64,000 bases of DNA. Source: Capitulum mitella. Taxonomy: Eukaryota; Arthropoda; Thecostraca; Pollicipedomorpha; Pollicipedidae. The notes under the pieces are model-generated. The model saw only the letters and a list, made by a program, of their open reading frames with translations. It did not search any database and was not told the origin of the DNA. The stretch lies in assembly GCA_030062745.1 (NCBI GenBank), contig CP099840.1, forward strand, positions 10,492,437-10,556,436, given 5' to 3'. Positions 1-64,000 of the stretch are shown one piece after another. A program made the position numbers and the translations under genes. The stretch's first letter is position 1. Every line of letters starts with the position of its first letter.

Positions 1-1639
1 TAGAAGCAGAACAGAGCTTCCCGCTCATTTTTGTTTCGTCTCTCTATCTCAGTTAGGACCAAAATGGGCAGGGGTGGCAACCACCCCTCTTCGCCCGGCC
101 CGTAAGCGGAAATCCTCACGTCTAACAAGGGGCATATGAGACCGGAGATACAGCGAACTGAAAATTAGACGCCACGACTCCCGAAAATTTGACACGATCT
201 GATCTACCAAAGCATCACTGGAGCGTAACTGAAACTGCCAGAAACAAATCTAGATGGATGTAGTAATCTATCTCCCAAATCTAGACGAAATTGGAGAGGT
301 GGCGTGGAAAGCATTTGTCGGATTAGCATTGAATGGACTTATGTGAATAAAAGTACAATCATGTCTTGTGAGAAGTTCAAATTCAAATCAATTTTAACGC
401 AAGGTTTTCGCGTAAGACACTAGCACCATACCCAAGGGATGAATCGTTTTCTGGTGATGTCTCCTGTATAGTGAACCCGCCCAAAGGCAATAATGCTCCA
501 CATGCAAGGTTATGCATAAGAATGAAGAACTGAGAAGTGGTAAAAATTGGAGGCGTTTCAGTGCAGAATCATTGCCACGATTTATCCATCCAACCTTCTT
601 CAGAGTAGGGGCCCAGGCCATAACGTGGCGGAAAATGCACGGATAATCTGAATACTATTTCGCGCGAGCTTGAGACTCTATCACCAGCCAAGCCGTATTC
701 CATTTGCAATGTGATGGAAAAGTGGGAAGCCCCAGAAGCTCCAGCAGTTTCCGTTGTGAGGTGACGTGACGGCACGTAACCTTCCAAAGGCGTAACATTG
801 CTGCGAGCGGTTTTTCGATCATAAATAAAAATGTCCCGTTGCAAGTCTGTAATGAGCACTGTCGTGTGAGAGCAGTGTAAGAGCAGTGCGAGGCGTAATG
901 TCAAATGAGCCACCGCCGTCTTCTCATTTTATATTGCACATGGATGTTCCAAGCAATTTTTTGCCCCGAAACGAGCGAGACAGCCACATACTAGTAGAGC
1001 GTTAAGTATGGTTGTTTGATAACATGATTTCCATGAATATTACTTGCATATGGCATCTGAAGAGTTTTCACTGTATTTCTTTCATTGTTTCAAATGACGG
1101 CTGTGGGCGATAAACCGCGCGATACTGGTAGGCTTTTTTACACCCCCTCTCAGTCTTTTGCCATAACCTGCGAACAAAAAATGCCAGCAACCCGAAATTT
1201 TCCGTGAACGTGCCTGAAAAAATCACGCTTCGACAAAGAACAGTGAACTAGATCACTGTAGGTCATATGATGTTGCACGCTGAATCGTGGGCGCAGATTT
1301 CAGGTACCGTTAGGACTTCGGCATTTGTTTTTTTTTCCTTTTGACATGACTTGCAAGAGGCCCATCAGGAATGACACGAAGACCAAGTATCGGGTCACGC
1401 AAGTCATAACTGACCTCAGACTGTCTGTGTGTTCCAATAACATGAGGCGCGACTCTCTTCTGTTCTTCACAAAAATCAGTGAAATATACCGTTCACTGGT
1501 TCATGAGATACTCAAGGTCGAAAGCTTAGTGAAGATCGAGATTTCAGAAGCCGCGTGCATGATTGTTAGGCCTCCAGGCTTCTCGAGATCCGTCTCATCA
1601 TCATCACGGGGCTAAAATCAGAATGACAAGGAATTGGAG
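1..1639. other. No gene recognised
   Basis: I see no convincing gene here. The open frames are short, lack recognisable domains and often rely on non-ATG starts. A short dispersed motif (a variant of 'accaaaatgggc') occurs near 57-71. Related versions occur near 1770, 6180, 34640, 39400 and 44140, where they lie in or near hAT-like repeat ends, so part of this stretch may be old hAT-derived DNA. Confidence 0.4.
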
Positions 1640-1892
1640 CAGGGGCGGCGGGGGCTGCTTCAGGACGGGGGGGGGGGGCAACCGTTCGCGGAGCCAGCCA
1701 CCCCATTCGGTGGAACCTAAAGTACTCCCAAATCCCGATTTCTCTTCAGATTTCGGTCACTTTGTTTTAGGTCCAGACCAAACTTGACAAGAAATAATTA
1801 TGATTATTGCGACGAAGTTACGGTGATGATGATCGAAAAATTATTGGACTCCCAATTGTCCTTGGATAGGGTATTTTTAGTTTGTAATGAGT

Positions 1893-2400
1893 TCTCATTA
1901 ATTCACCACATGCTTTGCACATAAACCCGACGAAAACAGATATGCCTCATTTGATGCAGGTGGTTTGGTCTGGCGCGCCGAGGATGCAAAACGTGCTGCC
2001 TAAACAATAACGTTAACCGCGTTTTTTACCCAATTTCTTGTTGTTTACGCCAACATTTCATCTAATTTGATATGCTGGAAATACTGGGACTGCAATCTGC
2101 AAGCGAACGTTTCAAATGATTTTATCTGGCTCGCATGCATGTAGGACACGCGCAAATATTTTAAACATAAAAACAGAGCTTCAAAAAAGGAACGATGAAT
2201 ATCAGTGAAGACGGTTAGAGTCAGTGGCGTAGCCCGGATTTTTTCAAAGGGTCCAGAGAATGAGGGGGCCCGACACTGAGGGGGGCCCTTGAGAACTACG
2301 GGCGCCTCCATGGCTTGAATACTAGGGGTTCTTGGTACTTATATTTCAGTGTCATTAAAATGGGTGTGCACGACAGCCTTAAAAATATGGAAATTGCATA
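1893..2400 (+). repeat. Insertion inside hAT copy 1, with a hAT-like end at 2222
   Basis: This block is absent from the sister copy at 32769-34757, so it is an insertion in copy 1 or a deletion in copy 2. At 2222 it carries 'cagtggcgtagcc', a common hAT terminal motif, followed by a G-rich stretch. I could not find the partner end or a clean target duplication, and the outer limits are approximate. Confidence 0.35.
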
Positions 2401-2929
2401 TGTATGACTTCTGGCCCGCGCAGTGCCAGGATTCGAACAATCTCTGTTTTATCCACCGGTGCATCAGGCATCTCAAGGACTCTGAAAACTGCAGAGTTGA
2501 ATTATACGCTTAGCGCTATTCAAGTTACTCTTGTTTTACGGTCCTACAACCAAATCTGACCGCGTTGTCCAGAGATCTGCCCAAAACCATGCGCCCTGTC
2601 CCTGGGCCTGACCCACAGACAGGTATTCTTCAACAGCACATAACGCCTGTCATAAATTGGTAAATGCGAATAATTATGACAGAGTAGAAACTGCGTATAG
2701 ATAACGACCATGACGAAATTTCTTTATGCTTAGTTCACTACATTTCGACGATACATCGGTTTGATTCGTTTTTCACAGTGTAAGAAAACAAAACGAAATG
2801 TAATGAATACCTGGAAAATATTGCCACCTTTTCACACATATTTGCGGCCCGGGACGTACCCACGCCCAGGCCCAGTTTGTGCAGCGAAATGTCGGCAGAG
2901 CTGCTGACTCCCCGCGCCGTGGTGCTAAC

Positions 2930-4150
2930 TTAACCCGTCCCCGACTTGAGGGGTAGTTGACTCCACCGCGAGGTTTTTCTAGCATTGCGAGAGAACCAAC
3001 AAACACAGAGTCACGAAACTTTGTGCACCTTTTTCTTCATCAATTTTACATCTCGTGTCAAAATTTTGACCTCAGGTCAGGTCAAATAGCTGACCTAAGT
3101 CAGGTCAAACAGACCTTTGTCCAAAAAAGTTTAGCGCCCTCTAACTTTTTCGCAAAACAACATATCTCAATAATACTTTCAGGGATTAGTGAACGTGATA
3201 GATGCAACAGATCTGCAATCTCAGATTTCTCGGAATTTTTCGGGGCATTGACCTCAGGTCAAACCCATTTTTAAGACATGTCGTCGTTTTTTTTTGGAAA
3301 TTGATGGAATATTTCATAATATTTTTAGTGTGGAGTGAAGCAAACATCTAGTTACCGTCTCTGGGCAAAGCATCAATGACTTCCAGCCATTGACCTGAGG
3401 TCAGGTCACGAATAACTGTAGTGAGCCAAAATGTACCACCGTCAAAATCAGCGATGAATTACTCAGAATAGGTAGAAAATGGCAGAACTAGCTTGCACAG
3501 ACGTAAGTAATACCAGGCACCTTAAAAAGTTTGAAAAAGTAGCATATTTTGGAAATAAACAGGCTCTCGCGAACAAAGCTCCGCCAATTTTGTAGATTGG
3601 TAACTAATGAATTTTTCCAAAATTTAAGTATGAAAAACCATCACAAGAACCTATGAGATCAATAAAATATACATAAATTGTCTTTTTTGCAAAAATGAAG
3701 GAACGCTAAAATTAGTTCCCGTCAATTTGTTACTGCATATGGCAGCAGCGCACGCCTACAGCTGCCGCGAGAAATGCCGTGTCTTTAACTCAACGTTTCA
3801 GCGTATATATTTAACAAATCTGGGAAATTAGACGTGTATTGGCATCCGCGGACCTTTACTTATGCGCTGGTGCCTTTACCTATGCGTTTTTAGTCACAGC
3901 CCTTGAGATTGAGGCCATTTCTCGGTCTCATGCGGTCGGCTATGAGAAAACCATATAGAGCGTAAATTGCTTACATATTATCTAAAACTAAAAATGAGAC
4001 CAGTTTCGAGCTCTACTCGCCACAAGCTTTCCAACGGTATGCTTATTTTTATCGTGCGACCAACCGTTCGTGAGTTAGAAGGGGTTGGCCAACTGCCCCC
4101 TCCCCCAGTCGCCCATGTTCGAAACGGACCGACGGTCGTGCGCGGGTTAA
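2930..4150 (+). mobile_element. TTAA family 1 element (piggyBac-like MITE), copy 1
   Basis: It begins TTAACCCGTCCCCGAC and ends in GTGCGCGGGTTAA, so TTAA flanks an imperfect inverted repeat beginning CCCG. TTAA duplication and CCC termini are typical of the piggyBac superfamily. There is no transposase frame in 1.2 kb. Three clusters of AGGTCA half-sites lie at about 3065-3121, 3246-3266 and 3388-3412. They recur at matching positions in the other copies. The element sits inside a hAT-type element, so it inserted later than its host. Confidence 0.75.
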
Positions 4151-5335
4151 AGAGTAGCAAGACGCGGTGGTGGTGCAGCATACCGTCATTACGGTGAATT
4201 TCGTTCCACGGCAAGAAGCTGGGGAGTGCGACAGGCGTACTATTACCCTGGCCAGGTCGCGAGGACTGGTGTGGCTGTGACTGCAGTCAGACACAAGTGC
4301 CCTCCTCTCATCGAGAAATTTCCCTTTCTCGCATCCATGTCTACACCTATCTATGGGGATGTTCACAATATCTTTTTATGTATTTTAAGTGTTATTGACT
4401 GAGAATTCGGTTGGCCGAAAATCGCAAATTTCTGAAGCTGGGATGACAGGATCCCTAGAGCCATTGCTTAGGTTACGTCACTGGGCCCCCTTCCCGACGC
4501 GCCGACCCATGGCAGGAATACCTTTCCGGGCTGGTGTCTCCTTTGCAGAGGAGTATCCTTTCCGGTCCTCGCATATGCCTTTGTTGCGCACATACATGCG
4601 GGGGGGGGGGCGCATTTACCTTTCCCGGTCAGCTGCACCCCGCTACTTGCAAGAGGGATCTTTGCCTGGAGACTGGGGCCCTTTGCCTTTCCCAACCAGG
4701 ATAACCCCTTTAAGCACGTGACAGCGGCCCCTTTGTGTGCCACAGAAATTCAGAGGGGTCCTGGAACACCTGGGGCCCTCCCTGGTTACGCTATTCGTTC
4801 AAGTACTTTTCCACAGGCCACACGGATGCACAGAGACGAGTATTTACAGTCATCAACGAAACCATCTTGTTCTGATTCTGTTCTGGTCCAGAGCCTGTTT
4901 TCCGGTCTCTTACTTGAACTTTCTTTGTCCATCTCTACCTACACACAGTTTGTTGTGACGATTTTGAAACCTCTGAATCGGAGGGTGCCTCATACCCAGT
5001 ACCTTCGAACAATTTCAGTTTCAACTATAAACAACGAGAGCTGGTTTGGTTCGCGATCTTTTATGCACCTTCATTTGAAGTAACCTCAAAGAGACACGAC
5101 CAATCATTTTTAAGGACGTGTACAGAATTGGTCAAGGAACTTAGCGGCACATCGGTAGAAACGAAGAAATTTTGAAATCGCGTAACGCCATAACTAGTTC
5201 CTCGGCTGCCAAAAAAATATGTACATGGCATGTGGCCATTTTTGCGGGGCAAAAAGATATGTTTACCCCCCTTGTCTTTGGATGAAGGCACTTTGACCCC
5301 GTTGCCCTCGCGCTTCCGCCAGCACTGGATTGGAG

Positions 5336-7992
5336 CTGTTTAGAAGCGAACAATACTTACCTTTGACGTTGCAGAATCTCCAGAAGGTATAGTAAATGTA
5401 CACAGGGAGCCAGGCTAGACAAAGGGAAAAATTAGCTAACATCATGGTTACTGTCATAGCAATGGGATTGTTCGCCGCGTAATGCATGGCTATTCTAAAT
5501 ACCCGGCATATTTAATCCCTATTTTAAACGAAACCGTTGGAAAAACAACGTGCTGAAGACTGACGCAAAATCGCATGTTATAATCACGGTTATGTACGCA
5601 TGCGAGGATCTTGTGAGGACTTCCCTCCCACATCCAGACTTTCACACAAATGAATGAAGCCAGAAAGGTCAGTTGAGTAATAACCGGAAAGAGAGAAATG
5701 AATTGTAAATCCGCAGAAGTTGTCAAACAGAAGTCGTCGACGAGTGCTCAGTTCACTGACAACTACAGCGTCTGTTGCTTAAACGTTCATACACATTGGA
5801 GATCATTAATATATAATTTACTTTACTTCACTATCACGTATCCAAAAGAGTAGCGCTACTGATTACCAGAGACGGTCGTCTGAGACGTGCTTGTACAAAA
5901 GTACATGAACTACAGCACGTTCTGAAAGTATTAAGTCACGAGCTACAGGAACACCATTTTTTGCCCACTGTGTTTTGCGGCATGAATTCCAAAGCGCAAA
6001 AGCCAACGGCCCAAATTGTTTTCAGTGCCTTGCCTGAAAAGCAAATCTTCTTTTTGGAAACAACGGTTGACCAAGCCACGACAGATCAGGTCATGTGACA
6101 CCATAAGTTGAGTCATTGGTCCGGTTTCTTAGTACGATTCCCGACACTGACATCTGTCTTTTTCTCTTGATATGGTTTGGAACAAAATGGGCAGGAATGA
6201 CTATTTCCGTTGCACAAAATAAAGTGGGCTAAAATCTCCTTTCTCGACGGATCTGGTGGCCAGCCCCCCAATCATTTACAGAAATCGACGCCCCTGTCAA
6301 AGGCCAGGTCATGAGCTAATTTGACAGTCATACCTAGGTTTGCCCTTGGCCACTTTAAGCAAAAATTTTGTTCGTAGTGCAGAATGAATTCATTTTATAC
6401 CACGCATAGCCCATTCCGACCTGTTGCTTTAAATGGTTTCATCTGACGCAGAACGTCACCGGTGATCTTCGGGTCAACAGGTTGCGGTATATGGAACCCC
6501 AGGCAGACGAGCTGTAGATAGCCGTATGAATCGTCAAATCGGACCATTCGTTCTCGAGACGACAGAGGAGCCAAAAACATTGTTTCCCGCATCTGGCTGT
6601 CAGCAAAATACCCCAGTCTGCTCCGGGTTAACAGAAGCCGTGCGACGCAACAACAGGAACGTGACCAAGATTCTCGCAAGCAAGGGACACATCTGCCTCC
6701 CCACCTGAAACTAGAAACTCCTTGGATTTAGGCCGCTCTATTTTGGAAGTCCAGATATTTATATCTGTTTTCATCTTAAGTCAGTAAAGAAATATGAATT
6801 TCCAATGCTAAGGAAAGGGAGGGGGACACGACCGCCTTGTTCCCTCCCCCTCTTGGTTACTTCCTTGCCCACCAATGAGCATGCAGGTTATTGAAACTCT
6901 CTTTTGACTCTAGGGACAGAGTTTTCAGCCTTTTTGTAGTCATGTCGAAAACGTTGCAGTTACAGCTTTTATTGGGTTACTGGCAAGATTTCATCATTTC
7001 AATAATGTCGCATTTTATGTCGATACTGCTGCTTTGCATTCTGATGGTCAGGAACAGAACAGCTATGCCTCTGAGTATGACCGACTGCAAATGCAAAAGC
7101 CTTTGGTCTTTATGCTCGTATAGTCCCAGTGTCAAGGGGTTTTGCGTTATCTGTCATGCTCTCGCGCTGTCTCCACGCAGCTGTAATCGGGATTTCCCAG
7201 TGTTTCAGGGATTTCTCAGACCGATCTCAGTCTGACCAGTGATGCAGTTGGATCGCGGGCGCAGCGGACGTGGTTAGAACGGCTAGGCCCTTGGGCCTTT
7301 GCATCCTGGAGACTTCGACCTGGTGGCTCTCTAATCGATAAAATAATCAGCTAGCTTCAAGTGACAGAAAGTGCCAGCGTTCTAACGTTGGACCCCGTCA
7401 TCATGACGTCAACCGAAGAGCAATAGTGGCCAAAGGTGTTTGCCTTTAGAACTTGGATCCGTCTCTCGAAATCCATCGGTGTTAGATCGGAATTATATTT
7501 CGAAACTTTACGAGATAACGACGCAGCGATGAAGGTGAAAAATGTTAGTCGTGCAGTGGTAATTTGCCCAGAAAATATCACAAGCCTGCACTGGGTCAAT
7601 AAAAAATGTCCGTTGCAAAGCTCGCATCTTCTTGTTCGAAAAGAAGGCGCCAGACCCGCTTGGTCGGACGTGTTCCTCGACGGTGTTTCTGTCCATGGTT
7701 CCCCAAGCTGTCGCTTGATGCCGCCCCAGTCAGAGAAGCCCAGCTGATCTATGTAAGATTTGCGGCTCTGTGACGTCACTCTCTGGAGAGCTCTTCCGAA
7801 AATGATTAGATCCCAGCCTGGGCTTTGTTGGGACCTCCAACCTAGGGCTTCATACAAGGTAACTGTTGCGGCGAGCTGCAAGCTTAGCTATCTAGGGTCT
7901 AATGCAACTTTGCTGCATTTATGCCGATGCTTTAATCCGCCGCTGAATCGTGGAAACGCGTTTAACGCCCCCTGGAGTTTGCGTGTTTTTTT
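5336..7992. other. No gene recognised
   Basis: I find no supported gene. Around 6170-6296 there is a degenerate hAT-like segment ending 'gaaatcgacgcccctg'; a similar segment lies at 39385-39495. The longest open frame (minus strand, 7357-7881) has no recognisable domain. Confidence 0.35.
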
Positions 7993-9201
7993 TTAACCCG
8001 CCCCGAATGGGGGGCAGCTGACTGCCCCTTCTTAGGTTTTTCTAGGATTGCAAGAGAAGGAACAAAGACAGAGCCGCGAAACTTCGTGTACCTTTTGCTT
8101 TATCATTTCTACACCTTGTGGCAAAGTTTTCACCTCAGGTCAAGTCAGATGTCTAGCCTAGGTCAGGTCAAACGAACCTATGTCCAAAAAAGTTTAGCGC
8201 CCTGTAACTTTTTCGCAAAACAACATATCACAATAATACTTTCAGGGATTAGTGATCGTGATAGATGCAACATATCTGCTATCTCAGATTTTTCGTAATT
8301 TTCCGGGTCATTGACCTAAGGTAAAGGCCATTTTTATGACATGTCGTTTTTTTCGGATATCGACGGAATTTTTCATAACATTTTTAGCGTGGAATGAAGC
8401 AGGCATCTAGTTACCATCACTGGGCAAAGTATCAATGACTTTCACCCATTGACCTGAGGTCAGGACACGAATAACTGTTGTGAGCCAAAATGTACCACTG
8501 TCAAAATCAGCGATAAATTACTCAGAATGGTGAGAACATGGCAGAACTGGCTTGCACAGACGTAAGTAATACCAGGAACCCCAAAACGTTTCAAAAAATT
8601 GCATATTTTGGAAATAAACAGGCTCTAGCGAATAAAGCTCCGCCAATTGTGTAGATTGGTAAGTTATGAATTTTTCCGCAATTTAAGCATGAAAAACCGT
8701 CACCAGAACCACTAAGATCAATAAAATTTACACGGATAGGCTTTTGTCGCGAAAATGAAGGAACGCTAAAATTAGTTCCCGTCAATTTCTTACCGCGTAC
8801 GGCTGCGGCGCCCGCCGACAGCCGGCGTGAAAATCACCATGTCTTTAACTCAACGTTTCGGCGTATATATTGGACACATCTGGGAAATTATACGTGTATC
8901 GGCATCTGCGGACCTTTACTTGTGCGCTGGTGTCTTTACCTATGCGTTATTACTCACAGCCCTTGAGATTAAGGCCGTTTCTCGGTCTCAGGCAGTCGGC
9001 TATAATAAAACATATATGGACGTAAATTGCTTACATATTACCTAAAATTAACAATGAGACCAGTCTCGAGTTCCGCTCGTCACAAGCTTTCCAACGGTAC
9101 GCTTATTTTTATCGTGCGACCAATCGTTCGTGAGTTAGAGGGGGCGATGAACCCCCCCCTTCAGTCAGGCGTGATCGTCGCCGAGCGACGGTCGTGCGCG
9201 A
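7993..9201 (+). mobile_element. TTAA family 1 element, copy 2
   Basis: It starts TTAACCCGCCCCGAA and is collinear with copy 1 throughout, including the AGGTCA clusters at about 8131-8172 and 8446-8468. The 3' end is eroded: the expected GGGTTAA is replaced by CGAATGAA, so the right-hand TTAA is lost. It has no coding capacity. Confidence 0.7.
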
Positions 9202-9204
9202 ATG

Positions 9205-9856
9205 AATATCTCTCAAACAAATGATCACAGCGTCCTAAAATACTCAGCACCTTTCCTTACACCAATTGTGCATGTGCTGAGAAAAATGTGAAAGTGAAGT
9301 CATTGCACATCATGACCAAATGGCGGCATGAAAACAACAATGTTTGACGGCTCGACGTTTGGTTTTACTTTGCTGTTTCATTGTCCATACCTTAACACTG
9401 CACTGCGACTGTGGTGTGTATTACATGCCGGTATGACCCTGAAAGTCAATAAGAAACTCTCCTGACCCCATGCTAGGTCATGCTGGGTCAACATTTCTTT
9501 TTAAGTTTTTAAGTGAAGTGCAAATGTCGGAAAAGGAACAGAATAATGTGATCTGTGGATGCTGCTAGATAAGAAAATGGCTGTTTGCGGGATTTTACGC
9601 GTACAGTTTACACACAGTTCACACGTCAGGCTCTTGCTACAATGCAACAATTTGTCAGTTTTAACCCTCGCCTAACCGGCATCTGATGTGAGCGGCCGGA
9701 CCCCGGGGGAGGGGACGTTTCGACGCTCCCCCATTATCTCCCAGACGGAACGTCGAAAAAAAATGAAACTTACACCATCGGAAAGCTCACTATACCATAA
9801 GTACGTTCCAAGGCACTCAAAATATTTGTAATTTTTTTAATAATGCAACTTTTTGA

Positions 9857-9858
<2 letters not shown>
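9205..9858. other. No gene recognised
   Basis: This stretch shows scattered GGTCA motifs (for example near 9474-9490) and otherwise nothing that I can name. Confidence 0.3.

Positions 9859-9911
<53 letters not shown>
9859..9911. repeat. (TA)n microsatellite
   Basis: About 26 TA units form an almost pure tract. It marks the 3' edge of the minus-strand Penelope-like piece, mirroring the tract at 12055-12119. Confidence 0.9.
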
Positions 9912-9913
<2 letters not shown>

Positions 9914-10335
9914 ATACACTAATGAAGGAAGGGAGCGGATTTTCCCATCGACATGTTTCGTTAAAAATGACAGCATATTTGGCATTGGCGTGCTTCTCGG
10001 AAAATGTTTCAGTACTCCGAATCAGTCGTTTTCTAATATCAAAAACAAAACTGCTTAGAAGGGTGCCTTTATTGCTCGGTAATGTTTTGCTGGTACTGCT
10101 AGCATCATAAAATAACATAGGCACAATTATATATAAGAAAGGCATTCGTGGTCGTCTCAGGTCAAAATTACATCTCCGCATTTTTGGGCTTAAATAAGTC
10201 ATTTGATTTCATGAAAATATCCACAATCAAGTACAGTGCATACCTGTGGGCACGTCGGATCATGATGAACGTCGGAATCGCCATTACCACATACTTTTTT
10301 ATCTACCTCACATTCTAGGTGTCAGAGGCTGGCCG

Positions 10336-10689
10336 TCACAAAGCCAGTGTGTCCTCCATGTCCATCTGCCGATTAATGGCGGGATCTTTATCTCGGACGT
10401 AAACGGCTTCCAGCACTTTCAGCTTGCCTTTGTGAGCACACTTGGCCAGCATAGAAGCATTGTCCACCACTTCAGTTCTCGTCAGTTGAGATCCATGAGT
10501 GGATCTCATGTGCCACTTCGGTGCACCATTCTCTAGGTGCATCGTCGTCCGTCTCGATAATGAAGTCGCAGTACGGCCAATGTATGATGAGTCTGGTCGG
10601 CGCGCGCAGTCACCGATAGAGCATTTGAACTCGTCTACGACGTTAGTCATTTTCAGTAGGGAGTTGTCTTTTGATAGGCTGTTGTTCAT
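10336..10689 (-). pseudogene. GIY-YIG endonuclease segment of a Penelope-like element (copy A)
   Basis: The 117-codon frame starts at an ATG and contains 'SSYIGRTATSLSRR', the second half of a GIY-YIG motif followed by the conserved Arg. Further on is 'KVLEAVYVRDKDPAIN', where the Glu fits the metal-binding Glu of the fold. The frame is detached from its upstream reading frame. It is 90% or so identical by eye to copy B, which lies in opposite orientation. In Penelope-like elements this domain nicks target DNA for reverse transcription. Here it is only a fragment without RT and is presumably dead. Confidence 0.6.
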
Positions 10690-10843
10690 AATCAGGCCCG
10701 ATACTCTGGGACTTCTGTAGTAAATTTTGAGCTTGATGTTGCTATGAGGGTTTGGCGAGTTACCGTTTCTGGCTACTAATACAGCTGTACGTCAGTTCTT
10801 ACTACTTTGCCATCTCCTGCGGTTGGCGAGGGGAAATGTTCCC

Positions 10844-10875
10844 GACCATATCAGTGATCGTGAACTGATATGGTC
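10844..10875. repeat. Perfect 12-bp inverted repeat, 8-nt loop
   Basis: GACCATATCAGT at 10844-10855 and ACTGATATGGTC at 10864-10875 are perfect inverted repeats within the Penelope-like piece, at the junction between thumb-like and endonuclease-coding parts. The role is unknown. It could be a small rearrangement scar, since it is absent from the plus-strand copy as far as that copy extends. Confidence 0.6.
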
Positions 10876-11130
10876 AGGAGATCGCGAGACTGTAGTTATT
10901 GTCGGCGAGGACCTGTCTGATTCTGTCGACTTCCTGGTGTATGAGCGGCCAGGTAGCGCAATGTTTCAGCGTTCTGTGTATGTATGAACGGATCAGGCTA
11001 TCTTTATACTTCTCTGGAATCTCGCTAAGACCGTTCATGCATTTGCCAGTATCTGTGGTAGCTACAACTACATATAATGTTATGACTACAGTCTCACTGA
11101 CATAGACAACCTGATCCGACGGTAGCTTCA

Positions 11131-12050
11131 TAAATATTTCCCCTCGCCAACCGTAGGAGATGGCAAAGTAGTAAGAACTGGCGTACAGCTGTACTATCAC
11201 AGGAGGATGTCAGCCGCATATAAGGCTGAGGAGGAAATTATCCGCCACTTAGTAGCCAGAAACTGTACCTCGTCAAATCCTCATAGCAACATCAAGTTCA
11301 CAATTTCTTACAGAAGTCCAAGAGTATCGGGCCTGATTATGAACAACAACCTATCAAAAGACAACTCCCTACCGAAAATGACTAACGTCGTATACGAGTT
11401 CCAATGCTCTATCGGTGACTGCGCGCGCCGACCAGACTCATCATACATTGGCCGTACTGCGACTTCATTATCGAGACGGACGACGATGCACCTAGAGAAT
11501 GGTGCACCGAAGTGGCACATGAGATCCATTCATGGATCTCAACTGACGAGAGCTGAACTGGTGGACAATGCTTCTATACTGGCCAAGTGTGCTCACAAAG
11601 GCAAACAGAAAGTGCTGGAAGCCGTTTACGTCCGAGATAAAGATCCCGCCATTAATCGGCAGATGGATATGGGGGACACAGTGGCTTTGTGATGGCCAGC
11701 CTCTGGCACCTAGAATGCGAGGTAGATAAAAAAGTATGTGGTAATGGCGATTCCGGCGTTCATCATGATCCGACGTGCCCACAGGTATGTACTGTGCTTG
11801 ATTGTGGATATTTTCATGAAATCAAATGACTTATTTAAGCTCAAAAATGCGAAGATGTAATTTTGACCCGAGACGACCACGAATCTTTTGTTGTTATTTA
11901 TAACTGTGCCTGTGTTATCTCATGATGCTGGCAGGATCAACAAAACATTACTGAGTAATATAAGCATCCTGCTAGACGGTTTTTCCGATGATGGAAAAGA
12001 CGAATCATTCGGAGTATTGAATCATTATCCGAGAAGGACACTAGTGCCAG

Positions 12051-12054
<4 letters not shown>
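11131..12054 (+). mobile_element. Penelope-like element piece, plus strand, 5' truncated
   Basis: Homology with the minus-strand piece begins near 11131-11135 ('tttcccctcgccaaccg') and runs through the endonuclease frame and the non-coding tail to the TA tract at 12055. The two pieces form an inverted pair with about 250 bp of unpaired thumb-like sequence in the centre. This copy retains the 55-bp stretch missing from its partner and has the longer endonuclease frame. Confidence 0.65.
11207..11692 (+). pseudogene. GIY-YIG endonuclease segment of a Penelope-like element (copy B)
   Basis: This 161-codon frame starts at ATG 11207. It carries 'VVYEFQC' and then 'SSYIGRTATSLSRR', which together fit a GIY-YIG core (VY...YIG) with its conserved Arg. 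The later 'KVLEAVYV' supplies a Glu at the expected place. Upstream, 'EEEIIRHLVARN' resembles the linker found before this domain in Penelope-like proteins. There is no RT upstream because the copy is 5' truncated. The frame itself is uninterrupted, which suggests a fairly recent insertion or duplication. Confidence 0.65.
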
Positions 12055-12101
<47 letters not shown>

Positions 12102-12119
12102 TATATATATTTATATATA
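12055..12119. repeat. (AT)n microsatellite with interruptions
   Basis: This AT tract of about 60 bases with a few interruptions lies at the 3' edge of the plus-strand Penelope-like piece. Confidence 0.9.
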
Positions 12120-12680
12120 AAAGGCATTTCTGATAACAGCTCTGCCTCCGCCCACTATGCGGCCAGAGCAATTCTGAGTATGTCAATGAAAACTGATTGA
12201 GTTAGCATAACGGTGGCGTATAATTTATGATATGCATATAATCACATATTGCAACAGGTAATCAGATGTAATGTCATTTTTCATTTCGCAATATCTGTGA
12301 GGTTTTTGAACGTCGCTTACAAGTTCTTGTCCACGTATGGTCCCAAAACGGTAGAATGATTTGTACAAACATTGTTTAAATTCCGGCAGATTATCACACC
12401 AATGACCCGACGTGACCCGGCCTGACTTTCTGACCTGACCTAATATTCAGGCTTTTTCTTTGCTTTATTTCGTGTTCTCTCGAGGATCAATGACAATGTA
12501 AAAAAGAGCAAGGAGTACCTTTAGGCTGAAAATCATTGTGTTCCACAACAGTGATCAATGGCATGATATACATTGCCAATCATACGACCTGACCTGATCT
12601 AGGATCATGACCCGATTCGAAGCACGCTTGGGTTTCATCTTGTTATGCCTAGATCTGTCATTAGACAATGAAACAAACCA
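12120..12680. other. No gene recognised; GGTCA/TGACC motif-rich
   Basis: Half-site-like words (TGACC, GGTCA) cluster at 12402-12450 and 12585-12615 ('ctgacctgacc', 'cgacctgacctga'). Similar clusters occur at 34840-35420. No gene is seen. These may be worn copies of a dispersed repeat. Confidence 0.35.
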
Positions 12681-12937
12681 GAGACACAGAACATTATTTG
12701 CCGCGTTTAGTGACTTCCTTGGCCCAGGAATGCATTTCAGCTTTTACCTCGGTGACCTCGCAAGGGGTCAGGTGCCCTAAGGACATTTTAAGGTTTGGAA
12801 GCATCTTGATCCAATTTTGGGCTGCAAAATCGACTTCAGTACCTATTTTCTACCCCAGCGGCAATAAAAGCGGAATCTTAAACCCCTTTTTGCTTGTTCA
12901 CACCGAAGGGCCTGACCTCACGACCCTTTATGTCGGT

Positions 12938-13429
12938 CAACACCATGTGCCGTGCTTAGTGACTTCCTTGGCCCATGAATGCATTGCAGGCACCAAAAAC
13001 GCCGAAAACGGCTCCAGAAGTGGGCAAATGAGATGGAAATGATCCGAAGTGATTCTTGAAGTAGTGTAGAAGCCATGGTATTTAACATAACTGAGTCACA
13101 AGGGTATGGGAGGGCACTCCTGCGTACCCATTAACGGGTCGGTGATTTTAGAAAATTGGGCTATCTTCAGACCCTGCCCGCGACAACACCATGTGCCGTG
13201 CTTAGTGACTTCCTTGGCCCATGAATGCATTGCAGGCACCAAAAACGCCGAAAACGGCTCCAGAAGTGGGCAAATAAGATGGAAATGATCCGAAGTGATT
13301 CTTGAAGTAGTGTAGAAGCCATGGTATTTAACATAACTGAGTCACAAGGGTATGGGAGGGCACTCCTGCGTACCCATTAACGGGTCGGTGATTTTAGAAA
13401 ATTGGGCTATCTTCAGACCCTGCCCGCGA
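12938..13429 (+). repeat. Tandem duplication, 2 x 246 bp
   Basis: Unit 1 (12938-13183) and unit 2 (13184-13429) are nearly identical; by eye I see only one or two differences (for example 'caaatgag' versus 'caaataag'). A degenerate partial third copy is visible upstream at about 12698-12740 ('tagtgacttccttggccca'). The near-identity marks a very recent duplication. It has no coding role that I can see. Confidence 0.9.
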
Positions 13430-14608
13430 CAGCACAGTCCAGACGGCGCATTTTTTCAGGAATGTCCTCGACTTCTATCCGTGAAAGTTTCAGGTCGATC
13501 GATCGCACGGCGTGGCTCGTGGATTTTTTAACTCGGAGACTGACCTCTTTTCCGTGTCCGAGATCAGTGACCTGACACGACCGGAAGATGAAGAGATATG
13601 TGCAAAAAATTAATCTGAAAAGATATGTCCAAAAAATTAAGAAAATCTACGGAAAATTTCAGCGCGCTGCGCGCTGGTTTTTTGCTGTCACCAAAAGTCT
13701 GGGGGGTCGACCCCGCAAAGACACCGAACCCCCCGTTGGGCGAGGATTAACCTTTGGCAGTGTAATAGACGTTTTGGACACACAGAGACATTGGTATCAT
13801 TCATCTGAAGCTCGAGCTGAGCGGTGTCGATATATCAGTCCCCGTAGCACTAGAGACTTTTCTGTGAAAAATGTGCAATATGGACCATCTTGACTGGCAG
13901 GGGGTCACCCAAACGTGCAAGAAGGACGCTACTCGTATCGGAGTACTCATGATCGTAGTACCCCAAGTCTGAAACTGCAGAATGTTACGGCGTTGCACGC
14001 TCATGGACATGGGATCTATTTCAAGGCCATATTTGTTTATAAATCTCTTTCTGGACTTAGCCTTTGACCTTGATCTTTGATAACCTCTGGTCAAGTTGCA
14101 CCAAGAATATGATTTGAAGCTACCTCAGACATACTTTCTTCATGTAACATCATATTTCCCATTGTACTTCCCATTGTAATTAGGGTGCTCTGGAGCAAAT
14201 AGTCGCTTTCCATGTCTGATATGGTCTGTTTTATGTTATCATTGGCCCAGAAATAGAGAATGTATATCTACATCAATAGACTGGACGGTCTGGCGTCATC
14301 GATTGCCGACTGAATCAGCCAGTTCGGGAGACTGTTTCTCAGTGTAGTTGTGTAAGTAATGGGAGGTGGTGAAATATCCCACCACTGCTGGGTTTTTCAT
14401 CGACGGACGTAAGGATTGTCGAGTACGCCCCTGACGAAAGGAGATGATTGCCACCCCCATCCCATTTCTTTTCGAATCAAGACAGAGCGATGAAAGCGAA
14501 TGAGCGTGTGAAACGTTCCTGCTGGTCGCTTTCTTTCATTGGCAAGTTTATTTGATGCTGCATATTGCGACTTCCGACCATCTTTACCCAATCGCCAGTG
14601 GCCACTGC
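13430..14608. other. No gene recognised; short GC palindrome at 13660-13676
   Basis: The stretch holds two copies of 'agatatgt(g/c)caaaaaatta' (13602-13640) followed by the palindrome CAGCGCGC-T-GCGCGCTG at 13660-13676. This arrangement looks like an end or internal part of a dispersed repeat, but I cannot name it. There is no supported gene. Confidence 0.4.
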
Positions 14609-14850
14609 GGTCCGTCTGACTCTCGTCAACGGCTGCCGCGGTCCGTCCGACACTCGTCAACGGCTGCCAAGGTCCGTCCGACACTCGTCAACGGCTGCCG
14701 AGGTCCGTCCGACACTCGTCAACGGCTGCCGCGGTCCGTCCGACACTCGTCAACGGCTGCCAAGGTACGTCCGACACTATTGTCGGAGGCCGCCACGGTG
14801 CGTCCGGCAATGTCGGCGGCCGCCGCCGTGCGTTCGACACTGTCGTCAGC
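14609..14850 (+). repeat. 31-bp minisatellite, about 5 good units plus decayed ones
   Basis: Units beginning GGTCCGTCCGACACTCGTCA start at 14640, 14671, 14702, 14733 and 14764. Further degenerate units continue to about 14850 and one precedes the array. Because 31 is not a multiple of three, successive units are read in rotating frames. This produces the apparent repetitive 'proteins' in overlapping frames here, which I do not regard as genes. Confidence 0.9.
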
Positions 14851-17154
14851 GGTCACTCGGATCTAGCCGGAGGGAGAGAACACAAGTGATCCGTTCTGAG
14901 CGCACGTAACCCGCTCGGCATCCAGCGATTGCTTTTCAGTGTAGGTACTAACAGCCACTTACAGCATTGCATTAGGCAGAAGCGCAGCTGCAATGGCAGA
15001 CGTACTCTGCTAGAGTCGCTTCAGCTCCCAATGATGCACCTTCACAGTACTTCAAATGCTTTCGGGCTTAGCCCACCACGAATTCATCCTAACGGCTGGC
15101 CACCATACTTTGTGGCACACGCCGAACCCTCTCCGCATTTGATCCGAACAGATGTGGGCGGTTTCACCGAGGTCCATAACTCAGATAGAATTGGGTGACC
15201 TTTATCGTGCTCCGGAGAATCCATGACATTGCGGCCACGCACCGCGTGTTTAACCTTTCCCGGTCCTAGAAATATGACCGCACGATGTGGGAGTTAAGTC
15301 CACAGTGCAGGCCATCCATCGTAAACCTCGCCCTGGTATGCTTGACCTAACGCCTGAATGTCGAGACCTTCACAGAGGCTTTGTACTTCTGCTTTATTAT
15401 TGATGTGAGAGTGCATCATAGGATGTTGTCTACGTAACGCAAGTGTAAATAATCCGTTTCTGTGCGAGATTATGGCAAATCAACTCTTATCTAAATGACT
15501 TTTTAAGCAGGAATATTTGTCTACTCAACAGACACAGTTTGAGACGTGTGTGCCATCCGTACACGTTAAACTCAAACTTGATCTTTAAACTTTTTTAAAC
15601 TTGCTAGCGTAAATCTGGAAGCTTTAACGTCATTAAACTGTCAGGTGCTTGTTTTAAATGCGTCATGGAAACAGTAAACGATCGTAAAGTTCATCGCCAT
15701 AACCGTAAAAATGAGAATCATGCTCATTTATTGACCGCAACTGAAGACCGCCATAGTGCAAAAAAACATTTGTATAGAATCGCTGCAAATAACTGTGCTC
15801 TTAAGCTTCGCAATGTCCCAGTCGCGGCTCAATGGATCGTTATCTTTCCCTTCCCATTGTCATTAACAGCAATGTGTATTAATAAGCCATGTTCTTTAAT
15901 GTACGATCTATATTGATGTGCTAATAATACAGCTGTCATGCCCCTAAGAAATAAAAGAATACAACTTGAGGGCATGGCCAATCCACAAAACTATACCGAT
16001 CTATGTCCAAACGCAACTTGATATTTTCACAGCAGCCTTGTCAGTGTTGAGGTATGGTATTCTCAGCCGCGGAACACCTTCAGTTTGAGCGCGTCTTTCT
16101 CTTTCGAGGCCAACCGCCAGCCAACCCCGGATGATCACGCAGCTGAGGCTGACCGTCCCTGGCTGACCACGCAGCTGAGACTGACAGGCCCCACAGCCTG
16201 CCGTGCACAGTTCGGCCGGGCCGCCGGCGCCAGCGCCATTCTGCATGAATATTTCACGGCCGGCTAAGCGGCTTTGATCGGCCAATATTGCCCGGAGGCC
16301 CGATTGTTTATCACCTCGGCCGGTTCGCTCTGCTGGACAGGCGGCGCCGCGCCGCGTCCAAACTTTAATACTTTCTGCTTTGTTTACGCTGTTTACATGG
16401 TGGCTGACGCGGAAATCGAAAACCATTCTTCAGGGGAGGCTTTCGGCCGCACAAGGCGGCGTTATTGTGAGCTGAAAGATATTGCTAGGAGAGATACTGC
16501 GCTGGATTTTGGAAGTGCTTGGATGTTTCCAATGACTGCACCATTTCTAACTTCTATCGAAACGTCCAGACGAAATCCGCTGATGGCTTTAGCAACGTAG
16601 ATTATCTGGGTTTGGCTTTGACCTCCGCATCCGGCCTGGAATGGCTGTGCCGTTTGGTGTCTGTCCGTAAAGCTGGACAAAATCGTCGGTGCCCAGCATG
16701 ACCACAATCTCCTGACGTTATCTCCTCTGTCCGTCTTTTGGTATCTCTGTCGGCAATTCCGGCGCCGCCGTTTACAATGACTGAAAAAGGGTATCTGCCC
16801 TCGGGACACATGCACTGCACTGCAAAGCGGTAGGGTCAGAAACCAAATATGAATACACGGCGGAAACATCATTCGACGTAAATAAATAGTCTTTATCATC
16901 TAATATAAGCATAAAGTGATGTGCTTCACTCGTATCTATGTGTTAACAGACTTAGGAAGAGCATAAGTGAGATTCTGTGTGGCTCTCACACGGCCATCCT
17001 GCTTTGGCCATCAGATCCTACCCAAAAAGGTTGTGAACAGAAACAAATTGCTGTGTAGTTCGGAGTAAATCGGCAAACGGCCGGATGCATTTGACATTTT
17101 CTTTTGGTTAAGACTATCATTTCCTGGACGCTAAAATGTAATCTCAGAAATCTA
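14851..17154. other. No established gene; CpG-rich block at about 16040-16480
   Basis: Most of the stretch is featureless. From 16040 to 16480 it becomes GC- and CpG-rich. At 16394 an ATG opens a 69-codon frame (to 16600) rich in charged residues. This could be a CpG-island promoter with a first exon, but I recognise no domain and no downstream exons, so I leave it as a candidate only. Confidence 0.3.
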
Positions 17155-18449
17155 CGAGGGTGGGCTGAAAAGTTCATAGGCTGACTCGGAAGGAGTTATG
17201 CCACAGCAATAAAACTTGGTATGCATTAATTTCAATATTTTATGATACTAATTGCATCGTTTCTTTTCAGATCAACTGACGCTGATTGAGTGATTCAAGA
17301 TTTTGAAAAGTAGAACCAGAGACATTTTGTGAATATGGATAAAATTTGGCACCGTGGTGATATCAAATGTCTGTAGAAAAAGGGGTTAACCTCCAAGGAC
17401 ATTCACGCCGACATGGTTGCTACATTAGGGAATGATGCTCCAGCTTTATCAACTGCCCAAAAGTGGGCAGCTGAATTCAAGGGGGGTAGGGAGGGCCTTG
17501 AAGATGACCCAGGGTCCGGACGTCCTGCCACAGCAACCACCCAAGAAAACATCGACCGTGTTCACCACATGGTGATGGATGACAGACGTTTAACTGTTAA
17601 TCAGATAGCTGATACCGTAGTCATCTCCCGTGAGCGAGTAGAGAATATTCTGCACAAAGAACTAGGCATGTTAAAGGTTTCTGCTCGGTGAATGCCACGC
17701 CTTTTGACGCCTGATCAAAAGCACACCAGGCTGGTCATGTCGCAGGAAAACTTGGCACTTTTTGAAGCAGATCCAGCCAGTTTTCTTGAACGTTTCCTCA
17801 CCCAAAATGAGTATTGGGTCCACCACTTCGAGCCAGAGACCAAACGGCAGTCGATGCAGTGGAAACAACCCTCTTCTCCCGCTCCAAAGGAGGCCAAGGT
17901 GGTGTCGTCGGTAAGGAAGGTGATGGCCTCCGTCTTCTGGGATGCAAAGGGCATTGTGTTCATTGATTGCCTTCAGAAAGGACAAACTATCAACGGAGAA
18001 TACTATGCCGACTTGCTGGGGTGACTGCGAAAGGCTGTCAAGTCAAAACGGCCTAGAAAACTGACGAAGGGGGTCCTGTTTCACCAGGACAATGCTCCTG
18101 CTCACAAGTCGGTGTTTGCAATGGCTGCTGTGCAAGACTGTGGCTTTCAACTGGTTGATCACCCCCCATATTCCCGTGATTTGGCACCATCTGACTATTT
18201 TCTGTTCCCAAACATGAAAAAAACACTTGGCTGGGAAGCAGTACCGGACTGATAATGAAGTCATATCTGCTGTTGAGAACTTTTTTGGTGATCAGGATGG
18301 GAGCTTTATACCACGGGGATCTAAGCGCTGCAACACCGCTTGAAGGAGTGTGTGGACCGCAGGGGAGACTATGTTGAAAAATAAACCATTTATGGTCTTA
18401 TTCGACCAGTACATCATTGTGAACTTATGAATTTTTCAGCCCACCCTCG
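17155..18449 (+). mobile_element. Mariner transposon, full length, inactive
   Basis: It is bounded by TA (17153-17154 and 18450-18451). The inverted ends begin CGAGGGTGGGCTGAAAAGTTCATAG and close with the complementary TATGAATTTTTCAGCCCACCCTCG; the ends differ at a few positions. The length of 1295 bp is typical of mariner. The single transposase gene inside is broken (see next entry). The ends match the family with the 'GAGGGTGGGCTGAAAAGT' type terminus that is widespread in arthropods. Confidence 0.92.
17335..18384 (+). pseudogene. Mariner transposase, broken
   Basis: The original start is probably ATG 17335 ('MDKIWHRGDIK'). An N-terminal paired-type helix-turn-helix region is visible ('LTSKDIHADMVATLGNDAP', 'LTVNQIADTVVISRERVENI'). 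The three catalytic Asp residues of a DD34D enzyme are all still there: 'SVFWDAKG', 'LFHQDNAPAH' and 'RDLAPSDYFLFP'. The frame is closed by stops at 17374, 17689 and 18022. A one-base gain in the A-run near 18220 shifts the rest, and another shift follows before the natural stop at 18382. No active protein can be made. Such enzymes excise and paste the element at TA sites in the nucleus. Confidence 0.92.
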
Positions 18450-18451
18450 TA

Positions 18452-20850
18452 GCTACAGAGCACCAGTGCAAGGGGTAAGAGAGACTGTCTCAAAATAGCG
18501 TCTAGCGCCGCACCGTCATTAGATCCGGAAACCGACTGCCGCTTGTCTTTGGTCGGCACGACGCTGAGCAGAGGCAGACCGGGGCGAAACACGGCATATC
18601 ATCAGCGGACCGCCAGTGGTGAACTCCTACTTGCAAAAGAGTCCGGCTCGCAGCCCGCCGTAAACCCGAAGTCTGGTTCGGACCCTGGTGCTGGCTATGA
18701 GGGCTCGCCGGGCCCGCCGCCAGTGGAATGCGAGCTTAGGTGAGCTCGGCTCCGCGGACCCGGACGCCGGTTCCGCGCCGGCCCGGCGATCCGGCTCTGG
18801 GCAGTGCGGTCGAGCCGCTCCCCGGCGCCCCAGCGGCGCTGACTTGGCGAATTCGAGATCAGCCCGCTTGACACCATCGGCGGAGACGTCGACCTGGGCA
18901 GAAATCAGACGCCGAGGGAGACTCCCCACAATCACTATTGGCGCACAAGCACACGATTTTCTCAGTCGTTAAACTTCAGGTAATACGTACAGAGAGGGAT
19001 AGGGAATTTCAAGCTACTGTGCCTCGTTGGATGTCCCTGACAAACGCAGCCCATAGGCGTAATGTTCTTTTGATGGTCCATTGGAGCGAGTTGGATTAGA
19101 CTCTGTTCTGTTTTAAGAACAAGCTTTGCCTCCGAGATGGATGTGTTTTTTCGTCTTATAAGCCATTAAGAGGCGACGTCTTCCGTGCCGCTGCCGCACT
19201 CAGCAGGATTTACCAGGCCACCTGCGGCCAGAGGTCGACAGGGACTTCTGGAAATCCAGCTCGGCATACTGCAGGCTGCAGTCATTAACTGAGCTCAAGA
19301 GCAGAGCTCTTAAGCGGACTTTATTTGCCCTCAATGCGCTCCTCGACGAATTTTGCCAAGTACCATTCTTGTTACTACAACCTGGTAGTACTATCTACTG
19401 TAACTCCGCTGAAAAGAGTGTGAGTAACTGGCGAGCAATCCTCTTGACATCGCAAGATGTGGTGGAACAAACTCATGCATCTCCAGGGTTTTCACACACC
19501 CTGACATTTTTTAAACATAGTTTTAAAACCGGAATTCAAAACATTTTTCCGTAACGCTTCGCAACACCAAAAGCAGTTTGAGAAACAAATGCCAGGTGCG
19601 TCATTTTGGTAAAGTATTCTATGTTTAAGCAAGGTGTTTCAGAAATGTTTACAATTGGTGTCTACTTTATGATGGAAATAACAAACGAAATATGTCGCAC
19701 TAATTCATGAGCTATCTTCCACAAAGACTCAAATAGCAGTACCCAAAAACGCCTCTAGCGTAACCTACAACTATATCATTGGAGCCCTACCTTGGTACTT
19801 TGAAGAAAAAAAATCGTGGTAAGATACCTCACAGGATACGAGAAGTCTACAAAAGCTATTACTGCAAGACGAACGCATAAGTCTGTGGAACTAATTCGAA
19901 GTTTTGACGCGAACGGCTTTGGGATCTGAGTCGATTCTAGGCACGACTTGTGCAGACCGCGGCTACTCCGTCCAGTTACTTACAGCCAGATCTGGAATAG
20001 TTTTGCCTCAGACGTTTTACAAAACATATCAATACGGAACCTTCACCGACATGAAGTTAAATCTAAAGGTTCGTAATGCGTAATGGAAATTACTTTTTTG
20101 CTGTTCTTTTTCAGATGCAATATACCTAACAGGACGCAGGAATATCATAGGTTCCATGGAAGATGCAGACTACGTGACGTAATGAACTACGCAGCATTGA
20201 TTTTATTTAGACGCAGCAATTCATTCATTCATATATTCGTTTGCTGGACATTAATGTTTTTATTGCCTTTTCATATTCATATACCTTTACCTTTTACCTA
20301 TATATTTTATTTGATCGTATCCTATATATAAATATATTTAAAAAATATGAATTTTTACACCTTTACTAACTATTTTCATTTCATTCTGCGTTTAGACTTG
20401 CCGTCATTCGCTCAAAAAGCGCAATAGTTTTAGATGCACAGTTCTGGTGCATCTCATCTGTACGAATAATGCATGCGTAACGGTAGCTGCTAGACTAGGC
20501 TGCTAGACTGCTATGATTGACCGACAGTCGTCACCTAACCTGACTCAACCTAACATCGCCAGGGCAGGTTGTCACTGTCTCTGTGTGACAACTCTGTGCT
20601 AATTTCATGACTGAACGGGAATTGTTCTGACATTTTTTGCTCCGTTTCATCACGAAATGTCCAAAATGAAAGACTAAACATTTTACAAACTCATATGACC
20701 CAACCTACACTTCTTCGGAAATAATATATTTTTTTAACCTTTCATGTCAATTCCATAACAAATGAAAGTTACTTTTGTTCCTCTTAGGTCTCGTTACATG
20801 GTGTTCTGCATCAGACGTTTCATGACTAGACGAATCTTCAACGTTGTTTA
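18452..20850. other. No established gene; CpG-rich block at about 18500-18950
   Basis: A strongly GC/CpG-rich block follows the mariner element. Open frames occur there in several phases, as expected from base composition. A plausible donor 'cttag|gtgagc' lies at 18731-18741, so a non-coding or short first exon is possible but unproven. From about 19000 to 20850 I see nothing. Confidence 0.3.
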
Positions 20851-22069
20851 TTAACCCTATTCCCGGCAGGGGGGCCGAATCCGCCCCCCCCTCGGGTTTT
20901 TGCTTGCCAATTCCAGGCTTTTTAACGCAGCTTCACGAACTTGGTAGCTTTTCCTAGCTATTCTTTCTACGCGCCGTGACAAAATTCCAAAATTCTATTT
21001 TGCTCAGGAGCAGAGTCAGGCAACGTTTTTGGGAGGCACCTCAAGCCATTTTGGCCATGTTGAGGGTAAAAGGAAAATGTCTGCCAAAAACAACGTGTTT
21101 AAGATAGAACTTAAAACTTTATATGGATGTATAGCTAAATAGCTGGACAATGCGCAGATATAATTTTGTTCGTCTGAGGTCACTTTACAAGGTCAGGTCA
21201 AGGTCAAAAGTCAAAATTTGTTTTTTCGCAATAATTTTTGTGCTGTTTCTTTTCAAATGCCAAACTCGGAATATATTGACGTAAAAAGGTGCCCTCTACT
21301 TGTTTATCAAGTTTCAGCTTGATATCAGGCTGGGTCACGGAGCTATGACCTAAAATGTCAGTGCGCGTACCCTATATCGCAATAGCCATAAAATGAAACT
21401 TTTGAAATAGAGTGAATTCAAATGATTGAAAACGTTTACAGATGATATTAAATGCACACGAGACCATTCCAAGTGACTCCAAGGTCACTGGAGGTTATTT
21501 AAGGTGAAAGGTCACAAGTTGATCTGAAGAGCGTGTGACCATGACATTTCCCATTTTCATGTCCCTGGCACCGCCTATGCTAACATTATACAAGCATTGT
21601 AATGCGATTTGTACTTCATTAGCATAACATGACTAGCATGACTAGCAGAAGGCAAAAAAGTGTTTTTGTCTTTTTTTATTCATCCATTTGTTGGAAAACT
21701 AATCATCCTATTTTTGAAACCCTGTGAACGCCCATAAATTTTTTCAACATTTCAGATGTGTGTACCAATGGTAAAAGTCCTATCCATAATCTCTTGATTC
21801 ATGCCAGTTTCATAGAAATCGGTCCATAAACAACGGAGTTACAAGAAGTCCATAAATACCCCTGATTTTGACATTTTTGCCCCCTGTATCCTCACCCTTT
21901 AAAATTTTCATTTTTTTATAAAAATGTGCTTCACGTCATGGCAAATCGATTCCCGTTGTTGCGATGAAATCGGATGTGTAGTTTTCGAGATCTCGGGGGG
22001 GGGGCGAATCCGTCCCTGCTGGGAATCGACCATACCGTCTAGCCCTTTGGGAATAGAGAGCAGGGTTAA
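20851..22069 (+). mobile_element. TTAA family 2 element, copy 1
   Basis: It starts TTAACCCTATTCCCGGCAGG and ends 'gggaatagagagcagGGTTAA', so the termini are TTAA plus an inverted repeat close to CCCTATTCCCG. It is 1219 bp with no transposase. It contains a half-site cluster at about 21176-21212, including TCAAGGTCA at 21198-21206. The same layout recurs at 53046-54264 and, inverted, at 59764-60979. It is probably a piggyBac-like MITE. Confidence 0.75.
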
Positions 22070-22705
22070 TAAAAAGCGATTTGTATTATTAATGTTATTT
22101 TTGTCGTTTTTAATAATGAATTTGTATTTATTCATTTATAATACTAATGTGTAATATTATTTATGTACAATATTTAGATAAAATGTCATATACATAACAT
22201 AAAAATATTACTAAAAAAACGAGGTAATTTCTAATAATAAGTTAATAAAATTTAATTTATAAAAAAACAAAAGTTGTGGTTTTAAGACGTTCTGGACGTT
22301 TGTTCATGAGCAATTTTCAGTTATGTGTTATGGTTTTGTTCCTGATGATGTTTATCATACGGACAATGTTGTTCATCTGTTACCGTTTTACTGACTGCCT
22401 TCGTGTTCTATAAAACAAATGTATGGAACTTCTGTATGCGGAAGACTTCCGTATACGGAAGTCTCACTGTGTTATTGCAAAGCCCACTGAATAAAAGACA
22501 CTTCCATTTTTATTTTACTGGCATTTTTTTAAACGCAGGTAATATTCCCATCGTTGATAAGATATGATATATTTCGGATAATGGTGTAAAAGTCTGGCAT
22601 GGCAATTATCCACTCGTATGAAGAAGCACTTCCAGTAAATCGTCCTATCAAAAATTAATTGGTTTACCGTCTGTCTTATTACGCATGCGTTTTTGCATAA
22701 TACAC
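22070..22705. other. AT-rich DNA, no gene
   Basis: AT-rich sequence. I see no gene or recognisable repeat apart from short A and T runs. Confidence 0.4.
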
Positions 22706-23917
22706 TTAACCCGTCTCCGACTGGGGGGCAGTTAACTGCCCCCTGAAGTTTTTCTGGGATTGCGAGAGAACCAACAAACACAAAGTCACCAAACTTCGTG
22801 TAGCTTTTGCTTCATCAATTTTACATTTCGTGTCAAAGTTTTGACCTCAGGTCAGGTCAGGTGCCTGACCTAGGTCAGGTCAAACAGGCCTATGTCAAAA
22901 AAAGTTTAGCGCCCTCTAACTTTTTCGGAAAACAAGATATCTCAGTAATACATTCAGGGATTAGTGATCGTAATAGATGCAACAGATCTGCTATCTCAGA
23001 TTTTTCGGAATTATCTGGGCCATTGACCTAAGGTCAAACCCATTTTTAAGACATGTTGTTTTTGGGGAAACTGACGGAATTTTTCATAACATTTTTAGTA
23101 TGGAGTAAAGCAGACATCTAGTTATCTTCATAAGACAAAGTATCAATGACTTCCAGCCATTGACCTGAGGCCAGGTCACGAGTAACTGTAGTGAGCCCAA
23201 ATGTACCCAAGTCAGAATCTGCGATAAATTACTCAGGCTGGGTAGAAAATGGAAGGACTGGCTTGCACTGACGTAAGTAATACCATATACCTCAAAAAGT
23301 TTGAAATAGTAACATATTTTGGAAATAAACAGGCTCTCGCCAATAAAGCTCCGCTAATTCTGTAGATTGGTAACTAATTAATTTTTCTGAAATTTAAGCA
23401 TGAGAAACTATCACAAGAATCACTCACATCAATAAAATTTACATAGATAGGCTTTTTTCGCGAAAATAAAGGGGCGCTAAAATTAGTTCCCGTCAATTCG
23501 GTACCGCATACGGCAGCCGCGCACACCGACAGCTGGCGGGATAATTGCCGTGTCTTTAACTCAACGTTTCGGCGTATATATTAAACAAATCTGGGGAAAT
23601 TAGACGTGTATCGGCACCCGCGGACCTTTACTTGTGCGCTGGTGCCTTTACCTATGGGTTATTAGTCACAGCCCTTGAGATTCAGGCCGTTTCTCGGTCT
23701 CATAATATCGGCTATGAGAAAACATATATAGGGCGTAAATTGCTTACATATTATCTAAAACTAAAAATGAGACCAGTTTCGAGCTCTGCTCGTCACAAGC
23801 TTTCCAACGGTATGCTTATTTTTATTGTGCGACCAACCGTTCGTGGGTTAGAGGGGGCGGCCAACTACCCCCCTGTCACCCATGTTCGAAACGGACCGAC
23901 GGTCGTGCGCGGGTTAA
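22706..23917 (+). mobile_element. TTAA family 1 element, copy 3
   Basis: Both TTAA ends are intact (22706-22709 and 23914-23917). It is 1212 bp and collinear with copies 1 and 2, with half-site clusters at about 22842-22885, 23022-23037 and 23158-23180. No coding capacity. This and copy 4 share several variants, for example around the third cluster ('aagataactagatgtctgctttactc' type sequence in copy 4). Confidence 0.8.
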
Positions 23918-25858
23918 CATGTTTACGTAACACACGCACAAGTCATCGGTTGCTACCTCACATAACCAAACCCCAGGATGCGACAGAATTCCTAACATTT
24001 CTTTGTTTATTTTTCTATCAGTAATTTGTTGTTGGCCTGGCAGTTGTGGGGACGTTAGTGTAACTGTTGCGTGAAAAGAAATAAATTGTCCCTTAACAGC
24101 AAACAGTTTAAGCGTTTGTTATAATTTTTTGCACTTAAACACGGCGATCAACCGTACACTGCTGGCGCCGCCACGTTGTAGACCCGGAGGGGCAAAAGTA
24201 AGGTCACCGGGGCGAACAACATTTTCGAATACTTCCCCTACATTGTCTTGATACCGCTTCGTCGAAAATTTTCCTTTGCCGTTGTGAAAACGGCTATGGG
24301 CGTTTCGGAACGGTGCACCATTTCAACGATTTTCGACTAGTCGTGATCTCAAGAACTCATAAAACTCATGATACACGTGCAAACAGTTCAGGAATCAAGA
24401 CTTGATTGACCTTTAAAAAGAACAACATATATACACTTATTCTTCTCAGTCGGTTTTTATCACGATTTTATCGTCAAATTAGGTCATGATATGACGCCCT
24501 GACGCAAAAAAACGCTTTTCGGGAAATCCACAAAATCTTAAGATCACATTAGAACCACCCGATGATGAAGAGGAGCACTTCTGAGGCTCGCTGTTTTTTT
24601 ATCAAACCCCATCGATTTCACTTTTGGGTAGGCTAAAATCATCAACCCCTGTTTTTGTTTCTCTTCTAACCGTTTCTGCTCACAACAACCTCACCTTTCC
24701 TGGTTCTGCTGGTGTGCTGCCAAATATGGGCCATGATAACGGCGCACTCATTGAAACTGCTTGTTTGATCGCAAGGATTGCCATTGCAACAATACGGTCG
24801 AAATATCTCATGTCTTTGTTTACGTGATGAAACGCAGACGAAGTAAACGTGATACACACGGGCGACAATGACCAGATCACGATTTTTTCCTCAGCAGGTC
24901 ATATAAAAGAGGGTCCAGTTCTTGCCCGGGTCGCAAGTGTAGTTTCCTTCAAAATGCTGACTGTGGATTCATTGTCAGTTACATTCTCTGATACTACCTT
25001 TTAAACTTTGTAAGAACCTTTTATTAAAATCCAATAGCATGCCGCGCCAGCTGACTTAAACAGCTTCCCACATAATTAGTTACCCGGACGGGCCTCGCAA
25101 CAGCAGCGATGGGGTTGTTTAGTTTCAGCTTCAGTTCATTCGCAATGTCGTTAATAGGTTTTCATTTTAATAAGAGATGAAGTGCATCGATAAAAATAAC
25201 ACCTTCTGTACGTTCAATAATAATGTCGTTACTAAACAATATCATCAAAACTAATTTACCTCGGCGTAAGCGTTTCAGGGGAAGCGACTTTATTAACATT
25301 TACCTCAGGATTCAACGATGAATACGTCAAAAATGTATCACTTTCTCTATCTTTTTTATCACTTCTTTATTTTTTATCACTTATCACTCATAATTCTGAG
25401 ACCAGCAAGCTTATTTAATGGCTTACAAAGCGTACAGAGGAAAAGCACCTTAGTGAAATTTAATAGGTGACACCCTCGTTGTGATGGAAGTACCCAAATG
25501 CGCGGAATTAGTAAGCCTGTGCCCTTATGCCGCTCAGCCAGACTTCCTCAAAATGCACCGTCTGAAAGCACCTTATGATTGTTAAAGCAATGGCCAGCCA
25601 CAGATCCAGAACGTTACAAATGGAGGAACCATATACCATATATCTCCCATATACCATTTATTTGGGCAGATCTACACAGCTGTAACTATTCCTTGTGCAC
25701 TTCGCAGGATCAGAACCCAAGGTAAAATACACTCACCCATGAGCCGACTAGGACAATTTAGTCATTTTTGTCATTTCAGTCATCTGTCAAGTAAAAAGCG
25801 TTCCAGAACGCAATGAAAACGTGGCACATGCATTTCGCGTATCTCAGCTGGTAGCGTA
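23918..25858. other. No gene recognised
   Basis: Only short open frames without recognisable domains. Nothing to report. Confidence 0.35.
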
Positions 25859-26801
25859 TTACAGTGTCGGTCCGCGATAACAGAACTGGCGTCTCCCAGC
25901 CTCCGTTCTGACTGATTGCAGGCGCAGATCGTCATCCTGGCGGGTGCTCCTAACTTGTGCCGCGCAGTTCATTTGGAAAGTGGAGGAAATGGACACTGGG
26001 ACCTTATGCAAACGGATTTTGTGGAGTAGGGCGAACGTGCGATATTTCAAAAGACCCCTCGCTTCCAACCATCCAAATGCTGCCCGAACATCCACTGAAC
26101 GACTAAATTTCATTCTCCCAGATATGACTCTAGCGGCAAAATTTAAAACCTTTTGGATCTCGGCAAAATTCTTGCGGGTGCCGTTGCCATACACTGGGAC
26201 GCAGCAGCGGACGCGGAACAGTGCCAGGGCCGTTATGATGGTCGGGAGGATCTCGTCCTGGAAGATAATGACGAATATGCGACAAGCCAATGAGGGTCCA
26301 CATGCATTTGCGCATAATTTCTTGCACATGGGCGTTCCATGATTGGTGGCGATCAAAGATCACCCCTAGATTTTTGGCTTCGGAGACGGGTTGTATAGCA
26401 TGCTCGCGAAATTTCACGGCGAGTGATGTTATGTTCCGCAAATTCTGTCTGCTGCCGAAAGCAATCAGTTGTGTTTTGCCAGGGTTAACGTTCAGAGAAT
26501 TTGCGAGGAACCAAATGTCGGGAGAGAAGAATGCCTGTTCCTTGTCCTGCTGAGATCTGACGGTTATGTTGCCGCAGACCATGACCTGGGTATCATCTGC
26601 GCATTGCGTGACGTTTGCGCCCGGCACGAACAGGTGAGGCCGTTGGAAAACACAGTATAAAAAAGTGGACTTAGCGCCAAATCTTGGAGAACGTCCATTT
26701 CTTTTAGGAAGCGCGGTAGATATCTGCCTGCGGCCAGAAGCGTCTGTGAAACTGACGCTCTGCACGTAGTTTTGCGGGTACGCCTCAGGACACGGTGTCA
26801 A
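25859..26801 (-). pseudogene. LINE reverse-transcriptase fragment (CR1/jockey-like)
   Basis: The minus-strand frame ending at 26130 contains 'CADDTQVMVCG', a changed version of the YADD catalytic box (Tyr to Cys, both Asp kept). 'LGVIFDRHQSWNAHV' of the thumb follows. The frame then shifts, and the overlapping frame 25859-26356 continues with 'VYGNGTRKNFAEIQKVLNFAARVISGR', typical of the C-terminal part of CR1/jockey-type ORF2. The endonuclease and the front half of RT are absent. There is at least one frameshift. This is a 5'-truncated, dead copy, clearly different from the LINE at 45-51 kb. Confidence 0.75.
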
Positions 26802-27370
26802 AAATGGACCAGGAGGGCACGGAGTCTCGTAAGTTCAAAGTCGTCCATGAAATGGGGGTGAACTGTTTCCCAAAATCTGTCAGAAGACGAAAAACGAGAC
26901 ACGCATCGCGCGTCCTGTCTCCTCTCTCACCCCTCCCCCCTCCCCCGCCCCCTGGGACTGTGTCATACTCAATCCGTATTCAATGAGGCATGTGGTCTAG
27001 GTAGAATCAAGATCAAATTGTCCTCTTAGATTTGCATGGAAAGAATATGACCCGTAAAATCGTTGCTATGGACCACCTGCCGATTCGTTATGGAGACATT
27101 GGACGCCTTCTGTCACACAGTGTTAACGATCCAGTCTCGTACTATTAAAAACTGCTCGTATCCACGTTGCTTTCGAAAACTGTACGTGTGGAACATAGCA
27201 CAGAGTAGTGCACAGAACACAGCACAGGGAGGGGTTGCAGCCCTTTTGGTCGCTCTGATATTCTGCACGGCTTAGTGTTATTTTTATTTTTATTTGTTTT
27301 GGCTTGATTTTGTTTTGTTTGTTTTGTTTGATTTGTGATTTGGACATTTCTTTTTCAGTCTACAACTTCC
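26802..27370. other. Low-complexity stretches, no gene
   Basis: There is a pyrimidine-rich run at about 26922-26952 and a T/G-rich run at about 27275-27340. No gene is supported. Confidence 0.5.
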
Positions 27371-27899
27371 ATGATGGCGCTTGCCGGCGCTTTCTATTGC
27401 TATGCCTCGCGGGAGTAGCCCGGGAAGCATATGATTTCCTGACCCCGACTCTGCGGTCCTCTTACAATCCGCCGTATCCGATCTACCCAACTTTTTCGCC
27501 AAACCCAACGCTACTGACGCCCATGGCAGGCTCCGTGCGCTCAGATTTGATCCCCGGGAACCTCAAGATGCATTAAATTTTGAAAACTCGTCCACGGGGC
27601 TTTCCCGGTTAGTGGCAGTGACATTGTGCTCTTCAGCTGCTTCCTGTCAACCCTGCCTGAACTGAAGGGTATCAGGTAAATATTGTGCCTGAGGGAGTGA
27701 CCGAGTGACCACACTCGTGGGCGCAGTTGCCTGGACCCGCAACGTCGTGACATGTGAAGACTCCGGTCGGGTGCGGTGCGTCAGACATCGTCTGTCGGGC
27801 CGTCAGTGTCGAACAAAATCATGGTATCCGTTGACCAAATGGAACGGCGTATGATGCCGTCTGGCCCCACCCAATCGGACTGAGTCGAGTCCGAGCGTG

Positions 27900-30130
27900 A
27901 TGAGGCGACAGGCTCATCGGCTCGCAGGGCACGGTGTCCGGACAGCCGAGCGGCCGGCGTCCTTCCCAGGTTCGGTCCTGCTTCGGGTGCGGCAGCCGCG
28001 CACATCTGGTCGCCGAGGGCCGTCACTGCAATAGCGTTTGCTTCCCGTGTAGGGAAGGGTAGTATTTTATAAGCGAGTCGCATGGCTGAACCGGGAAATG
28101 TACAAGGGGATCCCGCGCCAGAGGGCGGAGGATGGAGTCCTAGCAGCTGGGTGCGGCGTCGAAGGAGTCAGCCGCCATACCCCCCACTGAGGCGACAACA
28201 GGTGCGCCGCTCCTAATGCCCGACAGTATCCGCTCAACGACAACTTCGCCTTCACAACAGATATTCCAGAAACGTCATGTACCTGTTGGCTGGATACTGG
28301 GTCCGCCATAAGTGTGATTCACAGGGCTGTACTGGATGTCGTGCCACATGCGTAGGTGCACCTGACCGCTACTCGTGCCAAGATGGCTACTCAGGATCCA
28401 TCGCCCTTGTTAGTCAGAGTTACTGTCCATTTCCAAGTAGGTGGGCAGAGGCAAATGGTGTCCCCGTATGTGCCTAACCTTGCCGACGTGTCCTGTCTGC
28501 TTGGCCTCGGTTTTCTCAAGGCGGTACCGTGCGTCATTGACCTTACGCGTAAACCACTGGCGTTAGCCTCAAGTGCTTGTGTGCGTACCGTGTCTGCTGA
28601 GATGACGTCGGTGGGTGGCGTTTTTGGGGCAGAGAGTTGTCGCTGGCGCCCGGGTCGGAGATAATCATCACCGAGTTTGCCCACAATTTCCATTATCGTG
28701 GATCGGCTGTGGTGGAGCCGTCCCTCGTGCGGCCGGGGATTGAGGTAGTTACGGTTGTTTGGCTTCATCGGCTGTTCGAAACATCATAACGGAGCACGTC
28801 ACTATTCCTAAACATTCACAGGTGACACACTTGAGGGACGTCTCGTTAAACATCCTCTTCTATATTCGACAGGGGAGTCAGACTCTGTGGATATCGAGGG
28901 ATAATGGATTTGACAGACTCTCATTCGACAGACTCGCAGCACCAGGCGTTGTACGCTGAGACAAACGCGACCTCCCATGAGACAAATGCGATCTCCCACG
29001 AGACAAACGCGGGCGATCGGCCGCCCGTGACGCAGAGCCCTCGACGCATCCACCGCACCTGGAGGAGGAGGTTCGGACACAGCCGGATGCCTTGTGAAAC
29101 GGAGCATTTTGGAGGAGGCAGACGGGAACTGGTCGTCGCCTATTTGTCTCGTGAAGACTAAGAGCGCCGAGTACCAAATTTACCCCGGCTTGCGAAAATC
29201 GAACTCCGTCACAAACCGTCTAACTTACCTAATTCCCCGCACTGACGATTCTTCAGACGTGCTGGCAGGTTCGTCCCTGTTCTGTGTGCTCGACATGAAT
29301 TTTGCCTGCCACCAGATTTCAACTAACTCTGCTGACAGACATAAGCCGATAGTCGCGAAACCTTCCGGCAGTCTCCGCTGCACCAAGGTTTGTTTCGGAA
29401 TGAACTCCGCGCCGTTTACCTGTGCCGAGTAGCAGAAAGTTGTTCTTGGTGACCTCGAGCCAAAACCCTGTGTCAACCACTATGACGACATCATCGTCCA
29501 TGGAAAAACCTCAGAAGCGTTTGCAGGGCTACATGCGGTGCTGTCGCGTCTCCGGACCGCGAGACTGAGATTGAAGTTAAAAAATGTTAATTCTTTCGAG
29601 AGAAGGCAAAGTTCTTGGGCCGCTTTGTGTCCATGATGATTTGGCTGCCGACCCTGCAAAGGCCGAGAAGGTTCGGGCTTGGGTGGAACTCTGAACAGCC
29701 AAAGATCTGTTCAGTTTCTTGGGTTTAGCGTCGTATTTTTAAAAGTACGGAAAGAATATTGCCGAAAACTGCAGCCCATTTTTCAGTCTAACCTTCTGAA
29801 CAGAAGACCACATCATCTATGCTGTCATCCTGCAGCACTGCAGAAAGTCTTGGCCTGCCGGCGGTAAGCGATGCGTTGTCCACGCTTCGGATACGTTCAG
29901 CTATGAGCTTTGTATTCGCGGCGTAAACGTTTCCGCAGACAGGCGCCATAGATATAAACTCAGTTCTGAGGTACTATGTTTGTCCGCTGCATGATGCCAT
30001 GACGGCCACGGCAGCCTCCGGGTCCACCCTGCCGTACGCCACTAGATATTTTGAGGTCATAATGGACGGTATCGGCAGCAGATGTGCAAGACAGCCACAC
30101 CTCCATCTAGAAGACTGGCAAAGATTGTAA
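27900..30130 (+). mobile_element. Ty3/gypsy-type LTR retrotransposon fossil, partial
   Basis: Pieces of a pol region follow each other in family order: a protease-like part near 28290-28330, reverse-transcriptase parts at about 29150-29580, and connection/RNase H-like parts at about 29690-29950. No gag part or integrase was recognised, and I found no convincing LTR pair, so the limits are approximate. The copy is broken in more than five places and looks old. Confidence 0.6.
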
Positions 30131-30159
30131 ATCTCCTCAGCTTTTCGAACATGTCAAGT

Positions 30160-31195
30160 GTGATCATTTTCGCGCCAGGAACTGTGGTCTAAAAAGGAAC
30201 AATTTCAGACTGCATGTAACGTGCGCCGTCCACCTCGCTTTATGACAGGCGCCGGGCTTTCGAAATTTTGACTTCTTGTTCCGATCGAGGCCATCCGTCG
30301 TGCCACCGAGAGCGAGAATGGCGAACAGAGCGCACTCTTTGTAGTATGCCCTGAGATCGGATGAGTGTGTCTGCGTGGTTCGCTTTAGAACTTCTAGAAC
30401 TGTTTCTTTCCTTCCTTTCGACATCTCTTCGTGTAGCATCAGCTGTTCGTAGTCACTTTGGTTGACATCTTTCCAGATCGACTGGAATTTTCTGGAGAGT
30501 GCTGTGTGTGTTGTTTGGTTGTGACCAAACCGTTCTGTCCAGGCAGCTTTCGCCGAAAGTTGGTCTATATGGTGCCGGCATGGTAAGTACAGCAATGTCC
30601 TGTTGAGCTTTTGCTCCAGCTTTATGGCAGCACCCTTTTGCCATCCTGTGTTTAACTATGTCGTGTCAAACGAAATTGCCCGAAGTATTTTCTGGACTCC
30701 ACTCCTGAACACACTGGTACGTTTCAGCTGCCTGATCTTGTTTTTAGATACATTAAGATTTTTTTAGATTTAGATAGATTTCAGCTATCCACTTCTATCT
30801 CTTATCTTTCTGGCGGAAAGAATTCCTCCCTAGAAACATTCCTCAATATTGCCGGATATCATAACAGCCAGCCTGTCGCTCCTGTCATTCCAATCGTCCA
30901 AAATTTTCCCATCCAAATGGATAGAGGCTTCTGACGGCGGTGCGAAGTTTCTGTGTATGTCCTTTGCCTGTGTACAGCGGCCAGCTGATCGCTGCCGCTG
31001 CAGCGTCGACTTACTAACGTAAAACTGTTGGAAGACCCCCCCGCCAGCTTGGACAACGTAGGAAAATACGAGCATGGCGTCTCTGACCGATATCTTGCTC
31101 CTATCCATTGCCTCCACCATATCTTCTGAATCGTATTCTTTGGCAGTCGAACCGACACAGTGTCAGCTGTTGGTGATTGCGTTCTACTACAATCG

Positions 31196-31226
<31 letters not shown>

Positions 31227-31830
31227 AAACAACGAAGTTCGGACCATCTGAATGTTGGTTGCTGCTGCTACCTCTGAATCAATGGGCTTGACGTCCTCAT
31301 CACGTTCAGAGGTCACATCCATGCTTATCACTGCGGCGCTCCTACGTTTTGCCTGAACTAGTCGTCGGTAGCTGGTGTCTGGAGTACCTCTGTGCATGAA
31401 CAACTTCCCCATCTGGTCTCGAAGACACTGTAGGTCATCTCTCTCCTTATCCAAATTTCTCATTCCATCTAGTCGTTTATCTTGCTTCGCACTGACGGAT
31501 GACATATTGCACAAGGAATCCAACAAAAAGTCGAACTGTCTCCCCTTTGCCTTCGCCGAATAGTTTTTTTCTCAAAGTTCAAGTGACTTCCACTCGTTGC
31601 GGAGTTTCACCAGTTTCTCAGCAACTCTCTGGTGCCGTAATGTCGGAAGGGGGACCGCCTGATACGAACACATCTCATTCGCGACCTGGTCAGCAAAAGC
31701 TCCGATCGAATACGCACCATTTACGAAGCATCGCCGAAGGCAATGCACATGTCTCAGACACTCACGTCCTGTGGGCAGCTGTATTCGGGGAGCACATCCA
31801 GCGGCCTCCCCACGAGGCACATATCTTGTT
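30160..31830 (-). pseudogene. Broken gene of an uncharacterised family, possibly transposase-like
   Basis: Consecutive minus-strand frames (31572-31820, 31101-31526, 30830-31120, 30164-30595) read like one protein interrupted by frame changes. Recognisable stretches are 'SIHLDGKIL', 'AISFDTT', 'LYLPCRHHI' and 'FRKPGACHKARW...CSLKLFLFR'. From memory they match a family of uncharacterised proteins present in many copies in invertebrate genomes. The Asp-containing HLDGK and SFDTT motifs followed by CRHH resemble an RNase H-like transposase core, but this is inference. A stop follows SFDTT, and a (TAC)n expansion encodes a Val run in the second frame. An alternative is a host gene with introns, which I consider less likely because the breaks lack good splice signals. 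Confidence 0.45.
31193..31226. repeat. (TAC)n microsatellite
   Basis: About 11 TAC units. On the minus strand they are read as GTA and would encode a run of Val inside the broken gene. Confidence 0.9.
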
Positions 31831-31834
31831 GAGG

Positions 31835-32768
31835 ACTGTCACTGGCAGCCCCGTTGGTCTCCCTTTTTTACAGGCGCTGCACAGCTCTTTTCTTGGCCGT
31901 GTTTCCGGCATGTTCACTGAACATAAAACTCTCTTCGAAGGAAACCAACGTTATAGAAATGAATCAGTGTTCAGATAAAACTTTGACAGACCAAACGAGA
32001 CACACCGCAGCTTTCTGCATCGCAGTTGCCGTTGATTGACGTAAACCTAGCCCATATATAGGGCTAACCTATGTATAGGGCCTTGAACCTCGCCTAGTTA
32101 TCTTGGAGGTACTTAAACAATGAGCATCTGGGGTTGCCATGGAAGAAAATGTAACGCTTGCACAAAGGCCGCCGAGATTGTTGTGTTCACAGTCTCCTGC
32201 CAGCGCTGACGAGCTCTCTACTCGAATGGTTATTCGCTGAAGGTAGCGATACGTTCGCGATTACATCGTGAGGTTATATCATAGCGTGCTATGGTCATGC
32301 GTTAGTCGTGAAAAGGGCAGATGGGTCACCGAATAAATTTAGATGTTTCCAGCGAACTTCTGATGCCTTGAAACAGCGGGTCATCGGAGGCGAATTAGCG
32401 AAAATGAATTACCCAGTTTGACTCGAACCAATATCCCCCTCAATCGTGCGTATACAGTAAAAACTCGAAATTTGATTGGGCACACTTCCCTTAACCTGGC
32501 ACCGCCTGGCGTGTTTTTGTACCCTCGACTGCCTGGGGATGTCAAAAAGGGCACCCCCGAGTTATCTCAGGATCTAACTGTCGCACCTGAACCGGTTTGC
32601 CATCAATCGATGGCCCTGAGTCTTGAGATTCACAAAATACTGTTAGCCCTGTTCACGTGACTGATGACGTCACAGGCCACATCAAAGGCATAAAACGGCG
32701 TCGGTAAAACTGACACCGGTCCATACATCATATCATCCGCAATACTGGTAGCAGAGCTTTCAACTGAA
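31835..32768. other. No gene recognised
   Basis: No supported gene or repeat, apart from a local duplication of 'cctatgtatagggc'-like words near 32050-32085. Confidence 0.35.
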
Positions 32769-34757
32769 CAATGGCGGCGGAAGAGCGGGGGCAGCGGGGG
32801 AGAAATGTCCCCATCCAAAGACATGGGGGGCAAGCATATATTTTTGCTCCCCAAAAATGGTCGCCTACCACGTACAAGGTTTTGGGAACCGAGTTTTCAA
32901 ATAAAAACTGGTTATGGCGCTAGGCGTTTCCGAATGTCATTGCTTCTACCGCTGCGCTGCTAAGTTCCTTGATCAATTCTGTACACGTCTGTTCAAATAG
33001 TTGATTGTGTTTCTTTAAGGATGATTCAAATGAAGGTGCATAAAAAGTTTACATGTTGCGTTTTGCGTGTTTTTGCCGATCGCGAAACAAACCAGCCCGT
33101 TTTGTTTGTAGATGAAAATGGCGTTGTTGGATGGTGCTGGGTATGAGGCACCCTAAATGTTAGGCGATTTCGGAATTTCAGAAACCTTTTCAAAAGCTGT
33201 GACTAGACAGAAATAGGCAGAGAAAGGTCGAGTGTGGTAGAGACCAGAGGACAGGCTCTGGACCAGGACAGAATCAGAACAAAATGGTTTCGTTGGTGAT
33301 TGGAAGTACTCGTACGCCTCCCTTTGCAGAAGTATGGTCAGGGAAGTCCCAGGGACCCCAGAACCCCCCCCCGTGAATTTTTGTGGCACACGAAGGGGCT
33401 CTTAGCATCTGTTGAAAGGGACTCCCATGGTTGGGAAAGGTAAACCCACTCTTCCAAAGGGCCCTCAGTCTTAAGGCAGACCCCTCTGGCAGGTAGTGGG
33501 GTGCTCCCTGAACGGGAAAGGTAAGTGGGCCCCCCGGCACGTATATACCTACTAAGAAGCATATGACAAGGCTTATAGTTTTTAAGGCATATGCATCATT
33601 TGCATTTATACCACATAAAGGCAAAAGGCGAAGACCGTAAAAAATGCTCCTCTGCAAAGGAGCCGCCAACCTGGAAATATCCTTTTGCCATGGGATGGTG
33701 CCGGAGTGCCGGGAAGGCAACCCAGTGACGTAACCTAAGCTAGGTGCCTTAGGGGTTTCATCATCCCAAGCAATAACATGTAAAATACATAAGATACTTG
33801 TATCTGATTTGACATGATATATTTTGAACATTCCTATAGAAAAGTGTAGACATGGATGCGCGCAAAGAGAATTTCTCGATGAGAGAAGGGCATCTGCGTC
33901 TGACTGCAATCACACCCACACAAGTACTCGAAACCCGAACAGGGTAATATTTCACCTACCGCACTCCCCAGCTAGTTGCTGTGGAATGATACAAGCCTGC
34001 AGAGAATGTCACCGTACTACTGGTACGTCGCAACCATGTTCTGCAACTCCCGGGCCGCAGTTTATGCGTCCCTGGCTGGGAATAGCTATAAAAAGGCTGT
34101 ATTCTCAAGACATTCATTATACATTTTTATACGCCATGAAACCCGGATCAACCCAATGTAACGTCGAAATGTGGTAAGCTAGGTTTAAAGAAATTTGGCC
34201 ATGATCGTTATTTATGTGCAATTTCTGCATCGACATAACCATATTTTCCGATCTATGGCAGTTGTCATGCACTACTAAAGTTTATGTACCTGTGGGTCAG
34301 ACCCAGGGACAGGGTATATGGTCCTGGGCAAATCCCTGGACAACATAATCAAACTTGGCCGTCGCGCCGTAAACCACAAGTAACGTAAATGGCGCTAGGC
34401 GTATAATTAGCCTCTGCAATTTTCAGAGTGTTTGAGATGCTGGATGCACCGGCGGATAAAACAGAGACGGCTCGAAACCTCAAGCAGTGGAAGGCCGAAA
34501 AGCTGGGCCATTGGCCAGCTTCCCCTACAAACTAAAAATACTGTACCGGAAGATTGTGGGGAGTGCAATGATTCTTTGATCATCATCACCGTAATTTCGT
34601 CACATTTATTTCTTGTCATGTATGGTCTGGACCTAAAACAAAATGGCTGAAATCCGAAGAGAAATCGGAATTCATGGGTTATTTACGTTTCAAGGAATGG
34701 TATGGCTGGGTCCGCGAACGGTTTGCCCTCATTCCGAAATAGCTTCCGCCTTCCCTG
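32769..34757 (-). mobile_element. Non-autonomous hAT-type element, copy 2, uninterrupted
   Basis: It begins CAATGGCGGCGGAAGAGC and ends GCTTCCGCCTTCCCTG. It is flanked by CAACTGAA (32761-32768) and CAACTGGA (34758-34765), an 8-bp duplication matching at 7 of 8 bases. The 1989-bp interior aligns in inverted orientation with 1640-5327 minus that copy's two insertions, and so shows the pre-insertion state. No transposase frame. Ends and duplication fit the hAT superfamily. Confidence 0.78.
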
Positions 34758-34765
34758 CAACTGGA

Positions 34766-35760
34766 TATCGAACGATAGGCCACTATCTTGCGCATCACAA
34801 GCATGCCAAAAGTTTAAAAAGAAAACGGGTCAGCGTCATCCTAGGTCAGGTGAAATATTGGTCTCACATTACATGCCAAAGATCGATACTTACTGGCAGC
34901 GGTTTTGATCCATGTGACGAAAAGGACGGAAGTGAAGCCTTCTGATGATCAGTTTTGCATTACCTGCTTTTCATTTAGTTCAGGTTGGTCTGGGTCAGGT
35001 TCGATAAGGTTACATTACTCTTTCTAACAAAGAACGATGATTATTCGCTGGGACTCCTACATGCGTCAAGAACTGACCTGAAATGACATCTCGCGATAAT
35101 GAAAGTTACTCTGTCTGCTCATTGTCGTCAAGGCCAAACCAAGTCAGGACAGATAGCCATTTTTCTTGTTCTGACTAGGGACAACAATTGCTATCTGCTA
35201 TTACTGAACAATCTCCCACAATGCTGTATTTCATTTTGTTTTCACATCTGCCTGTGACGTGACTTGACATGACCTCGCCTAACATTTGGTGAACCTTGTT
35301 ATGAGGCGCATATAAAGTTGCTTGTCTGGCTCGAAAGATGGGGAAAGGCAGCGGCAACCGCTTCTGCCACCCACAATGCAAATCATTCCCACTGTCATCA
35401 TACATGTGACCTAGCATGACCTCTAACGTTGACGTGCCACGGTTGTATGGCCGTTTGGGGACCGTGTCCTGTGTAAATCCAAATAATCCACGCATTATAT
35501 TTGCGAAGATTATAAAAAAAAACGAGGCATGTTCGCGCCGTCGCCCGAAGAGGCAAAAACATGCATGAACGGTTCACTTATGACGTCACATTTCCATGAA
35601 CTGACCTAGCATAGGCATGGTTTTGATGTAAAAATATGTAAAAATGATTGATAAACAGGTACTGAAAGCCTGATTGGGCTGGCCGTAACGGTTCAAAAGT
35701 TGTTTACGAGAAACCGAGGAGCGCCGTATTTGACACTCCCCAACCGATGCCGGGTTAAGG
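34766..35760. other. No gene; scattered GGTCA/TGACC words
   Basis: Half-site-like words occur at about 34850, 34980-35000, 35075, 35140, 35260 and 35410. The sequence is otherwise unremarkable and may be a decayed dispersed repeat related to 12395-12620. Confidence 0.35.
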
Positions 35761-35786
35761 GTATCAGTCAACTGTGTTGTCTTTAT

Positions 35787-35875
35787 CTCCTTTATGATTC
35801 CCTATGATCATGAAGGGATCATGATCATATGATCATACGATCATATGATCACCTATCCTTTTTATGATCCCCTAA
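35787..35875. repeat. ATGATC-rich palindromic repeat
   Basis: Repeated ATGATC/GATCAT words (at least eight GATC-containing units) make a self-complementary stretch between two 'tttatgat(t/c)ccct' copies at 35792 and 35858. Confidence 0.8.
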
Positions 35876-35887
35876 CCGAGGGCGAGT

Positions 35888-35960
35888 TTGTGTGTGTGCA
35901 CGCGCGCATGCGCATGCGCGTGTGCGCATGTGTGTGTGTGTGTGCGTGCGTGCGTGTGCG
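35888..35960. repeat. Alternating purine-pyrimidine tract (GT/GC), Z-DNA-prone
   Basis: GTGTGTGTGCACGCGCGCATGCGC and following (GT)n/(GC)n sequence alternates purine and pyrimidine almost without fault for about 70 bases. A G-rich run follows to 35982. Such tracts favour left-handed DNA under supercoiling. Confidence 0.8.
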
Positions 35961-36005
35961 GGGGAGGGGGTTGCGGGGGGACAGTACACAAGTGAAACGC
36001 TACTA

Positions 36006-37229
36006 TTAACCCGCGCACGACCGTCGGTCGGCGTCGATCACGCTAGACTGGGGGTGGGGGCGGTTGACCTCTAACCCTCTAACTAACGAACGGTTGGTCA
36101 TCACGATGAAAATAAGCACACCGATGGAAAGCTTGTGACGAGTAGAGCTCGAAACTGTTCTTATTTTTAGTTTTAGGTAATATGTAAGTAATTTACGTCC
36201 TATATATCTTTTCTCACAGCCGACTGCATTAGACCGAGGAACGGCCTGAATCTTAAGGGCTGTGACTAATAACGCTTAGGTAAAGGCACCAACGCACAAG
36301 TAAAGGTCCGCAGATGCCGATGCACGTCTAATTTCTCTGATTTGTTCAATATATACGCCGAAACGTTGAGTTAAAGATTCGCAAATTTTCACGCCGGCTG
36401 TCGGCGGGCGCCGCAGCCGTACGCAGTAAGAAATTAACGGAAACTAATTTTGGAGTTCCTTTATTTCCGCGACATACGCCTATCCATGTACATTTTATTG
36501 ATCTTAGTGGTTCTTGTGATGGTTTCTCATGCTTAACTTTCGGAATAATTCATAAGTTAACGATTTACACAATTGGGTAACCTTTATTCGCGAGGGCTGT
36601 TTATTTCCAAAATATGCTATTTTTCAAACTTTTTGAGGTTCCTGGTATTACTTACGTCAGTACAAACCAGTCCTGCCATTTTCTACCCAGCCTGAGTAAT
36701 TCATCGCAGATTCTGACTTGGGTACATTTGGGCTCACTACGGTTACTCGTGACCTGACCTCAGATCAATGGCTGGAAGTCATTGATACTTTGTCTTATGA
36801 AGATAACTAGATGTCTGCTTTACTCCATACTAAAAATGTTATGAAAAATTCCGTCAGTTTCCCCAAAAACAACATGTCTTAAAAATGGGGTTGACCTTAG
36901 GTCAATGGCCCAGATAATTCCGAAAAATCTGAGATAGCAGATTTGTTGTATCTATGAAGATCACTAATCCCTGAAAGTATTATTGTGATATCTTGTTTTC
37001 CGAAAAAGTTAGAGGGCGCTAAACTTTTTCGAACATAGGTCCGTTTGACATGGCCTAGGTCAGACACCTGATTTGACCTGAGGTCAAAACTTTGGCACAA
37101 GGTGTAAAAATTATCAAGCAAAAGATACACGAAGCTTCGTGGCGCTGTGTTTGTTTGTTCTCTCGCAATCCTAGAAAAACCTCAGCGGGGGCGGTCAACC
37201 GCCCCTCCCCCCAGTCGGGGGCGGGTTAA
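36006..37229 (-). mobile_element. TTAA family 1 element, copy 4 (inverted)
   Basis: TTAA is present at both ends (36006-36009 and 37226-37229). The inverted ends start TTAACCCGCGCACGACC and TTAACCCGCCCCCGACT. It is 1224 bp and collinear in reverse with copies 1-3. Half-site clusters lie near 36747-36772, 36890-36906 and 37049-37088. No coding capacity. Confidence 0.82.
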
Positions 37230-39087
37230 CACCACATATGAATGCATGTCACCACACAGCTTCGTTAAATGTGTTCCATGTTGAACACATTTAACACTCT
37301 TCGGTTGAAACGCAAACAAACTGTTGTGATCTTGCGTTGCAGTCCCCACTGAAGCACTTGAGGAGAACTTTAGAGCGTTTGTGCTGGGGTCAAATATTGA
37401 TTTAAGGTACTAATTTCTTTCCAGGCTTCCCTGTGAGTATTTTAGCAATGGGGCCCCACTTGGTAAACATAATTTTTCTGAAGTTGGTATTTTTGGGACA
37501 CACTAATATTTCATCCATAACCGAGTGTTGTGCGAGGACGTTGCACTCTACGAGCTGAAAGCCGCATTTTACCCAATGCCTCACCAGAGCAACTGCCAAC
37601 TCTACGATTGGAAAGCCGCATTTGTCCCAATACCTCACCAGAGAAACTGCCAGAGGCAAAGGAAGGAACGCTGCTAGTCGCCTGGTGCGGTTTGCCGCCG
37701 CTCTGCGGCTACTTTTCTGCAGGGCCGTGTCTGCGAGGAATAGCTTGAACAGGATCCCACGGCATGCGCCTTGGAGACGTGGCCTCATGAATTATATTTG
37801 CTCGGTAGATTAATTTTTTGACAGTGCACGACACTTAATCACTTTCTTTCGTTGTCTTTCACTTACGCTGCGTCTCACTGTCTTGCATTGCTCATGTTGC
37901 ATGTACATACTTTTCATGATCCTCGCACTAGATACCATGGAAACGTGGCTGAATCATTAATATCCATCATGTGGAGCGGGTGTGATGCCATGAATCATTT
38001 GGCGTAGCCCTCGCTATAAATTTTCTAGCACAAGTGTTCTAGCCCATAGGACAGGCAGACCAACGGTCCGGCCAGTTTTGGGCAACTTTTTCAACAACAA
38101 CAACATTTTCTCAATGCACGACTGGAAATTTAGGGAAATTATTGGGAAGTCCGCACAGGATTTCAGGCCTTTTCTTTCCAGCCATTTTCGTAAGTTTGAT
38201 GTTAAAATATTCTAATATTGCGGGGTCCAAAGCCTCCCAACCTTCAGTCTCTCTAGCCATGGCTCCATTTTCGTATGAACTTTTCTATATCAAAGAAAGT
38301 TATTGCTGTAGAATACCATACCAATATTTTGACCCATTCATCTGTTTTCTTCTTTTACAAAATTAAATAATGTAAATACGTTATGAACGTCAGATTTAAG
38401 GGTCTTATGAATTTATTTTTCCATACCAAAACTTGTCCCATTTCTATATCCATGGTACTCGTTTAAGGATATTGCCGTGTCTCTCATCTCGCATTCGGAA
38501 ACGCACCACCTGCGTATCTTCATTTAGTTCAGTCGAATCAATGAATTAAATCAAATTCAGTCTCATTCAGTGCTTATCAGTGTTCAGCTCTCATCCACAG
38601 GGGCGGTACGTGTTTCAGCTAGGGTGTCACTGGCTTCTTTTCGAGCCATTTCTTTCCACGCAACGCCGTAGGGCTAATGTTAAATTCCGCCGATAAAGGA
38701 AAGCCACGCTGTCCTCCTGCCCCCCCTCCCTTTCCCTGTTCCGGCGCCTTAGGCTCTCATATGAAGCTTTTGAAGATATTTGGGCCCTGTTCGAGGTCCT
38801 GCTTGCGTGGTTGCGCATACCGTGAGCTTGCAGCCAACCACAAGTGTTTTTCGGTAAATGTCGCAAGTATTCGCAAACACATCAGATTCACCATACAATG
38901 TGCACATTACATCTTAAGTTTGTAATACGAATTCACAATATTTCACCTTACATCGAATATTTCACATACGCAGATGATAGCTCTCTACTCTAACGCAGCC
39001 ATGCTGCCTGGCAGGGCCTATTTTAAGAGCATATTACTGGGGGTGCGGGGCAGGGGTTTCGATTTGTATTTTTTTGACTGGAGCCTG
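37230..39087. other. No gene recognised
   Basis: A short imperfect direct repeat at about 37540-37640 ('gagctgaaagccgcatttt', 'gattggaaagccgcattt') is the only structure I see. It makes an open frame without known domains. Near 38640-38700 there is a segment related to 39540-39600, 40730-40790 and 51335-51410, probably a worn repeat. Confidence 0.35.
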
Positions 39088-39180
39088 GTCTACCCAGTGT
39101 TGATTTGGGCCCACACAATGTTGGTTTGGGCCCACCTAATGTTATCTGCCGGTTTTAAAGGGAAAGGAGTAATAATATAA
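39088..39180 (-). repeat. Dispersed repeat C, copy 1
   Basis: Reverse complement reads 'ctttaaaaccggcag', then 'caacatt...tgggccc(a)aa' twice. It matches 55236-55335 over about 90 bases, and a weaker version lies at 63120-63170. The internal unit is about 25 bp ('ccaacattgggtgggcccaaat'-like). Class unknown. Confidence 0.65.
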
Positions 39181-39273
39181 AAAAAAAATGGCTGGAACAG
39201 ATAAGAGACAGGTAGAAAGTAAAGAATAAAGTATAAACAGATATATCTATCTTTTCGTCTTTTGTTTATATGC

Positions 39274-39279
<6 letters not shown>

Positions 39280-39343
<64 letters not shown>
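39280..39343. repeat. (TA)n microsatellite
   Basis: A pure TA tract of about 32 units, followed by a short GT run. Confidence 0.92.
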
Positions 39344-39351
<8 letters not shown>

Positions 39352-39384
39352 TTGTATACATGGGATAAATGCAATTGTTTAATT

Positions 39385-40811
39385 TGCCGTTGGTCAAACT
39401 AAAATGGGCTAAATCCGATGAGAAACCCACATATGAGGGGAGATTAGGTTGTCGGGCTCTCGGTTCGGCCCCTCCAGTCATTTACGGAAATCGATATCCC
39501 TGGTGGAGGGATTCCACCCAGTCTAGTTATAAGTAACAATGTTACGGGTAAATGTTGCCCAAAGTTGGGGGATAGGTGCCCCCTGCCCGCCGGTGCTAAC
39601 GCCCCTGCTGATCTTTGCCAGTCTGTTTATTTTCTAAAACAAAAGCAACTTCGCTCCCATTTTTTGTTTTCTTCTTTGTTTTCATTAACGAATAGCTGTC
39701 TAACCATAGCTATATGCCACCCACAGTGTCTGCCTGAATCGTGTCAAAGACGTGGTCGGACGTGAGTTGCTGGCAAAACAACGTTTTCATTTAGGGGATG
39801 GGATTTCACTGTGCACTGGGAGGGGATTTGGCGGCCAGTGGTGGGGATTTTCCCCTCCAGTTATAATGTTGAAATAAACCCTCCTGCCTGGTCTATCTGA
39901 CTTGCGGCTGCTTGCGGCAGATTTACGCGGATTCAACAGTGGAGCCACAAAGCAGAACTCAATGAATAATAAGCTGTTGCTCAGTCCCGTTTCCGTGTTA
40001 TAATCACGCACGAGACGATCAAAAAATGGCAGCAGGGAAGGCGGATTTCGTTTTCGGCTGGGGAAGCAAGCTCTATCGGATCAACGGCCGACCTCATTTA
40101 GATTACCTTCTCCCTCTCCCACAAAAAAACAGCTGAACTTCGTTCTTTTTTGCTATCGCTCAGTTTTGCGTTCAATAAATAAACCTTTTCCGAAGTTTTG
40201 GCGCTCGTGTACACCTGTGTTCTCCAAAACGCATGTTTTTTCATTCAGGACTGTACCTATTGACATTTTTCAGGTATTTGCCCTTGGGCATCCATCTACA
40301 TAAAGGCGAATGATGCAGACTTCTGTCTCTTATGTTGTTTGCATTTACGACACGAATTCAGCATTGTTATAAGGTATATTTGTGAACGTTTGAAAGACAG
40401 TTTCCTGGCACAACTTTAAACTGTAATTCGAAACTCATTAACAGAGTTCTTACAGACTATCACACGAGAACGCCATCATTATCTCAAGCACTTGCCAAAG
40501 CAGCTTTGGCTGTCCTCCACACAAACATAATGCAATGATGCCAGCACCAAACCTATGACATAATGGACGGAACCATCTTGCCAGAGTGCCCAATGGATTA
40601 ACAATCAGTACCATGGTCAGCACCACTACGCATGGTATACAAAAAAAGAATCTTAACATATACGTCAAACTGAGGGACGCTAAAAACACATACACATGGG
40701 GCTGATATGCAGTAAAAATGATGCAATTTTCCCCATTGGGCTAATGTTAAATTTCCAAAAAGTGGGGGCCATGGCCCCCTCCCTCCTTCCTCCTGTTCCT
40801 ATGCCCATGTA
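39385..40811. other. No gene; worn hAT-like segments
   Basis: Segment 39385-39495 resembles 6170-6296, and both end in 'gaaatcga(c/t)(g/a)(c/t)ccctg'-like sequence. Segment 39540-39600 resembles 51335-51410 and 40730-40790. These look like worn ends of hAT-type repeats. No gene is supported. Confidence 0.35.
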
Positions 40812-43800
40812 TTAACCCGCGTCCGACTGGCAGCCGGCTCTGATCACGCTCGACTGCGGGGGTTGACCCCCCCAACTCACGAATGGTTGGTCGCACGATA
40901 AAAAATAAGCACACTGTAGGAAAACTCGCAGTAGAGCTTAGAAATGTAGAGATCAAAACTGGTCTCATTTTTAGTTTCGGATAATTTGTAAGCCATTTAC
41001 GCCCTATACGTTTTCTCCCAGATGACTGCATGAAACCGAGAAACGGCCTGGATCTCAAGGACTGTTACTAATGACGTCTAGGTAAAGGCACCAACGCACA
41101 GGTGAAGGTGAATCCGCAGATGTCAGTACACGTTTAATTTCTCGGATTTGTTCAATATATACGCCGAAACGTTGATTTAAAGACAAGGCTATTTTCGTGC
41201 CGGTTGCCGGCGGGCGCCGTGGCCGTACGCAGAATGAAATTAACGAGAACCAATTTTAGCGTCCCTTTATTTTCGCGATATAAGCCAAACCATCTAAACT
41301 TCATTGATCCTAGTTGCTCTTTTGGTGGTTTCTCATGCTTAATTTGGAGAAATGTATTAGTTACCAATCTACAGAATTGGCGGAACTTTATTCGCGAGGG
41401 TCTGCTTATTTCCAAAATATGCAATTATTTGGAACCTTTTGAGCTCCTGGCATTACTTGCAACTGTGCGAGCCAGTCCTACCATTTTCAGTCCGTCCTGA
41501 GTGATTCATCGCTGATTTTGACGGCAGTACACTTTGGCTCATAACAGTTATTCTTTGACCTGACCTCAGGTCAATGGTTGAAAGTTGTTGTTATTTCGCC
41601 CATTGACGGTAACTAGATGTCTGCGCAGGAGCGTAGTCAAGGGGGCCAAAAGGGCCATGCCCCCTGGAGGCCAAGCGGGGCCCCCTGGCGCCTGAGCGGG
41701 CCCCCCTGGGGCCGAAGGCCCCAGTTCTTTGGACGGCGTGGGGCCCCCGCAGGGCGTCTTACAGTGTCCGAAACAAACAATTTAAGCAAAATAAGAATAT
41801 TTTAAGCATTAAAGAAGGTTTGCAAACTAAAAAAAACATATTCCAAATATACAAGAAGGCTTCATGCGCTATGAAGAGAGGCCCGAGGTCTGAGCGTTTA
41901 GCGGCCCCTGCTAGCTTGTAAGGGAGTTCATTGCCTGTCGGGGAGGGCCCCTTTTCGACCCATAAAGGGCCCCTGTCAGCCTCTGAAGGGACCTCCTTTC
42001 GATCCGTAAGAAGGCCCCTGCCTTGCCTCCAGAGGTCGACAGGGGTCCTTTACAGGCCGATAGGGTGCCCTCTACACAGGCAGTGACCCCCTGGCCAACA
42101 GGAGTCCCTAAACGATCGTTGAGGGGCCGCTGCTTTCTTGTACAATGCCCTTACGACCTGTAAGAGAAACCCGCCAGGTCGCCAGGAACATCTTTACAGG
42201 CGAGCATGGGCCCACTTTACACCTCAGCGGGGCCCCTTGACAAACCGACTGTAACTATAACCACATCGGGCCCCACTGATTACGAGGGCCAGGCACGGAT
42301 CCAAATGGGGAGCAACTGAGGACGATCGCCGCTCCCCCCTGAGGCCTTAGGGCCCTGGGGGAGGGGGCCTGAGAAGGGGCCCTGTCGACAGGTCCTGTGA
42401 TTTAAGTCCGAAAGGGGCCTGAGAAGAGACCCCTGTCGGACTTAAAAGGAGCCCCGAAGGGGCCCCGTATGAGCTTCACGGGGTCGCTATAAGAACCTGA
42501 CGGGCTCTTGATGCAGTCAGGGAGGCCTCCTGGAGGGTAAGATCACCTTTGAAACGCATAGAGGGCCCCTGAAGCTCCCAGAGGGCCCCTGAGGGCCCAG
42601 AGACTACAACATGGTCGCAACACGGCAGAGTGTCCCTGAGACCACCAGATGGCTCATAGGGCTCCTGAGACGGCCAGGATGAAGACTAAGTCCCTAGGGG
42701 GTCCCTGTGAGTGAAAAGCTGAAGGTTCTTGATGTAGTCAGAGGGCCTCCGGGAGGGTTAATGAGACCCTGCCAAGGTAAGATGGCCCCTAAGATGGAAA
42801 GAAGAGCCCTTGAAACTCGTCAAGAGCCCCTAGGACCACATTGGGCCCCAACACGGCAAAAGGTCCATGAGACCGCTAAAATTGTCACACAGGCACCTGA
42901 GATGGAAAAAACTTGAGGGTGCCTAGCACGGCATAAGGAGACCCTGGCCAGCCAGAGTGGCCTCCTGGACGGGGATTCGTCGGTGACCTTCTCTACCTCG
43001 AGAGGAGCTACAAATGGGCTGCACTGGCCTTTTTGGAACCTTGAGGGGTTCTTGATGCTGTCAGGGGCCACAGGGAGGGTCAGGTGGTTTCTGAGACGAC
43101 AAGATGGGCCGATGCATCGCAGATGACCACTGAGACCGCTAAAAAGGTCGAAGGGCTCCTGCGAGACAAAGACGATAAGAGAGCCTCTGAGACAGTATTT
43201 GGGTTTTATGGGGACAAGAGACGACCAGAGGGTCCCCGGGTGCAATAACGGGCACCTAGCACGGGCAAGGTCCCCCTGAGACTGCCAGTGAGGCCCCTGA
43301 AGCGCCAACAAAAGTCCCTTGTTACGACTAGAGGGGCCCTAAAAGACTGCCATATATACCTCATGTACCGGAGGAAGACCCTGATTCCGCTATGGGGACA
43401 ACCAGAGACGTTCAGAGGGCATATGACTCTTCACAGAGGCCCTGAAATTGCCAAAAGGTCTTTTGTAACTGCCAAAGGAACCCTGAGATGGCAAAAATGT
43501 TTCCCAGAGACGATACGAGGGGTACCCAGGACCACAAAGGGTCAACTGAGGCTACCAGAGAGGGACGTATGAGACTGCTAACTAGAAGTCTCTAGCAATA
43601 GGGGCCCCTGAGACAACCAGAGGGGCCCTAGAAACTACCAGACCTTGAGACGTCCAGAGTGCTCCTGAAACGGCCAAAGAACCTAGAGGATTGTCAGAGG
43701 CGCCTCTGTCAGGACAGAGAGAGACTTATAGAGGGTCTTTTCAGTGCCTGAGGGGTTCCTTAGACAGCAAAAACATCTCAGGGACGACAGGAAGGAACCC

Positions 43801-44801
43801 AAGATGGTTTAAGCGTCCCTGAAACTGCCAGATGGGTCCCTGAGACTGTCCGAGGTGCCGCTGAAACTGCCGAAGGAGAGCCTGAGGCGTCACACGGGAC
43901 ACGTGAAACCGTAAAAAGAACCTGAGACCACTAGAGGATCCTGGCACGGCAGACAGCCCGGGACCATCAAAAGTGCCCCTGTAACTGCAAGATGGAACCT
44001 AAACTAAGCTGACAAACAATCCCCAGAATCTACGGGATGGGAGGGGGGACAGACGGGTCTTGGACCAGATACAGACACGACATTTCAAACGGATGGAGGG
44101 ACAGAACCGCCTAAAATCTATCCGTTTTTGTCACATTTCGGCCACTTTGTTCGGGAACAAAACGCAGAATTTTCTGAAATAAGTGATGCGTTTGGATTTT
44201 TTTTCGGCTTTTTTATATCGTAAAAAGGAAAACTGCATCATTTTTCATATCTGAAGGGCAAAAATATGGGGACCCCGCGCTGAACCATTCGCCTCCACCC
44301 CCACCCCCCGTCCTGGCGAAATCCTGGATCCGCCCTTGGCAAGGGACCCCATTGGTTACGAGGGCCCCCTTGGCCTGATTTGGCTCCCCTTATGCGGAAG
44401 CCTGGCTACGCCCCTGTGTCTGCGTCACCCCATACTAAAAATGTTATGAAAAATTCCGTCAATTTAAAAAAACGACATTTCTTAAAACGGGCTTGACCTA
44501 AGGTCAATGACCCAGCAAATTCCGAAAAATCTGAGATAGCAGATTTCTTGAGCTCATCAAGATCTATACTCCCTGAAGGTTTTACTGTGACATCAATTAA
44601 ACTTTTTTGGACATGGGTCCGTTTGACATGACCCAGGTTAGACAACTTACTTGACCTGAGGTCAAAACTTTGACACAAGGCGTAAAAATGATCATGCAGA
44701 AGGTATACGAAGTTTCGTGGCGCTGCGTTTGTTCGTTCTCTCGCAATCCTGAAAAACCTCAGCGGGGGCGGTCAACCGTCCCCCCAGTGGGGGCGGGTTA
44801 A
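40812..44801 (-). mobile_element. TTAA family 1 element, copy 5 (inverted), split by a hAT insertion
   Basis: The outer ends are TTAA at 40812-40815 and 44798-44801. The element reads collinearly with copy 4 up to 41625, is interrupted by 2791 bp of foreign DNA, and resumes at 44417. Without the insertion and its duplicated 8 bp it would be about 1.19 kb. Half-site clusters lie at about 41558-41573, 44494-44509 and 44648-44667. No coding capacity. Confidence 0.85.
41626..44416 (+). mobile_element. hAT-type element with degenerate minisatellite interior
   Basis: It starts CAGGAGCGTAGTCAAGG and ends CCTGGCTACGCCCCTG. It is flanked by perfect 8-bp duplications TGTCTGCG at 41618-41625 and 44417-44424, which proves insertion and fits the hAT superfamily. 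It carries no transposase. From about 41870 to 43990 the interior is a degenerate array of roughly 22-26-bp units around 'cccctgagac..ccagaggg'. Near 44310-44340 the sequence 'aaatcctggatccgccc' resembles another hAT terminus, so a second element may be embedded. G/C-rich, unlike its host element. Confidence 0.85.
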
Positions 44802-45400
44802 TGTCCACAAAACTAGTTTTATCTTTCTCTATTGACGTCACGTGTGGTACAAAGGGCTGCCGAGTACACTTGTGATGATTACTCCTGAAATCATCGCCAG
44901 AATTGCCGAGTTTTGTAATGGGCGCCGAGGGGCGCCGAGTGCCATCAAATTTAATGACTACCATATCTGAAAAAAACCTTCGGATTTGCACTCAATTTCG
45001 CGAAAACAGTTACGTCAGACGCCGATACTCCAATGATTTTTTAAAGCGTGAGGCTGATTTTTTACGATTTTGCTTAGTGCAGTGGCGGAAATTTCAGGGG
45101 GGAACACAGTTTTTCCCCTCCAGCCTAACGTCTGGGGGGGGGCGACCGCCCCTCCTTTTCCGCCTTCGCTGAATGGCAGGGAGGTCGAGCAACGTAGGTG
45201 ATGCTGTACCGGATTACAGTGCAGGGGAATACGCGCAATATGAAGGAACTTTGGCTCCATATATTTCGGCTGCATGGATGTTTCTACAAATGAGGTCATT
45301 CTGTCAAGCAGTAAACTTCCAGCAGTCGTGCGGCAGTCCTCGCAGGAGCAGGACACAGCTCGCTCCGCTCTTAGGTCGATAGGGTCGACACAAACACTTA
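44802..45400. other. No gene; hAT-like end near 45080
   Basis: 'cagtggcggaaattt' at 45080 resembles a hAT terminus, but I could not find a partner with a matching duplication. The 5' limit of the adjacent LINE is unclear and may lie here. Confidence 0.3.
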
Positions 45401-45691
45401 GTCTTTTGTCCACACTTCGACTTTGCGCCTCCTGATAGTTTTTTTTCTACACTTCCACGTTTATTTCTGCGATCCACACACTCTTAAGGTAGGCCTCTCC
45501 ACTTCAAATTTTCTTTTCCGAGCTGTTCCCTGACTTCTGTCACGGGCAAGCGAAGTAAACGAAAGAAAAACAACACTGACTCTATAGGCTCGAACTCGGA
45601 CTCTGATGTCAGCCCTTCTGCAGACATCGATATTGGTGTTTGCAGAGGTGCAACGGACAGGACGATTCACAAATAGAAAGATGACCACGGC

Positions 45692-47218
45692 TTGAATCCG
45701 GAACAGATCTCGACACACGAACACACTTCGTCTGACACGATATCGGATACTGACCTTCGCACGAACTCTGACACTGCTCAGAACCGCACCATTTTCAAAC
45801 ACGCTGACTCTTCACGTTCTCGTGACCTTGACCTGCCCCTGACTGCGCCCGAGCCCCACGGCCCTGGCAGCGTGCCAGGACCGGCCCGGCCGGAAGGGTC
45901 GAAGGGCTTATCCGGACTCGCACAAGCAACCAGGGCAAACGACAGGTGCGCTGTGGCAGAGGATACTGTCGGGGCAACACGCGGTCAGATGCACGGGACG
46001 CCATGCCCGGTTCGAGAGCCCTACCTGGACCCACTTGGGTCATACGTAGTAGTGAAACCTACCGACTCGAATACAGACTTTCAGAAAATCAACGTCTGGG
46101 CACCTCCAGAACAGACAGAAGCAATCTGCGGTCCAAACATTCGGCTCCACATTCAAGCACCTCGTGATGGTTCTCTCATCATCAAAACAAACAACCGCCA
46201 TCAAACCAAAATGCTTCTCAAACAGACAACTTTCTGTACTAAGGCAGTGACGGTCACCCTTCACCCGACTCGCAACTCGTGCAAGGGAACTGTGTTCACA
46301 CCTGAACTCCGCTTCATGTCTGAAACGGAGATTCAACACGAACTGAGAGACGAGCTGGTCAGCCACGTCCGTCGACTAACCACCTTCAGGGACGGACAGC
46401 GTCAGGACACCAGTCTTCTTGTCCTCACGTTCGACACTCCCAGTCTCCCTCCCAAGCTCCACGCCGGCTACCTCTGCTTCGAAGTGCGCCCATTTATCCC
46501 CAACCCTCTGCGCTGTTTCAACTGCCAGAGATTTGGTCATGGCTCCCGGAACTGCAGACAAGCTGCTCGTTGCGCTCGCTGCGGTGATGCTGCGCATGAG
46601 GGCTCCCTGTGCTCCAAACCTGCTCGATGCATCTCTTGCGAGTCTTCCGATCACACCACAAATTCGAAGAACTGTCCCGTCTGGCTGACAGAAAAACGCA
46701 TTTGTGAGCTTAAGACAAAAATGAACATTTCATATCCCGAAGCACCACGTCAGGTACAATCACAGAAAAACCAACCTCAAAAGACCTATGCTCAAGTCAC
46801 ATCAAAGAGCAGCACCTCTTCATCTTCCCAGACTGATGACATCCCACAGCTTCCTCCACTTCAGCTCTTAAAGCCTCTTTGTCACGAACCTAGTTCTGTC
46901 CGTTCTCAGTCCAATGAGAAGCACACAGTGACTGAACCACAAAAGGCAAGTGCAAAACAACCTGTGAGAGGGGCATCGGCAACTGCCCCCGCAACTCCTG
47001 GGCAGTTTGTCCCCAGGAGAGCACCACAGCCTACACTCCGGTCATATTCACGCGCACACCACCCTGGTGCTGAGGCTCCACCGTGCACTCCTTATAAGGA
47101 CAACCAACCTCCATCGCCCAGACCCGGTCCCAGTCGACCCCGGGGTCGCTCATCCAGCCATGGTAGGACTAAACAGGGGTCACAGGCCCTTTCAGGGATT
47201 CAGAGCATCTTTAGCTAA
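45692..47218 (+). CDS. LINE ORF1, nucleic-acid-binding protein with three zinc knuckles
   Basis: This is a long open frame of 508 codons. Its first codon in the open stretch (45692) is TTG, not ATG. The same frame is also open upstream from at least 45509 to a TAG at 45674, so the original ORF1 probably began further upstream and this copy carries one stop. The middle holds three successive CCHC-type knuckles: 'CFNCQRFGHGSRNC', 'CARCGDAAHEGSLC' and 'CISCESSDHTTNSKNC', about residues 277-330. The C-terminal 170 residues are rich in Pro, Ser and Gln and look disordered. Such proteins coat LINE RNA in the ribonucleoprotein particle. ORF2 begins 68 bp downstream. Confidence 0.8.
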   Translation: MNPEQISTHEHTSSDTISDTDLRTNSDTAQNRTIFKHADSSRSRDLDLPLTAPEPHGPGSVPGPARPEGSKGLSGLAQATRANDRCAVAEDTVGATRGQMHGTPCPVREPYLDPLGSYVVVKPTDSNTDFQKINVWAPPEQTEAICGPNIRLHIQAPRDGSLIIKTNNRHQTKMLLKQTTFCTKAVTVTLHPTRNSCKGTVFTPELRFMSETEIQHELRDELVSHVRRLTTFRDGQRQDTSLLVLTFDTPSLPPKLHAGYLCFEVRPFIPNPLRCFNCQRFGHGSRNCRQAARCARCGDAAHEGSLCSKPARCISCESSDHTTNSKNCPVWLTEKRICELKTKMNISYPEAPRQVQSQKNQPQKTYAQVTSKSSTSSSSQTDDIPQLPPLQLLKPLCHEPSSVRSQSNEKHTVTEPQKASAKQPVRGASATAPATPGQFVPRRAPQPTLRSYSRAHHPGAEAPPCTPYKDNQPPSPRPGPSRPRGRSSSHGRTKQGSQALSGIQSIFS

Positions 47219-47285
47219 ATCACACTCAATGCCGCTATTTTCCCAGAGCCAAGGTTTCTGCCTTAGGCTCTACACAACATTATTA

Positions 47286-50200
47286 ATGACTATTCTTCAG
47301 TGGAACTGTCGTGGTTTAATTAGCAAATGGGCCGAAATCAAACCTTTTTTGATGTTTTGTTCCTCTAATATTATATGTTTACAGGAGACACATTTCCTCA
47401 CAGACGACCCGTACGACTTCAGTCTACCCGGATACTCTATGTTCATAAAATGTGATGACGTTCACAGACGCCATGGTGGAGTTGCCATATACATTTCTAA
47501 CAAAATTCCTCACCAACAGCTCTTGGTTCAAACAGACCTACAAGCGGTCTCCTGCACGGCTCTCATTTCAAACCGCCGTATCAGTGTATGTTCACTATAT
47601 CTCCCTCCAGGCGTACCCATTTCTCTTCAAGATCTACAAAACCTCATTGATCAGCTCCCACCGCCATTCATACTGTGTTTGGATGCCAACAGCAAACATT
47701 TTTTTATGGGGTTCTGACCGATGCGACAGAGGAGGATTAGTCTTCGAACAACTCATTAGAATCAACGCTTTACATGTCTTGAACAACGGCTCCCCGACAA
47801 GGCTGGATGAATTCTCTGGACTCGTATCACACATTGATGTTTCACTATGTTCTAGCGGATTAGCTCCTTTCCTTTCATGGGAAACTGACAACAACCCTCT
47901 TGCTAGTGACCACTTTCCGATAATAATTCAATACGTAGACGGTTCAACTCAAACAACACATTCCCACTACGATACTCCAGCAGGGTGGAGCATTAAAAAA
48001 GCTGACTGGGACTCCTTCCGAGCCCAGTGTCACATCGTCACCAAATTCACAGATGTTGACTCTGCCTGCATAAAAGTCACGCAATCGATTATTTCCGCTG
48101 CACGAGCCCACATCCCGACGACCAAGCCGCAAGGAAAATACAGGTGTCCTTGGTGGACAGACGCCTGCAAACAGGCAATAGCAGCGCGCAAAAGAGCATT
48201 AAATCGTTTCCGTCGAAACAGAGAAAACCCAAGCCTTCTCCTTGACTACAAAAAGGAAAAAGCCAAAGCTAGACGAACTATTCGAGCAGCTAAGCGGTCC
48301 AGTTGGCTACAGCTCCTAATAAATTCTCCACCTCCACACCCGTGCACACATTACGGGATACTGTTCGCAGTTCGATACACAAAAAAGCTTCCAGCATCCT
48401 CCTCCGGTTCTCAAAATCCAAGGAATCCAGGTAGATAACCCAACAGACGTGGCCAATCACCTCGGTCAATTTTACTCCCAACTGTCGTCCTCCACAAACT
48501 TAGACCCAGGTTTTCGTATCCAAGACAGTCTTATGACACACAATATGCCGGACTTTCATCTCGATTCAAACAACTCAGAGCCATACAACAATCCTTTCTC
48601 TTTGCACGAACTAAACTCATCCATAAATTCATCCGGTTCAACATCGGTTGGTCCGGATCTCATTCACTATGAATTTCTCAAGCAGCTCGACGACACCCAA
48701 AGAAGCAGACTCCTTGCTTTCTTCAATTATGTGTGGACACAGAACAGAATCCCCACGACTTGGAAGCACGCTTTTGTGGTTCCTCTTTTAAAACCAGGAA
48801 AACCTACAGACGCGCCTGAATCCTACCGACCAGTTCGACTTATTTCTTGTTTATGCAAAATCATGGAAAGAATGGTGAACTCCAGGATGTTGTGGCACGC
48901 CGAAAAATTCCAAATTATGTCCAAATACCAATGTGCTTTTCGCCCCGGGCGAGCCACAGCTGAGAATGTACTTCGCCTTGAATCTGACATACGCGGCGGC
49001 TTCTTCGCAAGAAAATTTACCGTGGCAATTTTCCTCGACGTTAAGTACGCCTATAATATGGTGCCCCGAGCAGGTCTTCTTACAAAACTTTATCACATAG
49101 GTTTCCGTGGACACTTCATGCATCTTATAAATTCTTATCTCAGCGGCCGGACACTACAAGTTAAAAGCGGAACCCTCTCGGACTCCTTCCCCCTGTACAA
49201 TGGGGTGGTCAAGGGCGGGGTCACTTCTCCTCTGCTTTTTCTTTTCATGATTAATGATCTCTTCGACGATTGCCCGGCTGGTGTGTCTCACGCACTGTAC
49301 GCAGATGACTGTGCTCTGTGGGCCACTGGAAAGAACCTGCAGTTGATTTTTCAGACTCTCCAACTTGCTCTTTCCCGAATTGAAGACTGGGCCAACAAAT
49401 GGGGTTTCTCATTCTCCGCACCAAAATCGAAAGCAATCATTTTCAGAAAATACATGAGACATGAGCAGTGCAGACCTCCGATAGATCTCCTTCTCAATGG
49501 GCAGCCCATCGAATTCGTGGAAAACGTCGAATTTCTAGGAGTACACCTGGACACCAAGTTAAATTTCACCACTCATGTACAATATCTTAAGGCAAGAGCG
49601 ATGAAAAGAATTCCCTTCATTAAATGCATAGCTGGTTCGGGCCCCGGAGCAGATAGAAAAACTATTCTTCGTATGTACTTCGTACTGGTCAGACCAATTC
49701 TGGAATATGGCGCGCAAGTCTTCGACAACTCGTCAAGGGCCCTTCAGTCTTTAGAGACCATACAACACGTTTGTCTGAGAATCGTACTGGGCGCTCTACG
49801 AACCTCACCGGTTGAGAGTCTCAGAGTTGAGGCCAACGTGCCACCACTGTCGCTGAGGAGGTGAGAGATGACCATACGGTATTTCCTACGGATTCTGAGC
49901 GACCGAGAACACCCTTGCTACCATCTGAAACACTGTATGGAATACCTGAGACACATGGACGAACAAATAATTTATCGACTCTGTGGCTTTCCTCTGTCAC
50001 TACGTTTTCACAAAGTCTGCAGAGATATAGGCTCCTTGGTGCCGACCAACGTGAGCAAAATTCGCAGTAGCCACCCTCCTTGGACCACCTCGCAGATCAG
50101 TTTCCAAACGCTCCCCTCACAGAACAAGAACACCCTAGACCATGATAAGGTCTGGGAGATGTTCTTGCAGTTCGTTGAAAATCATTCGGACTACCACCTC

Positions 50201-51012
50201 TTTTTTACCGATGGCTCCAAAGAACACGACACAGTAGGGTGCGCTTTTGTGTACAGACAAATCATCGGGCGACACAGATTACCGGACAAAATTTCCGTTT
50301 TCACCGCGGAACATAGCGCAACTCATCAAAGCCTGAAATTTATTCAGGCTCAAGGCATCCGGGAATCGGTTATCTGCTCTGACTCACTTTCTGCTCTCCA
50401 GGCCCTACAGTCCCCTCGCTGTCCTTATATTCGACTTGTATTGCGACATCACAAAGAAGGGCATGACCGTTAAATTTTTATGGATTCCCAGTCACTAAGG
50501 CATACGCGGTAACGAAAGAGCAGATATGCGAGCAAAAGAAGCCTTACGAATAACCACAGTCACCCCGGTTCCAGTTGGTCACAGCGAATTTTTTTCCGGA
50601 AATAAGGATACTGATATATTAGTACTTTGATGGATATTGGCGCAGCCACCCTCGTACAGCACTTTTAAAACACATAAAAAATTCGGTTGCTGATTGGGAT
50701 ACCAGCCACCGCCAAAACCGCCGGGAAGAAACTGTTTTGGCACGCTTACGACTGGGACGCACAAGACTGACTCATTCACACATAATAAATCACTCAGACA
50801 AACCTCTATGTGTCCCATGTCACTCATACCTTTCCGTATGGCACATACTCTTTGACTGCCAGAGGTACCAGAGAGAAAGAGAAAAACTGCGACTGACGTG
50901 CCGAAGCTTAAACCTACCATTCTCATTACACGGTATACACGGAAACAACGAGCCGGTCGTAAAAGCCCTGATTTGTTTTCTCAAACAAATCCACTTGTTC
51001 TCTCACCTCTGA
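47286..51012 (+). pseudogene. LINE ORF2: endonuclease, reverse transcriptase, RNase H
   Basis: It starts at ATG 47286 ('MTILQWNCRGL'). The endonuclease shows 'CLQETHF', 'LDANSKH' and 'SHIDVSL...SDHFP'. A frameshift lies in the T-run near 47700 and another near 48390. RT runs from about 48640 to 49560 with 'FLDVKYAYN' (motif A; the second Asp has become Asn), a worn 'GVVKGGVTSPLLF' and an intact 'YADDCALW' at 49298-49321. TGA at 49862 interrupts the frame. RNase H keeps its acidic residues in 'FFTDGSK', 'TAEHSA' and 'CSDSLSALQ' (50200-50400). More breaks follow near 50460-50640. The last frame ends with 'CVPCHSYLSVWHILFDC', a CCHC finger normal for the family terminus. The product would nick DNA and copy LINE RNA into it. 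Confidence 0.88.
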
Positions 51013-51128
51013 TGAGACATTTTCCCACATGCTTCTGTCCTCCACTCCTTAGTTTAATCAGGCACTATTGAGCACCCAAGATTCCTGTTAAATAACTTCT
51101 ACCACCCACAAAAACAATAACAACTGAT

Positions 51129-51420
51129 CTTCCAGCGGCCGGCGCGTGGTGCGTGTGTGGCAGAGGTTTTGCATGTGACGTATCTGTTACCTAGCGAATA
51201 TCAGAGATCGGCGTCGCTTCGGACAACTTCGAAAAGTCCACTATCTCGAGTTCCTAACAAGATACCAGCAGCGGAGAACCCGCTTTAAAGATGGGGGGGG
51301 GGGGTAAACGCGATGTCTTCCTCGTTTCTTTCCATGTAGCGCCATAGGATTAATGTGAAATGTTGCCCAAAACTGGGGGAGGCAGGTGTCCCCCCCCCAG
51401 TCCCAATGTCCCTAGAAGAT
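51129..51420. promoter_or_regulatory. CpG-rich block, candidate promoter region of the ENPP gene
   Basis: The stretch 51133-51260 has many CpG dinucleotides ('cggccggcgcg', 'tcggcgtcgcttcg'), while the next 3.6 kb has almost none. An unmethylated promoter in front of a methylated 5' gene body would look like this. No TATA box or initiator is obvious and the transcription start is not visible. The block from 51290 is a G-run plus a worn dispersed repeat. Confidence 0.3.
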
Positions 51421-52435
51421 ATGTAGTTTAGTTTTGTCAAATCCTTTACTGAATCTGTTTGATTGTTATGGGCAAGGATGCACAGCTTCTTGGGCTCCAT
51501 GGCTTGAACCAAGTCCGGTTTCTCCTCAGACATCATTTGTCTGTTTTGTTGAGGCTGTTATTAGTCAGTTGGACAGACTTCAACCACTCTGCTCAGCAGG
51601 TTGAAGCTTGGCATATTCTGTTCCATTGTATTAAACCAAATAAAGGTCATTCCAGAGATACTTGATGTCTCTGCATTGTGCTGTGTAACACTCGGAGAGC
51701 TGCCTCGTGTATTGTCAGCATAGCCTGTGGGTCTGCTAAATGTATGCCATGAAAATTAAGCCTGAACCTCCTGGATCAACTGCACTGCAGTCATGTCCCT
51801 TTGTGGTCAAGCTCAATTGCATTTTTCAGATATAAGTTCTTCTCAGTGTGCTGAAATAGACAGTTTTCAGAACATAAGTTGTGTCAAGCTGAGCATAGTG
51901 AGAAACCCTGATGCCACCATGACCACCATGGTGACTCATTTTCACTGGTAACCATTATCATGCAACTACAGAGATGACTTTGTCAGTTATTAAGTGTTTC
52001 TAAAAAAACTGGTCGTGGGTATTGACATTGATCATGTTACAGAAATTTGGGAATTACCTCAGTTATCAAACAGTTTTGCAACTGAGTGATAATTGTACTA
52101 CTGGTGGTTATAGCTAAAGTATCTACATTACCAGACAAATGATTCATTATTCTGCCTGTATTGTTACTTTGAATGTGCCTTAGATTGTATCTATGTATGA
52201 TTTATTCATTCTGGTGGGCATAGGCATGCGTAATAACATGTAATATTTCATGCCAAGTATTTGGCCATATGTTTCATGGGAATCTTGTTTGTACCTATCA
52301 GCTTCATGTTAACCTGGTGTTTTTAGTAGTTTTTGGCCAGTTTAAATAAAGCGTTTTGAAGACTAGAATTGTCCCATGTAGATTATTTCTTAGCTTTGTA
52401 ACTCCTTATTTTTCAAAACTCCAATCTGTTTTCAG

Positions 52436-52921
52436 AGTGGACTGAGCTGTGATTGCAAGAGAGCAGGACAAGCAGACAAGCGTGATATTAATCAGATTAT
52501 CAGAAGGCACATTGATGTGTGCTACAGCTACTTTAATACAAAAACAATGAACATTCCCAGGTTGTCATCACCAGGTTCTTACATTCATCATGCTTTCATT
52601 TGGAGTTCCCTGTGGTACTCAGCCACCTGCATCTCTGAGCAGCCCATCCTGCTGTTGCTGTCATTTGATGGACTCAGATATGATTACCTATACAAGGCAA
52701 ACCTGACACACTTTGACCAGTTGCGTCAGTGGGCCTATGTGCCCCATGTGCGGCCAGTGTTCCCCTCCAAGACTTTTCCAAATCATGTTTCAATGGCAAC
52801 TGGGCTGTATGCTGAGACCCATGGTGTCATTGGACCTTATATAGACCCTGAGACCAAGCAGGTGGTGGATCTCAATGAGACTGCATACTGGAACTACAAC
52901 AGTCAGGTTCAACCCATCTGG
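52436..52921 (+). CDS. ENPP exon 1 (first coding exon) with 5' leader
   Basis: The acceptor 'ctgttttcag' ends at 52435. The ENPP frame is open from 52436 onward, but the first ATG is at 52547, giving MNIPRLSS and a hydrophobic segment, so I start the protein there. If an upstream exon is coding, the N-terminus would be longer. The exon encodes 125 residues including metal ligand D41 and nucleophile T76, and ends in phase 0 at the donor ATCTGG|GTGAGT (52922). It is CpG-poor, unlike exons 3-8. Confidence 0.88.
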
Positions 52922-55900
52922 GTGAGTAGCATCCAGCAGAGTGGGAAGAAGTAGTGGATGTGTTAACTTGTAATTCTTGAAGTTTGGGTTCTTCTTTTTG
53001 CCTAAACATTGAAATGCATCACTTGCAGGTCTGGGTTTCTCTGACTTAACCCTCTTCCAGGCACAGGGCTGAATCCACCCCCTTGGATTTTGCCTGCCAG
53101 TTCCAGGGTTTTTGATGCAGCATAATGAAATTTGGTGGCATTCCCAAACTATTTTTTTGTATACCGTAACAGAATCTTGTAATTCTATTTTGTTCGGAGG
53201 CGGAGCCAAGCAACGGTTCTCGAGAGACACTTTGTGCCATTTTTGGCCCTGTTGAGGGTAAAAGGAAAATGTCTGCCAAAAGTAGAACTTTGTAAGATAG
53301 AACTTAAAACTTTACATGGATGTATAGGTAAATTGTTGGGCTGGCATACAAATACAATTTTATTCATTTGATCATCACTTTGCAGGGTCAGGCCAAGGCA
53401 AAAATCAAAATTTGGTCTTATAGTAATAATTTGGGAATTGTTCTTTATAATGTCAAACCTGGAATATATATGGTGTAAAAGGGTCCCCTCTGCTTATGTA
53501 CTAAATTTCAGACTGATATCAGGTTAGGTCATGGAGCTATGGCCTAAAATGTTGGCATGCACATCATATATCACAACAGCTATGAAATGGAATTTCAGAA
53601 GTAGAATGAATTCCAATGATGGGAAACATTTTCAGACAATAAGAAATATACACAAGGCCACTCCTAGTGACTCTAAGGTCATCAGAGATCATGTAAAGTC
53701 AAAGGTCATAAGTTGACCCAAGGAACATGTGACCATGGTAGTTCTCCCTTTTTCATGTTCCTGGCACCACTGTGCTAACATTATACAAACAGTGTAGTAT
53801 GATTTGTACTTGTTCAGCATAATGTGACTTGCAGAAGCTAAAAAAAATGCCTTTAACTTTTTGTTAATTTGGTTTTTGAAAACTGGTCCTCCTGTTTTTG
53901 AAATCCTGCAAACATCTGTGAATTTTTTTGAAATTTCAAATGTATGAACCAGTGGTAAAAATCACATTCATAACATCTTGATTCATGCCAATTTCATTGA
54001 AATCAATTCACAAACAACAGAGTTATAACAAGTCCAAAAATATCCCCTGTTTGAATTTTTTGCCTTCCTTTGTATCTGTCCTTTCAGAAATCTGAAAACT
54101 CCTTTTTATAAAAATGCAGTTTATGTCATGGCAAAGTGGTTGCCATTTTTGTGATGAAATTGGATAAGCAGTTCTTGAGATTTCAGGGGGGCCGAATCCA
54201 CCTCCCCCTCCCCCTGCCTGCCAGGAATTGGCCATACCGTCTAGCCCCTCGGGAATAGGGTTAAAGCTGGAATGGCAAATCATGCCCCACTGTTTCTGTC
54301 CAACATGCAGTTCTGTCCCTCATTAGTTGCTCAGTGAGGCATTTTTATCCAGCAAGCATGTCTGTCTGTGAACAGTTGCTGAATGAGGCAGCCGGGGCAG
54401 GCCGTTACAGTGGCTGCATGATGTGGCCTGGCTGCCATGAGATAAAGCCACCCACCTATGTCCAGCTTTATAACAGGTGAGCATGAGGAATGGGTGTCAG
54501 ATGTGAGAAGTGTCTCACCAGGAATGTTTATCTCATTCTTCACAGCAATGGTTTGTGCTTTGTGGAAGTAAATGTATGATGTAGGAGTTCAAATAACAGG
54601 ATTTAGGCTTGTTTCATATGTTAGAAAATGCAAGAATGACATTATCTCCAGCATGTATACTTTGTAACAGACAGACGAAGATGTTTTGCCCTTATTCTTT
54701 TGTGCTGTTTGACAAAACTCATGAGAAATTTCACAGATTGCTTAGAACCAGCTGGTACTAGCACTGATCTGGTCAGGAAAAACACATGACGAGCATTTAT
54801 GTCATGTGAATTCATGTTTTTTGCCTTCACTGATTTGATTTTTAGCCCATATCGCATGCATGAAGTCTTAAGAGATCATAAATGTACTGACAGGTGTATT
54901 TTTCTCCTGCTGATATCTCTGCGTTGTCTGGCGGACTCTTGAGAATGTGATCAGTGTTGTTGTGGTTAATAATGTGTGTTAAGACAAGATGTTGATCAAG
55001 AATGTGGATTTCTGTAAATAACTGGGGAGTGCGGAACCGAGGGCCTGGCAACATGATCTCCAAACAGTAACAAAAACCTGAAGTTTTTTTTGTTACTGTG
55101 TAACAGATGAAAAATTGCATTTACTCCCATGTTATAGAAAGATATATAGATAGATAGATAAATAGCTACATTGCATTAAATTTTATTTTTTACTTTCTGA
55201 GTATCTCTTATCTATTGTGGCGGTTTTTTCGTCACTATTACGCGTTTTCCTTTAAAACCAGCAGAAAATATTGGGGGAGGGGCCAAACCAACATTGGGTG
55301 AGGCCCAAATCAACATTTGGTGGGCCAAAGTCCTTTCAAAAGAATACAGATTGACACCCCTGATGTTCACATGGAGTTACTACCACGTGGTTTGTCTGTT
55401 AACTTTGTGACTGTGACTTTTTAGTATGTCGGTCAGGTCAGAAACTTGGCGGGGGCGGGTCATTGTAGTGTTTGACTGGCTGTGTGCTGTATGCGGTCTT
55501 GACCTGTTTGTAACTGTGTCGGTCAGGTCAGTGCCGTGGTGGGAGCGGATCATTAGCGTGTTTGCGGGAGCGGGTCAGTGTGGTGTTTGATTAACTGTGT
55601 GCTGTGTGCGGTCCTGAGCTGTTGTGTAACTGTTTCGTTCAGGTCAGTACCGTGGCGGGAGCGGGTCAGTATGGTGTTTGACTGGCTGCGTGCTGTGTGC
55701 GGTCCTGAGCTGTTGTGTAACTGTTTCGGTCAGGTCAGTGCCGTGGCGGGAGCGGGTCAGTATGGTGTTTGACTGGCTGCGGGACGCCGAACGACCGGCC
55801 AATCTGCTTCTCTGGTACATCGAGCAGCCCGACTACGTGGCGCACGCCTTCGGACCCGACTCCCCGGAGGTCAGTCGCTCGGGGCCGGACCGTCCGCGGT

Positions 55901-58900
55901 CAGGACCGCGCGGCAGAGACCTGGAGACCGGATTACAGCAGGCTTTCCTCTGAAGGTTGTGTATGTCGGGCTTTACCATCGTGGGATCGCAGGCCTCGGG
56001 CAGATCCTCGCCGGTCAGACACTGGTGCCGGCTTCCGTTGCCGTCGTGGACTCCGTCAGGCTCCTGCTGGTCTTAGGAGGAACGTGTTGGTTATGTGAGC
56101 CTTCGAGTGCCTCCTCCGGTTCCTGCGGAACTGACCCAGTCCCAGTTCCAGATTGTGCCAGCTTGGCTGCTGCATCTTGGATGTAATGCTCCTGGGGACT
56201 TTCTGTCTCGGTGTCACTGTTTTTTTGTGACTGGTTTCGTTATGTACGACGTGTTCCAGCACATATTAAGCATTCTTATGCCGCCACGTGCAGCGGTTTT
56301 AATCCCCCCCCCCACATTCCGCGTCGTTTACAGGTGCATCCCTGCTCTTCTGAGCTTCCTGCTCAGTTCCATGGGCAGCCCCCTGCTCAACACCCTCTCA
56401 ACATGTGGAAAACTGAGAAGGCGTGGCGCAAGAGCAAAAGACATCTCCCACAACCTTGAATTCTCTTAAGCTGGCAGCGTGCGCCACCGATTTGAGTAAC
56501 GGGCCTTTCGAACAGTCTCCAAGCAAGTTTACGGAAGTCATCTGCGGCGACAAGACGAGTGCCCCTGACATTTGCAGTGAGCTCCACCGTAGCGGCGGCC
56601 GGCCGGAGAGGGCGTCCGGACGGCCCGAGTGCCGATTGTGCGGCCGCAGTGAGCTGGGTATCCGGACGGTCCGAGTACCGACTGTCCCGGGCCGCCAGGT
56701 GCTGGAGCAGCTGCAGCGGGCCGACGAGCTGCTCGGCTACATCGTCAGGACGCTGAGGCTGTTCGAGCTGCAGGATCGCGTCAACCTGGTGGTGACCTCG
56801 GACCACGGCATGGCGGCCGTGCCGCCCGGCCACCTCATCAACCTGGACGACGTGGTCGATCCGGCCTGGTACCGAGCGCTGGGGCCCGATCCAGTCTTCA
56901 GGATCGTGCCGGAGACAGGTCGGTGACCTGTGATATGAGCTGTGGCTGTCACCGGGCCCTGGGACCCGACCCTGTCTGCAGGATCGTCACAGAGACAGGT
57001 CGGTGTTCTGTGATATGACCTGGGACTGACTGCACGTGGTGCTGGGACCCGACCCCTTGCTCAGGATCGTCCCTGACTCAGGTCAGTGAACTGGCGGACA
57101 CCCAAGGCTTTTTGCGTTAGTGGTGTGTGACATTCATCTGACTGCCAAGTCACACCTGATATCACACCTGAAGTAACGTGCTGGGCAGACTGCATCGATC
57201 CAACCTGTTTGCAGGAGCTGCGTTTAAACAAAACACCATGCCGTATGCCGGAGCTGGCAGAGTTTGCCATTCGGAGCTATGGCTTCACCTTCGCGTCAGT
57301 GGGTGTTTCTTGGGAACACACCCCTGTATTTTTTCCTGGTTACATTGGAACGGCTTGTGTTAGACGTGCCAAATTTCCAGTATCTGTTCTTCAGTCCATT
57401 CGGCACATTATGATATGCAGTGTTTCTCAGGGCCATAACAGCCCTGCTGTTATCCCCTGGAAGGTTATGCTCGGTGAGGTCGGCGCCTGCTTTGCGCTCG
57501 ATGTCCGCCGGCCGGCGCACCACCGCCACTTTTTTTAGCAACCGAAACAGCAAAACCTGTTTAAACGTAAAATGATTCGTGCACCATTTTTTTGAGGATG
57601 GAATGAGGGATCCTTGATGTATGTATCGCATCGTTTTCTGTAGTAACTTTTTCGTTCAGGGGCATTTACTGATTATGCCGATAATCGTTGTCGACGAAGC
57701 AGAAAACTGAGCATCATAAACGTAAGCTGAAGACATAATTACCATCATAGCTGGTATGAGTGATCATTGTGACTGCACATCTTGCGGTGCCAGATTCAGA
57801 GCAGCTACTAGAATTACATTTTCTGGATTCATATTTAGATTACATTGCCCGTAAACGTGGCCGTGCGCTGTTGCGTGACGTATTTACGTCGTCGTACATA
57901 TTTACGTCATATGCTGGCGTGGCGTCGTAGAAGGAAACGGGCCCCGATGACTCGAATTCTGTCCACGTCGGTGGCTATAAATTCGTGGCTCGATCAGCTA
58001 GGAGGCGATAATTGAATTTGCCAAATTTCGGTTCGTCTTGATCAGGGGATCTGACGTTGGAAGGGGGTTCTAGATCCTCACCCCACTAATGCGATGGCGC
58101 TGGAGCTCCCACCAACGAGAACGATAATTTCGGTCAGCGAGACATGAAGCGCACTGTACCGGGGACAGTTTGGCAACTGCTACACTCCCCGCCTCGTGTG
58201 CAGAGCATCGCGTCACGCGTACCAGTTTGTCTGTTTTGAACCACTGCTGGGGTGGGCTAATATCAGAGAGGAACATATCGTGGGGCAGCCGTTGCATATC
58301 TGCGGCCTTAATACTGGGTGTGAAAGTTCGCTCTGTGAATGGGGGAGCGTGGTTTGTTTTGTGTCGTCGCGCAGTTTTCGTTTCCTTTGAGCACGTTGAA
58401 CACGTCTGACAATTGTCAGCGTGTGTGTCGTGACAGGAACGACACCTCCAGATCGCCTCTTCCTCCGCCAGCAGTCTGGCAGTGTGTGACTGTCTCCGGG
58501 ACGGTACAGATTTATCACCTCCCCTGGCCTGGCGGGTAGAACTGTGGTCCCCTTGGTGTCCCTGGGAGGTCCTGACTAGTTATCTCCCCTCGCTGTCTGC
58601 GGGAGGTCCTGACTAGTCATCTCCCCTCGCTGTCTGCGGGAGGTCCTGACTAGTCATCTCCCGTCGCTGTCTGCGGGAGGTCCTGACTAGTCATCTCCCC
58701 TCGCTGTCTGCGGGAGGTCCTGACTAGTCATCTCCCCTCGCTGTCTGCGGGAGGTCCTGACTAGTCATCTCCCCTCGCTGTCTGCGGGAGGTCCTGACTA
58801 GTCATCTCCCCTCGCTGTCTGCGGGAGGTCGTGACTAGTCATCTCCCCTCGCTGTCTGCGGGAGGTCCTGACTAGTCATCTCCTCTCGCTGTCTGCGGGA

Positions 58901-61900
58901 GGTCCTGACTAGTCATCTCCCCTCGCTGTCTGCGGGAGGTCCTGACTAGTCATCTCCCCTCGCTGTCTGCGGGAGGTCCTGACTAGTCATCTCCCCTCGC
59001 GGTCTGCGGGAGGTCCTGACTAGTCATGTCCCCTCGCGGTCTCCGGGAAGTCCTGACTAGTCATCTCCCCTCGCGGTCTCCGGGAGCTCCTGACTAGTCA
59101 TCTCCCCTCGCTTTGTGCGGGAGGTTCTGACCGGCCGCCTCTGCTCGCCCGACAGGAAAGAGTCTGGCCGTGTACGACCGCCTGCGAGACGGCTCGGAAA
59201 AACTCGGCCTTAACTACACCGTCTATGTCAAGGAGAAGATCCCCGAGCGCTGGCACTACCGCAACAACCCGCGCGTGCCCGACATCCTGGTGGTGGCGCA
59301 CGAGGGCTTCCTGTTCGTCACGCCCGAGCTAAACGCGACTCTGGAGCACTACCGTACCCGCGGCCTGAACTTCACAGGTGGGAGCTGGCGGCACCGGTGT
59401 CTCGCGGACGGGAGTGGGTGAGGGCGCCCCGGGGTAGTAGAAACGGCGGTATGCTGGTGATAGTTCGTCTTTCAGTGAGAAAAGCGATGAAATATCGAAC
59501 AGAAAACCAGTGGTGCCAGCTGCACACAATGAATTCATCAGGTTGTGACGTATTCCAGCCAATCCTTCTGCTTTTTATGGACTGACTGCAGTTATGTATT
59601 GCGTAGTCGGCGTCAGACCCTTTTGAAGACTAATTTCTTAGTGTTTTCGTGCCTAATGTGAAAAAACGAGGCCGCCGATCATACATGTCATGTTTTTCAC
59701 TTCTTAGTAATTGTGTTAAATCACTCTATGTCCGCTCGATGGCAATCACTTCCATTCTCGTTCTTAACCCTATTCCCGGAGGGCTAGACGGTATGGTCGA
59801 TTCCGGGCAGGGGGGCGGATTCGACCCCCCCCCTGAGATCTCGAGAACTACTCGTCCGATTTCATCGCAACAAACGGCAATCGATTTGCCGTGACGTGAA
59901 CTACATTTTTATTAAAAAGAAATTTTCACAATTTCGAAATTTGTGGATACAGGGGGCAAAAATGTCAAAATGGGGGGTACTTTTGGACGTCTTATAACTC
60001 CGTTGTTTATGGGCCGATTTCAATGAAACTGGCATGAATCGAGGGATTATGGATAGGGCTTTTACTATGGGTCCACAAATCTGAAATTTTGAGAGAATTC
60101 ATGGGCGTTCACAGGGTTTCAAAAATAGGAGGAGTAGTTTTCTAACAACTGAATGAACAAAAAAGTTAGAAACACTTTTTTGGCTTCTGCTAGTCATGCT
60201 ATGCTAAAGAAGTATGAATCGCATTACATTGTTTGTATAATGTTGACATAGGCGGTGCCAGGGACATGAAAAAGGGGGAACTGTCATGGTCACACGTTCT
60301 TCAGATCAACTTGTGACCTTCCACCTTAAATGACCTCCGGTGACCTTGGGGTCACCTGGAATGATCTCGTGTGCATTTGATATTGTCTGTAAACGTTTTT
60401 AATCATTTGAATTCACTCTGTTCCAAAAATTTCATTTTATGGCTATTGCGATATAGGGTACGCACACTGACATTTTAGGTCATAGCTCCGTGACCCGACC
60501 TGATATCAAGCTGAAACTTGTTACACAAGTAGAGGGCACCCTTCTACGTCATTTGTAATCCGGGTTTGGCATTTGAAAAAACGGCGCCAAAATTATTGCA
60601 AAAAACAAATTTTGACTTTTGACCTTGACCTGACCTTGTAAAGTGACCTCAGGTAAACAAAATTTTGTGTGCACATTGCCCAACTATTTAGCTATACATT
60701 CATATAAAGTTTTAAGTTCTATCTTAAAAACTCTGTCTTTGGCAGACGTTTTCCTTTTACCCTCAACATGGCCAAAAATGATCTGAGGTGCCTCCCAAAA
60801 ACGTTGCCTGACTCCGCTCCTGAACAAAGCAGAACTGTGAAATTTTGTCACAGCGCATAGGAAGAATAGCTAGGAAAAGTGACCAAGTTTCATAAAGCTG
60901 CGTTAAAAAGCCTGGAATTGGCAAGCAAAAAACCCGAGGGGGGCGGATTCAGCCCCCCCCCTGCCGGGAATAGGGTTAAGTCATTGCCGTGCGAAGTTCG
61001 CTTTGCGTTAGTTTATTCCGGCGTAACACACCTCACATCGGTCTGACTAACGGCCCTTCCGTTCATATCAGGGTCTCTAGTCTGATTATCGTTGCCCGTC
61101 TCAATGTGAACGTGTTGGTCCCTGTGTCACCCTGACTGTCTCAGTCCGACCCTACTCCTCCTGGTGTGGTCTTGTGGTCCTATCCGTCTGACTCGTGGTC
61201 CCGTTGCCCCCTTGACGTCCCCCTGACGCCGTGGCGCCGTTGACAGGAACGCTGGGCAACCACGGCTACGACCCACAGTCAACCAACATGGAGCATCCTC
61301 TGCTAGCGCGCGGCCCGGCCTTCCGGCGCCACTTTGTGCACACCACGCTGCTAGAGAACGTGGACGTATTCGAGCTGGCGGCGCTGGTGCTAGAGCTGCC
61401 GGTCGTCGCCAGCTCCAACGGCAGCCGGCTGCGCGTGCGGCCGCTGCTGGCGCCGGCCTCACTCGGCTTCTGGATCGGCTCCGGCAGCGCCGGCTTCTGG
61501 GCGGCCGGTCAGTCCGCTGCTTTGGAGGCCAGAGGAGGGGCAGGCGGTGGGCAGGGTTGTTTCCTGGGGAAGGGCCGGCCTCTGGGCGGCCGGCCAGTCG
61601 GGAGTTCGAGGCCCAGAGGAGAGGCGGGCAATGAATAGAAATGCCTCTTGAGGCGGCACTGGCCTCTGGACGGCCGGCCAGTCCGCGCCTCGGGAACTGA
61701 GAGATGGAGAGGAGGGAGGAGTTCATTATAGAGGAAGGAGGGTTTGTACAGTCTGGATTGATATAAACCGCTTTCATGCTAGTTGCTCGCCAAAGATTTT
61801 GTCGTTTCATGTGATATGCCGAATATAACGTCAGAACTCTCAACTCAGTAAATACAGCCGCTGTCCCGGGCGGCGCGGGATCGCCGTCGTCGTTCGGTCC

Positions 61901-62652
61901 GTTTCACGGCCGACTGGAGGAGCGGCCGGCTCTGAGTCGGCTGGTGGTCGGTCGGCGCCGGCGGGCGGTCGGCCGTGAATCGACCCCTGGCCAGGCCGTC
62001 CGGAGCGGCGCCGGGTGACCGTCGCTGCCCTGTTTCCAGTAACCGTGTCCACGGTGTTTGGCGTCTGCGTGCTGGCGCTCGTGTTCGTCGTGGTTCGGCG
62101 CAGCGTGCGCAGGCGCTCCGTCAGCTCATCGCTGGTCAGCGGGTACATGTTCAGGTGCGGCCCGAACCCGGCCCGGTCGCCGGCCTTCTGCTGGGGTCTG
62201 GCCTGCTGTGGCCGGCGGCGTGCTGTCGAAAGCGAGGCGTCCGCTTATCATTGTACGCGGTCCCCAGCCCTCGCCGCCCCAGCCGACGGCCGCTGGACCT
62301 CGTTCCGAGCACAGACATGGGATATCCCCGGCGCCACGTTGGCTCGGACGGAATATTTTTGAAGTGGTCTCAGAAGCCCATCATTGTCGCGGAGGCGGGG
62401 ACGTCGGTCGGTAGTGCCTGCCTGGCCTATCTGTGAGTGCCTGGTGTTTTATGGTGGACCAACTACCATGTCACGGGACGCCTGTAATGCACACTGGACG
62501 CCTGTCTGTACGCTTCGTCGGTTTGCAGGTATTCGCCGGTGCACCGTGTGCGCGGCCGTGTCGACCGCGTGCCGACCTCGGCCAGCAGTGACGACGACCC
62601 GGAGGAAGTGGAGCACCTGCTCTCCGAGGCAGGCCAGCCGGCCGGCGTCTGA
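52547..62652 (+). CDS. ENPP4/5-like ectonucleotide pyrophosphatase/phosphodiesterase (8 coding exons)
   Basis: Exons: 52547-52921, 54376-54476, 55734-55869, 56699-56918, 59156-59377, 61247-61507, 62040-62154, 62529-62652; they total 1554 nt, 517 residues, with matching phases at every junction and GT..AG introns. The protein has a signal peptide (about 1-30), the phosphodiesterase domain (about 33-430), one helix at about 440-457 and a basic-then-acidic cytoplasmic tail. The seven metal/nucleophile residues of the family are present: D41, nucleophile T76 (SKTFPNH), D192 and H196, D239 and H240 (TSDHGM), H357 (GNHGYD). Size and C-terminal anchor match vertebrate ENPP4/ENPP5, which cleave extracellular dinucleotides and related phosphodiesters. 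The tail has an acidic dileucine motif (E503-L508), suggesting endocytic sorting. The 5' untranslated exon(s) and poly(A) site are not identified. Confidence 0.93.
53046..54264 (+). mobile_element. TTAA family 2 element in ENPP intron 1
   Basis: It runs from TTAACCCTCTTCCAGG (TTAA 53046-53049) to GGGAATAGGGTTAA (54261-54264). It is collinear with 20851-22069 and, inverted, 59764-60979. It makes up 1219 of the 1454 bases of intron 1. It is the most diverged copy, with many CG-to-TG or CA changes. The TCAAGGTCA word of the other copies is lost here ('ggccaaggcaaaa'). Confidence 0.85.
54376..54476 (+). CDS. ENPP exon 2
   Basis: Acceptor 'tctgtctgtgaacag' ends at 54375 and the donor is AACAG|GTGAGC at 54477. 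It encodes LLNEAAGAGRYSGCMMWPGC and following residues, matching the 'AGxxSGxxxWPG' stretch of ENPP proteins. It starts in phase 0 and leaves two bases (AG) for the next exon. It is too short for a typical ORF scan, and its placement rests on homology and phase. Confidence 0.9.
54477..55235. other. ENPP intron 2, 5' part
   Basis: AT-rich intronic sequence with a short (ATAG)n run at about 55140-55160. No exon-like signal is seen. Confidence 0.6.
55236..55335 (+). repeat. Dispersed repeat C, copy 2 (ENPP intron 2)
   Basis: 'cctttaaaaccagcag' followed by repeated 'caacatt.ggtgaggccca(a)a' words. It matches the inverted copy at 39088-39180. Confidence 0.65.
55430..55769 (+). repeat. Tandem copies of the exon 3 splice acceptor (about 91-bp unit)
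   Basis: The junction '(c/g)g(t)tcag|gtcagtgccg' recurs with AG at 55435-55436, 55525-55526, 55641-55642 and 55732-55733; the last is the true exon 3 acceptor. Spacings are 90, 116 and 91. Each unit contains the acceptor, about 50 bases of exon 3 (through TTTGACTGGCTGCG) and about 40 bases of intron. The two copies nearest the exon are almost identical. Because 91 is not a multiple of three, use of the 55642 site would shift frame and reach TGA at 55770. Confidence 0.9.
55734..55869 (+). CDS. ENPP exon 3
   Basis: One base completes Arg159 (AG|G), then SVPWRERVSMVFDWLRDAER and on to QPDYVAHAFGPDSPE. This matches the ENPP 'SVSFEDRV..I..W' and 'DPDxxGHxxGPDS' blocks and supplies metal ligands D192 and H196. 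The donor is CCGGAG|GTCAGT at 55870, phase 0. I chose the acceptor at 55733, not the ATG-proximal AG at 55760, because only this choice restores the conserved RSVPWRERV block and the phase. Confidence 0.9.
56600..56698 (+). repeat. Duplicated exon 4 splice acceptor (49-bp unit, 2 copies)
   Basis: 'tccggacggcccgagtgccgattgtgcggccgcag' is followed 49 bp later by 'tccggacggtccgagtaccgactgtcccgggccgccag'. The second ends at the true exon 4 acceptor (AG 56697-56698), the first at a decoy AG (56648-56649). A transcript using the decoy would read TGA immediately in the incoming phase 0. Confidence 0.8.
56699..56918 (+). CDS. ENPP exon 4
   Basis: It encodes VLEQLQRADELLGYIVRTLR, then DRVNLVVTSDHGMAAVPPG and on to FRIVPETG. 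It contains metal ligands D239 and H240. The acceptor gccgccag|GTG has a weak pyrimidine tract. The donor is GAGACAG|GTCGGT at 56919, phase 1. The join to exon 3 (GPDSPE-VLEQL) agrees with ENPP spacing. Confidence 0.9.
56873..57090 (+). repeat. Tandem copies of the exon 4 splice donor (about 80-bp unit, 3 copies)
   Basis: The exon end 'ctggggcccgatccagtcttcaggatcgtgccggagacag|gtcggtg' is repeated in the intron. Copy 2 has its GT at 56999 ('ctgggacccgaccctgtctgcaggatcg...gagacag|gtcggtg'). Copy 3 has its GT at 57082 ('ctgggacccgacccctt...gactcag|gtcagtg'). Spacings are 80 and 83. Both decoys keep a usable-looking GT. Confidence 0.88.
57091..58568. other. ENPP intron 4, middle part
   Basis: No exon or gene is recognised. 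'cagtgtttctcag' at 57419 resembles a hAT terminus without a partner. Confidence 0.4.
58569..59123 (+). repeat. 37-bp minisatellite, about 15 units, running into the exon 5 acceptor
   Basis: The unit is 'gtcctgactagtcatctcccctcgctgtctgcgggag' in two halves: 'gtcctgactagtcat' and 'ctcccctcgctgtctgcgggag'. Starts recur every 37 bases from 58569. Most units are identical and the last three or four are diverged. Each unit holds a branch-point-like CTGAC, a pyrimidine tract and a trailing AG. The true acceptor segment (59124-59155, 'gttctgac...ctctgctcgcccgacag') aligns with one shortened unit. Confidence 0.92.
59156..59377 (+). CDS. ENPP exon 5
   Basis: Two bases complete Gly278, followed by KSLAVYDRLRDGSEKLGLNY, 'KEKIPERWHYRNNPRVPDIL' and 'VVAHEGF'. 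This fits the ENPP4/5 'vYkkedvPERWHYk...Ri' block that precedes the last metal ligand. Three N-glycosylation sequons (NYT, NAT, NFT) agree with an extracellular location. Acceptor cgcccgacag|GA; donor TTCACAG|GTGGGA at 59378, phase 1. Confidence 0.93.
59378..59763. other. ENPP intron 5, 5' part
   Basis: No feature is recognised before the TTAA element. Confidence 0.5.
59764..60979 (-). mobile_element. TTAA family 2 element in ENPP intron 5 (inverted)
   Basis: Both ends read TTAACCCTATTCCCG on their own strands (a perfect 15-bp inverted repeat including TTAA). It is 1216 bp with no transposase. It contains the reverse complement of TCAAGGTCA at 60620-60628. It is better preserved than the intron 1 copy and retains CpGs such as in 'attgcgatatagggtacgcac'. 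Confidence 0.88.
61247..61507 (+). CDS. ENPP exon 6
   Basis: Two bases complete Gly352, then TLGNHGYDPQSTNMEHPLLA, 'RGPAFRRHF' and a C-terminal part rich in Leu, Ala and Gly. H357 in NHGYD is the last metal ligand, and 'HGYDP....MHPIF.A.GPAF' is a family hallmark. The donor is GCGGCCG|GTCAGT at 61508, phase 1. Confidence 0.93.
61480..61690 (+). repeat. Tandem copies of the exon 6 splice donor (about 85-bp unit, 3 copies)
   Basis: 'ggcttctgggcggccg|gtcagtc' at the exon end recurs as 'ggcctctgggcggccg|gccagtc' (61593) and 'ggcctctggacggccg|gccagtc' (61677); spacings are 85 and 84. Following intron sequence ('gaggcc(c)agaggag') is also repeated. In both decoys the donor GT has become GC, so they are weak or dead. 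Confidence 0.88.
61691..62039. other. ENPP intron 6, 3' part
   Basis: GC-rich intronic sequence. No further feature is recognised. Confidence 0.5.
62040..62154 (+). CDS. ENPP exon 7 (membrane helix)
   Basis: It encodes VTVSTVFGVCVLALVFVVVR and then RSVRRRSVSSSLVSGYMF. This is a single hydrophobic helix followed by a cluster of Arg, as in a type I membrane protein with a cytoplasmic C-terminus. Acceptor ccctgtttccag|TA; donor TTCAG|GTGCGG at 62155 (the +3 to +6 bases are poor), leaving two bases. Confidence 0.9.
62529..62652 (+). CDS. ENPP exon 8 (cytoplasmic tail and stop)
   Basis: One base completes Arg477. The exon encodes YSPVHRVRGRVDRVPTSASS and then DDDPEEVEHLLSEAGQPAGV, stop TGA at 62650. 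E503-V-E-H-L-L508 fits the [DE]xxxL[LI] sorting signal bound by clathrin adaptors. Acceptor cgtcggtttgcag|G. Confidence 0.9.
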
Positions 62653-64000
62653 GCGGCTCAGCGGGGCCGTCCTCTGACGTCACCCGACACGGCTGCCCGT
62701 CTCCGTACACACTGGCAGCCGCCGGCTGAGCGGGGAAGGTGCGGCTCTGCGGGATGGCCCGGGGTGCCGGGGCTGGTCGAGATGGCTTTCGGGACCGGCG
62801 ACGCGGAGCTGCTCTGTTCTGCAGTCACTGCCGCCTGGGGTCTGTGGTCCCGTCTCTGGTGTCAGGGCCCGGCTCTGCTTTGTAGAGGCCACCGGAGATC
62901 TGTCGTCCCGTGTTTGGTGTCAGAGTCGGCTCTACTCTGTGGAGGCCGCCACCGCTGGCTTTTGGCTGTGTTGGTGACTCAGGCGTGATGGCTGCAGGCC
63001 TTTTAATGCGTGCAGTGTGGTTTTGTCACGTTTGAGGGGTGAAGGGCAGCTTTCTGGTATGAAATGTTCGCATAATTTTAATCATAGCAGCGTTGAGGAA
63101 ATGCACAATACGTCGTATCATTGCCAGCCAAAATTCAACATTCCACGGGCCAACTTTCAACATTCCGTTAGTCTACTCCGATGATTTTTGAGCAGTAGGC
63201 TGTCTGACTTCTGGGACACTAACAGAGGTTCGACACCGGCTGGCCGCGCAGACTAGGACGCTGTAGAACCGCAGCGGTCCGTACGTCGTTAAACGCATCG
63301 CCTTGAGCCGAGCCTTCGCCGGCGTTGAGTGTCTGGTGTGACGCGGCGTCGGCGCCGTGCCGCCGGCCGGCCTGCCGCCGGTGCCGGCCCGCCGCGTGCA
63401 GTCAGTCACATGCGCGGTGTTCGGGCGTGCTGTTGTCCGCCGTGGTCCGGCCGTTCTCCGGTGTCATTGTCGGCTCGCTGTTGGGGCGAGCGGTCGGTCG
63501 GAGGTGTGTTGAGTGGCTGAGGTGTTTCGGACCTGTGATGTGGTGCAGTGCCAGGACACTGGTTGGTTTCCGGCTGGGGGACCGGCGTTGTGCTGTGGGG
63601 TTTCGGTCCTGGTCCCGCTCGACATTAGCGATGGCTACGTTGTTTTTAACTGGCAGATTTGGATTCGCGAACGTGCCGCCCTGGTCGATGATCCCTAGTC
63701 ATGTGTTTTGCTTGGATGTTGTCATGGCCGGGGTAACGAGCTTAGAGGATTTGAAGGTGGTTAGGTTTAAATTGGTCATGTTATTCGCACACTGTTTATC
63801 CCTTGCACACAAAGCGTGGCATCCATAGTCATCCGTCTCTAGGTATGTAGGTGTGTGGTCTTAAGCGACGCTTGTGCCGTGTGTCATCGCTACCCGCTGT
63901 TATTCTCACTCGGCGTTATAAATGCCACTTTTCCAGTCTATATATCAATGTGATCGAGCGGTGCTCGGGTGGGACCAGAAGTCATTTAGGGTTGTTGACT
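62653..64000. other. ENPP 3' flank; no further gene recognised
   Basis: No AATAAA is visible, so the transcript end is unknown. A 58-bp tandem pair lies at about 62841-62956 ('tctgtggtcccgtctctggtgtcag', 'tctgtcgtcccgtgtttggtgtcag'). A weak repeat C relic ('caacattccacgggccaactttcaacattcc') lies at 63137-63168. GC-rich open frames at 63325-63828 lack known domains. Confidence 0.4.

Follow-up and report, generated by a model that had tools for sequence, protein, structure and literature searches.

Our analysis of a 64-kb stretch of DNA with 47% GC (the window) found that the single recognisable host gene it contains, an ENPP-like gene on the + strand, has tandem arrays at 6 of its 14 splice junctions, four of them acceptors (exons 2, 3, 4, and 5) and two of them donors (exons 4 and 6). 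In kind these arrays closely resemble duplications already in print, the "mirages" of lancelets (amphioxus), and they occur here at unusual density in one gene. We think they are probably mirage-type junction duplications that have been tolerated as long as the exon-proximal site stayed in use.

We modelled the gene as eight exons spanning 52547-62652 (Table 1), whose spliced open reading frame runs in frame for 517 codons plus a stop, and all seven introns have GT donors and AG acceptors. The start codon at 52547 is an assumption, and the gene may have a further exon upstream of exon 1. A Pfam search matched the product end to end with PF01663 (Phosphodiest; profile positions 1-342 of 342, E-value 1.4e-78), and the nearest solved structures were those of ENPP5 (5ven, E-value 1.7e-72) and ENPP4 (4lqy, 2.1e-64); the gene is predicted to encode an intact ENPP4/5-like phosphodiesterase. 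No second host gene was found in the window by a Pfam scan that partially covered its many other open reading frames: four of the nine scanned matched mobile-element domains (one of these matches, RVT_3, was under the curated cut-off) and five had no Pfam match. An Rfam search returned 0 matches. A 24-base transposon probe had 0 hits in both viral_contigs and genome_contigs, and a 16-base piece matched 7 stretches in viral_contigs, probably by chance.

Table 1. Modelled exons of the ENPP-like gene and the tandem arrays at its splice junctions (positions in the window).
Feature	Position	Strand	Remarks
ENPP-like exon 1	52547..52921	+	donor GTGAGT, phase 0; start assumed, upstream exon possible
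Exon 2	54376..54476	+	
Exon 3	55734..55869	+	
Exon 4	56699..56918	+	
Exon 5	59156..59377	+	
Exon 6	61247..61507	+	
Exon 7, transmembrane-like segment	62040..62154	+	no array at either end
Exon 8, including stop codon	62529..62652	+	
Array 1, exon 2 acceptor	54293..54392	+	2 copies, offset 49; extra copy TTAG|TTGCTCAGTGAGGCA
Array 2, exon 3 acceptor	55429..55781	+	4 copies, unit 91 bp; CAG|GTCAG kept in 4/4
Array 3, exon 4 acceptor	56608..56707	+	2 copies, offset 46-49
Array 4, exon 4 donor	56866..57108	+	3 copies, unit 80-83 bp; CAG|GT kept in 3/3
Array 5, exon 5 acceptor	58564..59155	+	15 copies of 37 bp and a decayed 16th
Array 6, exon 6 donor	61483..61683	+	3 copies, unit 84-85 bp; GC for GT in the extra copies

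An earlier note on this DNA had listed five junction arrays in the gene, and all five lie where it placed them: a self-repeat listing shows each one, junction alignments agree on the places, and TRF finds three, the exon 4 acceptor and exon 6 donor pairs falling below its score. A junction scan, in which a tandem copy was sought within 400 bp of each site and scored against shuffles, added one that the earlier note did not have. It lies at the acceptor of exon 2, where the score was 17 and none of 300 shuffles exceeded 15, and it changes the note's count of five junctions in fourteen to six. This added array is weaker and older than the others. By the same shuffle test, the exon 3 donor was borderline (p = 0.02) and the other seven of the remaining 8 junctions gave p = 0.10-1.0.

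The previously listed copy numbers and units were likewise confirmed, with the correction that nothing but a decayed 16th copy connects the exon 5 array to its acceptor. Exonic and intronic sequence are both present in five of the six arrays. The exon 3 unit consists of 43 intronic and 48 exonic bp, with extra copies at offsets of 91, 207, and 297, and the exonic share of the exon 4 acceptor array is ~7 nt; extra copies of the exon 4 donor lie at offsets 80 and 163, and those of the exon 6 donor at 85 and 169, with GC replacing GT in both of the latter. Since the exon 5 array holds no exonic base, it is a junction duplication in a loose sense only. Its 15 copies at 58564-59118 match the unit at 34-37 of 37 positions each, and none of them has AG at the acceptor place. 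The decayed 16th copy (59119-59155) matches at 22 of 37, where the best among 9,310 off-array positions was 21, and stops exactly at the exon 5 acceptor.

Splicing at the exon-proximal sites gives an intact frame, from which we infer that these copies must be the ones in use. The other copies appear to be of unequal age, ranging from 61 to 98% identity to the true copy: the exon 3 extras are 98, 80, and 70% identical and the exon 4 donor extras 80 and 61%, the latter with similar divergence in their exonic (42/53) and intronic (22/27) parts. The exon 5 copies are 92-100% identical to the 37-bp unit, and this near-uniformity, seen in one haplotype, suggests recent turnover. AG or GT is retained in seven of the nine extra copies at exons 2, 3, 4, and 6 and in 0/15 at exon 5. 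If used, every one of the seven retained sites (54327, 55437, 55527, 55643, 56650, 56998, and 57081) would bring in a stop 670-1097 nt ahead of the last junction and truncate the protein; transcripts with such early stops would be liable to nonsense-mediated decay. We found no robust excess of conservation at the decoy splice sites across 10 copies (P = 0.28, +-6 nt). With the exon 5 copy left out, the junction core of the remaining nine was more conserved than the rest at P = 0.014 (+-6 nt), with P = 0.023, 0.067, and 0.16 at +-4, +-8, and +-10. Such conservation in the nine copies would fit decoys that are used or selected and counts against the reading of tolerance; we dropped selection on the decoy sites, as the signal was not robust over the 10 copies.

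At a score threshold of T = 17 the gene body has six arrays and all six lie over a junction, where uniform placement expects 1.7-2.3. The corresponding P was 0.00026 without a mask, 0.0011 with the transposons masked, 0.0035 by block rotation with the transposons cut out, and 0.0005 in the threshold series; the two weakest junctions themselves score 17, which makes this threshold favourable after the fact. Lower thresholds gave 6/6 arrays (T15, P = 0.0016) and 6/7 (T16, P = 0.003), higher ones 5/6 at both T19 (P = 0.008) and T21 (P = 0.007), and the strictest 4/5 at T23 (P = 0.031) and 3/4 at T28 (P = 0.11). When the decayed exon 5 copy was left out the array-level P was 0.029, and when the 22-bp TRF array at 55270-55326, which covers no junction, was also brought in, the count was 4/6 (P = 0.039; after masking of the transposons, 0.089). 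Site-level rotation gave P = 0.009, 0.17, and 0.11 at T 17, 19, and 23, and with the transposons cut out 0.017 at T 17 and 0.31 at T 23. A shorter, 48-nt probe put three of the 14 junctions in roughly the top tenth of gene-region sites, with the exon 6 donor placed one base off. We take the junction excess to be real but modest, in one gene; the earlier verdict that it is "hard to explain as chance" stands at the level of arrays (6/6, P = 0.0003-0.004), but not at every threshold, and it is not robust by site.

A further proposal of the earlier note, that introns here grow by repeated duplication from exon edges, is not established by these introns. Two large additions stand out, one in each of introns 1 and 5, and both are ~1.2-kb transposon copies; the arrays contribute well under 2 kb of ~8.5 kb of intron; as there is one haplotype, the direction and starting point of growth cannot be read from it. 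The transposon copy in intron 1 also bears on CpG content: of 28 positions at which both other copies have CpG, it has TG or CA at 22 and CpG at 2, and it keeps 19/40 control GpC sites. CpG o/e is 0.43, 0.15, 0.14, and 0.23 in the kilobases beginning at 51, 52, 53, and 54 kb, and 0.89 in the next. This CpG loss in the 5' part of the gene looks like germline methylation confined to that part. CpG depletion also brought a copepod genome into consideration, which was set aside because it has 33% GC against 47% in the window. One array, a weak one, falls in the CpG-poor part; the other five are in the CpG-rich part.

In the history we favour, segments of ~37-91 bp straddling or abutting an exon edge would have been duplicated in tandem by slippage or unequal exchange, in several events at different dates. 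The spliceosome would keep to the exon-proximal site, the other copies would turn into intron and, having no function, decay; some arrays, such as that at exon 5, may then expand again as ordinary minisatellites. The duplications would owe their persistence to continued use of the exon-proximal site, which leaves the coding sequence unchanged, and most likely they are neutral or mildly harmful. The direct basis for this account is the arrays, the intact frame, the unequal ages of the copies, and the truncation that retained decoys would cause if used; from these we infer the splicing as it happens, the mutational mechanism, and the neutrality. The earlier note had suggested, as an alternative to growth, that such duplications survive mainly where one usable junction remains. 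The intact frame and the seven of seven retained sites that would truncate the protein fit this, but it leaves the excess at junctions over intron interiors without an account. Pure tolerance does not predict that excess, and this counts against our own explanation. It is conceivable, though we consider it rather unlikely, that splice junctions in this lineage act as hot spots where tandem duplications arise by mutation: the junction or co-transcriptional splicing would seed local duplications, and introns would be lengthened from their ends, gene after gene, in a host that need not be a lancelet. A doubled GGTCA at exon 3 (...GGTCAGGTCAG) is an example of a possible junction seed.

Coincidence aided by detection bias is conceivable as well, though we lean against it. 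It would hold that short tandem repeats abound in the gene outside its transposons, that the junctions lie in older sequence while younger transposons fill the intron interiors, and that a duplicate with one constrained exonic copy stays recognisable for longer. In line with this, tandem hits were found at 0/525 sites within transposon stretches versus 22.5% of 1,496 other gene sites, the site tests are weak at stricter thresholds (P = 0.11-0.31), and the sample is one gene with 14 junctions, for which the threshold was picked with the results in view. However, the array tests keep P = 0.0011-0.006 with the transposons masked and 0.0035 with them cut out. In addition, when the exon 5 array is left out, tandem hits at non-transposon intron sites (T = 17) drop from 26-33% at <=200 bp from a junction to 9% at 200-400 bp and 0/283 beyond 400 bp, a gradient that argues against coincidence. 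An assembly artefact is scarcely credible; the copy number of the near-uniform 37-bp array could be wrong, but most copies share 61-85% identity with the true one, which misassembly could not produce.

We also regard it as improbable that the gene is regulated through use of the extra copies as functional alternative splice sites, e.g., by way of degraded transcripts. Seven extra sites do keep AG or GT, and the exon 3 and exon 4 donor copies carry AG|GT, described in PMC10809524 as a motif usable as a 5' or a 3' site. Against this, both extra donors at exon 6 are GC, all 15 exon 5 copies lack AG, the conservation of decoys was not robust over the 10 copies, and the lancelet papers report mirages without disturbance of splicing (PMC3087553, PMC3902484). 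It is very improbable that the introns were born here by tandem duplication of an AGGT-bearing piece of exon, which would make the donor and acceptor of one intron copies of each other. Gain of this type is documented in PMC4974935 and PMC3443670, and the potato case begins with a duplication across an intron/exon boundary (PMC4974935), yet over all pairs of the 14 junction windows the best score was 12, where shuffled-flank maxima were 13-18, and each duplication lies at one end of its intron. With the donor and acceptor of each intron dissimilar, we rejected intron gain by duplication in this gene.

As described in the two lancelet papers (PMC3087553, PMC3902484), mirages are minisatellite-like tandem duplications over exon/intron boundaries, occurring in Adh3, the globins BflGb6 and BflGb9, troponin C (TnC), and PGBD5. 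Splicing is reported to be normal in their presence, they are unstable in length, and a part in intron gain has been proposed for them. The ENPP-like gene shares the anatomical features of mirages that can be read from sequence. As in those accounts, both 5' and 3' boundaries are duplicated (2 donors and 4 acceptors), AG/GT is present in many but not all copies, and the proper site is the exon-proximal one, which is here judged from the sequence alone. Unit lengths are 37-91 bp, against 10-160 bp in the lancelet mirages. Differences lie in the number per gene, six here against one to a few in what those papers describe, and in age, as the copies in the ENPP-like gene are mostly older (61-85% identity), like the "imperfect" copies of PGBD5, whereas lancelet globin copies are given as 81-100% identical.

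In the open-licence literature we found mirages described for lancelets only; other junction-crossing duplications exist, as in potato. In potato, an RdRp gene acquired an intron following a duplication that spanned an intron/exon boundary (PMC4974935). Our gene resembles it in that tandem duplications cross the intron-exon boundary and include its splice motifs, but it has no sign of a new intron, the donor and acceptor of each intron being unrelated. Dual-specific AG|GT splice sites are reported from tandem repeats such as UBC in PMC10809524. The arrays at the exon 3 acceptor (4/4 copies) and exon 4 donor (3/3) are similar in carrying AG|GT; unlike the UBC-type repeats, whose units are coding, the extra copies here would be intron, and their motifs candidate splice sites.

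With six mirages in one gene, the ENPP-like gene offers a dense case in which to ask whether exon edges attract tandem duplication, how splicing chooses among near-identical sites, and whether such arrays supply the material from which new introns form. Should the host not be a lancelet, the phenomenon would be wider than the lancelet papers suggest.

A dispersed element, roughly 1.2 kb long and with TTAACCCTATTCCCGG-like termini, is present in the window in three copies that are 74-87% identical to one another. The window also contains other mobile elements, and tandem repeats away from the exon/intron junctions of the ENPP4/5-like phosphodiesterase gene. The RNase H-like match in the non-LTR retrotransposon was weak, falling under its curated cut-off, and the region of degenerate 21-bp repeats had an observed/expected CpG ratio (CpG o/e) of 0.46 and a GC content of 56%.

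Mobile elements and tandem repeats in the window
Feature	Position	Remarks
Dispersed ~1.2 kb element	20851-22056	Outside ENPP-like gene
Dispersed ~1.2 kb element	53042-54264	ENPP-like intron 1
Dispersed ~1.2 kb element	59764-60983	ENPP-like intron 5
Mariner-like transposase, split over two neighbouring reading-frame pieces	17377-18021	HTH_48, HTH_32, Transposase_1
Non-LTR retrotransposon with reverse transcriptase	45677-51009	RVT_1, E 4e-33
Tandem duplication, 246 bp, near-perfect	12938-13435	99% identity
Degenerate 21-bp tandem repeats (region)	42000-44000	
Tandem pair, offset 58	62780-62995	Directly past ENPP-like stop codon; overlaps no junction

We also observed a sharply bounded CpG-poor domain (51000-55400; CpG o/e 0.14-0.43 per kb) covering exons 1 and 2 and intron 1 of the ENPP-like gene. 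CpG o/e was 0.09 in exon 1 and 0.26 in exon 2, and 0.95-1.36 in the adjoining exons 3-8. The intron 1 transposon copy showed CpG decay to TG/CA at 22 of the 28 CpG positions shared by both other copies. The pattern across this domain looks like methylation of a single gene in its 5' part only.
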